Shown here piece by piece: positions 1 through 64,000 of a stretch of DNA of 64,000 bases. Positions within the stretch are counted from its first letter, which is position 1; every line of letters begins with the position of its first letter. The notes below the pieces were generated by a model, which worked only from the letters and a program-made list of their open reading frames with translations, was not told where the DNA came from and did no database searches. This DNA comes from Halichondria panicea (taxonomy: Eukaryota > Porifera > Demospongiae > Suberitida > Halichondriidae), in contig NC_087392.1 in NCBI RefSeq assembly GCF_963675165.1, forward strand, positions 2,929,001 through 2,993,000, read 5' to 3'. Made by a program: the position numbers and the translations under genes.

Positions 1-2288
1 GATCTCTCTGTCCTTGAGGAGGAGCTGATCCTGAATGTTGTTGGGAGGAGGACAAGTGGCAGGAATAGCAGTGTTGGGGGCTTGAGTGGGCATGTCACAG
101 TTGCTTGGCACGGCTCGGCCCTGACCACTAATGTGGATCGAAGGGGCCACAGTGATGTTGGGAGGGATAGTGATGGTGAATGGACGTGAGGAGTTGCTGG
201 TACCCTTGATAAGTAGTTGCAGTGCCATATCTGCATGTGCAAAATGCAACGTCTGTTAGCTCAATTGCAGGCATAAGACAACAGGAAATAACTATTATAA
301 TTATGGTGAACAGAATAAGCAGCCAATTAAGTGTACCGAAATTTAATAGCCAACCTGCAATATCATTAAGGTTGCAGGGTTTCTCTACTATCATTGCCCC
401 TAACTCATTTAGAACAGAAGTTAGTGCATAATGTACCTGAATTGATTCTCTCCTCTTGAGGGGTTGTGGCAATAGTGGTCAGGTTTGCAATGTGCACATG
501 AACAAAGATGGCACTACCATTGGATCTAATTACCTAATATGAAAAAAAATAAATGAGACACAGTAGATGGGTGACTGCAGCACTTACACTGACGCTTGCG
601 ATCTGGAGAGGGGACACTCCAGTATAATTGCTGATGCTTTCACGAATATTCTCCCTGAAATCTGCCAAGTTAAAGCCAGTAAGAGATCCAGGAATTATTA
701 GCACGACAGATATAACATTATCATCATCATAACAGGACGAAACATCATAAGCATCATAGGGAGGACGCTGAGTGGAAACATCAAAGAAATCGTACGGCAG
801 TGATCTCCATTTACTTAGGACGGAGCCGTTGTAGTAGGTGGTGAAGTTGCCACTGATCTTTGCCCTGACGACAACTGGCAGGGTAGATACGGAGTGGCCA
901 TTTACAACAATAGTTTTTGGGCGTGTGAAAAATATTTCGAACACAGCATTAGTGACATTCACGCCATTGGGAAACTCTTCAAAGTCTCGTACAGATACCC
1001 ATGAATCAACAACAATCCCTCTAACGGTGGACACACCCTCATAGGAATAGTTGTACAAGTTGTCAAGGAGATTCAACTGATTGGGTGAAGCAATGTGGGG
1101 TGTGTCTGAGTTGATATCAAAGTCGAAACGCAATCCACCAGTAATATTAGAAAGAGGAGATGCAGTACATTTGTTAGTGTTTTGGGTGATTTGGAACTGC
1201 ACTCCTTGGTTGAAATCGTGCACAAAGGTAGTTGGACCATCTCGGTTATAGAAATCAAGTCGGGACAGGTTACGTTGGTAATCATAGTATTCCTGCAATT
1301 ACAAGCAATACAATAAAACATGCATATAAACTTCACAATTCAATGTGAAACAAAAATACCATTGATAACATAAGTGAAAACGTAACATGCATCTACAATC
1401 ACAATGATTATAATTCAACACTAACAACCCACGTACCTCTATAGTAGCAACAACAGGACTGCCCATATATTCCGTTACAACTTCTATTCTTGCAAAAAAG
1501 GAGTCTGAAAGAGTAGGCAAAGACTGTCCAGGCAAACGACCTTTACAGGCCAATCCAGAAGGCACTTTGAATACGTCATCTGGAACTGATTCAGGCCCAG
1601 ATTGGAAGTTTATAAAACTGTAGACATTGTAGGCATTATCGACTCCACGCGGAGTGGAAAAACTTGCATTCAAGTTAAACTCAACAGGGATCATAACGGA
1701 CATGTCTAGTTGGCCACCATAGGTCCAGTTGGACTGAGAAGCAAAGTAGTAATTGACAAGATAAGAGTTGTTGGGAAGAGCCACACAAGACTGCCAACGG
1801 TACACAGGAATACCACGAATCACATCAGATCCTTGATATATGGTAGAGCTATTTTCACGGATTCTTTCGAGGAAAGCAGCGGGTGACCCAATGTGGACAG
1901 TGCCATTCATTTCGTTGAAACCAAAAATCCGGGACAAGAAAGACGGAGAATTAGGAGTAGTTTCGTACACTCTGCAATCACTTCCGTCACGGTCAGGCAT
2001 AATGAAAACTTCTCCAAGAGTGTAATCGTAAATTCCTGTCGTTTTTGTACCATTGAAATCGGTCTCAATTTTCCCTCTATCTCCAACTTGATCGTAGTAC
2101 TCGGTGATAACACGGGACTGAGATCTCTGAAGAAGGTTACCTTCAATTGTGGCAGCAAACTGGTTAGGGATGTCCGGTAGTGGAGGACCAGAATTTGGAA
2201 AATCAACTGGGTCACATATCTGCATCAGTTGACCACTGACTAGCAGACATGGAAGGACATAAAGCAGAGCAAAAGCCACAGATTGCAT
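1..2288 (-). CDS. Secreted protein with two LolA-like domains (3' end off window)
   Basis: The model is complement(join(<1..230, 437..533, 588..1292, 1437..2288)), and all phases agree. The start at 2288 gives MQSVAFALLYVLPCLLVSG, a clean signal peptide; an in-frame ATG 36 bases upstream would bury it. Two similar units of about 230-250 residues follow, one in exon 1 and one in exon 2. Each has EYYD near its start, an N-glycosylation-rich body and an R-G-I-x-V-x-x-W-x-S motif (RGIPVYRWQSC, RGIVVDSWVS). That pattern is what I know from metazoan proteins annotated as LolA-like domain-containing; their function is unknown. The third and fourth exons carry an Asn-rich extracellular stretch with no further domain that I recognise. 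Intron 534-587 is 54 bp. The family call rests on motif memory, not a search. Confidence 0.75.
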
Positions 2289-2809
2289 GGCTGTGAAGTG
2301 AAAAGATTGTATGGATAAGTTCAAGACTAGACTAAGTATAACTTACTTGGCCTTTCTTGCTGGGAGGTTGTTGCTGCAGTCTTGTACACCGTGCAAATTG
2401 ATGCATAATCAACCACAACATGTGACCTGGGGAACTCCCCCACATAGATGTGACCCCCGCCCCTTTAAATGTCGCCCATCCAAATTCTTGTTTAGACAAA
2501 AGGGTGGAAAAAATCTCTTTCATTCAACCCTGAGTTTGTAAAGCTACTATCTATTCAGATTGTGAGTTACTTTTTGTGTGTGAACATGCTCTTGTTGTAG
2601 CTTTACATAACAAGGTGTTCTCTATTTAGCATGTTACATCTTGCTCATGTTTTATTTATGAGCTAGCTAACTTGTCACAGAACGATATTCATTTGCTGCT
2701 GATTACTGTAGCTAATTGAGTGCTCGCCTCCTATCCTGCAGACAGCAGAATACATCTTTGCGGTGTTTGACGTTTGGCAAGCAAAGTGCGAGGAGATTAT
2801 AATATAATA
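2289..2809. promoter_or_regulatory. Divergent intergenic promoter region
   Basis: These 521 bp separate the start codons of the LolA-like gene (minus) and the POU gene (plus), so both promoters should lie here. I see no convincing TATA box or named factor site. The stretch 2700-2745 ends in cctatcctgcag, which could be a splice acceptor of a 5' UTR intron of the POU gene. Confidence 0.4.
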
Positions 2810-3823
2810 ATGGAAGAGTACCAGGCAAACGGCGGGAATGGAGCGTACCCACAACCTGGAGCTGCAGATAGCAACCCCTCTCCTGCACAGCAGCATGTAC
2901 AGAGCCCAGGCCCATTGCAAAGCCCCACCACAACTATGCCCACCAAAAGTCCACTCGATGTTCCTACCAATCCCATTTTCTCCAAGGATGGCCATCTCCA
3001 TGCTCAGTTCTCTCCCACTCTCCATTATGGTGGTGCAGCTATGCACCCTGGTGCGCCTATTGCTTTACATCAAGTGCTGAGGCCCAACGTCCCCCTGCAA
3101 CCTCCTCCGTTGGGACGAATGCGCCATATCCCTCCACCAATTCCGCTGATTGCAGCTAACATAAACAGCAATGGAGAGATTCGTTCTCCTCTGACACAGT
3201 TCCCTCCAGGATACATCCCCATGTCTTCGCCTAACACCACGATGCCCTATCAGCCCGTTATACAGAGCCCACACACCCATCGCACGATTCCACAAGGACA
3301 ACAGCCAGATCCCGACTCAACAGAAGTTAAAGACCTCGAGACTTTTGCAATTGAATTCAAGCAGCGTCGAATAAAGCTTGGCTACACTCAAACGAACGTC
3401 GGCCAAGCACTTGCTGAAGTTCACGGTACTGATTTTAGTCAAACTACAATCTGCAGATTCGAAAACTTGCAGCTAAGTTTCAAAAATGCTCAAAAGTTGA
3501 AGCCGATCCTCGAAAAATGGCTGGAAGAAGCCGAGAAGCTTGGAGCTAAGCATCACAAAGAGGAGGAGCAGTCCCCTGAGAGGAGACGAAAGAGGCGCAC
3601 ATCAATTGGTGTTGCTGCAAAAGAAACGTTAGAGAGACATTTTATTGGTCAACCGAAGCCAAGCTCAAGTGATATAGGCAAGGTGGCAGATGTTCTCAAT
3701 CTTGACAAGGAGGTGGTACGTGTTTGGTTTTGCAACCGGCGACAAAGAGAAAAGAGAGTCAGGCATTCCGTAAGCAGCCCCACAAAAGATGGCAGTCCAA
3801 CTACTCCTAATTCAGCTAGATAA
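2810..3823 (+). CDS. PouI: POU class I homeodomain transcription factor, single exon
   Basis: This is a nuclear DNA-binding regulator of 337 aa encoded without an intron. Residues 1-165 are Pro, Gln and Asn rich and look disordered. The POU-specific domain spans about 168-244 ([20 protein letters not shown] ... [18 protein letters not shown]). A short linker follows, then the homeodomain at about 258-316 with recognition helix [16 protein letters not shown]. The ERHF and AAKETL signatures and the short linker match class I (POU1F1/Pit-1) better than classes II-VI; that assignment is from memory of the family. The ATG at 2810 is chosen because the frame 5' of it has no other ATG. The ORF ends with TAA at 3821-3823. 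Confidence 0.93.
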
Positions 3824-5276
3824 GGTGCTAGACAAACAGTTTTTTGTACTATATAGTTATGCATGCATTGTCGATGATCTATTTTACATTACTTTAATAT
3901 TGTGGACTACCCAAAACTTTTGTGATTTTAATATAAGAATTATGATAACATTAGTATGAACTGTAAAAAAACTGTATGACAATCAACTCTAATGTTCAGT
4001 ATTAAAATGGGGAGCCCATTGCAGTATACCATACATCGCTAAAAAATGGGTGGAACAAAATGATTATGTGATTTGAAATTAAGTCAAACATCCACCATAT
4101 AGCTAGTGCAATGTAGAAACAAACATAACAAACGTGTCAATCAGCTGTTAGAAGGGTATGTGCCCTAAATCTGCTCTAAATGCTATGAAAGTGATAAATG
4201 TCAGTAACTATAGCCTCACACGTACCAGCATGAATGTAGCTAGGACTCACTGTAAGATAAATCACATTACATGTTTGAGTAGATTCATTTGTAAATCCCA
4301 AGACTTCATAGGGGAGGGGGTTTTATGCATTGTATGAGAGTAAGGCACGAAGATCACAACAAGTAAGTGTGACCACAACTTCATAAGGGAAGGTATATTT
4401 ATTGATGTTTGATAGGCTGTTGTTACTAGCTGTTCGTACTCTTGTTTGTACTCCTAGGATTTTGGATTACAATAGTCAAACCTAGTTTCCTTGAGGTGCA
4501 CGTAGTGATGCCACGGTAAAAGTCAGTTTTGATTGGATTGAACTTCGTCGAATTAATCACTTATGAGTTCTAGGAAATGCAAGCTGGAGCACTTGATAAA
4601 AATAAAATATTGGAGTCAAAATACATTCATACCAGCGCAGCAACCATCATGAATACTCATTAAGGCACGTTACCTGAGACACACCTCCGAATTCCTTAAG
4701 TTTAGCATATCAAAAGGGGTGTGCAGGCCTGGTGACTAGAGGGGTGTGTATGAGCACTTGCATATCTGGTCATGAATAAACAACAAGAGATAAAGTGTTT
4801 TTATGGCCAATTAATGCAGCTGTCAATAGGGGAGTGCACTGCACGGAGGGATTAATATAATAATATATGTACCTACCATCACGCTGGGATAGCATTGTAT
4901 TAAATGGCCCAAACTTATTACTGAATGTCTACGACAAGCCTACAAAAGATTACTATGCTAATTAATGGGTTAATGCAAAACAGTCAATCATGGTAGGTAT
5001 GTACAATGACAATAATTGTCCAAACGAACATTATTGTGAAAAGCCTAATTCCAATTACATACACTGCATTGCATTGTATTGCATTGGCCACCAAACCACA
5101 AAAATAATAATCTTCAGAAGTGGGCCCCATGCACCCCCCAATTTACTTTGTCCTCAAATTGGCTATAAAGGGGCGTGGCTTGCAATTATGTAATTATTAT
5201 CTGAGTGGCAGTGGGAAGAGTCTAACAATAAATCACGTGAGTGTTGAAGATTTATCATGTGATTGATGTAATCAAA
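3824..5276. other. Gene-poor intergenic stretch
   Basis: This AT-rich sequence lies between the POU gene and OSCP. I see no convincing ORF, RNA gene or terminal-inverted-repeat element in it. The last 100 bp hold the OSCP promoter. Confidence 0.5.
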
Positions 5277-5287
5277 ATGGCGGCTAC
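5236..5287 (+). promoter_or_regulatory. OSCP promoter with YY1-like site over the start codon
   Basis: A cacgtga E-box lies at 5233-5239. The start codon sits inside aaaATGGCGGC (5274-5283), which matches the YY1 consensus AANATGGCGGC. YY1 sites overlapping the ATG are known for vertebrate nuclear genes of oxidative phosphorylation. That it acts here is inference. Confidence 0.4.
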
Positions 5288-8200
5288 GAGACAGCTTTGG
5301 AGACTGTGCCCTAGATTGCCACTGGTATGTTTTTTGCTTTTTAAATGACTTCTCAAAGTTTTTATTCACTTGTATACTTTATACAGGTCTTTAGTCAGGG
5401 CTATGCTTCAGCTGCTGCTGCAGAAACGGTCAAGGTGAGTGCTAGGGTTACTTCACTTGCTTTAGCTGCAATGATTGCGTTCCCAGGCCTTTCTTTTTCT
5501 TGCTGTTGTCTAGCTATCTCACATAAATAGAAACGTGAAGAGGTAGCAAAGAAAAAAATGGGCGTACAGTTAAGAAAAAGGAAGACCTGGTTGGGAAATT
5601 GCGTGATCCACAAGAATTCTTATTAACGTGGGCGATATGTAGCCCACAATCGTGACAGAAGGTATTCATAAGACTGAGACACTGCCATGAAGGTATTCTC
5701 CCACACATTACATTAAGATTAAGACTCAAGGTACCAAGCTGCTGCAAGTTAGGGAACCAGCGTGGCCATGCGCCAGCTCTGGTGGCAGTAGCTACCTGCT
5801 AGATGGTGACTGTTAAAGCTATTAGTTTAGTAGATCTAGCATTACACAAAAATATAGCTAAGGTATAGCTAGCTAGCGAACTACTTGCAAACTTCCAGTT
5901 CCAGTTCCAATTCCATATGGCCATGTCCAGGTTACAGGCACACTAAGTTTTATAATTAGTCATAGATATCTACGTGGGCAGTCCAACATCTCTAGCTCTG
6001 CATGCCCACACTCATTTCACTCTTGTATCCTCACACGACTTTGCAATACAAGTGCTGAGAATTAGGACCTGTGAACTGTGTTTTTGTCATTCAAGGCAAA
6101 ACAAAAAACAGTAACACGTACAACCTAGCAGGTTTAATTTAGATAGTCTGCACACTATTATTCTAAAGGTTCCCGCATATTTCTCACCCAAAAATGCTCA
6201 AAATTATGCTAGCATAATCTACCAAGCCCTGGCTCTCCCTTTTCCTCTTTCTTTATTCTTCCAATTAATGCCGTATTGAACGGTTAATACAGTATTTTAA
6301 CGATTGTGATGAAGAACTGAAAATGGAGAGCCTGTGTAGAGGCTAAGTCTGGCTACCTATGATATAAAACCGGTTATCCGGATCCTCGATTATCTGGCTT
6401 GACTGCGCATGTGCATTGCAGCTGTTACTATGGAGACAGGTCTGCTCAGCCATGTAGCACTGCTGTTTATCAATTAAGTGGGTGGATCAAGGCGTTTATC
6501 CATTCGATTATTCGGTTATCCAGCTTGCCTCTGGAACCAAGGTGTCCGGATAATCGAGGTTCCACTGTATCGCATAGTAAATTAAGCAGACCTGACAAAA
6601 CCGCATTGGCCCTCTTATTAAGTTTGACCATAGAAAAAGGAAGAGAGGGATAGGAAACGGAAGTGTCCTCGTGGTACAATCGCTACTTCCCCGCAGTTTA
6701 ATCGAGACTGTGTTTCTAGCACGAAGAATAGTTACAAGACTAGAAGCTGAACCAGTACATTAGAGTGCTGTTATAGAAGAACTTTGGAGAGTAAAACCCG
6801 AAGTCCAAATAACTGCAGTATATAGTCCATGTCTAATAAGTAGGAAGAGAGATTTAGGTGCTAATTAAAGCTTCCGGATGCATTTACGCTACAGTATGGC
6901 TGTTAACATGTACATGAATTCAAAACCAAACAGCGGCGGCTTATCTCCCAATAACAGCACGAGGCACTAGTATCTTCAAGACCTGCTAATTAAAAAGCAG
7001 AGTTTTCGAGCAGCTGAATTAACGCTATCACTTCCACTAATTAAAAAGCGAAATGCGGATACGATCAAAGCATTATGTTACTTACGTATATAGTGCGCGA
7101 CCTGCTTACGTTTCCAATCCTTCTCTTTCCTTTATATATTATTTGTCTGTGTTGACTGTTCACTCATTGTTTTAGGCCCCCATCAAGGTCTTTGGAATAG
7201 AAGGGAGGTATGCACATGCCCTATTTTCAGCTGCTGCTAAGCAGAAGTCTTTAGACAAAGTTGAAAAGGAACTCAATGATTTCCAGGTATTACTCTGTGT
7301 GGTTCTCACATTACTGTGTATGTGTATGTATGTACAATACCTTATGTTTCAATTACGGTGGAATGTAGTATGAGAGCCTGGGGTCCAATTTTTGGGTGTC
7401 GATGTCAGATGTTCCCAGAGGTATGTTTACCCAGATTTGTACCGAGTGGCTCTCACTGAAACTTATAAACAGAGCACGCAGGTTTAAACTTGTGCCTGTT
7501 CTTATGATTACCTGTATTCACAGTTTGCACTATCCAAAGACAGTAAATTGGAGGATTTTATGCGAAACCCGACTCTCAACAAGACTCGGAAAGACGGTAC
7601 GAAGCCTAATGTGTATTTACGATAACTTTTACTTATCCACACCTCACTCTAGCCGCATTGCGTGGTGTATTAAAAGAGAAGAAATACTCTGACCTGACGG
7701 TGAACCTCTTTGGTAATTTTCTTCACAAATATATCTCACTATGTATTCTTATGTTTCTGTTAATTATATGTAGGTGCCTTGGCTGAGAATAACAGACTAA
7801 CTAAGACTCAGAGTGTGATCAAAGCCTACCAGACCATCATGAGTGCTCACAGAGGAGAGGTCCCCTGCACTGTCACCACTGCTAAGGTGCCATCTCTAAT
7901 GAGTAACTTGATGATGATCGATGGTAGTTTTACATGTAGCTGGTGAATATCTGCAGCCAGGCTAATTATGCCTCGGGTGTGCAAATGCGCAAGCAATGTA
8001 AACGGTAGTGTGTGCAATAAAGTGCAAGTAAGAGCCTCCCCTCCATATAGGCTTGGGTTTTAATTTGTGAAATGGCAAAATAACGCTCCGTTCCTCGAGT
8101 TATACCATGGATAAAGGAGAGAGGGATTGGAAATGGAAGTCAACATGTCTACTTTTGTGCAGGACATGTGGCTTAGTTTGAAAACTATCTGCTTGCAAGC

Positions 8201-10131
8201 CCAAACGCGGGAAAAACAGGTTTATGGCTGTTAAAAGCAAATCTAGACCAAACCCTGCCAAAGCTTCGATACAATGCCCCTTGCTTGTAGGCATCACTTG
8301 GAACTAATGTTAAGTTGCTACAGAGATACTAAGTCTTACTGTCCCTATAATTATCATCTCTAATAATTATAGCTAGAACTGACTAACTAAGAGCGTACTG
8401 TACGTGTCTCATAATAATAATGGTCTAAGTATTGTATGGAATGGAACTGCAAGCTAAGCAGCAAAATTCTTACACTGACAGTAATTAAGATAATCGTTTG
8501 TCTATGGTTTGTCTTTTTGGCCATTTTTCCAACGATAAAAAGGTGGCCTCAATTAAACCGCATTGGCAACGCGGTTGTTCATTTGAGGGTACTTTCGCGT
8601 TTCAATCCCTCTCCTTTACCTATGGTTACCTAGTTTTGCTTACTTGGAATGCCATTGCAGCCTTTTCGGAATAGTCAAGTGTTTTTGCTAGCTCTGAACT
8701 AGAACGCTAGCTATTGGTACATGTAGCTGCAAGAGTGAGGAAAGTGCTGCAAAGCTGCTGTTTCAGATCGTGATATCCACTACTTATGAACTTTGGGCAA
8801 TATTTTTAGCATTCAATCATTTCCCACTGTTTTTGCACCATGAAAATGTCACATAGTAGCTAGAAGCTTCATGTTGTAAAGTTTGGCGTCTCCACTGAGG
8901 CATCAGCACCAGCAGTGTTATCATTTATTAAGCGCATTATCAAACATTGTGGCCTGTACTATAAACTAGGTTTCTCGGAATTGACAGATTTGTGTTATGC
9001 CCTTGACCAATTTTATAATGTGGTACCGTATAGCGGGTTATTTTCGTGTGGTGGACATTTTCGTATATTTCATATTAAAGAGCATATCATACGAAATTAA
9101 AACTACGAAATTATTCTACCGCAATAGATTCACATCACTATCCTGAGCTGTATGAAAATTATGGGTCGTTCGTCCGAAAATTACCCGCTGTATGATACGA
9201 CTACATACCGCTTCCTCATTGTAACCCGCCTCGTCTGACAATATTTATGTGACTGATTGTTTTTTCAGCCCCTGGCAGAGAAGCACACGAAGGAGCTTGA
9301 AAAATCACTCCAAAACTTCACTACTAAGGGACAGGTGCTCAAGTTAGATGTGAAGGCAAGTTATACTACTCTTTTGTTACATGTATCACTGGTCCAGGAC
9401 AATACAAGTAAACTACAGTAGAACCTCCCTTTATGACCACCTTCGGATTGTAACTAATTAAAAGCAGCTTCTCAGGAACAGCCACCTCTCTCTCTAATCT
9501 GTACAAGGAGTAGCTTTCTAATCAGCTTTTAGCAATTAGCTATTAAAAATACCCGTAACAAAAAGGCACATCCCTAATCAACCAAATTGCCGAGATATGC
9601 AAAACCAAAATTTAATGTGCCTCGTCTTGTAGCCTTTTCAAATCTTGTATGACCCAGAGAAGCAGCTAGAAAGTTCCAAGGTTTGCTTGTAGTATGAATC
9701 GACTCACAGGCATACAATAATTTGTCGTGTGAAATGCAATCAAAAGATGTTGAGGGTTCCACTATTCTGTATATCGGGTTTCGATGCGGCGCTCTTTCAA
9801 TTTCGAACTGAAAGTTTTCAAAAGAACGCAGAGTACTAAGCACCCATGCAGTTCGCAATAGTCAGAAACGCAATCAGGCTTGTATAGTCATTCTCTATCA
9901 ATAAACCCTTGCATTTGAAACCGATGTACGGTATAATTCTCCCTTTATCCCTTTGTGCGTATTTAGCAATGTCATGATCATGTGCATGACCAGGTAATTA
10001 TACATTCTATACAGGTGGATCCATCCATTATTGGTGGAATGGTTGTAGACTTCGGAGACAAATTCATCGACATGTCTACTCAGACGAAAATCAAGAAGAT
10101 TGTCCAAACTCTGAAAGTAGGCATGTCCTAA
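5277..10131 (+). CDS. ATP5PO: ATP synthase subunit O (OSCP), mitochondrial
   Basis: The model is join(5277..5324, 5387..5434, 7176..7286, 7524..7596, 7653..7712, 7774..7886, 9269..9355, 10015..10131), giving 657 nt and 218 aa; the human protein is about 213 aa. OSCP is the peripheral-stalk subunit that ties the F1 head to the membrane part. The first two exons encode a basic N-terminal targeting peptide ([16 protein letters not shown]). Recognisable OSCP segments follow: [18 protein letters not shown] in exon 3, [18 protein letters not shown] in exon 5, NNRLTKT in exon 6, and the conserved C-terminal [20 protein letters not shown] in exon 8. Intron 7 starts with GC rather than GT. The gene is convergent with TMEM242, whose stop is 281 bp away. 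Confidence 0.95.
6365..6570. mobile_element. pogo/Tigger-like MITE, copy 1
   Basis: Inverted ends read cctcgattatc on the left and gataatcgaggttcc-actgta on the right. The element is about 205 bp with no coding capacity. Related copies are at 44361-44594 and 55787-56107. The end sequence resembles Tigger/pogo families; class assignment is by memory. Confidence 0.6.
6627..6727. repeat. Interspersed repeat unit
   Basis: About 100 bp (gaccatag ... gggataggaaacggaagt ... cgcagtttaatcgag) recurs with clear similarity at 47618-47715, and its gggattggaaa core recurs near 8125. It has no ORF and no recognised tRNA-like boxes. Confidence 0.5.
7887..9268 (+). other. OSCP intron 6 (1.4 kb) with repeats
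   Basis: The intron carries sequence related to a repeat at 22415-22650 and 24250-24490 (shared run ctagaacgctagctattgg near 8699) and a MITE of the gcgggtaattttcg family at 9023-9197. I see no gene in it. Confidence 0.55.
9023..9197. mobile_element. MITE, 'tagcgggtaattttcg' family, copy in OSCP intron 6
   Basis: The left end is taccgtatagcgggtt and the right end is aaaattacccgctgta. Similar palindromic elements lie at 14994-15169, 29766-29976, 45561-45743 and 57471-57713. Confidence 0.6.
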
Positions 10132-10412
10132 GGACTTGTAGGACAGGGTTTATAGCAAGAAAGTTTCACATCTTCGTGTATTGTATTTATAGCCATCAAT
10201 TGTGATGGACTTCGTGTAGTAAATATAATTATTATTGTGCAACAGGTACAAATGATCTGAATGGACAATTATGGAATGTGATGGTCCTTATGTTTGAGAA
10301 TGTTCATTTGCTTCCTTGGTGGTGATTGAAAACCTGCACAAAGGTAAAGGGAATCATAACACTACGTATGGCAAATAGGGAATTCCTCTGTGGAGGATGG
10401 GGTTTGTAAGTA

Positions 10413-10781
10413 TTAAACTAACAATTTCCAGATCCCCACTCCCACCAAACCAATTGATCCTGTTCCGAGAATAGAAAATAAAGTTCCCCAAGCTAGAGCC
10501 CTGGTAGCAAAGAGTACAGGGTCTTCTAGGTCTTCAACACAAGCGACTCCATCCTTTGGTGGTTTTGTCTTGAGTGCAGTTCTGTATTTCCTCCCACTCA
10601 AGGCTATTTGTAGGCCAAAGCCACCTAACAGGGCTGCGAATCCACAGCTTGCCAAGAACACAAACTTGATAACAGTTGATGCTGGTATAGTTGTAGGCTT
10701 TTGGTCTTGGATCATCATTATGTGGTCGTAACTGATTGGTTCTTGGTGGTGTGCTGTTGAATTGTGTTCATCATCCATCAT
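10413..10781 (-). CDS. TMEM242: TMEM242, ATP synthase assembly factor
   Basis: This is a single-exon protein of 122 aa. There are two predicted transmembrane segments, about residues 38-61 (FVFLASCGFAALLGGFGLQI) and 96-120 (GTLFSILGTGSIGLVGVGIW). The family signature is ALAWGT before the second segment and IWK after it, as in human TMEM242 (141 aa). The C-terminal tail of the human protein is missing. In human mitochondria TMEM242 works with TMEM70 to build the c-ring of ATP synthase and touches complex I assembly. The start is the first of two adjacent ATG codons. It is convergent with OSCP, which belongs to the same enzyme. Confidence 0.85.
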   Translation of the reverse strand: MMDDEHNSTAHHQEPISYDHIMMIQDQKPTTIPASTVIKFVFLASCGFAALLGGFGLQIALSGRKYRTALKTKPPKDGVACVEDLEDPVLFATRALAWGTLFSILGTGSIGLVGVGIWKLLV

Positions 10782-11080
10782 GGCTAGCTATGTATTCTAA
10801 AAGGAGAGCACTGTACATCTAGGTTCGAAGGGTCAAAAGGTCAAGAATAATTAGACGGTAGATATTATTTTTGTGTACACTGCATGCACTGTGTATTAAT
10901 CAAGGAACAACACAAGCTAGCTAGGTACTAGGTAGATCCTCTGAGGTAGATCTAGTCATAGTATCTACGATCTAATGTAGAGGACAGTCTCAAGAGCACA
11001 CAAGCAAATAAAGTGAGACTGGATGCTAGACCATAATAATTATTGTCTAGGCAAGTTTGTATGAAAGATCCTCTGTGTTC
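10782..11080. promoter_or_regulatory. Shared divergent promoter, TMEM242 and ZDHHC
   Basis: The two start codons are 299 bp apart and head to head. I see no TATA box; the sequence contains several ctagcta runs and no motif I can name. Confidence 0.35.
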
Positions 11081-13748
11081 ATGGTGACAAAGTATTCTCC
11101 TATCATGACTGTGCGGAAGTATGAACGATTTCGTGGTAACAATCGGTTTTTTTGTTGTGGGTATCTGATATCTGCTCGCCAGATAGGGATCATGGTCTTT
11201 GTGGCCATCCTGTTGGTGATTGTGTTTGCCCTCTTCTTGGCATTTGAGTGAGTGCATATAATATACACGCACATACGTACTCAGATGTGCGTGCTTCCTA
11301 ATCCTAGTATGTATATAGATCTATGCATAGAATGAATTTTGCTGGCTACATGTAAACATGTACATGTCATAGTTAATTTTGATAAACAGCTGATATAATT
11401 TTTATAATAAAAAAACATTCATGCTTCAATACTATTGACTCACCCCATTGACCCTGTCCATGCATACACACAGCTCTCGATTCCTTATCGCTAACGTGTA
11501 TCCAATAGGAGTGGGGGCCATCTTCCCCATTATTGCTGCTTTTGGTCTTTTCTATTCCATGGCCTTCCTCCTCAAGACTGGCTGCACTGACCCCGGCATC
11601 ATCCCTCGAGCAAAGACCGATGAGCTAGATTACCAACTAAGGCAGGCCGATGATGGTAAGTGTGTACTACATGTGATGTTCATTGAGAAGGTGAGGGTCA
11701 GATATGTAATTGTCTGGCCTTTCAAACTTGTATGGCACCGATAACATCGTTATAATTATTCTCCCTCTTCACAACACAGTTATAAAACAAGGTACAGCAC
11801 GATACATGACGATTACAGTCAAAGGAGAACAGCAAAAGCTCAAGTGGTGTGCCACTTGCGAGATATGGCGACCCCCAAGAGCCTCCCATTGTGGGCTCTG
11901 TAACAACTGCTATGGTCAGTGTTTCCCTATACCACTTCCAGCACGGCATACTGTTATTATCTGAGCTACCTGTAGGATGGTAAAAGTTTTGCATTGCAAG
12001 CCTAAATTGTGTAATTAGTAATTATGTGTTAGAATTAAGCACAGTAACAAACTTTATGTCTTCCAAGGGCTAGGGTTTGGGAAGGCTTCACGATGATTAG
12101 CGCTTACCTGTTGTGTACAAGGATTCAGTAATACACACTGTGTATATAATTATGTGTACTTGTACTGGAGAGAACCTGTATGTGTTGACAGCATTCTTCT
12201 TTCCTCTTTCCTTACATATATGCTACCAGAACATTTTGATCATCACTGTCCATGGGTGAGTGCTGTATGTTCACTTTGTCTCTTTCTCTTTCATGTGTCC
12301 ACTACTTAGACCGCTTTGACCACCATTGCCCTGTGGTAAGCCATGTCTCTTTTTAGAAGGTTATGAATTAGAGGCTTCCTTTTTTTGTAAAGCAGTTACT
12401 TGTGTATTGAATGGTACTATAGCTATCTCATTCATTCAGGAAATGTTTTGTTTCATTTGATTAGGTTGGCAACTGTGTGGCAAAGAGGAACTACCGTTAC
12501 TTCTACTTATTCTTAGTGTCTGTGTTTTGTATGTGTATCTATGGCATGGGCTGCAATGTGGCTGTCATTGTTCTTGGTAAGTTGTTCAGGAGTATGGAGT
12601 CGTGTTATTGTCCAGTATTGTAGCTGGCCTTGTAAATAATGTGTAGACATAAGTTTAATATGAACTTTTGATCGGAAACCCCACCCCAACTCTTGAACTT
12701 TTTTTCTCCCTAAAACAGCCTCCAAGATGACGAACTTTGGTGATGCTCTCAAGACGTACCCTGCCTCTGTCATAGAGTTTGCTATTTGTGGCCTTGGTGC
12801 CGTTGCTGTATCTGGGCTTGCCTGTATGCACACATGGCTCATAGCAACCATGCAGACAACTAATGAAGATGTAAGTTAACTGTTCGTTAGATTGTATATG
12901 CTGTCACACACGTGCATGTACAAGACTCTTGCTAGTTGTGTAGGGCATTGATCATTCAAGATTTCGTACTGCAGATCAAGGGAACTTTTAACCCACGGCG
13001 ACAAGGTCGTGATGTCAGCAATCCTTATACTCAGCGAAACTGCTGCAAGAACTTCCTGTTGGTCATCTGTGGCCCTTTCCAACCCAGGTGAGCTCTGGGC
13101 TATGCATTTGGGAATGAATTCTTGTTCTATAGAGGGTGTTATCTTCAGTCTCAGCAACTGTACTGTGTGTATATATACACACGACTTGCCTTTCCTATTA
13201 CAAGCACAATGTTTTGTATACACATGCAGTCTTATTGATCGCCGTGGAGTGGTGGACCTGGATGAAGAAGATGCTGCTGAGAGGTCTGATTATGGCAGCA
13301 CTGCTGGTACCGTGGTACATAGTACAGCTGTTCCTGGGGTGAGTTTCAACTAACATACAGTACACGTATGTGAGAGCAGTTACAATTTTCTGCAGTGCAT
13401 GTAGACGGTAATAATTATTTTTTCGATCACCTTTAAACTTTAAAACATACATGACCGTACGATTTCGTAACTGTGTATAATAATTATAGCCGGTAGTCAT
13501 TACTAATCTTATTTTAAACGCATGTCATCTGATAGCAAAACCATGCACAGATACCCATAGAATCATCTTCTAAGCCAAATGACCAATCACAAGAGTTACT
13601 AAACCCTGTTCAGTCCTCTTCGCCAGCCTCGAAACCAAGTACTGACAACGAAAGTCCATCAGCAGTTATAGGTTCGACAGAGGTTGAAGTTCATGCCAGC
13701 GATGATGAGACCGAAACACACAAGCTCATAACAAACGACGTAAACTGA
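11081..13748 (+). CDS. Palmitoyltransferase ZDHHC9/14/18-like
   Basis: The model is join(11081..11247, 11474..11655, 11780..11914, one of 12230..12255 or 12310..12335, 12465..12576, 12719..12870, 12975..13087, 13230..13338, 13551..13748), giving 397 aa. It S-acylates cysteines of membrane proteins. Four membrane segments lie in exons 1, 2, 5 and 6. The Cys-rich domain starts with [19 protein letters not shown], the catalytic DHHC is at about residues 165-168, then [14 protein letters not shown] after the second segment and CGPFQPSLIDRRG near the C-terminus match the ZDHHC9/14/18 group. Exon 9 could start 15-16 nt earlier at a second AG in frame. An AATAAA lies at 13878-13883. The tail after 330 is Ser and Asp rich. 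Confidence 0.92.
12230..12255 (+). other. Alternative DHHC exon 4a (EHFDHHCPW)
   Basis: This 26-nt exon is flanked by a strong acceptor (pyrimidine tract, ctaccag) and a perfect donor (gtgagt). With the one base left by exon 3 it encodes E-H-F-D-H-H-C-P-W, which has the near-invariant Trp after CP. Confidence 0.8.
12310..12335 (+). other. Alternative DHHC exon 4b (DRFDHHCPV)
   Basis: This second 26-nt exon lies 54 bp after 4a, with acceptor acttag and donor gtaagc. It encodes D-R-F-D-H-H-C-P-V. Val replaces the usual Trp. Including both exons adds 26 nt, shifts the frame and reaches a stop in exon 5, so the two look mutually exclusive. Confidence 0.8.
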
Positions 13749-13811
13749 CATTAGACATAAAATGAATTGCCTCAGCTTACATTAAATAGTGTCACATATA
13801 ATTATTATATT

Positions 13812-13817
13812 TTTATT
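13812..13817 (-). terminator. Poly(A) signal of DCAF6
   Basis: The sequence tttatt reads AATAAA on the minus strand, 112 nt past the DCAF6 stop codon. Confidence 0.6.
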
Positions 13818-13877
13818 CTGTTTGTGTATTTGTCCTGGAGTTCATACAAAATGTTGATGATGAAAGCATTAATTCAT

Positions 13878-13883
13878 AATAAA
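13878..13883 (+). terminator. Poly(A) signal of ZDHHC gene
   Basis: AATAAA lies 130 nt past the ZDHHC stop. It is beyond the minus-strand signal at 13812, so the two convergent 3' UTRs should overlap. Confidence 0.6.
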
Positions 13884-13928
13884 TTGCAATGACAAATAAG
13901 CTTTTGCACAGTTACAATGTATTGAGTT

Positions 13929-16900
13929 TCAATCATTGGGGGAGTCTTCGTCTTCCTCTTCCAAGTCTCTGTGCACTGTAATAATTGTTATGACATGTGG
14001 ACTGTGTATGTGTATGTGTGCATACAGTACATGTATTATATAAGCACGAGACCGACTGAGTGTTGTACGAGAGAGCAAGCTGCCTGTACACCTTAAGGTG
14101 ACATATTTTCACAGGTAGATTTTCTGCGATTTCACCGTTTGGCACAATTTGCTGGTATTCATAAGTTGCATGTATTTTCCAATTATTATCAGCGAGTACA
14201 AATTTTTGAGGTTTTACTCATTCGCAGAAATTAATTACTCGCGAAAATATGTCGCCTCAAGGTTGCGGTAAACAGTTTGCTCATGAATATTCATGATTTT
14301 CTGATAATGATTTTTATGAAACTATACATGCCATGATAAAAGTTTGAAGCACATACATGATAAATATATTGGTGTATCATCCTGTATGACAAGTATCAGT
14401 CTTCAAAACATTTTCCAGTGAAAGCTCTGAGCGATCATCAAGTTACTAGAAACAACACAAACTAGTAGTCATTTTAAACTTCCAAAAACACTTCTAGCTC
14501 TGTGTTCTTGCTCTTATATGATGCTTCTTACCATTCTGGAGGGCGGGTTGAAGCGTTTTTTTTCCAGGCCAAGAAACTGTCACAAAATAATAATATGTAG
14601 ACTAACTCCACTTAAAATGGCGGCCAGAGCCAAGGAAAACAGCCTCTTGTGAGCTTTCAGTAGCCTTTTTTTAAATATCTCTTCGACCTGCCCTGCATAT
14701 AGTGAAGCTACAGTAGACTGTACCTAAGCTTTATAGTAAAAATGTCTATTCGAGCCATGAAATGACTACTGCGTTTCAGCTGGACTTCCAGCTCATTCTA
14801 GCTGGAAAAGATCACTAGATAGCAAACGGTTGACCGTAACCTTAAAGTAACACAAGGATTCTCATGCTATATAATTAGCAGGACGACCCTTACCAAATTA
14901 TCCCTCAACTCTCATTGTAACCATATGTAATTAAAATAGGGAAGAGACTGCATGATGGCTCTTATTACATGCTTGTTACATCGACAACGTGACATCGTAC
15001 AGCGGGTTATATTTGTAGATTTTGTATTGTAGACCATCATACGAAAATTAAAAGCACGAAATTATTCTACCGCAATACACTCAACATAACTATCCTTAGC
15101 TGTACAAATATTTAAATTGAGCAGTTTATACAAAAATTTGCACCAACAAAATTTACTCGCTATACGGTAGCTTACTTCTCCGTCTTCTATTGAGGTAAGA
15201 GAGTATTCGGAACACAAACATGGATGGAACAGTGATTGTGTTCCTGTTCTCTCTCAGCATTGTCTCATTACGCTTCACCACATCCTCTTTATTGTCAAGG
15301 CAACACGGCACATCTGCTGTTGGCTCCCATAGCTTGACGTCATAGTCAATACCACTAGTGGCCAAAACTATATGAAAGAGAGTGATATCTATATCATCAA
15401 TAAGTACATTGTACATTAATTGTAGAAGTGGAGTTCGATGTATATTACTTTCGTCTAAAAGGAAATGAAGGTTTTGTAGCACATGTTAGCTAGGTAGGTT
15501 GGTGAAAGGGTAAAGGAATAATGCACACCGTGCACAGGTTACATTAGCCTCATCACCATGCACGCCTACTTTCGCTCTCCTAATTACTGCTATACAGGTC
15601 GCCCTGCCAGCTCAGCGTAGAAGGCTGTAAGGTTACATTTTTTTCTATCTCTACAGAAGAACTTACCCAGTAAATAAAAGAGGTATACAGTAGACCCTCG
15701 CTATTCCGGCTCTCTGAAGTACGGGCATCAATATACCAGCCATTTGGTTTGGCACGGATTGCTAGCTAGATGTTTACTGCACAAAATTCAACCTGAAGTA
15801 CGGCCACTCACTATTCCGTATACTGGCGCATAATTCTATCGCACAACTTTTGACCTTTGTTCGAGGCCTGTACAATCCACAAAATCGCGGCGTTTAATCG
15901 ATAAAATAAAATTAATCGCGTAACGTTTTTGTAGCCTTATACTTGGCCAAAACACAATATTTTATGCTCACATAACTATATTTCTAGCACTACAGCATAA
16001 AAACAGAGGTCAACTATTGATGTGATGGCGAACTTTGAACTGTGTTTGTTAATATTTCAGGTAACTACTTGATTTCGATTGCCCATATTGCAGCTAGAGC
16101 AAACTTTTTTTTTTTATCTATGCAGAGTAAGTAAGTACAGCAATTTTGTTTGAATAGTGTTTAATCGAACACGAAAGAAAGACTACGTCAAACACACTTA
16201 CGATAAGCATGAGGGTGTGGTTGTATACAGTTGACAACATGTGAGTCAGCTTCAAGCATGTTGACGATCTGTCCACTCCACTTGTCCCACACAAACACAC
16301 GGCCACAATCACTGCCACTCATGATCCAGTTATCTCCCCAAAAGCTAGCCTGTTTTATCTACAGATAAACAGTCATTGTCAGTACGTAACGATTTACATA
16401 TTCAGCATAATTAATACATGCCTGTACTAAAAGTCTATTTGCATTAAGTTCAACCCCGGAAGTTATGTGGTCAATTATGGCTTCATTTGTGCTTTATGTG
16501 GTTGACAAGTATGCCTGGGACTTCTACATGGAAAATACTAACTTTTAACTGGTTGGAGCTTACCAGCTCTACAGCATATAGATAGAAGCGCTTTCTAACA
16601 AGAAATCCAATGGTATATGAAACTTTGAATTTCAGTGAAGTATGACAAAGTTATGACAACTTTATGAAGGTCAAACTCAACACAAATAGACTTTAGACTA
16701 TAGACTCACCATTGTTCGAGAATTTCTGTGGCCCTTGTATATCATGAACGGTTGTAAGCAGTCAGTGAACTCTTGCTTACCACTCTTGACTGTACCTGAT
16801 TCCGGAACTTCCTGGGCGCGAAGCTGTGACTTCCAATTTTGTGACTGTGCATCATCTTCATCGTCACTGTCGGTCTCTCCTTCTATTATGTTTATGGTTG

Positions 16901-19240
16901 GGATTGCAGTTTCTGGTTCTTCAACTAAACATGTGGAAGATACACAACTAGTGGCAGCCACTTCATTTCTGTCCACTGGGGACAAATTACATTTTTTAAC
17001 ACCATCGCTAAAACTAGAGTCTGTCGGAACAATAGCTGCCTCCTCAACGTGTTGGGCATGATCAACAGAACTTTGATTGAGTTCACTTTCTTGATTTTCT
17101 GCAGGGTGTGTTCTACTTATCTCCTCCTCATCTGTTGCAAATAGTTGGAATGAAGAATCGTTTGATGAATTTGAAGATGTTAGTGAAGTATTAACTCTTG
17201 GCACATTCTCGCTACCTTCACTCGCTTCGCCCTCCTCAGGACTTAGCGATATATCGATCCAGCGGGCAAACATCTGAGACATTCTGCTCATGAGGCTGTG
17301 TGATGGGCGACTACTTTCTCTTAGTTCCGGCGAACCATCTGGTCTTGCATTAGGACCAGTGTCTGACCAATCACCTCGCAGACGAAACTTCTTCACAGGG
17401 GGTGGTTCATCATTTGATGATGAGTTCTGAACTACTGGTAAATCAGCACCTCCTGACGGTTCAATACTTGGCATCGAAGACAATAATTTCGTTTGAGCCT
17501 GGTGACTTCTTTTTCGGCAAACTAGAGGAGAGTACATGTAACTATCGGACAAGTACACTGGTTTGGGAATGGCAGAACTGTGTGTGGATCCAGTTCCAAA
17601 CAGGCCACTGTTAAACAAATAAACATAATCCTCGCTGTAACTGACGAGGAGCTCAGAGCCAACATGATTAAATTGAACAGAGGTAATTTTACGAGGCTCA
17701 ATTCCAATACATTCTGGACGATACTTGTAGTGGGTGGAGTCTTGGGTCATGTTATAAGGAGAAGTCTCAGTCAGTGCTACCCCAATTTTTCTTCGGTCTA
17801 AGAGTTTAAGTGTACCATCACCAACCGCTATGGCAACATAATGCGATGAGAGTGGATGGACAGCCATGCAAGTTACAGCTGACGGGAAGTCATAGAGCAC
17901 ATCCTGTAATAGAGGGTAAATGGCAGCTGTGGTATGATACAGCAAAAAGCAGCACTGAAATTTGCATGATTATCATGATTGCTGTTTTGGGGAACTTGAA
18001 TAGTATAGACGGGTTGATGTATTTTATTTACAGGTGGTAGGATAAAGATGAGAAAAATGGTAGGCAACATATACCTGCATACATCCATGACAGTGACACG
18101 AAGACTTTACTCTGAGATCAAACATCCGCACATAACCCTTCTCCTCGCATGTCAGAAACTCATTAGGAGAGGCTGGAATAGTTCCTACCTATATAGCAGT
18201 ATTCCCCAACAGTTGTGTTTAGAGTGAGTGACTATCAAATGAGCAAGTTAACTCTATAGAAGTTGATGGCGTATTGAAATACTGGTACTTGAAGATCACA
18301 AATGTGGGTATAAGCATATCTGCCTGTTATTAGCTATAACTGTTAGTCCTAATGCTATGCACTGTACATCATGCTACATGTACGACAAAAGTTCCTGCAA
18401 TGCATGACATTGTGCATGAGGTACTTATGGCAACCCTAAAAGTACCTGATAAGTAAGAGATGTATGACAATGGAACTGGTGTCCCACGTACTCTCCATCA
18501 GGTGAGAGCTGGGTGTGCTCCACGGTACCCACACCAGCACATGACACCACTTGGAGGTCAGATGACCACGGGAGAAATTTTGCACTGAAAATGTTGGATA
18601 GGTGACTCGTGTGAATGCGGTGCCATATCTGAAAGAGAGTGTGCATGTGGGTGTAAATGATGTACATGTGTACGCTTATGATGATGTCAGTATATACGCT
18701 GAGTACAGAAAAACGGCACACTAAAAAGAAAAAATTCAGTCACTGACTGTCCGTGATGCAGAGTCATAGAAGTTCAGATGGCAGTCATCAGACCCAGACA
18801 CCAGTTGAGTCCCAGACTCGTTCCATGATACAGAGTTGACCTGCGGAACAAAAATAAAAAGTTTACAATACTTGAATTGGTATTAAACGTTTGATTAGCA
18901 ATAAAAGTACGCACACATCCAGTGTGTCCCTTCAATGTACTGGACCTCTTCAGCCTCGTTACCAGGTAGTGAGAGTCTGCAATGCAATATTTAATAGAGG
19001 TGAGTATCGTAGTACAATGTCAGAAAAATAATGGCATTGCAAGACCATGTACGTAAACAAATTGTCACCAAGTTAAGTGCTAGACTAGCTAGTTCTTTAC
19101 AATAATTATTTAAGTGGCGCAGCTAACAAAAACAAAGCGACTACACTGATTGTCCACCAGGTCTACTCACTTCTTGCTGTTCTTGAGAGAGCATGATCAT
19201 TGATTAGACCAACTTCCTTCTGCGAGTAAGATGCATACAT
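13929..19240 (-). CDS. DCAF6: DCAF6, WD40 substrate receptor of CUL4-DDB1
   Basis: The model is complement(join(13929..13975, 15176..15367, 16202..16358, 16710..17903, 18075..18188, 18446..18628, 18748..18840, 18915..18976, 19171..19240)), 2112 nt and 703 aa, with all phases consistent. DCAF proteins bring substrates to the CUL4-DDB1 ubiquitin ligase. WD40 repeats are seen at [36 protein letters not shown] (DR/LR box after the WD strand) and [12 protein letters not shown] long acidic, Ser-rich insert (about 250 aa) lies in the 1194-nt exon before [10 protein letters not shown], as in human DCAF6. [19 protein letters not shown], then [15 protein letters not shown] and ETRNTITVP-like [10 protein letters not shown] complete the propeller. 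The last exon adds the acidic tail [11 protein letters not shown]. The N-terminus at 19240 is set by phase with exon 2. Confidence 0.92.
14258..14845. mobile_element. R1 terminal-inverted-repeat element, intact copy
   Basis: The left end caaggttgcggtaaac is an inverted match of the right end ggttgaccgtaacctta. The element is about 590 bp. Other copies are at 57820-59322 (interrupted by an insertion) and 57353-57812 (truncated and interrupted). It has no transposase ORF, so it is non-autonomous. Confidence 0.65.
14994..15169. mobile_element. MITE, 'tagcgggtaattttcg' family
   Basis: The ends are atcgtacagcgggtta and tactcgctatacggta. If intron 8 were retained, the DCAF6 frame would read into this end and stop at TAA 15153-15155. 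Confidence 0.6.
16426..16702. mobile_element. MITE, 'aaagtctatttg' family, copy in DCAF6 intron
   Basis: The left end aaaagtctatttgcatta and the right end caaatagactttag are inverted. A second copy with the same internal sequence lies at 46897-47182. Confidence 0.65.
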
Positions 19241-19333
19241 TTTGCTGTGTCCATAAAATTAAAAATTCTTCTTCCAATTGGGAGTTTTTACGGATTGTAT
19301 CTAAAAAAGAACATCTCTGGAGCCTTGTAGAAG
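19241..19333. promoter_or_regulatory. 93-bp bidirectional promoter, DCAF6 and FAAP100
   Basis: Only 93 bp separate the two start codons, so 5' UTRs and core promoters must share this stretch or overlap the first exons. It has no TATA box that I can see. Confidence 0.55.
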
Positions 19334-21927
19334 ATGGAGCATTGGCTGAAAGTCTCAAAAAGCAGGCAGATTCCCTCATCATTTACCGCTACCATTTCAA
19401 AATTTAACAGTTCTATCCTCACCCTTGCCAATGGGTCATCATTTATCCACTGCATCGATCTCACAGGGAAATTACTGGTAGGTTCAATGTTGTCTCGCAA
19501 GCCATCCTCTTTCGGTAATATGAAGAATGGGAAGGGCGTGGCCAGACTACGTCCCTTATTAAATATCGTATCATAGCAATAGCGTACTTTTATATTGGGG
19601 GTTTTGATCCTTGCAAGTACTTAAAACAATTTGTGTACAGAATGTAAATTTCCCCCAGGCATGCGCAAAGTACTCAGCTGATGTGAGGTGCATGAGCCAG
19701 TTACAGATACCCTCAGTGACATGTGCAGTGTGTTGCCTTGGCAATGGACATATTACAATAATCTCACTGGAGGAGCTTCTTTCAAAGTAAGTAGCTATTG
19801 ATCACAACTCGATGTTGACTCTACATTCTATTTTGGTTTTGTAGATCTTTTGAAAAAACCTCCCCTGGAGAGAACGATATCTTCCAAGGCCTTCTGTCAA
19901 GTTCTATCTCCTCTCATTCAACCTGGAAACCATCTAGCTTCATTCCTGGAGAACATGTCTCTGTCACTATTACAAAGAGCAATGATTCTAATTTTTCTCT
20001 TTTGCAAGCTCAGATTGCTAACAATACCCTGCTGGTGTGTCAAAGGTCGGAGGTCACAAGTGAACACTCGCTATCTGTCTATCTGAGCAGCAGGAATATG
20101 AAGTATGGAAGGTGTAGAGTACCGCTATTTCCGGAGACCCCAGTGGCAATTTATCCTCTCTCCTTTGCTACATGTATATCTAGACCCCTGCCAAAGACTT
20201 TGCTAGCGTATCGACCAGCTGTCTTCCATGTGGGTTGTAGTGACTCCAATTTCAATGGTCAGTGTGATGCCGTGTTGGCACCAAATCTTTATTCCAAATT
20301 GTTTGGATCGGAGTTGACACTTTCTGGATCACCTGTGCTTCTTCTTGGCTGTCAAAACGGACATGTGATGTACTCGAGCATTAGTCAGATTACTGCTACG
20401 TTGAATCCCTCCTCACCTCAACAACCGTTACCCATTATCTATAGCCTGGGGCAACCTGTGCTGTCAATACATGCTATTTATCTTCCAGACAACGACTCAA
20501 ACTTTCTGACGGTTAATACCTCAGGAGCACAACCTCATGTACCCAATTCACTACTTTTGATTGGTCGCCTAGGCAAACTTGTACTTTGCACAATGGGGGC
20601 TCCTCAGCAACGAACGCCATCTTTCCTTGAGTTCAATACCCCTGGTCCAATAACCTCATCAGTGCTTGTCAAGAACCATGCTCTGCTGCTCAGTACACCA
20701 TCAGCACTCTATAAGGTTTGTATGGAGGAGGATTGCATTAGGAGACACTCTTTCGCTACAGGCTCAGTGATCATTCCGGAGATGAGGTTTCGATTGCCAT
20801 CTGAAGTGGCACAGATCGACAGGGGAACACTACTGCTCGACAACTTGAAAACGATCACTGTGAGTGGTGAGACAGCCCTTAAAGTTGTGTGTGTATCACT
20901 TGATGGCAGTGTGACTGTGATAAAGATTGCTAGATGTTGTGGGGAAGAGAAGATAGAAGCTACAGACCAAAGCAAACTAACGAAAGAGTTGAAGGAATGT
21001 CTTCGAACACTTGAGAGCACAAGTTTTCGATTGGATGAACTCAGTAAGAAGAGGGAACAGCAAGAAAGTTGCTTGCCTGAGCTTAGCAGAGAATTGTCCA
21101 GTCTTTGTGATATTTCACGTACCCAAAACATGCCAGCTCAGTCAAACTCCAATTTTCAAATCCGATATCACCCTAAATACGTAAACATTGGGGTGAATTA
21201 TCATAAGCCATGTATCGATGTTTGCCTCACTTACACTGGAGCTGCCCCGCTATCCAAAGGGTGGTCACTCCTCGTTCAAACTTTCCCATGTAAATTGGAA
21301 TCTCTCTCGAAGCATTGTACATCCTCTCAGTTAGTCCCGCTTGCCAGTCTACAGCCCAAGGATGAGGTGAGCATACAAATATTGCTGGAAGATTTTGTCA
21401 ACCTCCACTACAATGTTTGCTGCTATGTGCACTATAATGCATCACACCTCTTGAATCAAGTGACCGCACCCACAACCGTAACAATTTTGTTATTTGAGAA
21501 ATCGCTGGATTTTGTAGATTTTCTTCTTCCTCCTCAACCTAAGCCAAGGCATGTGCCCTGGAAACCTTTGCACCCTACCACTCCATACACCGATGCAGAA
21601 GATGAATTTCCTCATTTCAAAGACGTCGCTGTATCCATGGACACAGTTGCTAAAGTGTCGGCCACACACAAAAGCGACATTGACAGTAATGCTAGAAGCT
21701 TGTATCAACCATTTTTAGGTGCTCTTCTTGCCAGGCAGGACTTGATTGATCTTATCTCAGACTCTGAGCCAGATGCTTGTGAGGTCATCTTGAACAGTTA
21801 CGATGGGAGCAAAGTGTGTCTACAAACTGGCGTAGAAGACGGTTCCTTCGTTTTCTCTGTGTATTCCACCTCAGAAACTGCTCTGTGTGAAGCTGTAAAC
21901 TGTGTCCAGAGGAGGGTTATATATTAG
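19334..21927 (+). CDS. FAAP100: FAAP100, Fanconi anaemia core complex subunit
   Basis: The model is join(19334..19477, 19659..19786, 19845..21927), 784 aa (human about 881). FAAP100 forms the FANCB-FANCL-FAAP100 catalytic module that monoubiquitinates FANCD2-FANCI at stalled forks. The match rests on aligned stretches: LYSKLFGSELTLSGSPVLLL with GCQNGHV (human ALFGLLFGADATLLQSPVVL, GLPDGQ), QPVLSIHAI, LLLIGRLGKLV then PGPITSSVLV and STPSALYKV (human LPGPVLCAA, STPSDLCVV). The N-terminal two thirds is a beta-propeller-like region; a coiled coil follows at about residues 490-530 (ECLRTLESTSFRLDELSKKR). Exon 2 could begin 18 nt earlier, in frame. It is convergent with the CI-MPR gene. Confidence 0.85.
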
Positions 21928-22162
21928 TTATTGATCAAGTTAAGTCCTAATTGCAACTGCTAAAACAATGTACTTATCGTAGATCTATAGATAATCCTAA
22001 CCCTAATACACATCATTACTGTAATTGGTCACAACGTTATAATCATGACACTATATATATATAATTATGTTAATTAACATAAATTAAAAGATTATTGGAA
22101 CGAGCGAGCGTGCATGTACAGCATTGGTATAATTATATATGTTACTGTATGAAAATGGCGAG

Positions 22163-22339
22163 CTAAATGTTGATAAGCTCTTCATCCGAGTTTGTCTCTT
22201 TGTTCTCTGGTGTAATGTCCACGTCCACTTTCAGGGCCCCACCCCCTCCACCCTCCTCGTAAACGCTCACACTCTCATTGGAGTCTGAGTCACTGCTCCC
22301 ATCCATCAGTGCTGTCTCCTCATCTCTTTCATGATGAAT
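22163..22339 (-). other. CI-MPR cytoplasmic tail exon with acidic sorting signal
   Basis: The last exon encodes 58 residues rich in Glu, Asp and Ser, and ends in S-D-E-E-L-I-N-I. The D-x-x-L-L consensus for GGA VHS domains is conserved except that the last Leu is Ile. An upstream DEETALMDGSSDSDS cluster resembles casein kinase 2 and PACS-type acidic clusters. Confidence 0.75.
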
Positions 22340-25300
22340 CTGGAGCAGACAATGAGATGTTATTTCGTGTAATCAGAATAAATATACGGTAGTGTGTTAA
22401 TTTGTGTGTTAATTTGTGTCTGTGTGTAGACTGCTACAGCAGGATCAATGAAGTGCAAGTAATATTAGTGTTTTCTTACGTAGATTTGCAAAATTAATAA
22501 TGCTGTCCACTAGCGAATCAATTGAACTCTTGTGAACTCTCTGGGCTACTGTAACCCTACTTAGTAGTTAGCTCTGCACTAGAACGCAAGATATTGGTGG
22601 GTGCAAGAGTGAGACTAGAGCTGCAAGGCTCTCTCTACTGATGCAGCACTATTAATTTTGTACCAGCACTCCTTAGAAACAGTCAGTCAGCATGCACTGG
22701 AGGTTTAGGGCCTTTAGTGAATAGAACTGCACAACAAACAGAGCGCAGGACTTAGGAGAACTAATAAGTGAATATGAAAGCTTGTAACAAAGGAAAACTT
22801 GAAGTTGCTGCTTAAGCCTCCCACTCAATCATGTCTATGGATCATTAAGCACCTGCTACTTGCTAGATCCGCCCCTGCCTATGGCACTCTTTTGGATTAC
22901 AGATTAACTTGCATGTAGCAAAATTAATGCAAAAATGTAATTTTTTATGATATCTGTGTGTATTAACTATTGCTAGTAGACTTACTTTGTGATACTTGAC
23001 TGGTTCATCTGCTTTACCGATAATCAATTTCTCCAAAAAGTGCTTTGCAGCAGCTCTGCAAAAACACAATCACAATCATTAGTTTGCATTGAATTTTTAA
23101 AAACTTCACCTTCTCGTATTCTTATAGAAGACCAAAATAAGAACCACAACTAGAACAACTGCTATAGCCAAGAGCACGAGAACAACAGCTGTGGTGCTGC
23201 TGCTGCCAGGAGGAATAGCTTCAGGGGAATTGGTGGTGGCCGGAGGAGCAATGGCTCCAGAATCACTGTATGCATGGGTGTAGTGTATAAAGGAGGGGTA
23301 AGGAGGGGGGGGGGGGGGGCATGTGTATACCAGATGAACTACATGTGTGCAATAAATTCTGAAATACAGTGAAGAGTGAATGAGCAGATGCAAGCACTTA
23401 CAATTTGCATCCCTTGGTGTAAAGGACAAAATAATAGTAGGTGTGCTCATTCTGTTTCCCCACGTTCTCCAGAAGCAGAGTGCCAGGCTTAGGGGTGTGT
23501 GTGACTACATCACCAACTAAACACACCACCCTCACAATTGCATGAGATACACTTTTAGTCATCTGGAAGAGTAACTGGTAGCCTGTAGAGGAAGAAATGT
23601 CACAAAAATCTCATGTAGGGTAATAAATATACTCTGTGAAGAGGTAGCTCAGAATCATGGAGCCACAAAATTGCGGCAATAACTTTGACAATGTGGTTGT
23701 CAAAGTCACATAAACGGAAGGCTAAGGAGCAAGCTAAGCCTCGGATGCACGAAAAATTCAATTTTAGTAAAAATACCGGATAAATGAAAGCACCGCGGGT
23801 GCTGATACCTCTGTAGAGGCAATTGATCATTTTCCTACCATGCCAGTGCATGGGAATCTGGTACAAACGAGTGGGAAATGATCGACCATGATAGTGCAGA
23901 GCTACCTACAAGGTAGTATAGCTAAGTATATCAACAGATGTTGCTATGCACGAGTCTGAAGAGACTGCATTGGCCTTCGAAGTAAGCAAAACTAGGGAAC
24001 GAAGCTCTATCTTGCAAATCCACAAATTGATATTCAAGAAAACGTTACTAGAAGCCTATAGAAGCTCTTACTTGCATTTTATTGATCAGTGAGCAGCTGT
24101 AGCAGCCTACATACACACAGACAAACACAGACACACAAACACACAAACACATTACCGTATCTTTGCTTGCGCATGCGCAAAGAGGTATACGGTAGTGTGT
24201 TTGTGTGTCTGTGTGTGTAGACTGCTACAGCTGCTCAAGGATGAATCAAGTGCAAGTAAGAGTTTCTATAGGCTTCTAGTAATGTTTACTTGGATTTTAA
24301 TTCGTGGATTTGCAAAACAATGCTTCGTTCTCGAGTTCTGCCTAGTTTTGCTCACTTGGAATGCCATTGCAGCCTTTTCAGAAGAGCACGTAGGCACGTA
24401 CCGAATGTTGTTACTCTATTTAGTAGTTAGCTCTGCACTAGAACGCTAGCTATTGGTAGCTGCAAAAGTGAGAAGAGAGCTGCAAGGCTCTGCAGACGGC
24501 AGCCATTAATTTTAGACTTGAACTTTGGCATCGATCGTTTTTAACAACATTCATGGTCGATTATTACCCACTCTTTGAGTTTGCATGCATGATAATATTA
24601 TTGGGACTGAATAAAAAAAGTAGCTTTATGTTATGTAGCTTTGGCATCTCCACCGAGGCATCAGCACCTGCGGTGCTTTCATTAATATTAGGATTTCACA
24701 AACCTGTTTTTGCACAAAAAGGGGTTAGCTTGCTCTTACTTATAATTATAGCCTTTGTATTTTGCTACCATGTTTGATGCAGAAATTCAATCTGAAGACT
24801 TACCTTCAGCCATTATCGTTTGCTGTTTGTAGGATGCTATCATATTCTTATTGCTGTCACATACTGACACATCTTCCTCACACTCTTTGGCTTTCCCACA
24901 GAGGTTCACATAGTATGTTGTACCCCCTTCAACAGTTGTATTATAGCTGAAATCAAAACTTAGATAGCGTAGGCTGATCAGGACGTACATAATTATACAC
25001 CACTGATTGGTTTCTACTCATCTACTACTACTTTCTCATACATGTACGTAACAAGGTTGCTTTGGTTTCAGGTAAGTGTTACCTGGATGACTGTTGGAGA
25101 AATTTTGGCTGGAAGGAGAAGTAGCTGCCAGAGAAGAGAGATGCATCAAATTTGCAGTCATTGGAAACAACAGCCCTGCATAAACGACACAGTGGATACA
25201 AGTAATTATATTGTGCAATGCTACAAGGATATCTCTTCCCTACTTATTCTCTCCACAAGCATATGGTGTTTTCCAGGTGAAGTCACTCGCATAGCATCCT

Positions 25301-28300
25301 GGAGAGCTGTGGGTATATATATATACACAGTGACATAGATTCAAATTCAACCAAACAACTGCTCACGGATCTGTGATGAGTATTTCCCCCACTCCACAAG
25401 TCATCTGCACACTCACGTGACTTCCACAACCAGTCCCATTACCACTAAACCTTATCAGCACACCTTCGTCAGTCACTGCATACATTATGCAAGTATGCAT
25501 TCACTGTGGCAATTCAGATACACTGCTTTGACCATGTTTGCTACAAATCCAATATGTGTGATTTAAGTCTTATCAATGTTTTCGCATTCAGAGTGTATTT
25601 TGATGATATCGCACTGACCTTGCACTCTTTGAGTAGAAGTGGTGGCCAAACTGTGGAATTTACCAGAGCTTTTCACACACACTGATGACTGTGGACCACA
25701 TCCTGAAGGTCGCGATGTTAAACGACAACATAATAATTGTAGGCCTAAGAAAATCTCACCTTCAAGTTCATACAAACTTCTATGTTCAATTGCTCCACAA
25801 ACGTTTATATAATAGGTGTCAGCCCTACAACCAATTTAGTTTAAAATTCAACATAAACAATAAGGTCACTCACCCTAACGTGACCTGCCATGGCTTCCCC
25901 AGAGAATGCAACGGAGAGAAGTCATAGAGCACATCCCCCTTATCTGTGGCAACTGTGCAGCTGACCTCCTCTGATATGCACGCGTACGGAGTGGACCAGA
26001 AGAAGTACTTATGACACTCATCCGAGACAGACTATATTGTAGAGTGTATGGGAGTGGGTGGGACGAGAATCAGCTTGTGCACATTGTAGTAGGGGTATGA
26101 GGGGTTAGTGAATATAATTATGGAGGCGATTTTCTTGTGCTACTCTTCCTTGTGGGATGATACTTTTGTTCTAGCTGACTCACTTTTTGAAGAGTAAGTT
26201 CGCCTTGGCTTTTATCTGCAGTTCTGTTACATTCCATGAAGATAATGCTCTGAATACTCCTACCTGCATTAAAGAAACCATCACACCAATTTCCACAACT
26301 GAAGTTGACGTACAATGCTGAATAATTCAACGTATAAAATACATTCAACAATCACTACTAGGACCATTAGTAAACAGTTTACATCACCCTCTATAATTAT
26401 ATCTACGAAGCAATGGGTCAACAAATATACATACATCTTGCTCACCTTCACTGCAGCTGTCACCTCCTGTGAATGTAAGTCTGGGGCCCCCAGTGACGGA
26501 AGACAGCATCAGACTACTAGCACTCAGAGTGCCCAGTTTGGTGGTTTCACCCCGCTCAGTGGTGGAGTTTATAGAGGCAACAGAACAACGGGCACTCTTG
26601 CACAGACATACACTGTACTTTAAGCCCTTAGCTGCAAACTGAAAATTAGGGAAGTGAGTTTTGTACAACACTACCACCGTACATTGTACTAAATGCACAT
26701 AATGCACTTATACACGACACAAGCAGTTTTCATAGCCTAAAATGTCTCCTATCAGAACTAACTAAGTGATACATTCGTCAGCTTACAGTGAGCTGTTGGC
26801 CTAGGGGAGTGAAGTCAAACTCTCCTTCAGATGTGCTCATTACACACTCCACCTGACTGCTCGATTTATCCGGGGGACAAGCAAGAGGGGTTTCCATAGC
26901 AACAGCCCATGTACAATTCCCATTGGGGGCATCCTCATGTAGTGAGAGTATAGGGGAGGAGGTTTCTGGGGCACAGTGCAGAAAGAGGGTGGTAGTATAG
27001 CGAGCACCTGTGGTGGCGTTGCACACATCTCCACTGGAGTATTTGGCCTGAATGGTTGGATGGGGGTCAGATGTAGCTTGTATCTTAGGAGTACCAGTCA
27101 TGTGACCAAGATTCTGAAGAACAAGGTTTACAAAATAAAGGTCAAAACAATAGGTTAGTAAATGCACGCAATGTACCCATACACGGTTTTTATAGCCTAA
27201 AGTTTATCAATAGCACATGCAGAACGTCAATGCTGCTAGTACAGGCATAAATGTATTGAGATCATAACCCTGTGATCATGCACTGACCACATGATGGCGG
27301 CCGTCGGGACTTTTCAAGCAAATCCCTGCTGGAGAGGAGCAATGAGAGCCACTGCCAGAGAATGGGTTGAGGTTACGACAGACACTCATTGTGAAGGTCC
27401 CACCTTCCTCAGTGGAGTGGGAATCACTTGTAACAATGCCCTAAGTGATGAAATGAAAAACGCTCCAATCATGGACATTGCAACAAAATAATGCTACCAT
27501 GGAAAATTATACACACGCGTACAAACATAACATTGTATATCTAGTAAAATGGAACTTACTGTCCAGGTCTGTGAAAAGAGTCCATCAAAATTGTACACAT
27601 GTCCCTTGTCATCACTAACAGAGCAAGACTCTTCCCCCACACAAAAAGATGCATTCTGCCAAACAAAGTCCAGCCTACAATCATCAGAAGACTGGAAAAC
27701 GGGCATCTTAGTGGAGCTCTTTCTGGAGGCACACTGCAGACTGACAACAGCTGTCCATGTTCGTAGGAGAGAATGACAGGGCATTCCCACAGTGTACACC
27801 ACCTCCACTGTGCGCGGAGTGTGAGAGGTTAACACAATCTTGTGGGTCGCTGAGACAAGGGTTGTGGCTGGTTTACCGCTTGACCCTTTGCTACAAATTC
27901 CAGTATCTTTCGTGTTACATCCAGCAGCCTCTGAGGGCAGATTAGACTTGGTACCACACAACTGTATGTAGTAGGTAGTGCCAGAGCTAGAGTCAATTGC
28001 AGAGATTTGCTCAGAGTTGACAAGGTTTGTGAAGTCGTACATAAACTCTGATGAAGTATCATTAATGGAGCATGCATCCTTTGATGAACTAGTGTAGGCC
28101 AGGTGAATGGGGCAGGCATTGACACTCTCCCAGCGAAAAGTGTACTGACAGTCACTGAAGTCAACAAACTCAGGAGAACCCTGTAAATAAGTATAATCAT
28201 AAACAGGAGCAATAAACCGAGTAGATCACAACTCCAATACTAGACGATATCTGCATAATAATTATGTATAGCCTACAGGTTATTAACGAAAGGTCTTATG

Positions 28301-31300
28301 TTACGCACATGTATTAGTATTCATTCAACTATCGTATAAAAATAATAAAATCCAACTATCGTATAAATTTGGCAATTTGGCAAATCCAGGTGGTAGGGAT
28401 TGGCAAATTAAAAATTCGTTGATGTGATCATCTCATATGGATCAATAATGCCATGCAGCATGATCGTCTAATTAAAAATGCTCGCCAAATGTACCCACTA
28501 TTGTTACGGTGTGCTGCTAACCTAGTAGCATGGTTTTCCAACCATGTATAAAGGTACATGTCACTTACAATTATGATGTTTCTGTTGCAGACAAGAAGTA
28601 TTCTAGTGGAGTATCTGGTTTTCATACACTCTCCTCCTGCGCTGTACTCCAGAAGCACCCCCTCATCTCCTGAGAGTCCTTCGGGCGAAGTCCTGGGCTT
28701 GCCCAAGTGGACCGCTTTTCCACTACGGAAAGTGTGAGAGAGAGGGTAGAGAGTATTAAATATAATGCTGTCATGCAGTTATCGTAGTAGTGGGCCCTAA
28801 TATGTACATGTACATGTATGCACATGACTATATGTACATCAACGTAACGCACAAGCTAAACACTATGCATTGAGAGCCTCTGGTTACGTGTACACTCACG
28901 TTTCAGTATTAAGAAGACACGCAGCTGCTCCCTTAGGACACTTGCTGATTTTGCTGTTAGCGGTATCGAGAGTGCTACACACAGAGAAGTAGACCATTGC
29001 AGAATCATTCAGCCTCACTTCTACCATGCCATGAGCTTGAAACACATCTAGATTAGCAAAGTGGGGGAGTATACAGGGCACTCCAATGTTCTCCAAATCC
29101 TTACACACGAGACCAGTGTGCACAGTGAAGGTATACTCACATTCCTTTTCAGGAAATACTTCAAGGAAATCATCCCTTGAAGGCTCACAAGCAAAATTCA
29201 CGACAGTCTTACGCTCTTTAGATACGTGGTGACATTCATCTCCATTCAGATACTCGACACTGATCTCCCCGCCAATGTATTGTAGTGTGGTATTGCTGTT
29301 GACATAGCCCAGAGAGTGTACGTTGTGTGTATGGTTGTCCACGCTGTGGAGGGTGTACTGGCATGCTCCAATATCCAGTTGTGTATCGTCCTTCCATTGT
29401 CGAGGGCAAAGCACTCCTTTCCCTCCAAGACCTACCGTGTAGTTATAGTTAAAGCCATTGGTTTCTGCATACGTATTGAAGAGTAGGGGGGGTAGAGATG
29501 AGAGGTTGAACTGCTGATGAGTAACTGGATCCTCTATGAACCAGTCGGCCACTCTGCTGTCTCGAGGGCAGGCATACTTAGTGTTCCAATCAATGCTCAC
29601 CACACAGTTGGTATTATAGTCCAGTGTCGGCTCACCCTGCAAATGTAAGTGAATTCTCTGACAATTAAGAGACACTGACAATAAGGAACATTTAATGCAT
29701 GCAATAAATGCTCCTGAGAACATGCATGCGATAACGGCTCCAAAAGGATCCAAAATTTTACAAAATACCGTATAGCGGGTAATTTTCGTGGGGTAAAATA
29801 TTCGTTATTTTCGTGGGCAGGCTGACCTCCACGAAATTTTATCGTAGGCGTGGCTTATCTGAACGTAGGAATGCCGTGCAGCCACGAGACTAAACGAAAT
29901 TTTTACTCACGAAAACTACCGTTTCTCGAGTTGAGAACGAATTTTTTACCCCACGAAACTTACCCGCTATACGGTAATGAATTGGCTTGAATAATTTAAT
30001 GGGGGAGCTTAAAGACAACACCATACTCTCACCACGCTGTCCCCACATCGGAAGTGGACATGTACCACACCCCTTCTCCCATTTGAGCAATCTCCATTGG
30101 TGTACGTCAGTACGAGCTCCCCATCCCTCTCTTCCACAATATCACTACTGATGTATCCCAGCACCGACCCTGAGCCTGGAGAATCATCATCACGGTAGCG
30201 ACATGCCCCCATTCCTTCTCTCTGTGGACATTGAGGAACCTTGGAAAAGTCCAGAGACCTGAACAATAGGGAATTAACAATGAATGTCACTGAATTAGTC
30301 ATAATTATTTTGACTACCAACGCTAGTCATAATTGACACATCTACAAAGTACCTACGCAACAAGCTGTTTTCATTATTATGCATACATGAGTACATACCT
30401 ACATCCACCAATGACATAGCTGTAGCCATCCCCCAACCCTCTCACACTCCACACTTGCTGCTGTAGCAATGGCTGGAGATTGTACCTTCCCCCACTGGCC
30501 AAGCACTGGAGTTCTTGCGGTGGACACGCCAGAGCAGTCGGCCAATCAAATGTGTAGCCACAGTCTTCGTTCTCAGAGACAAACCGGGGATAACCTTTGT
30601 AATCAACCAGAGTACGGTCACATTCGAAATTGATCAAAACAGAGCGATTTTTATTGTTGTGATGACATTGATCGCCGCCTATAAAGTTCATAGTCAAGCT
30701 GCCATCGAAATAAGTGAGTGTCTGTGTGTTTGACAGCCCACATTGATGTGGTTTATGTGATGAGTCGATCTGACACACAGCCACAGTCCCATTGTCTTCG
30801 GCTGTCATGCACGGATGGTTTAGAGGGTTGCATATGGATACGTGATAGGTGTGGCCAGAAGGCGTGTCAATGGGGAAGTAAGAAAGGGTAGAGTTTATAT
30901 AACTAAGTGGAGATAGGTCAAAGGTGAATCCTGATGGGTTCGAAACTGAGCATGTTTGAGAGGTGATAGGATGGATGGGGCAGGCATACACTGTCTCCCA
31001 GGTAAAGAGGTAGTCACAAGGGCTGGCATCATCTCCGCCTGACAAGTAGACAGGGCCCGTCTGCAAATAATGTGTTTTTGTGCGTGTGTGAGTGTGAGTC
31101 ATTGATAGATGGAACATCATGTGCTAGGCACTAACTAGTACGTTTTGCAAGATAGGTCTTTTCTCCCTTCAATAGAACTCGGTTTAAAGCCTATAGGTAT
31201 CTATATAGTGCATGTAGTACTCAATAATTATTATCAACATACTCACCTCTACATAGAGAGAGGACTTGTTGCAGGTCAGATGTATAATGGTCGTTACAGT

Positions 31301-34300
31301 AGGGCATAATTCCTCTCCTTGGTTCTTATACTCGTACTTGAGATTGATGAAGTTTTCTCCAGATTGACTTGAGGACGTAAAATTAGCAGTTGATGCTAGA
31401 GCAATATTTGTATACTTCGTCCTCCCCGCTATAATCTGCACCCTACACACAGCTGCGAGAGGGTTGCACCCCGCAACAGAGTTCAAGGGTTGACAGATGT
31501 TGATGTAGTATAGAGAGTCGTCCCGTCCCCGAGTCTCCCAGTTCCCAATGCCACTAGCTCGTGAGAGAGCAGAGAAGTCAAACGTGTTGGTGGGAGTAAA
31601 GTGAAGACAAGAATGCGCTTGATATGCTGGTGGGCATGCTTTCTTTGTTCTAATTTCAATTACGTAGTTGCAGTAATCCTCGTCAATGTCGTTGACTACT
31701 GGGTCATGTGCTGTGCTGTCACACACAAAAACTAATGTGGTGTTTCTGTTAGGATTGCCATTGTGGTGACATCGTGTCCCTCCAGTATATTTTAATTTGA
31801 GTGTTCCATCCTCATATACTAAAGTTGAACTCGAATTTCCAAGAGAATAGTGATTAGCTCCAACTGATTGGCACACGGCGGTGTTTGTTTTAGTTCTAGG
31901 AGAACAAACAGTCTTATCTAGTGGTAGTGGTTTACATATCGATACGTTGTATTGGTAGTTATCTCGGTTGAATGATATAACTGGGAGAGAGGTGAGGTTG
32001 AAGACAAAGCCAGTGGAGTGATGGATGACAGTGCAGTCGTTGCCAAGCTCAACACCAGTGGGACAGGCAGCATACGTCATCCAATGGAACTCATATAACA
32101 TGTCATTTGTCACGCCGATAAAGATAGGGGGTGTGGTGAAATCTCCCACTTTACACACATAGTGTACCACAACAGAAAAATTAGTATTAGTCTCATCTCC
32201 CACCACGGTTACAACATTGCTGTCAGCACTGTGGACCTGGGTAGAGCTTGAACTGAAATCGAAACGGCCAATTTTCATAAGAGTGCCATCTTTTTTGACC
32301 TGACACACGCTGCTCCCAGCACACTCTTCCGGGGCAAGTTTGGCATTGCAGTAATCTGCTGGTGATGAATGTGGATCAGGAGCCACAGCCAATGTTCCAC
32401 AAGGGTTAACCATGAAGCACTCGGTGTGTGTTTGGGTGTCTGTTTGGGTGTCTGTTTGGGTGTCTAGTGCGATCCAATTTTCGTTCTCTGTACCAACGAG
32501 GGGGGCCAAATTGTAAATGCTCCCCAGAATCTCAAATTGACAAGAAGAGACCCCTGAAGTCTGTGCCCCACAAGCGAGGGGAGTAACCCATTCAAACTCG
32601 TAGAAGCAGTCTTCTTCACCTGAAAAAGTTATAACACTTGAATTTGACTCGACATTCTCTGGGCAAATGAAGTGAATGATGGTTGTGCGAGCAAAGTTAG
32701 TGTGACAAGGATCTCCAAGTCCATACATAAGTGTGAGCTCTCCGTCCACATAACGAAGTCTTCCGGCCCCCACTCCAAGCACATGACACATACCACCACC
32801 ATCTATCTGTGTTACACGAATCGGTTGATCCCTAGAAGCACATCCAGTGCTTAGAGAATTCTTGGAGCATATCTTGAAGTCGTAACGATATTGTCCCCCA
32901 CTTGAGTCTAGCTGTGTATTGCTTGTGACACTCTCTTGAGAACTAAGGCCCGTGAGGTCAAAGTTTAATCCTAGAGAGGTGGTGAGCGTGCAGTCAGTGG
33001 ACTGTATGGCTGCATTACCACAGGCGTAAGATGAATACCAGTGTACGACGAGGAGACAAAGATTATCGTCCAGGAAGGTGATACGAGGACCCAGGTCCTA
33101 TATCGTGTTGGATAACAGTGTTGAAAGTAAGGTATTACTTAGTCGCTCAGTGTAAACTATGTACTTACAGTACATACATATGGATCGACACAATAATTCA
33201 GTAAGCAAGATCTCTGAGCCTCATATACACTTATAAAATCTTACCTCATTCCCAGTCGGACAGAGGAAGTGGATCTTAACTGAGTGGTTTCCAATGTTGT
33301 TGTCACTGTCGAAACAGGCTCCACTTTTCACACTGGTATAGTACACCACTGTTAAGAGACTGCCTTCAACGTGTAGGTGAGAACCAGAATTCATGTCTCC
33401 CAACTTTAGGGGAGCGGCTACACCCGAGTTAAAGCCCGAGTCAGTTTGATTTAGGCAAGCCATTGCTCCGGAACAACCACCAACATTTTCCAATGGCCGA
33501 CACACTGACAATAAGAAACTACTTGCTGGTCGCTCAGGATAGGAAACCGCATATCCTTCAGGGTGAATTAGGTTTGTTAGGTCAATAAACTTTGCCTTCA
33601 GGCCATTGTCCAAGTATGGGTGAACGTGATAACACTTTTCCTCCTGGGCATTAGCAGCCAAAGAGGAGCTGTTCTTACAGGCAGCAGATGTCACCCAGAG
33701 AATTTCAATGGCATGGGAGTTGGGATCACCTTCTAGTACCTCTGGTACACCCTGGGAGTGTAAAGTGTGGGTGCACATGAAAACCTGATAGTTTATCTAC
33801 GTGCACGTACAGTACAAAACATAAAATGCTGAAAATGAAACACAGGCTTAAACAAACCACAACTTACCAAGGTACGACCACAAACCAGAGTCACAGACAC
33901 ATTGCCACTCCCATACACAAGTCCAGGAGCGTAGTCGAACACAAATTTAACTTGTTTGATTCCAGCGTCATAGTCATAGCGACAGTTCTGACCTATATCA
34001 GTGAAGACGTTGAGATGCTCAGAATAGCATAATCTGGAATTGGCACAGGTAGTGGGAGCACTCAGGGGCCTGCACAGACTGACGTTGAAGAAGTTGGGGA
34101 TGTCTGGGTTTTCTTCACCTTCTGCTTGACTGTAGTAAACAGTCTCCCAGGTTCTGAGGGGAGTAATACATAATTATAGTATAATGGTGCAGTCATGACG
34201 ATTTCGGTTACATTCGTTAAACGGCTCATTACTGATAAGAAAAACTTTGCTAGTCAATGTAAAGATACGATCGCTGGTCAATTGTTTAGTTGCGACTTCA

Positions 34301-34460
34301 TGTCAGCATCACTAAGCTATCATGCTTACCCCTGGAGAGGACTCAGATCAATATCCGAGAGGGTAGGACATTCACTTGAGGGACAGTTTTGTAGCACTGC
34401 ACAGCAACTCAGGATCATACAGGCACAAAGTAGCCAGCTTGACAGTACGTAGTGAGACAT
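22163..34460 (-). CDS. IGF2R: Cation-independent mannose-6-phosphate receptor (CI-MPR/IGF2R) homologue
   Basis: There are 23 exons: complement(join(22163..22339, 22986..23055, 23110..23265, 23402..23582, 24804..24946, 25083..25175, 25367..25475, 25619..25702, 25760..25824, 25874..26031, 26184..26263, 26446..26638, 26787..27113, 27288..27440, 27560..28180, 28569..28722, 28900..29636, 30033..30258, 30399..31060, 31247..33097, 33245..33751, 33868..34153, 34330..34460)), 7164 nt and 2387 aa (human 2491). The start at 34460 begins a signal peptide (SSWLLCACMILSCCAVL). I count about 15 CIMR repeats with C-x-Y-x-F-x-W-x-T-x-x-A-C, a central C pair, then Y-x-x-G-x-x-C and I-x-F-x-C. One membrane segment follows (TTAVVLVLLAIAVVLVVVLI). 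The cytoplasmic tail ends NSDEELINI, like the human SDEDLLHV signal bound by GGA adaptors. It should carry lysosomal enzymes from Golgi to endosome. Confidence 0.93.
23640..24700. repeat. Large inverted repeat in CI-MPR intron
   Basis: Sequence at about 23935-24130 (cttcgaagtaagcaaaacta ... cttacttgcat) is the inverse of 24235-24380 (gcaagtaagag ... tagttttgctcacttgg). The centre is caaacacattaccgtat at 24145 with a CA/TG microsatellite. A related single arm is at 22415-22650. Confidence 0.55.
29766..29976. mobile_element. MITE, 'tagcgggtaattttcg' family, best copy
   Basis: The ends accgtatagcgggtaa and ttacccgctatacggt are perfect inverses. The internal gtaattttcgtggggtaaaa also mirrors the other end. 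It is about 210 bp, in a CI-MPR intron. Confidence 0.75.
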
Positions 34461-34873
34461 CACAGCCTTGAGTATGCAGTAGTTCTGCTTCAATTCTCCC
34501 CACCATGTACCAGTGATGAGTGAATTCTGACAGAGATCTTCTCGGATTCTGATCATGGGATTATGTGCTGAGGCAGCATGTAGGCAAAACCAGCCCCGCC
34601 CCCATTAAACAAAACAGCAGCTGTGGGGGCCAGACCTTTTCTCAGAGGGGGGAGGGAATCCTAGCTCTCTAGATTTTGCCCCTAGCTTTTTTTTTTTCAG
34701 TTTGGCCCCAGACTATACTTCATGTACTCCTGACACAATAACATAGACACATGTACAACTAACTGGGTATTATCAGGAGTACATGAATATTCATGTACTC
34801 CTGGTATTATTATAATGAATGAAGCAAAAATATATGATTGTCTGTAAGTGTAATAAAAAACGTGTTTTGCTTT
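34461..34873. other. CI-MPR promoter and 3' flank of the next gene
   Basis: This 413-bp gap separates two tandem minus-strand genes. It holds a palindrome at 34769-34810 (tattatcaggagtacatgaa and its inverse around attcatgtactcctg). An upstream in-frame ATG at 34556 exists but would precede the CI-MPR signal peptide by 32 residues. Confidence 0.45.
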
Positions 34874-37322
34874 TCAGGCTAAAGGTTCGTCGTCATCGTC
34901 ATCATCAGTGAGCTGACTGAAAGAATACACCTCAGCTCTCTGCTTGCGTTTCTTAAAGTATATACCCACACAGAGGATGGCTATCACCATGACAACCACA
35001 CTGCCAAGCAAAAGTAGGGACACAGACACAGCAATGGCAGTCACTGGTAGAGAGGGCTGATCAGTCACTGCAGTGCCTGAAATGTGGATGTAATATTTGA
35101 AGTAGTTTATGGCTTTGTTACTGTCTGAACTTCAACTCTATTATAAAAGCTAAACTTTACATGCTTTTATGCTGTTACTTTAGAGAATTAGTATTGTGCA
35201 TGTGATTGACATACGATATTCATAATAATATGTAAGGTTGTCAGGGTTGCAGCTGCTCCTATCAAGACTGATCCGAGTCATGGGAATTGGCGTGAAAGAA
35301 TATAATTTTTGAACAGTGAAAGTCATCTGTGGGTAACTGAAATGAATATGCAGTTCACAGCCTTATCACATATTTAGTACCTGAAAATCCATAGAGTAAT
35401 TGTGATTAACGAATACAACGTCAACAGTATAGTTAATACTGCCCTCTGAGAAACTTCTGGTCTCGTTTCGATCAAAGAAATCTTTCTCTGCAACGTTATT
35501 GTCTGACCCTGTGAAAGCTACGGCTTCTTGGCACGGAAGAAACAAAAAGGTGATAGGTGAATCAGCAGCTTGAGCAAATATACAGTTAATTGACGAGCAG
35601 TTCTGGTCAGTGGTGCATGTTACTGACAACTGTTGTTGCAATGCTGGTGAAAACTTAAAGTTGGAAGCCACTTTGTCCATAGACTGACACATGCACGAGT
35701 GGGGGTCGAGGGGGAATTCAATGTTAGGAATAATCACAACAGCTATATCACCCTCGAAAATGCCTGTTACCTGCAGTATGAGAAAAGGCAGTGATGTAAG
35801 CACTGTTATAGGGTTTGGTATCGTTATGAATTATGTACGTGCACTGTTTCGACATTGTCTAGCTAGTAACCAGTGAAGATTGCTAACTCACACTTATGTT
35901 GAGATGTGTAGTATTCCTATTAGTATAAATACTAAAATCTCCTTCGCTATGGTACGTTGGCTCGGGTCCACCGACAAAGTAAGTAGCTCTGAGCAGAAAA
36001 TTCGACGAATCACTTGTACTGATCGATAGATCCACTCTTAGTGGGTCCGAACACTTGTCAATCACCATGACAGCATTAGCGAAGTGGTTGGAGCACTTAA
36101 GTTCAGAACAGTTGCTCAATGGCTGACAGACGGATGGAAGAGCAATGTGGGGGCAGGACGAGAGATCAGGTGGTGTTGTCACTCTAGGGGTGGTTGGGTG
36201 TGTACCAGGTAGTGTTGTCCCCCCTCCAGGGGTGGTTGGGTGTGTGTCAGGTAGTGTTGTCACTCCAGGCCCTCCTGTTCCTCCCTCTGTGGTACAAATG
36301 CTGACTAGTGTGCTGGAGCCAGGGTAGTAGACCAAGTCATTACCACAGTTGCTACGATCAAGTAACACTTGAGTTGGCTGAAACAGAGTAACTTGGATGC
36401 CAAACGTTAACGAGGTCACTGAAGCCTGCATGTAAAGGTTTGTGTATAAACATGCACTTGTGTAGGAGTGCACATTCCTGTTAGGAATTCAAGGACATGT
36501 GATTAATATGTTTGTACAAACACAACTAAACAAATGCACATATAATTTATTGCAATCCCAAACTTACGCTGAAATACAGTGAGTAGTTGCTGTTGTTAAG
36601 GTCCATATGCACAGTAAACGGGTACTGTCCCTCCACAAAATTCCTATCCTCAGTCTGATTGAATAAAGCATTCTCACTACCCCCTGTTGTCGGGTTAGCA
36701 CCAGACATTAATATTGTCTCTGCACAGGGATCAAAAGTGAAAATAATTGGCTGATCAGAATTGTCTTGGAATGTGCATCGTACAGAAGAGCATGCCTCGT
36801 CTCGAGTGCAGTTGTAGCTCAAAGTTTGAATTGGCAGCTGGAACTGAAAATTGTTGGCAACAGTTTCCATCGACTGACACATGCACAAATGTGGTGTGAG
36901 AGGCAGGGTAACGGATGGAATTATTATAACAGCAATGTCTACTTGATAGACACCCGTCGCCTGTAGAGTGACACAGTTGCATAACAAGGCAGTAGCTAGA
37001 AACATGAAGATAATGCCTACCATAAATGTAAGGTGAGTGGTGTTTCTGCTGTACGTTGCTGTTATCTGCAGACCCCCAACATTGTTACATGTTGATATAA
37101 CATCAGCACCTCCGACAAGATACTCCTGAGTCAATGGACTCTCTGTACTCACTACCAGAGAGAGGGACAGAGGGTCAGAACATTGCGTGATGGTGAGTTG
37201 ACTTGAGGTAGCAGGGAAGGTACCACTGCAGGTGAGACGAGAATCAGAGCAGTTGTAATTGCACCCGGATGGGATATGAGAAGAGGTGGGGCACTGACTG
37301 AGTGCACAGCAAAACAGAGCAA
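34874..37322 (-). CDS. Cys-rich module membrane protein A (5' exon unresolved)
   Basis: The model is complement(join(34874..35076, 35215..35326, 35381..35770, 35892..36425, 36568..36960, 37021..>37322)), about 644 aa. I do not recognise the family. It has four extracellular modules in two alternating pairs. Each module has a Cys trio (CTTDQNCSSINC, CTRDEACSSVRC, CQPLSNCSELKC, CNYNCSDSRLTC), then a P-C or C-S-D-P-L stretch, then N-x-T sites and a beta-like end. Modules are joined by strands such as DIAVVIIPNIEFPLDPHSC. A Thr/Pro-rich linker (TTLPDTHPTTPGGG) lies between the pairs. One membrane segment (AVSVSLLLLGSVVVMVIAIL) and the tail KKRKQRAEVYSFSQLTDDDD end the protein. Exon 1 must end in phase 1; 37440-37520 has a signal-like VVHALSCILLA but no ATG, so the start is open. 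Confidence 0.75.
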
Positions 37323-38078
37323 CTATAGAAGAGAGGGGATAATTAATAATCTATGTTTGTTTTACTATCAGAGTTGTGATTATGATGTAGGTATATTGTA
37401 TAAGAAGAGTTCATTGTATCTACACCCAATAATACTGTAAAGTACCCGTTAACCAGCAAGCAATATGCAAGATAATGCGTGAACTACGGCTCTGAAGCTG
37501 ATGTGAGGGTCACGTTAATCTACAATTTGGTAGATGGCACAGCAGGGTCGCTATAGCCGCTTATATGCCCCATACTACACACACTAGTTACATTCCACTT
37601 TATACCAAAATTTTGTGCTCATATATACAGGACTAGACTGTATCTGACCGCGAAAGTGTTATTTATAGCAGATACATCTTTATAGGGAACAAATATTTCG
37701 GATCAATGCTCAGTACAGTGCACCCTGAAGGAGTGACTCAGGCTAGATTTCAAGCTCAAGCTAGCTAGCTTCAATGTCAAACCGACTCGTAGATCACAGC
37801 TGTTTTATATGTTTCCTAGCTTTAGACTCTAGAAAAAATATCTAGACATGTAAAAACTTACAACCTACCAAAAAAGATAAAGATTTTCATCTCCTCCTAG
37901 ATCCTCTGTTCCACAAAGGCAGTGCTGAGTTCGAGTAGAAGCTGATCGATCAATGTGTATTTGTTTATTGTAAAGATTGTCACAGTAAAAAATTAAAGTC
38001 TCCTGGCCGATTTTTATTTGATAGAACGGAAGGAGTTCAGAAAGTACACCATAATGTGTAGATCGATCATGTAAACAC

Positions 38079-40766
38079 ATGAACATGCAGGAATCACAAG
38101 ACTTTAAGCCAGTAGGCAGAAGAGGAGTATGTTCTTTTGTTCATAATAGCTCATTTTACTTGTACGGTGGTGCCTTATCAATACCTGGTCTTTCAGCATT
38201 CAGGCAAACACCTCATGTGGACATAGAGATGTTGGACATGCACAGTGGACTGTGGTCTTCAGTAGAAACAGAAGTGCTTCATTCTCTACCCCAATTTACA
38301 TCTGGGGCATGCTGTGCTGTGCTCAATGACAACCTCTACATATTTGGTGGTTGGTTGGCTGGATTACGTAATGCTCATATTCACGAGCTGGATTTAGAAA
38401 CGTTCTGTTGGAAAAAGCTCCCGATCAATAACCCTGAGAATGGTCCTATCTGTAAGGACAAGGCAGCGATGTTCGGCTATGGAGACGACATGATGGGGGT
38501 GTTTGGCGGTTATGGTTACCCCGAGAATGATGCGCATGCCCGATTAGAAGGAAGGGCAGCACAGTACCACCGGGACACTACTAATCCCTTTTTCTCTATC
38601 TATTGGACGAATGAGCTTCACCTGTTTCATGTTGGGAAATGTACGTTAAGCAGATTAGGGGTCCATCTTCGGTTAACAGTGAAAAGGGGAATTTTCCGAA
38701 AATCTTTATGGCATAAGCACTTTCCTTTTGTAGTGAGGTATAGACTAGTCTCTGCACATGCACATAGACTCTACAAATGGACCTTTGTCCTATTTGTGAA
38801 TTCGTTCTAATTTTTTGTAGCCTACTATAATAACTCGCCTAAACATTGTGTTTTCTGAATAAGGCGATACTGACGTTTTGCAACCCTATACATTATGTCA
38901 GGAGTGCATGAATGTACATCTTGGGCATGCTGTGCTGTGCTATTCATGCGCTCCTGATAATGTACATAACAAACGAATCATTATGGGTGAAATGTCTATA
39001 ATTATGTCGTATATTTAGAGGTCACCTTAATTAGAATAATGTGTAAGTACGATAGCCTAGCTGTGGCCATGCAATTAACGTTTCTACCTCGAAATTTAAG
39101 ATATATTATAGCTCTCTTTGTCTCACCACACAGCAGAATGGATTGTTCCTGTTGTCACGGGGATCCCACCACCTCCCTGTGCAGCCTTCTCTATCACTAG
39201 AGTTGACCCCCACAGATTGGTTATCTTTGGGGGAAAACAAGTGAATAGTAGAGTCAATGAAATCCATATACTGAATTTGGACACCTGGGTATGTGGTTGT
39301 ATAAAGCCTGCCTCTAGAGAAAGCAGTAATTAGGAGCGGATGTGGGCATGGGGACAAGGCTAATGGTTGTATAATTATGATTAAGATTAATGATTTCTTA
39401 GTGCATGTACCTTAACTATGCATTTTATTTAACACTCGTCTTGTATGAATAATGTCATTGTTCATTGTTTTTCACATGTGCCGGTTACTATCAGCATACT
39501 TTCCAAATACAGCATTGGAGTGGTGTTAACCTTCCCTCGAGGCCCGAGGAACCATGGCCTGTTGGGAGGTCCTTCCATACAGCCTGTAGTCTGTTTGACC
39601 CGTCTGCAATCACACCACCTTACCCACCATGTGGTACAGTATTTGAGTGGCTCCCTTGTCCCACTCCTGACCTTGCACCATGTGAGCCTGCTGTCACCGT
39701 TGACCCGAAGGTAATTGTCTTGTGGGGTATGAGCAATGATGCTGACCCTATCGATGATGCATGGGAGCTCAATGTCAACACCCTGACTTGGAAGCAGGTC
39801 CACTTGCCAGAGGGTGCTGGACCAAAACGAGCCTGGCACACTGCGTCCGCCTACCATCCATCACCTTGTGAAACCCTGGTAGTGGTATTTGGTGGAACAT
39901 CTGAGAACATGTATGTAGTTCCAGACCAACAACTGACGAGCATTTCTAAGCCATCACTGCTTCACTTTGGTTAGTTCTCAAAACTTTTATTGCTATAATT
40001 ATTGACCTTACGAAATCACTATTAATTTTGCATTGTAACAACTGAAGAGCATTTCTAAGCTGTCAGTGCTTCTCTGCGGTTAGTTCTCCTGATCCGTCTC
40101 ATTTTCAAGCCATAATTATGTATGTACCTTACGCAAGCACATTAATTACTAGTATGGCTATAGAGTGCAAATGATTAATAGCATAAGTAACAATGGGAAG
40201 GCTACTAATTGCAGGAGGCGTAGGCGAATGCTATTAACCTTTCCATGAGTGCTATTAATCCCTTATTCAATAAATAACCATACTATTGATTTCTAATTGT
40301 GTATGATGAAGTTCTCTGTAACATTTTTGGCCGTGGGGTTATTTGAAAACGATCTGGTCATTGACGTATATACAGTGTGCAATTACTGGACCGGATGTGA
40401 TATGGGATTAATTGTTGTACACTCCAGTCACTAATAGCACATCATACGTGATTATTGCATTACCGAAACATTGCTCATGCATCCTCAGCCCTTTTTTTTT
40501 ATCTTTACCGTAGCTATAATTGTGTACATGTTATAAACTGATCGAAGCCACGCTCTATCCCTTCAAATTATTAACACTGCATGTAGTAATAATTTTATTC
40601 ACCCCCTCCAGGTGTTCATCGCCTCTTTGAGCTCTGCCTTCAGTACATTATCGAAGACAAAATCCTCATGTCCCATCATGACCATCTCCCCATACCTGCA
40701 CACCTGCAGCAGCAGATACGAGAGCAAGTGACCAGCAACCAACAGTTGTCCATTACCAGACTGTAA
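38079..40766 (+). CDS. KLHDC2: Kelch protein KLHDC2-like, CUL2 substrate receptor
   Basis: The model is join(38079..38640, 39134..39288, 39513..39969, 40612..40766), 442 aa (human KLHDC2 406). Kelch repeats are recognised by G-G doublets and aromatic positions: FYLYGGALS, LYIFGGWLAG, MGVFGGYGYPEND, LVIFGGKQVNSRVNEIHIL, NLDTWHWSG, PVGRSFHTA, WGMSNDADPIDDAWELNV, KRAWHTASAY, VVVFGGTSEN. KDKAAMFGY and LNLDTW match KLHDC1/2. KLHDC2 binds C-terminal Gly-Gly degrons and joins CUL2 through its C-terminus; the end LPIPAHLQQQIREQV aligns with the human NCLPKHLLHSVNQRF. The Arg of FGGRYRDAR is kept in NSR, while the Arg after GG is Lys. It sits between two members of the Cys-rich family. Confidence 0.85.
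38641..39133 (+). other. KLHDC2 intron 1 with hairpin containing copied exon sequence
   Basis: Arms at 38891-38912 and 38942-38963 (cattatgtcaggagtgcatg and its inverse) enclose 27 bp at 38915-38941 that repeat KLHDC2 exon 1 positions 38297-38323 with one mismatch. Confidence 0.65.
39931..40150 (+). repeat. Tandem duplication of KLHDC2 exon 3 end and donor
   Basis: Positions 39931-40035 and about 40040-40150 share gagcatttctaagc, tgctt, ggttagttct and ttac-g-aa-cact-ttaatt in order. The second copy is a pseudo-exon end inside intron 3. Confidence 0.65.
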
Positions 40767-40885
40767 CATTCATACGTACAGCATACGTGCAATATTATGT
40801 TTGTTTTTTTATAAATCTATATTATACAAAACAATGAAATGTGAATGAATGTTATTATACGCAATGCGTATATTTGGCTACTAAG

Positions 40886-43800
40886 TTATAAATCATTATC
40901 ATCATCATCATCATCATTGTCTGTGTTGAATGTCATCCGCTGAAAATGGTACTCTCTACGAACACGTTTGTGACGCCGGATTGCCATCACTATGGCTACC
41001 AACATCACGATACCTCCAATAGACACCAGGAGAATTGTCACAGGCACGGCCACAGCTATCGTTATTGACTGACTGGATCCTGATATGAAAATACCAGATA
41101 TGAAATATAATGGTAGTAGTACAATACACTGGTCTGCTGGAATAGAAGCTAGTACATGCATGACCTGTATACAAATTTGCTAGAGCACTTGAGAATTTAC
41201 TAGGCTTATGGACCCTGTATTGCACAAAACTGATCAGCTATAGTTCTGACAGCTATTAATTGCTTAGACGCTACCTAGATCAACCTTTGGATATGTAGAA
41301 ATCCTGGGGGAGCATGCCCCCAGGTAGGTCCTGGCAAATTATGCTCTTTTCCCCGCCTATTATGCTTTTGAGCACTGCCCCAAATTCAGCCTTATTATGC
41401 TTGTCGAAAGAACCTATTAATGCTCCACATTGACGTCATAAATATAATATTTTTTCAGCTGTAGTAACAAGTATTGTGCATCAGCTATAACTGAAGATTC
41501 AACATAATGATTCTAAAAGAAAAAAAAACACAGGTTCAGCAGCAGCAGCTAGAGGACCGTTGTATTTTAACTGACCAAATTCAAATTTTTAACCCTATTA
41601 TACCAGCAATAATTTATGACCTAATTTATTATGCCCCAAATTTAATTATGCCAGGGCCTACCCCCAGGTCCCTAGCTTATGGCAAGCTTCGCCCAACAGT
41701 AAGTTCTTATGCCAATCTGTTCAATCTTCTTGTGCCACTGGAAATGGACTCTAATTCCAACAAAACACTGTACAGCAAGTACTAGATTAGTGTTAAATAA
41801 TAGGGGTTATTGAACACGTACATGTACCAGTGTGTCAACATTATAATGGGGGATGGGGAATCTTTTCCAACAAGGGGATTTACTGCTTTTCTCAAGGGAT
41901 GAATTGTTTGAGGTTACGACCGCACACCAGGTACATATAAATGATTTGTCAAACAAAACACGTACCTGAGGGAAGCTTGGATGGTGAGACCATAGTGGAT
42001 GTGTTCCTAGTGGTTGTGACGATAACAGCCGTGTAAAACGTTCCCATAGGTGGACGGGAAGAAGATTGAGATGAGCTAGCCAGCTGTTGCAGTGATTCAC
42101 ATGTTTCGCTCGCTCTTGGTGTGGGCGATGGCATACGTAGCGGAGTAAACGTACGGGTAGTAGTGGGTTGTGTGGGTGTGACAGCGCGAGGGCATTGCGC
42201 TCTGTTAAGAGGAATTGTTGTTTCAGGAATGATTGTAACGGGGGCAGTTCCTGCAACTACAGAAACAGTAACCTGCAGGTACAAGATGAGCAGATCAGTA
42301 CAGATACACATGCAGTGACTGGCTTACATTTATAGAAATCGAATCTTCATTTGGGGATTGCATAAGGTTGATGTTTAAAGTGCCAAGTCCAAAGTTTTCT
42401 TTACGAGACTTAGTAAGTGTTTCATTGTAAATAACTTCCCCAAGTGCATTCCTTTGAACCACATTCACAGCTGGTGGGTTATGACAAGGCTCCACAGTAA
42501 CATCAAACGAGCCAGTAACACCACCAGGAAGTTCACAGTGAAGTCCAGAGCATTGGACATTGGTGACACACAATTGAGATGAGCTAGCCAGCTGTTGCAG
42601 TGAATCACATGTTTCGCTCACTCTTGGTGTGGGCGATGGCATACGTAGCGGAGTAAACGTACGGGTAGTAGTGGGTGTGACAGCGTGAGGGCATTGCGCT
42701 CTGTTAAGAGGAATTGTTGTTTCAGGAATGATTGTAACGGGGGCAGTTCCTGCAACTACAGAAACAGTAACCTGCAGGTACAAGATGAGCAGATCAGTAC
42801 AGATACACATGTAGTGACTGGCTTACATTTATAGAAATCGAATCTTCATTTGGGGATTGCATAAGGTTGATGTTTAAAGTGCCAAGTCCAAAGTTTTCTT
42901 TACGAGACTTAGTAAGTGTTTCATTGTAAATGACTTCCCCAAGTGCATTCCTTTGAACCACATTCACAGCTGGTGGGTTATGACAAGGCTCCACAGTAAC
43001 ATCAAACGAGCCAGTAACACCACCAGGAAGTTCACAGTGAAGTCCAGAGCATTGGACATTGGTGACACACAATTGAGATGAGCTAGCCAGCTGTTGCAGT
43101 GAATCACATGTTTCGCTCACTCTTGGTGTGGGCGATGGCATACGTAGCGGAGTAAACGTACGGGTAGTAGTGGGTGTGACAGCGTGAGGGCATTGCGCTC
43201 TGTTAAGAGGAATTGTTGTTTCAGGAATGATTGTAACGGGGGCAGTTCCTGCAACTACAGAAACAGTAACCTGCAGGTACAAGATGAGCAGATCAGTACA
43301 GATACACATGCAGTGACTGGCTTACGTTTATAGAAATCGAATCTTCATTTGGGGATTGCATAAGGTTGATGTTTAAAGTGCCAAGTCCAAAGTTTTCTTT
43401 ACGAGACTTAGTAAGTGTTTCATTGTAAATGACTTCCCCAAGTGCATTCCTTTGAACCACATTCACAGCTGGTGGGTTATGACAAGGCTCCACAGTAACG
43501 TCAAACGAGCCAGTAACACCACCAGGAAGTTCACAGTGAAGTCCAGAGCATTGGACATTGGTGATACACAATTGAGATGAGCTAGCCAGCTGTTGCAGTG
43601 AATCACATGTTTCGCTCACTCTTGGTGTGGGCGATGGCATACGTAGCGGAGTAAACGTATGGGTAGTAGTGGGTTGTGTGGGTGTGACAGCGTGAGGGCA
43701 CTGTGCTCTGTTAAGAGGAATTGTTGTTTCAGGAATGATTGTAACGGGGGCAATTCCTGCAACTACAGAAGCAGTAACCTGCAGATACAAGATGAGCAGA

Positions 43801-44268
43801 TCAGTACAGATACACATGCAGTGACTGGCTTACACTTATAGAAATCGAGTCTTCATTTGGGGATTGCATAATGTTGATGTTTAAAGTGCCAAGTCCAAAG
43901 CTTTCTTGACGAGACTTAGTAAGTGTTTCATTCACTATAACTATCCCAGATGCATCCTTGCCAACAACATGTACAGCTGGTGGGTTATGACATGGTTCAA
44001 TACGAAAATCAACTGAGCCAATTCCAATCACCACACAGTTTAACCCAGTACACTGGTCACTAGTGGTACAGGTTCCAGAAGTTGCAGCCAACTGCTCCAG
44101 CGCTTGACAAGTGGGGTTGAACACAGGTGTGGGGTACAGTTCTGAAAGCATAAAATTGACAAAATAATTGACAATTGCTACAAGTAGTAAACAGCAAACA
44201 GTCGCTATACACACATCAAATCCAAGACAAGAGGCTTGGCCCTGTTTATGATTTGATATACATCTCAA
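40886..44268 (-). CDS. Cys-rich module membrane protein B, with amplified exons
   Basis: The model is complement(join(40886..41079, 41966..42272, 42328..42771, 42827..43270, 43326..43778, 43834..44268)), 758 aa. I do not recognise the family, but it shares the module of proteins A and C. Each full module has a strand segment (VTIIPETTIPLNRAQC), a Thr/Pro linker (TRTFTPLRMPSPTPR), CDSLQQLASSSQLC, CSGLHC, then VEPCHNPPAVNVV, YNETLTKSR and NEDSISIN. Three modules are nearly identical, a diverged one is N-terminal, and a truncated one precedes the membrane segment (ITIAVAVPVTILLVSIGGIV). The tail RRHKRVRREYHFQRM ends in poly-Asp. All four internal introns are 55 bp and phase 0. The start at 44268 gives an 18-residue lead before a hydrophobic core (VCIATVCCLLLVAIV); a separate signal exon is possible. 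Confidence 0.78.
42273..43833 (-). repeat. Three tandem 499-508 bp exon-intron units
   Basis: Units 42328-42826, 42827-43325 (499 bp each) and 43326-43833 (508 bp) each hold one 444- or 453-nt exon plus a 55-bp intron. The first two differ at only a few positions. The third has 9 extra bases, coding three more residues in the Thr/Pro linker. The left neighbour 41966-42327 shares the start of the unit up to the attgagatgagct junction and then diverges. Confidence 0.92.
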
Positions 44269-44360
44269 GCTTCATGCATACCGCAACACATGGTCTGGGG
44301 AGAAAACCATTAATTTGTGGCAGCTATAGGCCTTTTATAGGGGCATCAAAAATAATAGCA

Positions 44361-44594
44361 CAGTACAACCTCGATTACCTGGCCTTCTATTATCCGGAAC
44401 CTCGATTATTCGGCTTGGCAATTCTGAAAATGGGTGTGTCCCCATGGATACCATGGATACAGGCATGCACTGCTGTTTATCCATAAAGTGGGTGGATCAA
44501 GGTGTAGTTTATATACATTCAATTATCCGGCAAATTTTCAGTTACCCAGGCTACCCCTGGAACCAAGTGTCCAGATAATCGAGGTTCTAATGTA
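44361..44594. mobile_element. pogo/Tigger-like MITE, copy 2
   Basis: The left end cagtacaacctcgatta is inverse to the right end taatcgaggttctaatgta. Confidence 0.65.
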
Positions 44595-45560
44595 CCACTT
44601 AGGGTAACCATCCGTGGCGCCATACACAGTCTGAGAGAACCATCTGTTCTACCAGGGATACAAAAGAAAGAGGGATTGGAAACGAAAATGTTTGCATGAA
44701 ACACTCCGCATTATAGGGCGTGGCTAAAACTACAAAGGATTATATTTATAATCAGCATGCTCATTACCTGTCTTGATTGTTCTACAATGTGTTGTACATA
44801 GAAACAGTGAAATTGATCATTTTTAATGTTGATTTTTCTAAAAAGTAAAGAGAATTTAGCTCTAAAAAGTCGAATAAGCCATGCAGCCACTATCACTAAA
44901 CAAATAAATGCTATACAAGAAGGAATAGCCTTTACTATGAAGTTGTGGGAGGTCAAGGCCTTTGGTGTGTCTAAAAGTATACTAAAGCAGTTTAAAGGAC
45001 TATATATAATGCAAATTTTATGAACAGTACAGCTTATCTATAGCATGAAGCCATTCTATGTAGCACTTAGATACATAATAACCAAGTCAAGCAATGTCCT
45101 TCGCTGTTTTGATTTCACAGCAGGGACAGAGAAAAGTAGACATAGAGTAATTCAAGCTAAACTCAACAAAAATTGGAAACAGAGTAAAGACAACGGACTT
45201 AGAGCTTGTCAGTGGTATAAGCTTACTTCTCTCGAGTACCTCCCAGCCCCTGAGTGATCGCCAGTGGATAGGAGAGCTCGAAACCAGGGATACCAAACCA
45301 CAGCGCAGTCCTCCATGTAATTATTTGCAAGCGCGATTAATTACACAGAGTGCTTCACCGGATGTCAGTCCTTTTACACAGGGTGTGGGCGGTCATTTCC
45401 AATCTCTCTTTCTTTTGTATCCCTGGTTCTACAAGCATATATTTGATATCCTGTCTCATAAATATTCAGGAAAGCCATAATATTTAACTGACGAGAATGA
45501 AGGAAAAAGCATTCCAGAGCTGCCACATCTGTCAATTTTGGCATTAGAACAACATGAATA

Positions 45561-45743
45561 TCGTATTGCGGGTAATTTTCGTGGGGTAAAAAATTCGTTT
45601 ATCTGGAAAACGGTGGTTTTCGTGAGTAACAATTTCGTTCAGTCTCGTTGCCTGCACTGCATTCATACGTTCCGGTAAGCCACGCCTACGCTAAAATTTC
45701 GTGGAGGTCAGTTTTCCCCACAAAAATTACCCGCTATACAGTA
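45561..45743. mobile_element. MITE, 'tagcgggtaattttcg' family
   Basis: The left end tcgtattgcgggtaatttt is inverse to the right end aaaaattacccgctataca; the element is about 183 bp. Confidence 0.7.
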
Positions 45744-46896
45744 GCAGAGAGATTTTGCTAGAGGGGATTGTAACAATGGCATGCGAATGCCTGAACATTA
45801 TACAATGCTACCAAATCCCATGCACTAAAATGAGGAAGACAAAATTTGGCCCTTTGGGTGGACCAACAGTGGTTGTATAATAAAGAGGCGGCCTGCTAAC
45901 ACAACACACATGCTATGGAAACTTTGGGCTGTAACATTCTGGTTATAGAGTACCCCCAAAACAATCAATAGAAAATGTAAGCAAATGTAAGGAAGTGGCA
46001 TTCAGTTGTCCCCAACACAACTACAGTACCAGAGATTAAAGAGAGGGATTTGAAACTAGATCGCTTGAATACATACAGGACTTCATAGAGGGGGGGGGGG
46101 GGGCGCGGCACTCGCCCCCCCCTGGCAATTGTAAATTTTTGTATTGCTATTCATAACAACAACAATGATGAGTTATTTATGAAGCTACTTTAATTAAAAT
46201 ACGTCCACAATTTCTTCTAAGTCACTATCTAAGTCACAAGCACATGTATACAGAGAGAGTGAGAAAAGCTTGTGTTGCTCAGGCTATAGCTATGGCGCTT
46301 TTATCTGATGACTCATAGTATAGTACATGAGTCTAGTACCATTCAGTCCAGGCAATTGAAACTAAGGTAGTTCAATTTAATTTCTGCATTTTTTTTAAAT
46401 TTTATTCCACGATACTAAATAACCACACAGACACCACAGTTCCTAGGAATGTACCAGATGCGATCTAAACACATCCTGGGAGGGCATGCCCCCAGACCCC
46501 CCTAAATAGATAATCGCCTCGTCTCCCCCAATTTTTTTTCCCCCCTCAGTTAATTTTTTTTGTATGAAGGCCTGAGTAATAAACTTGGAAAATCGTTGTT
46601 GCCAAAATGGGAATGGTACGTTATCTTTACTACTGCAAGTTCTATGTGAAATATTTTGTGGGACTGCTGCTACATATAAAACTAGAGCACTAAAGTGCAA
46701 ACCCTCGGCTGGTGACGTGACATGATTATAAAGAAACCAGAAGAGTGATATAATGCAGTGCATGTAATAATAAATGTTATGTATGACTTATTAAACGGTC
46801 TAGCACAGCAACTCAGGAGCTAAACCAGACTGGAGGCATGCTGAAGCTTTGAGAACAGGGTTTTAGTGGTACATAGATAGATATATGCACTGTGGA

Positions 46897-47182
46897 CTAA
46901 AGTCTATTTGTGTTGAGTTTGACCTTCATAAAGTTGTCATAACTTTGTTATACTCATAACTTTGTTATACTTACTGAAATTCAAAGTTTCATATACCATT
47001 GGATTCCTTGTTAAAAAGCGCTTCTATCTATATGCTGTAGAGCTGGTAAAAGTTAGCATTTTCTACGTAGAAGTCCCAGGCATACTTGTCCAGCATGTGG
47101 ACCATGTGTAAAGCCATAATTGTAAAGCCATAATTGACCACATAGCTTCCGGGGTCGAACTCAACGCAAATAGACTTTAGGA
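46897..47182. mobile_element. MITE, 'aaagtctatttg' family, copy 2
   Basis: The left end actaaagtctatttgtgttg is inverse to the right end caacgcaaatagactttagg. The interior matches the DCAF6 intron copy in inverted orientation. Confidence 0.7.
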
Positions 47183-47617
47183 TCACAGCAAAGAAGCCTA
47201 GAGTCTCATGCAGAGAAGTATGGCTCCTGGAGTAGGATCCCAGAGTCAGCTAACAGAGACAAACCAGACACAATTCTAGCTTTCTATTGTATCGACCCTT
47301 TTCCACAAACACACAAAGCATTGGATTATGTTTCGAATAATAGCCGCATCCAACTAGGCTAATTATAATTATTGGCTTATGTTTCAAATAATAGCCGCGT
47401 TTAGATTTAGCTAGTACGCAAAAAGCTTCTTAGGTTTAGCTCGCCTTTTCTGCGAAACAAAGACTTCTTTGCAAAATCTGCCAAATTTTAAGCCTTAGTT
47501 TTAGTTTTAATGCTACAAGTTTCCCTACGTACAAATTGTGATGTCTAAATCACCAGGTAAGCCATACTGAGCAGTGACAGACACACACACAGACACACAG
47601 ACACACAGACTACTGTA

Positions 47618-47715
47618 ACCATAGATAGAGTAAAGAGGGATTGGAAACGGAAGTACCCTCGAAGTACCATCCGTGTATCTCCGCGGTTTTAATCGAGGCT
47701 TACTTTTTAACACGA
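47618..47715. repeat. Interspersed repeat unit
   Basis: This is the second copy of the 6627-6727 repeat, sharing gggattggaaacggaagt and cggttttaatcgag. Confidence 0.5.
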
Positions 47716-47869
47716 GGGCTAAACATGAATAATTCATGAGAATTGTTTTGCTCTCTGTAAGAAGTCCACAGGAATTCTGATATTCATGCTCGTAATTTAA
47801 TATATCCCGAGGAAGACAATAGAGGACAAAATTAATACAGTCCTCAATTGTTAAAGGTGGAATGCATAC

Positions 47870-48047
47870 CTGACTGCGTTCCAGATCCACTCCAGGAGTC
47901 ATTATCACCACTGTGCCATGATTCATGGTCTCTTGCGAACAGAGTAAGGCCATTGTGGTGGGTAGTGATGACAGCCAAATACGCCACAAGCAGGCAGCTC
48001 ATGAACACTGTCAGCACGACCAAAACTCCTTGCTTTCTTCTATTCAT
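47870..48047 (-). CDS. Possible first exon of a signal-anchored protein
   Basis: From ATG 48047 the frame gives MNRRKQGVLVVLTVFMSCLL and VAYLAVITT, a basic lead followed by a hydrophobic stretch, then an Asp/Ser-rich segment, and ends in a donor-like G|gtatgc at 47864-47869. No convincing next exon is seen, though a short frame ending near 47700 fits the phase. It is head to head with protein C. It could be a real small gene, a decayed one or chance. Confidence 0.3.
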
Positions 48048-48294
48048 ACCTAGTCTACCTCTATAGCATTTATCAAACAACAGTGGCTGAATGCTGAACA
48101 GAGTCTACTGTGTACCATGCACCGTGGCCCTCGATAAAGGAAGTGTACGTAGATCTACGTGTAGATCAAAACCACTCAATTCTATTTATAGATCTAGACA
48201 GAGAAATCCAGTGACCCCCACAAGACTCCCGGGATCCAAAAAATTGTGTTTCACAGAAAGTTCAAGGGTCCATCAAACTTATCCTAGATGCAAA

Positions 48295-49441
48295 ATGTTT
48301 GCTTCTGCCATCATCTTGCTTACTGTGGCTATCAATGGTGAGTAAGCATTATATTGATGGATCCATGGTTCCACTTCTGACTCTGTAGAAGTGGCTTTGC
48401 AACCAGTACCCTGGCCACCACTTGTGACCAGCTGCAATGTCATGCCACGAATAGCTGCAGACATGACTGTTGCAGCTGTCGGACAGCTCTCTTGTGTCAG
48501 CTCAGGGTGGCCAGAATGTGACACCATCTACTGTAACGTGGTTTCCAACAGTGAGCAGCTGGAAATACAACTGCTTCCCTGTTGGGAGTATCCAGCACTC
48601 TGGTTGAAGGGCAGGGACATCAATGGTAAGGAGATTCTTCAGCACATTTTTTACAAGGACGTGGAGACATTTAAGATGATGATCGGTGATGCACAAGTTA
48701 CTCTTTATGTTGCTATTGTGCAAAGGAGCAAACTGACTGTGGGTGTTGAGGTATTACATATATACCAGTCACATGATGTCTGTTTTTTTATCATTTTCAA
48801 ATTTCTTTTAGGTAACCGCTCAAGTTGGAAATAGCAATGTAACACTCATTCCATACAGAGACATCCCTCTCAACACTTCATTCTGTCAAGGTACTACATC
48901 ATGAATCTAGACAAATTAATGCATACAATAATATTTTGAACAGATCCTACTCCTCTCACCTGTGAAGTTCTTGAGTTTATTGAGCAATACATTATCGTGG
49001 AGCAATCAGCCTGGACACATGACCCAGCCCTTACTCCTCAATGTTTAATACCAGACTCAGCACACTGCACCAGTGTCAAGTGCCAATGGCCATCCAACCC
49101 GCTTCATAGTCAGCAGGCAGAGATGGACCTGCTACCTTGCTTAAAGCCGGCTGGAATGAGGATTAGTGTGAGCAATTCACAGGATGGTGTAGTTTTCAAC
49201 CACACATTTCAACAATCGGAGATAGTTAAATTTAACTCTGATACAAAATTAAATGTGACGTTAACTCACCCCCAAGAAGGAGTGATAGGACTAGAGGTGA
49301 GTCTACCGAACGAAGGTTGAGCAGTTTGTGTATTAATTTCTTTTATAGGTAATCTCAATAACAACCACTCGTAACTTTACTCAGCTCTCCTTTGTGAGAG
49401 TGCCTCTACCAAAGTGCTCCACATTTGTCGTTTCTGAGTAA
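48295..49441 (+). CDS. Secreted Cys-rich module protein C
   Basis: The model is join(48295..48337, 48389..48750, 48812..48890, 48944..49296, 49349..49441), 309 aa. A signal peptide (MFASAIILLTVAING) is split by a phase-1 intron. Two copies of the module also seen in proteins A and B follow: C...CDTIYC with QLLPCWEYPALWL, and C...CTSVKC with DLLPCLKPAGMRI. Each module is one exon ending in phase 0, and each is followed by a strand exon or segment (VTAQVGNSNVTLIPYRDIPL; VISITTTRNFTQLSFVRVPL) ending in Cys. There is no membrane segment, so it looks secreted. Function is unknown. Confidence 0.8.
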
Positions 49442-50216
49442 ATTAGTAAATAATAAATTTTTCAGGTAGTCTTGTGTATAGAGAGAGATACATTATGATC
49501 TTTAGTCCTAATATGTTGAATTTGGTGGTACGAACTCATGATTTTTCCTATCCATTTTGTATTATAATTATACTCCCTATCTGATCATGATCATTGTTTT
49601 TTGTTGTTCCGCACTCTGTATGAGCGGGTAATTTTTGTTGGTGCAAATGTTCGTATCAACTGCATGTCCTGCAATTACGTATTATAACTATTCATACAGC
49701 TCATGATCTGCAGGAGAACCTATATTGCGGTAGACATATAATTTTGTAGTTTTAATAACCGTATTAACACGTCCCGTACCAGTTATACAGTGCTCTGCAA
49801 TGCGAAAATTTCCACCATACAAAAATACCCATGGTACCGATACATGTACATATATATATAATTATACTAAACGCTTATAAATTATTCAGCACAATAAACT
49901 TATTATTTTATTTACTTATAATTATTTATTAATCAAAGAATCACCATGCAGTTATATTCTGCACAGCTCGATCTGTCTATATACATTAATATTAATACGT
50001 TAGTGAATAATTATACTGTCATTACATATAATTATGAGCAGTCATAATACTTTATACATAAATTATATGACGTGTACATACAGTAGAACCTCGCTAATCC
50101 TGTAATAATAAAATAATAACTTCACATCACAAAATCAATCGTAATTTTATAGTATAATTATATACACATTCAGAATAAATGCCAGATTCTACATATTATA
50201 TATAATCTGCAATTAG
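49442..50216. other. AT-rich intergenic stretch
   Basis: It lies between the convergent protein C and PARP genes. A degraded relative of the gcgggtaattttcg MITE is visible at 49620-49780 and a lone pogo-like end (cagtagaacctcgctaatcc) at 50081. No gene is seen. Confidence 0.45.
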
Positions 50217-53200
50217 TTACTGGTATTTGATCAGATAAGCTGGATAAGCCTTGTCGTTATCATATGTCATGAACACTTGAGATCCGTTTGTGTCACCAGT
50301 CACAGAGTCGTAATCCATATTAGTAAAGTGTACTTTTCCACCCGCAGATCCACGTGGTTTTTGAGGCGGCTTACGAAGGCTCCCATTTGAAACACATCTG
50401 TAGCTATCTCCAGTGAGAACTTTGACGAAAAAAATTTCTTTACAACCATCGTATGTAGTGTAGGAATAGTTGTTAGAATAGCTTGCATTGACTGCGAAGT
50501 AATTGGCTGTTCCCCACATTCCCTGGTTACTGTACCTCATGTCGAACCCATTCTCTCCTTCATAAATGAGTTTAGGATCGTTGCTGCGGGTACCATGAAA
50601 AAGCTCTTTTTCATTGACATTTCCATTGTTCTTCAGATGCAACCTCTTCTTGTGGGCACAATAGGCTTCCCACAACCAGGTATTTTGGATCCTTGAAATA
50701 GATACAATACGACTAGTAGACAGCGTAGCTTGAAATTTTTGCTCCACCCTGGTCCATTCGGGAGTTTTCGGTGACACTGGGAACACCTCTGTGGTTAGAT
50801 TTTGGTCTTGCCATTCAGGTGGAGTGGAGATCTCTGCGTCAGCACGTTCCAGTTGATGGTCGATGATGAGTTGCTGTACTGTCTTCACCACAACTTGCAC
50901 ATCACTATTGATACCCTCCAGGGTTACCAAACTCTGTTTTTTAGACCCAACCTGGCTCTCAGTGACACTGAAACCAACTTGGTGCTTGAGAGCAACATTC
51001 TCAAGCTTGCTGGAAAATTGATGAGATAAGGCAAACCTAATGTTAATGTCCTCTGTCTGCATATAGCTGTCTAGTTTCTTTTTAAGTTTGGTTTTGGCAG
51101 CCTCCAGAGAGTCCCTAGGTCCACGCAGGGTTACACACACTTCCTGCTGGCCAGATGAAGGGTCACATATTTTGGGTGCAAGAGTAGCAGGAGGGTTAGG
51201 CTGATCAGGCCTAGTTGATCTTGGGTACGTACACACCACACATAACTCCTCTTGAAGTTTATATGTAAACTGCAAAAAGTTGGAGGTTGAAAACACCGAT
51301 CGAAACATGGGTTTGACTGTTAGCTGCTCTTGTCCGACACTCGATTCGATTGGTTGAATCACTTGCGTTATCAGTGGTTGTTCAGCAACAAGAATGGCTG
51401 CTGGAGTGCCACTCAGCTTTAGGCCACTCTGAGGCTTCTTGAGGGGGTAAACTTTGATTCTACAATTCCGAGCAATGCTGTTAGCATGCGAAAGGTACGT
51501 AGTGTACTTAAAGTGTGAGTTCAGTACTAGACCAACAACCTCATTATTGCTGGTAAGGATCTTGCTGGTCATGGTGCACTCTCCAAGGAACTTCTGTATT
51601 TCCTCCTCAGCTGTGTCTAGTTCTTCACTGCAGTCCTCAGGAGCAGTTAACTCAGCCTCAAAGATGGTAGATTGACATTTTATATAGAAGTACACGGCTA
51701 ATGGCCACAGAAATTCTTTTTTATCTTTTCTGAGGGTGTTGGCTGCAATAGGCGTGAGCGGAATAGTTTTTGTGATAGTGGCTGTTTGCGAGATCTCTTC
51801 TCCAATTTGAAAGACTTCAGATTCCTCACCCACAACATAGATAGTGGTTGTAGTTACTTCATCCTTCGGAATTGATTGTTGTCTGGCTTCCTTACTAATA
51901 ATGTCTATGACAATGTTACAAGTTCTTTCCTTGTCTTTCTTGATTTGATCCCACCGTCTTTTCCACATATGGTAGTATTTGCTCTCATAGTTAACTTCGA
52001 ATTTGCCAGTGGTGATACTGTTTCTGATTCCTACCAATTTTTCGTACACTGGCTCCACACTCTTAATTGGACCCCTGATGAGAATTGAGAATGGTTCAGA
52101 CTCACTCTTTGATCTTACGATACGCAGTTCATTACAATCTTCCTTAAGTTCTTCGAAGTCTTGCTTGTGTCTTATAAAGAGCTGTTGGTGGGTGGTGAGG
52201 GGAATGAATTTGGTTATCTCATGACAGCTGTCAACTTTGTCTAGTATCTCAGCTGCACAATCACAAACTTCATTCTTTGTGAGACCATGGATCATCAAAA
52301 AATCATCACGGTTGATGATTCTAACACGATAACTCATCTCAAGCTCAGATTTGATCTCATTAAGCCTGATCGACCTTGCTGCTCCCTTGCGTAGAGTTAG
52401 TTTCCTATGAGAACTTTCAACTTGCTCTAAACACGAGCACACAGTCTGAAACACCTCGCGATGCTTGCTACAGACGATCACGCTAATCTCTGTTTCATCT
52501 TCTTCAGATCGTGACCGTTGTTTACGAGCAGGGGCTTTTTGCTCCTGTATTATCCATATCACTTCATCTGACACAGGCTTCAAAACCACATCTTTAATTT
52601 GCGATACAAATCTTCTGTTTTGATAGACAAAGCGGCGAGTGGAGACTTGAGAGAGAAAATCGCCCCTGATCAGTGCCTGTCCTGTTTGAATAGCTTGGGG
52701 ATTTCCTTTAAGGAATACTGTGCTTTTTCTTACAACAAACTCTGCAGAAAGAGAGGATAATTGTTCTCGTGCTTTGTGGTCTGTCTTGTGTAGGTAGATA
52801 AGGTATGCAGTTTCCTCAGGAGAGCATTGAACAGGGATTTTCTGAGAGGTAGCTGTTTCCATTCGTTCCCTTAGGGCAGTACATACACTTGCACATTCCT
52901 GTTGCAAGTAACTCTTAACTAAAACATTGGATTCCTTTTGTTCTATGTCCACGAATGGTGCGTTCAATGTTGAGATGAGTTCATCGCATACCTCGCTTGA
53001 TATATTGGTAATGTTCTCAGTGAACAATCCTTGTTTAAGGGCAAAACTAGCGATCTCAGTACTAGATTTGGACAGGGAGTATAGGACAACACTAGGTCTT
53101 GTATCATGAGAGAAAATACACACTTGTAGATTTTCAATACAGAATCTCTCTTTAGCTGATCTAAGAAGCGGTTGTGCAAGACTGATATTCAATTCCAAAG

Positions 53201-54805
53201 TTTCGATATCACCCAGGGCTGATTCCAGTTCCTGCCTAGCAAATTGAAGATTTCTGTTGTCGCCCACAAGTCCAATGAAAGCAGACGACTCATCATAGCC
53301 CGTTAGCCTTACATTGTACTTCTGCTGGAGCATGCCTGGTAGGTCTTGTCTGAGAACAACCAGAGAAGTCTTTTTGTTCCTGTAGGATGAGTGGTATCAC
53401 ATAATTAATTATGAACAGTGTGTATATACTTACTTCTAGTAAATATTAATAATCACTCTTTAATTGCACTTATTAAATACATTGCTACCCACCTGTCCTG
53501 TATGGTGAGCTCCCGGTACACCTCGCCAGTCACTCTACTGTAAGCACTGGCTATGGCTTCGGGCGATCCAGTGAAGAATATGGTTCGACTAATCATGTCC
53601 TCCCTGATGTGTATACCTGGGTTGGTCTTGTACGGCTCAATAACATCCTGATAAAGCATTCGACCTGAAGGTCCAGCAATCATCAGACGATTCCAGTCAG
53701 CTGGGGAGAGTGTGAGACTGGATTCTGATCCTGGAGGGTGTGGGTGTGTGATTCTAGAAGATTGCAGGGAAGTAGGCACCGTCACTGATGGTGGGGGAAA
53801 CGACATTGAGGAAGGAGGTATGATCTCTTGAAGGTATGGTGTATTCGCTGCTAGAGTAGGCACACTGTGTTGATGATCAAATGGAATCTTTACTTCTTTA
53901 TTCACTGTTCTTCCTGAGGTGATTACATTGGCCTGGATGGCTTTACCATAACGAGACATTCCATTCAGTCGCTTTACAACATTGTGTGCATCTTCATTAC
54001 TGGGGAGATACAGCATAACTCTCGAAGGAGGTGACGTCAGCCGCTCGACTTTAACCCCTGATACCCCAACCATTGTTTTTAGTTCTTCAGCAGAAACAAG
54101 AGAGTCCACATGGTCTAATGAGACTGTCCGCTGACTGCCAAGAGCGAAAGAAGGCGTGGGGGCTTGAGGTACAGAGGGCTTGATGAATTGACCTCCCTTC
54201 AGTGATACATTTATGGTGCAACCATCTAGTACCTTCTTATCAAGACCATGTACAGCTTTCTCTGCAGCCATAAGGGTGCTGTATTGTGCCAATGCATATC
54301 GATTCTTTACGTCAAAGATTTTGGGCGGTTGAGGCAGTTCACCAAATATTCTAAGACGTTCAACCAATTGTTCGTTAGTTAGGCTTCGAGGAAGACATGT
54401 AAGCTTCACAGTAAACTGCTGTTTGGTGTTGTATGGGGGAGTGGCTGGCACATGAATATGTGGGGTTGATTTCTCGCTATTGCTGGGCTGTCTGGCCAAA
54501 TTTACTTTAATTGAATACTTGTTCAGCAGGAGAGTTTTAGCCATTTGTTTGATAGCCGCCTCAGCCGAGCTTCGATCCGAGAAAGTAATAAAGCCAAATC
54601 CTTTTGACTTTCCGCTCTCTTTGTCTTTGATTATATCAAACCCGACTATATTCGCTTTGAATGACGAAAAATGATTCATTAGCTGATTATCAGTCACAAA
54701 CTTCGGTATAGATCCAACAAACACTTTTGCTGTGTTTTTCTTTTTTAATAGTGGTTTTTCTTTCTCTGAATCCTGTTCCTGTGGGTCTTTTGTATCAATG
54801 GTCAT
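50217..54805 (-). other. RRM-KH-ART part of the gene
   Basis: Two exons, 53493..54805 and 50217..53379, join as GAC AG|G AAC. The domain order RRM, KH-like repeats, ART is that of PARP10 and PARP14, which act in innate immunity and signalling in vertebrates. The acceptor ttgtacag lies directly before ATG ACC at 54805. Confidence 0.9.
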
Positions 54806-57800
54806 CTGTACAAACAATGAAGGAAGCATATACAATCACACCTTTGTGTTGGATGCGCAAAATTAGTTTTTGTATGTCACACTACATCCATACATGTACA
54901 TTGTCTACGTACACGTATACGTTGGGATATTCTCAATTTGCAATTTTAAGTGGCAGATTATTGCCTATAATATTACAATAATTATTATGATTACGTTTCC
55001 ACAAGAACGTACAAAGTGGATGTCCTCGGAAGAGGCATGACTATCTTGAGACATTGCACTAGACACTGCACTAGACACTGTGGAACAAAGCATATAGGAG
55101 GAGAGCAAATTACAACTTATACATACCTTCAGGTATCCAGCACACATTGTTAAGAGCTCCACTGTCATTAGTCGATCGCTCCTGTAGTGAATCACATGAT
55201 CACAATAAGGAGGTGAGGCCATACAGCAATTGAGTAAGATACCTGATTGACATCAAGCATCCATTCTCCATCTACCACAAACTTGTACTCGTGTCTCCCT
55301 TCAGATAGAGGTACAGTGGCGGTAAACACACCCAACTTGGAACAACTGTAAGTGATACAAATACTTCATTCAATTGTTGGACTTGATTGGATTATTATAA
55401 CAATACATGTAGATAGAGACAGTGATTATTAGCGCCACCAAATTAAAACATGCACATCTGCTTGTAATAATATAAGATGTGGATGTATATAATGGTTAAA
55501 TTATATACATGTAAATCTACAATATAGTTCGAACATACAGAGGATGAAGAATACTAGCTGAAATAGCTATTTGATGACTGGCAATGACCAAAAGCAAGGG
55601 ATGCGAATGGATCTGCTACAAAGTTAGATTCAACACGTCTATTTGTATTGAGAAAAGCCCTTGATAACCACCTAAGCAAATCTATACACCATTGCTCCAA
55701 TGACATATGACACATTAAGAAAGCACCGGGTGCGAGAATGCCTTTTGCCTCAGATTAGGTACGACACCACCTAATCTGCTACCATATACAGTAGAACCTC
55801 GATTATCCAGACACCTTCGGCTTGGTTCCAGAGGCATGCCGGATAACTGAATGACTGGAATCGAATGGATAAACCATGCCTTGATCAACCCACTTAATTG
55901 ATAAACAGCAGTACAAATTTAGTGCACCTGGGGGCCACTGTAGAAGCGCATGCGATAAACATGCCTGTGTCCATGGAGATAAACATGCCTGTGTCCATGG
56001 AAACAGCTGCTAATTGCGCTGTGCATTAAGGGACACGCCATTTTGCAGATATAACGGATAATCGAGGTTTCAAATAATGGAGGATGGATAATCGAGGTTC
56101 TACTGTAGTGCCGCCGTTTTACGCGAATTGACCTTGAACCTCGAAAATTATGCTCCTCAAAATTTGGAATCAGGCATTGTTTACTTCCGGTATTGTAAAC
56201 ACAATTTTTTCTCAAATTTGGCGCTATACGATAATCAATTCACTGTAGCTTTTTCAGCTAAACAGTTCGTAGGAATTCATACAGCTTACTAGAGTCGATG
56301 TTATGAAAAAGTCGATGTTTACATAACATTAGAGTAGGCCTATTCTGTGTTTTATAGTAAGTCGACCTTTACTAAATTTCATTTTAACGGTAAATTTGCC
56401 GGAGCTTAGCGCCTAGGGAGCTGGCCGCGAGGGGTGCTGCACAGAATATACTGGAGAAACCCAATGAGTGACTACTAATGAACTAAGGTCAGCCTGCCCT
56501 GTGCAGCCCCACTCCTCCTAACCGGCCCTACACTGGGACTCGACTCTCCAGTTTACATTAAATTGAAATTAAATCGTATTAGTAAAGGTCGACTTACTAC
56601 AAAACACAGAATAGGCCTACTCTAATGTTATGGTAAACATAGACTCTTTCATAACATCGACTCTTTATAACATCGACTTCATCATAAGATTGACTCATGA
56701 CACAAACGGCAAAATATCGACCTTTATGAGGTCGACTCTTGTAAACATCGACCTTTATGACGTCGACTCTTTTTAAAACATCGACCTTTATGACGTCGAC
56801 TCCATTTTATAACATCGTCTCTTTTTGGATTTTGACACAAATGGCACCCCATACCCTACAGCCTTTTCAAAGCTTGTATGAGCTACAGAAGCAGTTAGCA
56901 AAGCTCCAAGATTCATTTGCGAAGCAGAAATTGACTCAGAGCATATATTTGATTGGCAATCGAAACCTCTCAACAAAGACCACTTGTCTATAACGGCCAA
57001 AAAGGCTGTTCCCCAATGTTTATGGAGGTTCCACTGTCAGTAGATCTAGTTTACTAAGGGAGTGGTGAAACTTGACATGGCACCCCAGATATAAAAGTAA
57101 GGGGCAGGACCAGTTGATACTACTTTGGTGTACGACCGAGTGCTGAACGATGATGAAGACAGTGATGAACAAACGTAGGTCAACGATTGAGGGGAACGCA
57201 CACTAATTTACCGAACTTGTGGCGATGAACATTGCACTTTACGGAGGTAGTACCATTATTCAGATTCTGAATTCTGCAGTTCATGTTCAACGGACACCAG
57301 GCCCCTAGCGTTACAATAGAAAAAACCGAACGGCCTGGAAAAGAGGCTACGGTAAAAACCGTTTGCTCATGAAAATTCATATTGATGATTTTTTTTATAA
57401 AATGCATGATTGAAGTGACTATAATCAAATCGGTGTATTATTCTGTATGACAAGTATCAATCTTCAAAATACTGTATAGTGCGAAAGAAATTTTCGAGGC
57501 ACTTATATTTCATGGAATGGTCTCTAAAAGCGTTTCGTTGCACATGTTCGCGGAATAACTGCTTACCGGAAGCCACGCCTTTAAATCTTTGCACGTTATA
57601 GCAGATAATTCTAATTAAAGAAAAATTTTTGTGGACTTAATTTTCGTGTAAGATTGCTAACCCATGAAATCCGCGAAAATGAAGCCCCTCGAACATTTCG
57701 CGCTATACAGTATCTTCCAATGGAAGCTCTGAGCGATTATTAAGTTACTAAAAACAACAAACTAGTACAGTGTAGTCAAAATAAACTTCCAAAACTTCCA

Positions 57801-60800
57801 AAAATGCTTCTAGCTGTTAAGGTTGCGGTAAACAGTTTGCTCATGAATATTCATTATAATGATTTTTGTGAAACTACTAGGAGCATGCAGAGCATGTTTG
57901 GGGCGAGCGAGCAATTTGTGTTTGTTGTACAGTGCATGATGTGGTAATTTAAGTTTATTTATCGAATGAAATGAAATTAGTAACAGTGATTGTGTAACAG
58001 TGAATAAAAACCGAGTAGTCTGATGCAGTGGATTAGATACGACTTCCCTGTGCCAGCTGTATACCCGTGACAATTATTCTGAGTAGTGTAGAGTTGTTGT
58101 GGTCTTTGACTGTGGTGTAACATCAAGATTCAAGGTGAAACATATGTATGAGTGAAAGTTCAGCATGAAAGAGCTGGCTATACAAACTAACATGAGGAGC
58201 AAGGTTAGGAGCAAGGAGATATTATCACTTCTTGCTGGAACCAAATTACAAGATAGTATACTGTGAACAATCCTTGCCGGGTAAGTAAGTTACTCTGACC
58301 TGTTGTAAGCGTGCCAGTGTGGCCTCAGAAGTTTCCATCTGAGCTGGTCTGACCTGCCAGAGTGCTGTATTGTCTAAAGGTGCATGTGCAACTTCAGAAG
58401 TCTCCACCTGAGCTGCTCTGACCTGTCGTAGTGACTGGTCTCGATCTCTGTTTTGTTCTGTTGAGCTAGCAGGTTTATTATCACAAAAACACAAGACTTG
58501 GAAGTGAAACATGGCAAGTAAGCTGCTGTGACCTCCTGCAGGCGTGCCTGTGTGACCTTAGGCTCAGAAGGTCCCCATCTGAGCTGCTCTGACCTGCTGT
58601 AGGTGTGCTTGTAGCCTCAAGAGTCTGTGTCTTGTCTGAGCCTTTGTCTGAGTGTAGCTAGCTCTTGTGCCCATGCGCAGCTTTCACGTAAAAGTTGGTA
58701 AAGGGTCACGAGTACAAAAAACAAATATCGTGCCGGTCCACGACACACACAGACAAAATTGCACTAACTCGCTTCGCTCGCCCCAATAAATGCCATGATA
58801 AAAATACACATGATAAATATATTGGTGTATGACAAGTACGTATCAGTCTTCAAAACATTTTCCAGTAGAAGCTCTGAGCGGTCATCAAGTTACTAGAAAC
58901 AACACAAAACTAGTACAACAATGTAGTCATTTTAAACTTCCAAAAACACTTCTAGCTCTGTGTTCTTGCTCTTATATGATGCTTCTTATCATTCTGGAGG
59001 GCGGGTCGAAGAGTTTTTTTCTTTCCAGGCCAACAAACTCTCACAAAATAATAATAATTATGTAGACTAACTCCACTTAAAATGGTGGTCAGAGCCAAGG
59101 AAAACAGCCTCTTGTGAGCTTTTAGTAGCCTTTTTTCGAAATATCTCTTCGACCCGCCCTGCATATAGTGAAGCTACAGTAGACTGTACCTAAGCTTTAT
59201 AGTAAAAATGTCTATTCGAGCCATGAAATGACTACTGCGTTTCAGCTGGACTTTCAGCTCATTCTAAGATCACTAGATCTAGCTCATGAATAATTAATGA
59301 GCAAACGGTTGACCGTAACCTTAACTTACCATACTGGAGGGCAGCTCGAAGCATTGTTTTCTTTCCAGGCCAAGAAACACTCACAAAATATTTTAAATGG
59401 CTGTCAGAGCCAAGAAAAACAGCCTTCTGAGAGCTTTCAGTAGACAGTAAGTGTCTATTCGATCTATAAAATGACTACTGCATTTCAACTGGAGTTTCAG
59501 TTTATTCCAGTGGCTCACGAATTAAGTTTAACTGTACCAAGGGAGAGACAAGACTGCCATCCAGATATGCGATTGTACACACTTAGCCTCGATTCCAGGC
59601 CGATTAAAATACGGCCTGGTACCTATTGCAGGGGTGATAGTGCGCATGCGTTAGTTTATTCACCAGAATCTGGGGAATCCCCTTTTTCTTCCTTCATCAG
59701 CTTAGCTCTCTATTGCGTTGTTCCAGAAGGCTTTCACACTAGTCTGAAGCCAGAAGAGGTTCTCATCTACCTCTATGACGGTTGTATGGTCAGGATGTCT
59801 TACCTTGGATCTGTACAGGCTATGGGAAGTGTATGGTGCCTCAAACTGCCACTTGCAAAGACAACCCGGCTATAGGACCATCCTAGACGTAGATGAGAGC
59901 CTCTTCTGTCTTAAAACTAGTGTTCAAGCCTTCTAGACCAACGCAATAGACGGCATAAGCCACAGCTTCACAGAACTCAGTCTTTGAGATAAAGTATTAC
60001 GGAACATATTCTTAGTAAACGGACTAATTTCCGGATAATTTACTAAGGTTTTACGTTCGTGGTACGATTACCCATATTCTGGGTAATTTGAAGCGCATGC
60101 GCACTATCACCCCTGCAATAGGTACCAGGCCGTATTTTAATCGGCCTTGAATCGAGGCTAGTACACACTCATACAATGGCTTAATGAGTGATTAATACTC
60201 ATTAAGTACATGTATGTATGTCATTGTGCGAATTTCTTACCATCGACTAGTCTCGCGAGCAGCCGTCGAAGGGGGAAGGACGTCTGATCGAACCAGCTGC
60301 TTTTCCATGGCCCTGTTTCGGAATGCTGTCGCATCAATCAGATTGCCAGATTTCTAATAATTAAAGAGTGTGGTTTTACGTAATCGGTAGAAAGGAAGTC
60401 TGCGCTATAAAGATAAGCAGCTAGCAGAAGCCTAGAAGCTAGATTACTCTGCACAAAAAAGTCAGCTGCTGCTATTCGTGACAGTGTTGCTGCCACAAAG
60501 CTAGGTTATAAGGAGCTCAAACCCAATCAAAAGCTTGCTGTAAGTGAAAGATTTTGTGAAAGAGAATGTTGAATGGTAGATAGATGGTACCTAGAAACGT
60601 GTTTGTCTGGGAGCAGCTCTTGAGGGAACTATGCGTTCTGTAGTCCTTCTTGTAGAGAATAATACTCTTTGCAGACTATTTAAAATACTGTGCTTTAAAA
60701 AATTTGCATTTCATGCTTTGATGTGGCCACCCTTAATGATGTAGTTATATCAGCTAAGAGACCTGCAGGTAGTTGGCGCATGAATCTCATTAAAATGCCC

Positions 60801-63800
60801 ATTTTAGAGCTGTAATAATAATTATTATCACCAATCAAGTATCATTTTTAAAAAGTAGAAAATATAATAAACTACTGCTTGATGTTAATAGTAATATTAG
60901 TTCCACCAGTAATAGATATGGTAGGCATAAAGTTCTCTTGGGAATCTTGTTGCTTGAGACACACGCTTAGACTTCGGTTCTTGCTCCTCAACTGTAGACA
61001 CAGTCTTACAATTTAGAACATCATAGGTAGCTTGTTTGAGATTCGTTTGTAAGCTCTAACCCCGTCCGTGCTCGAGTGGCCTGTTCTGCTCATAATCAGT
61101 TCATCGACTTGAGCATCAAATAGTCTAGTTGCCGAAGACACTCTCAACGAATGATTGGTATAATGCCCATCATATCCTCCATCTTTCATCAGGTTGTACA
61201 CCACTTTGGACAGGACATTGGACATTTTTCAAAAAATGCATAATACACACACTCAGTATAAGGCAGGTTTACGGTGGCCCTGAGCGCTACTCTAGTTGGT
61301 AGTTCATACTTGATAGTTCAAACGTGTAGTTGGTAGTTCGCAGTTGCTACTTGATAGTTCAAATGCGTAGTTGGTAGTTTGCAGTTGCTACTTGATAGTT
61401 CAAACACGTAGTTGGCAGTTGGGAGTTGGCAGTTGGCAGTTGGGAGTTGGGAGTTGGTAGTTGGTAGTTGGGAGTTGGGAGTTGGTAGTTGGCAGTTGGG
61501 AGTTGGTAGTTGGCAGTTGGCAGTTGGCAGTTCGTAGCCTTTAAACTTTGCAATAGCCTGCTTTTAAATTATGATACTGGGACCGATATCTAGCTGGCCT
61601 AAGACGGCAATATTAATTTTATATGTACACATCTAGGTAGGGAGATCATTTCAAGTCTAATCCTCATGTACCAGATCCCAGCAGGGAGGGGGGAATTATA
61701 GAAACAGGTTTTGCATGGCACTTTTAGATTATATTGAGGCTATTTAAAGTTATGGTTAAAAGATTAGAGGCAGTGCAAAGATCTACATGTACATGCTAAC
61801 TGCAAAGTTTAAAGGTCACGAACTACCAACTGCCAACTCCCAACTGCGAACTACCAACTACCAACTGCCAACTGCGAACTACCAACTACCAACTGCCAAC
61901 TCCCAACTGCGAACTACCAACTACCAACTGCCAACTGCCAACTGCCAACTGCCAACTGCCAACTACCAACTGGAGTAGCACTCAGGGCCACCGTACAGGT
62001 TAGTTCAATGTACTGTGTAATAATTATGCTAGTTAGTTCAATGTTCAAGGGCCTGTTATCAGTGACTCACTGATCACTAAATCGATTGGGAGGGAAGTTG
62101 CTTTTGAGGCCTTGCCTGTAGTTGAACGAGCTCCTCTGATGGCTGGGATTGAAGATCTTAAGAGTGAGAACGAGAGGTGGCATCTCAGCCAATTCATTGT
62201 GGAGGTATAGGGTTGGTCCCATTTTGCGGCCAGGAGGGTGGCAAGACGCTTGTAGGTGGATGTTGAAGCGGGGCGGAGTGTGTGGCTTCTGCACGACCAC
62301 TAATTGACCGAGGCGCAGTCATGCCTCAGCAACAACACTCCTGGGGTTCTCAATACTACTAAGAAACCTAGTACACCTAGTCTAACTAATACTTTGTTCA
62401 ATATTTAATATGACGTGTTCTGACAATACTTGACATTAATCAATTATTAGTAACTGTTTGACAACAATAATAATGATATTCATACACATGTCACATTCCT
62501 GAGTATCACGGAAAAACGGTGGGTTCGACCATAGATAAACGAAAGAAAGGGATAGGCAACACCCCACGTGATGCTAGATAAATGTAGGTAAATGCAGTGT
62601 GTGACGTCACACCCTCTGGTTGGAGGCGAGTTGCGCTCAAGAAAGTACACAATGATCACTATATCTGCTTATTTTTCTCGTAGGGGGCCTAAAAGAGAAA
62701 TTCAAAGCAATCAGGCATCATGCACACATACACCCAGCACTACTGATAGCTACAGCTGCTATGTTAGTGCCGAGCTTTCTTTTATTCAGCTTGATTTGTG
62801 TGAAAAAACACCAAATTGTCAGTTTGTGTACCTCTATCTCCAATATGAAATAATTTTATAACATACATGTTTCACAGAATTAAAGTGTGTTTTTAACTGC
62901 ATGGAACAAAGCATATTTTCCAGCTCTCAATGCAGTGAAGTAGTGGCAGCACCATATGAAACGTTTCTCCAAAGTCCAGAAAGTTTGCGTACCTCTCCTG
63001 CTCTTACTGTAGACTCGCAAGCCGTCACTGTTGCAGGCGAACAGTAGACTGGTCAAACTCCGTGTAGAGACTCGTGTAAGGTTTGCCACGATATTTGTGG
63101 CAACTAACTGCATGCGGTTACCGCAAGATCGTTGATAGTGACGTATCACTAGAAAACTCTACGTAGCACAGCAGTATAGTGACGTCACGAAAACCGCAGC
63201 CACTTAGAATCTATCTGATATGCTGACTGTGCAACACGAGTCTCTACACGGAGTTTGACCAGTCTACTGTTCCCCTGCAACAGTGACGGCTTGCGAGTCT
63301 ACTCTTACTGTACATGGTAATCTAGTTTGAGGTGCTCTAAGACACAGTTTAGGTATTAGAAAGTGGAACACAAGTATCTTTATCTGTATTGTGTGATCGA
63401 AGAGATGGCATTTGAAGGACTTGGGAACAGACCTGTTATGGTTTGTAGAGAGTACTGACACCCCCTTTGGAGCTCACTTCCTCATCACTTTGCATAAGCA
63501 GCTCTAGATTAATAGCCTATGTCTAAGTGTATCTGGTGTCCTCAAGAGCACAGCTTGCTATAATACTACAAACTATAAAATCTTTACTGACATTTTGAGT
63601 GCACACACCCCTTTTTGGCCCCTTTTTAGCAACTCGCCTCATCCAAACGGAAGTGCTGGGCGTTGCCTATCCCTTTCTTTCGTTTATCTATGATTCAACC
63701 AGACGTCCTTCCCCCTTCGACGGCTGCTCGCGAGACTAACCATTGACCTTGTGGAAGCAAATCGCTGCCATAGGGTTAATGGTAGTTGGGCGGAGCCAAA

Positions 63801-64000
63801 CCCTGGACGCTCACGGTGAGCGTCCAGGGTTTGGCTCTGCCCAACTAAGGTTAATGGTAGGATGAGCAGCACTATGCTCATACCGATATACATTTCTACA
63901 TGATACTTAACTTGTGTCTACCTTTTAGCCATTGAAATCTTCTCCCAGCCATTGAAGCTACCACAAACAAATACTTCCTTGCCTCCTCCATCCCAGGAGA
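50217..64000 (-). CDS. RRM-KH-ADP-ribosyltransferase (PARP10/14-like), possibly with N-terminal CBM48; 5' end off window
   Basis: The model is complement(join(50217..53379, 53493..54805, 55013..55077, 55127..55181, 55243..55345, 63922..>64000)). From the ATG at 54805 the protein has 1491 aa. It has three RRMs: the first at about 26-105 has RNP2 VFVGSI and RNP1 KGFGFITF; the others are FTVKLTCLPRSLTNEQL and RTVSLDHVDSLVSAEEL. A long series of KH-like units follows, without macrodomains. The C-terminal ART domain has LFHGTR (His about 1366), TANYFA (Tyr about 1398) and VFMTYDND (Val where PARP1 has Glu988). His-Tyr-Val predicts mono-ADP-ribosylation. The four upstream exons encode a CBM48 (KEVFVCGSFNGWEKISMAK, EGRHEYKFVVDGEW, NDSGALNNV) as in AMPK-beta, and join in phase. 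If they are a separate gene, translation starts at 54805. Confidence 0.8.
55787..56107. mobile_element. pogo/Tigger-like MITE, copy 3
   Basis: The ends tacagtagaacctcgattat and ataatcgaggttctactgta are perfect inverses, with TA at both ends as in pogo/mariner target sites. An internal 25-bp direct repeat (cataaacatgcctgtgtcca-like) lies at 55950-56000. Confidence 0.75.
56286..56672. mobile_element. TIR element, 'taggcctattctgtgtttt' family
   Basis: The left arm ttagagtaggcctattctgt ... agtaagtcgacctttacta mirrors the right arm tagtaaaggtcgacttact ... acagaataggcctactctaa. Arms are about 75 bp and the loop about 190 bp. Confidence 0.75.
56640..56825. repeat. Degenerate tandem repeat 'acatcgacctttatgacgtcgactctt'
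   Basis: Units of about 25-30 bp built on catcgactctt and cgacctttatgacgtcgact are repeated about six times, next to the TIR element from whose end they may derive. Confidence 0.65.
57353..57812. mobile_element. R1 element, truncated copy interrupted by a MITE
   Basis: Sequence matching 14258-14480 (gtttgctcatgaa, ctgtatgacaagtatca) is split by a gcgggtaattttcg-related MITE at 57471-57713, then resumes with gaagctctgagcgat. Confidence 0.65.
57820..59322. mobile_element. R1 element copy split by a 0.9-kb insertion
   Basis: The left end ttaaggttgcggtaaacag (57818) and the right end ggttgaccgtaaccttaa (59322) are inverses. Homology to the 14258-14845 copy breaks near 57873 and resumes near 58786 (ccatgataaaaatac). 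The insert begins ggggcgagcgag and ends ctcgcttcgctcgcccc. Confidence 0.65.
58297..58640. repeat. Imperfect tandem repeat, unit about 60-70 bp
   Basis: Five diverged units share gacctg at the start, gcgtgcc or similar in the middle and tctgagctgctct at the end. They lie inside the 57873-58786 insertion. Confidence 0.65.
59595..60168. mobile_element. TIR element with about 65-bp arms
   Basis: The left arm (agcctcgattccaggccgat ... tgatagtgcgcatgcg, 59585-59650) is the inverse of the right arm at 60098-60165. An ORF at 59471-59875 overlaps the left arm and has no recognised domain. Confidence 0.75.
60465..60539 (+). pseudogene. RecQ-like helicase exon fragment
   Basis: The frame reads KLGYKELKPNQKLA before a donor-like gtaagt at 60540. 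F/Y-x-x-L-(K/R)-P-x-Q is the Q-motif region of RecQ-type helicases. No neighbouring helicase exon is visible, so it is probably a relic. Confidence 0.4.
61013..61225 (-). pseudogene. Tyrosine recombinase C-terminal fragment (Crypton/QRICH1-like)
   Basis: The 70-aa frame contains TNHSLRVSSATRLF, then SRTGHSSTDGVRAYKR. H-x-x-R, G-H and the terminal Y are the arrangement of catalytic residues in tyrosine recombinases. The T-G-H-x-S-x-x-x-V-R-x-Y-K-R pattern is that of Crypton-derived proteins (ZMYM2, QRICH1, KCTD1). The upstream catalytic Arg region is absent, so it is partial. Confidence 0.6.
61272..61996. mobile_element. Inverted-repeat element with minisatellite arms
   Basis: The outer ends cggtggccctgagcgctact (61272) and gtagcactcagggccaccg (61974-61994) are inverses. 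Inside them lie (gttggtagttggcagttggg)n at 61300-61540 and its inverse at 61815-61975. Confidence 0.8.
62532..63693. repeat. Inverted repeat pair, 31-bp arms
   Basis: The sequence catagataaacgaaagaaag-ggataggcaac at 62532-62562 recurs inverted at 63663-63693, directly inside the right arm of the 3.5-kb element. Confidence 0.6.
63004..63306. mobile_element. Inverted-repeat element with about 70-bp arms
   Basis: The left arm (tagactcgcaagccgtcact ... gtagagactcgtg, 63008-63076) is mirrored at 63237-63303, with a few mismatches. The loop of about 160 bp has no ORF. Confidence 0.75.
63784..63846. repeat. 31-bp-arm hairpin flanked by 12-bp direct repeats
   Basis: Arms 63784-63814 and 63816-63846 are inverses with one mismatch and a 1-nt loop. 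ggttaatggtag occurs at 63774-63785 and 63849-63860, on both sides. Confidence 0.85.

Follow-up and report, generated by a model that had tools for sequence, protein, structure and literature searches.

Genes A, B and C, clustered in a 64,000-nucleotide stretch of the genome of the sponge Halichondria panicea (the window), raise the question of whether their cysteine-rich products are assembled from one module, and whether that module corresponds to any named domain. A repeat unit of about 115-140 residues, featuring six cysteines, is common to the three genes and makes up a real module family, as proposed in the initial annotation, once register, signature and gene limits are corrected. We favor, with a probability of about 0.55, the reading that this is an unnamed extracellular module that a small demosponge receptor family carries in tandem copies.

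Gene models and module register

Gene A is described by a model of seven exons and 651 amino acids, in which all introns are of the GT-AG type. Four modules are found, about the number expected. The start had been placed at 37322; the real one lies upstream, in a 22-base signal-peptide exon (37890-37869), and the exon at 35326-35215 had been missed.

A exon 1, 37869..37890, minus strand: start codon and first part of the signal peptide (MKIFIFF); GT donor, phase 1, in frame to 37322
A exon 2, 37021..37322, minus strand: end of the signal peptide and A1 minus its last strand; AG/GT, phase 0 out; HMM match
A exon 3, 36568..36960, minus strand: A1 last strand, A2 body; AG/GT, phase 0; HMM match
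A exon 4, 35892..36425, minus strand: A2 last strand, Thr/Pro-rich linker, A3 body; AG/GT, phase 0; HMM match
A exon 5, 35381..35770, minus strand: A3 last strand, A4 body; AG/GT, phase 0; HMM match
A exon 6, 35215..35326, minus strand: A4 last strand, which aligns with the A2 last strand; AG/GT
A exon 7, 34874..35076, minus strand: membrane segment, cytoplasmic tail ending in poly-Asp, stop

Gene B holds four full modules and a truncated fifth, in agreement with the earlier count, B3 and B4 being near-copies of B2. A start at 44268 is unsupported, as the first modelled exon opens at the acceptor at 44141; an upstream search for a signal-peptide exon gave one poor candidate and none convincing.

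B first modelled exon, 43834..44141, minus strand: B1 body; AG/GT, phase 0 out
B exon, 43326..43778, minus strand: B1 last strand, Thr/Pro linker, B2 body; HMM match
B exon, 42827..43270, minus strand: B2 last strand, linker, B3 body; HMM match
B exon, 42328..42771, minus strand: B3 last strand, linker, B4 body; HMM match
B exon, 41966..42272, minus strand: B4 last strand, linker, truncated fifth module, Ser/Thr-rich stalk
B last exon, 40886..41079, minus strand: membrane segment, tail ending in poly-Asp, stop
499-bp tandem repeat, 42065..43992, minus strand: 3.8 copies, 96% matches; each unit covers roughly a module exon and an intron

Gene C has the two modules predicted. A signal peptide is present and, by eye, a membrane segment absent, in line with the secreted product proposed earlier; this soluble two-module relative could serve as a partner or a decoy.

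C exon 1, 48295..48337, plus strand: signal peptide (MFASAIILLTVAIN); GT donor, phase 1
C exon 2, 48389..48750, plus strand: C1 body; AG/GT, phase 0 out; HMM match
C exon 3, 48812..48890, plus strand: C1 last strand; AG/GT, phase 1 out
C exon 4, 48944..49296, plus strand: C2 body; AG/GT, phase 0 out; HMM match
C exon 5, 49349..49441, plus strand: C2 last strand, stop, no membrane segment; AG acceptor

Membrane anchors had been assigned to A and B, and both indeed finish, by eye, in a hydrophobic segment followed by a basic/acidic tail. The gene A model reads as a type I single-pass architecture, made up by signal peptide, modules, one membrane segment and a short tail. Sequons number 14 in gene A and 8 in gene B. 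The poly-Asp of the two tails comes from a GAY-type triplet run, and may be incidental.

The P-L-x-C strand with which modules were originally made to begin closes the preceding module instead, because A1, B1 and C1 start at the first cysteine without a leading 'PL..C' strand, and gene C terminates in such a strand. The cysteine trio put forward as a signature is to be replaced by six cysteines per module, the tally being 12 in gene C for two modules, and 25 (4x6+1) in gene B for four modules and the stub. When modules are counted with their last strand, six cysteines are found in 16 of 18 (A1-4, B1-4, C1-2, and D1-3, E1-3, F1 and G of the relatives described below); F2-F4, with a last strand that was not modelled, the B stub and broken C10 copies are left out of this count. 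A1 has one extra cysteine and a shifted third one, and D3 and E3 have four cysteines each, both being devoid of Cys5 and Cys6. The pattern suggests three disulphides per module, and the joint absence of Cys5 and Cys6 from these two modules suggests that they would pair with each other. The N-x-T site is frequent though not invariable, and module C1 has none at that position. The phase-0 intron noted at the final strand sits before that strand at every modelled junction of A (4), B (4) and C (2). The same split was read by eye in D, E, F1 and G. E1 is exceptional at the donor, ending in GC where D carries GT, so that gene E may either splice from a GC donor or have suffered damage.

The module runs from a Cys-capped helix to the Cys trio, a strand mostly ending in P-C, further strands, and a closing strand of the type V-x-I-I-P-x-x-x-I-P-L-x-x-x-x-C, supplied by the next exon. 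A phase-0 split before the last strand would permit module gain via exon duplication.

Module likeness and relatives in the genome

Each module was compared with shuffles of itself in which cysteine positions were kept, its own gene group being excluded from training; B3 and B4, as near-copies of B2, were excluded from the test. Alignments no better than shuffled Cys-rich sequence, named in advance as evidence against a family, are not what was found. With a wide training set 14 of 16 modules score above every shuffle, including all eight window modules, and the claim that one repeated unit builds A, B and C holds; the exceptions are D3 (reached by 14/499 shuffles) and E3 (2/499). Training on window genes only leaves 13 of 16 above every shuffle. 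Trained on the other two window genes, 6/8 window modules beat all of their shuffles, A1 being reached by 34/500 and A3 by 29/499.

Relatives reside elsewhere in the genome. Tandem genes D and E, on C10, each encode three modules, a membrane segment and an acidic tail; four module copies (F) are found at 1.90-1.92 Mb of C16, and one module (G) on C11. The family comprises at least five multi-module genes, four C16 copies and one C11 module. A profile of the eight window modules matches DNA of C10 and of the C16 locus at 1.9 Mb (best E 1.6e-10 among open frames scanned). Single-module searches of the genome connect a type-2 module of C10 to A4 (E 9.6e-8), module C2 to C10 (6.9e-5), B2 to the C16 locus (1.5e-5) and the C11 module to the same locus (2.7e-6). 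Module C1 recovers itself alone, and D3 recovers itself and E3 alone. Two matches at 16.4 Mb of sequence C1 (E 0.74) were discarded, the one examined (L007) having no module at E <= 10. The flanks L008 and L010 have no module match at the same threshold. Neither did a one-module scan of one prokaryote and one viral collection reveal a relative, a result of little weight here for collections of this kind. The same genome carries a gene for serine silicatein, a demosponge marker.

Hydrophobic segments occur in A, B, D and E, and gene D has, by eye, a signal peptide. The tails of A and B, as those of D and E, align to a degree reached by 0/1000 shuffles. Likeness between the two pairs is weak, the shuffles reaching it being 10 (A-D), 5 (B-D), 109 (A-E) and 870 (B-E) per 1000. 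The three D/E module pairs are under coding constraint, dN/dS being 0.17, 0.30 and 0.21, rough values because dS (1.3-2.1) is near saturation. In five of six F pairs dN/dS ranges from 0.62 to 1.47, and the F copies may therefore be decaying or diversifying.

Named domains, folds and rival readings

The initial annotation could match the module to no named domain, and HMMER and Foldseek searches of Pfam, NCBIfam and the PDB gave no convincing match. The eight window modules hit no Pfam family at E <= 10. Seven longer or single-module queries gave ten family matches, all below the printed cut-offs, seven of them in the D membrane segment. At E <= 1, the best Pfam matches for 14 modules were Cu-oxidase (0.0024) and Sgf11_N (0.0042), each in one module of 14. 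NCBIfam, a library directed at prokaryotes, matched one module of eight to one family, chitinase ChiD (E 0.028). Sequence profiles against the PDB reached a best E of 0.18 with eight modules and of 1 with 14, and single-sequence search a best E of 1.3. TLP-IPT (E 0.18) and interleukin-1 beta (E 1.1-1.6), both from the 8-module profile, are absent from the listing of the 14-module profile. No description of this module was met in titles and abstract openings of the literature.

The module may belong to a known superfamily (beta-sandwich, cystatin-like or PH/EVH1-like) from which it has diverged beyond the reach of HMMER, and of Foldseek with shallow models, though this is on the unlikely side. 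Two AlphaFold2 models, built on 8-9 sequences and without the module's own last strand, have pLDDT of 75.2 and 77.9 and pTM of 0.67 and 0.69; both fold as one helix and then eight strands, and the two agree in the helix and in the strands after it. Low-scoring fold classes do recur: EVH1 and RanBD (PH-like) among Foldseek matches in the PDB, frataxin (Z 4.0-4.7) and monellin (Z 4.4-4.5) in VIA comparisons. Likewise, EVH1 tops the 14-module PDB profile; at E 1 and over profile positions 2-39, which cover the first cysteines only, this match was taken as chance. Yet TM-scores of the EVH1 and RanBD rows are 0.19-0.35, Foldseek finds nothing at E <= 0.001 either in the PDB (best 0.42 with the exon model and 0.57 with the module body alone) or in BFVD (best 0.10), and no Pfam match exceeds a printed cut-off. 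The best VIA matches were set aside: SFTSV Gc (Z 5.8, rmsd 3.2, 89 aligned), mosquito SGS1 (Z 5.6, rmsd 3.1, 60 aligned) and a Mediator chain tied with it (Z 5.6, rmsd 3.3, 65 aligned) lie within the range that the tool calls common, and may reflect no more than a common arrangement; a family missing from the VIA list is not excluded thereby.

Other readings concern the use of the module. Acidic runs close to the tail ends of A, B, D and E, the sequons of A and B and, as weak evidence, a mannose-6-phosphate-receptor-like gene adjoining A fit endosomal/lysosomal glycoproteins or sorting receptors, with tails routing like that of the mannose-6-phosphate receptor and modules binding lumenal cargo. 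We consider this unlikely: neither a canonical dileucine nor a YxxPhi motif was seen by eye in the four tails, C carries a signal peptide and lacks any membrane segment, and the poly-Asp of A and B may simply reflect its triplet run. Modules could otherwise be structural spacers of glycocalyx or matrix, devoid of specific ligand, tandem duplication setting their length. The near-identical 499-bp units and Thr/Pro linkers of B are consistent with length setting, but three dissimilar modules follow one another in an order common to D and E, with dN/dS <= 0.30 for every pair, which suggests position-specific roles; spacers are held to be quite improbable.

Proposed role and known systems

The tandem receptor module remains the preferred reading. 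Most likely it makes up the disulphide-stabilised ectodomain of single-pass receptors, with a presumed ligand and function. A, B, D and E would be type I receptors of the cell surface, in which three to four full modules, in some cases with Thr/Pro-rich linkers, would keep a putative binding surface off the membrane, and the short, basic then acidic tail would handle internalisation or signalling. Signal peptide, tandem modules of disulphide type, anchor and sequons make a role in recognition or adhesion plausible on sequence grounds. The boldest scenario is a long shot: a sponge-restricted domain, with a fold that the PDB lacks, would have multiplied through phase-0 exon duplication and would serve self/non-self or symbiont recognition through receptors A, B, D and E and the soluble partner C, with the tandem units of B varying ectodomain length between individuals.

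How sponges discriminate self from non-self, and symbionts from food, is the question on which an unnamed receptor module bears. To our knowledge, most candidate sponge recognition receptors are built of domains known by name from other animals. An alignable module supplies a model for searches, a set of exon markers and constructs with which binding can be assayed. Regardless of function, it offers a clean case of animals making new extracellular domains and multiplying them via exon duplication.

Invertebrate receptors with tandem ectodomains, such as sponge SRCR receptors, share with this family Cys-rich extracellular repeats, an anchor, a short tail and tandem duplication. They differ in sequence, since SRCR, Ig, EGF and fn3 have no match in the eight window modules at E <= 10, and none of the four appears in the Pfam listing for the 14 modules at E <= 1. 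SRCR receptors are reported as expanded in sponges (PMC10855680), whereas few module genes, a lower bound, were found here. CIMR/MRH repeats are likewise Cys-containing extracellular modules of a membrane receptor, here encoded in the same neighbourhood. The CIMR model (PF00878) matches the neighbour gene at E 5.9e-55, and no module either among the eight at E <= 10 or among the 14 at E <= 1. EVH1/PH-like domains are, as this module, rich in strands, but the sequence match at the first cysteines is at chance level and no fold score for the six-cysteine module is significant; EVH1/PH-like domains are intracellular, and have their helix at the opposite end.

Modules of genes A, B and C

Three neighbouring genes are built of a repeated six-cysteine extracellular module. 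The window holding them makes up 64 kb of the genome searched (131.5 Mb, 39 contigs). The gene models are:

37890-34874, minus strand: gene A
44141-40886, minus strand: gene B, first exon not found
48295-49441, plus strand: gene C

Introns having both ends modelled feature GT-AG ends. Gene A (7 exons, 651 aa, 14 sequons) carries four modules and a membrane segment, its signal peptide being split by a phase-1 intron. Gene B (716 aa counted from the first modelled exon, 8 sequons) carries four complete modules plus a fifth that is truncated, and gene C (5 exons, 309 aa, 5 sequons) carries two but lacks a membrane segment. In these genes the signal peptides and membrane segments were identified by eye. 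A 499-bp tandem repeat inside gene B (3.8 copies, 96% matches), introns included, is a recent expansion.

The repeated unit described in the initial annotation is real, but its register was permuted, as the 'PL..C' strand placed at the start of the unit closes the module: the first modules of A, B and C start at a cysteine not preceded by this strand, and gene C ends in one. Cys1 lies at a predicted helix, and is followed by the Cys2-Cys3-Cys4 trio, a strand, Cys5 (mostly as P-C), further strands and, beyond a phase-0 intron, the last strand, which bears Cys6. Gene B has 25 cysteines, six for each of its four full modules and one for the stub; gene C has 12, six for each of its two modules. 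Six cysteines are found, last strand included, in 16 of 18 modules (A1-4, B1-4, C1-2, D1-3 and E1-3 from two tandem genes in contig C10, F1 from contig C16, and the lone module G from contig C11); F2-F4, the B stub and broken C10 copies are outside this count. In A1 the third cysteine is shifted and one is extra. Both D3 and E3 lack Cys5 and Cys6, probably as a result of a single event, since D and E are paralogues; the joint absence suggests, without proving, that the two residues pair in a disulphide.

Other genes reside nearby. Directly downstream of gene A is a cation-independent mannose-6-phosphate-receptor-like gene (27497-33097, minus strand; matched by CIMR repeats at E 5.9e-55 and by solved structures of the receptor at E values down to 6.2e-128), with further open frames up to 34173, those at 33224-34173 assigned by eye. 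A Kelch-repeat gene of the KLHDC2/KLHL20 type (38055-38807, plus strand) lies opposite, between A and B, and probably extends to 40766 (later exons by eye). An open frame of 1059 aa ending in a PARP catalytic domain (50220-53396, minus strand) adjoins an RRM protein (53456-54835, minus strand), and a 350-aa open frame (2771-3820, plus strand) holds both a POU domain and a homeodomain.

Relatives elsewhere in the genome

A profile made from 8 window modules found more exons in the DNA of C10:1.63 Mb and C16:1.9 Mb. Single-module genome searches link A3 (E 0.024), A4 (E 0.007) and module C2 (E 6.9e-5) to contig C10, C10 type-2 to A4 (E 9.6e-8), C10 type-1 to module C2 (E 6.9e-4), F1 to contig C11 (E 7.1e-5) and B1 (E 0.003), and G to C16:1.9 Mb (E 2.7e-6). 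D3 matched only itself and E3 in the genome, module C1 only itself; family copy counts are lower bounds.

Genes D and E each combine three modules with a membrane segment and an acidic tail, and D has a signal-peptide exon (read by eye). At the end of the first module exon of E (C10:1634648) GC is found at the donor position, either a GC donor or damage; the paralogous D1 has GT. An array of several-kb units beside D and E (C10:1.637-1.657 Mb) repeats truncated first-module exons, several with stops, and is a case of module exons born and lost. F1 is accompanied by three copies (C16:1.903-1.915 Mb), 76, 80 and 86% identical to it. G is the single module within the 20 kb read in C11, and has the phase-0 split of the family. 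Near G, two long open frames much alike (C11:3.139-3.145 Mb; segment L009, 1743-3092 and 5745-6863) resemble, by eye, PI-PLC X-type proteins.

The dN/dS ratios (NG86; F and D3/E3 slices run one or two codons past the donor) are 0.17, 0.30 and 0.21 for the D/E module pairs, rough values because dS is 1.4, 1.3 and 2.1. The ratio is 0.51 for B1/B2, and 0.62-1.47 in five of six F pairs; A1/A3 and A2/A4 give no value, synonymous sites being saturated. By these figures D and E look constrained, while the F copies are recent and may be close to neutral, decaying or diversifying.

Predicted fold and possible role

AlphaFold2 models, from window-only alignments, were obtained for a B exon (9 sequences; mean pLDDT 75.2, pTM 0.67) and the module body (8 sequences; 77.9 and 0.69). 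Both predict a single helix, located at Cys1, and eight strands after it. Neither model found a PDB fold at E 0.001 (best E 0.42 and 0.57), VIA second looks gave Z <= 5.8, and a fold relative may have escaped detection, as the module's own last strand is absent from the models.

Tandem six-cysteine modules, sequons, membrane segments and short charged tails would fit surface receptors binding an extracellular ligand, of which gene C may be a soluble relative. Observed tail alignment scores are reached by 0/1000 shuffles for A-B and D-E, and by 10 (A-D), 5 (B-D), 109 (A-E) and 870 (B-E) per 1000 between pairs, the A-D and B-D likeness resting on acidic runs. That the acidic tail serves sorting is a guess.

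The family against chance and named domains

Sixteen modules (A1-4, B1-2, C1-2, D1-3, E1-3, F1-2) were scored by profiles trained without their own group, D and E being left out jointly, against 500 shuffles each with cysteine positions fixed (494-500 reported). When the profiles are trained on window genes alone, 13 of the 16 exceed every shuffle, A1 being reached by 34/500, A3 by 29/499 and D3 by 8/499; with training on all other groups 14 do, D3 being reached by 14/499 and E3 by 2/499. D3, reached in both trainings, is assigned mainly from position and likeness to E3.

Serine silicatein is a demosponge marker. An approximate silicatein fragment used as query matches parts of exons at C2:659 kb (identities of 81 and 80%) and at C6:200 kb (identities of 75 and 56%); its best-scoring matches, of unassigned class, are 49-52% identical. 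On direct reading the exons at both loci carry the active-site serine (GASYAF, GSSYAF), whereas at C2:800 kb the active site of a cathepsin-like exon reads GSCWAF. The sponge origin assumed in the initial annotation thus has good support, short of proof.

The 8 window modules had no Pfam match at E <= 10. Seven further queries gave ten, all below the printed cut-off, seven of them on the D membrane segment; the best for 14 modules is Cu-oxidase, in one module (E 0.0024). NCBIfam gave a single match (E 0.028), and best E values in PDB sequence searches were 0.18 (8-module profile), 1 (14-module profile, from the wider set) and 1.3 (G alone). The module family is genuine and unnamed, and well defined within one demosponge-like genome.
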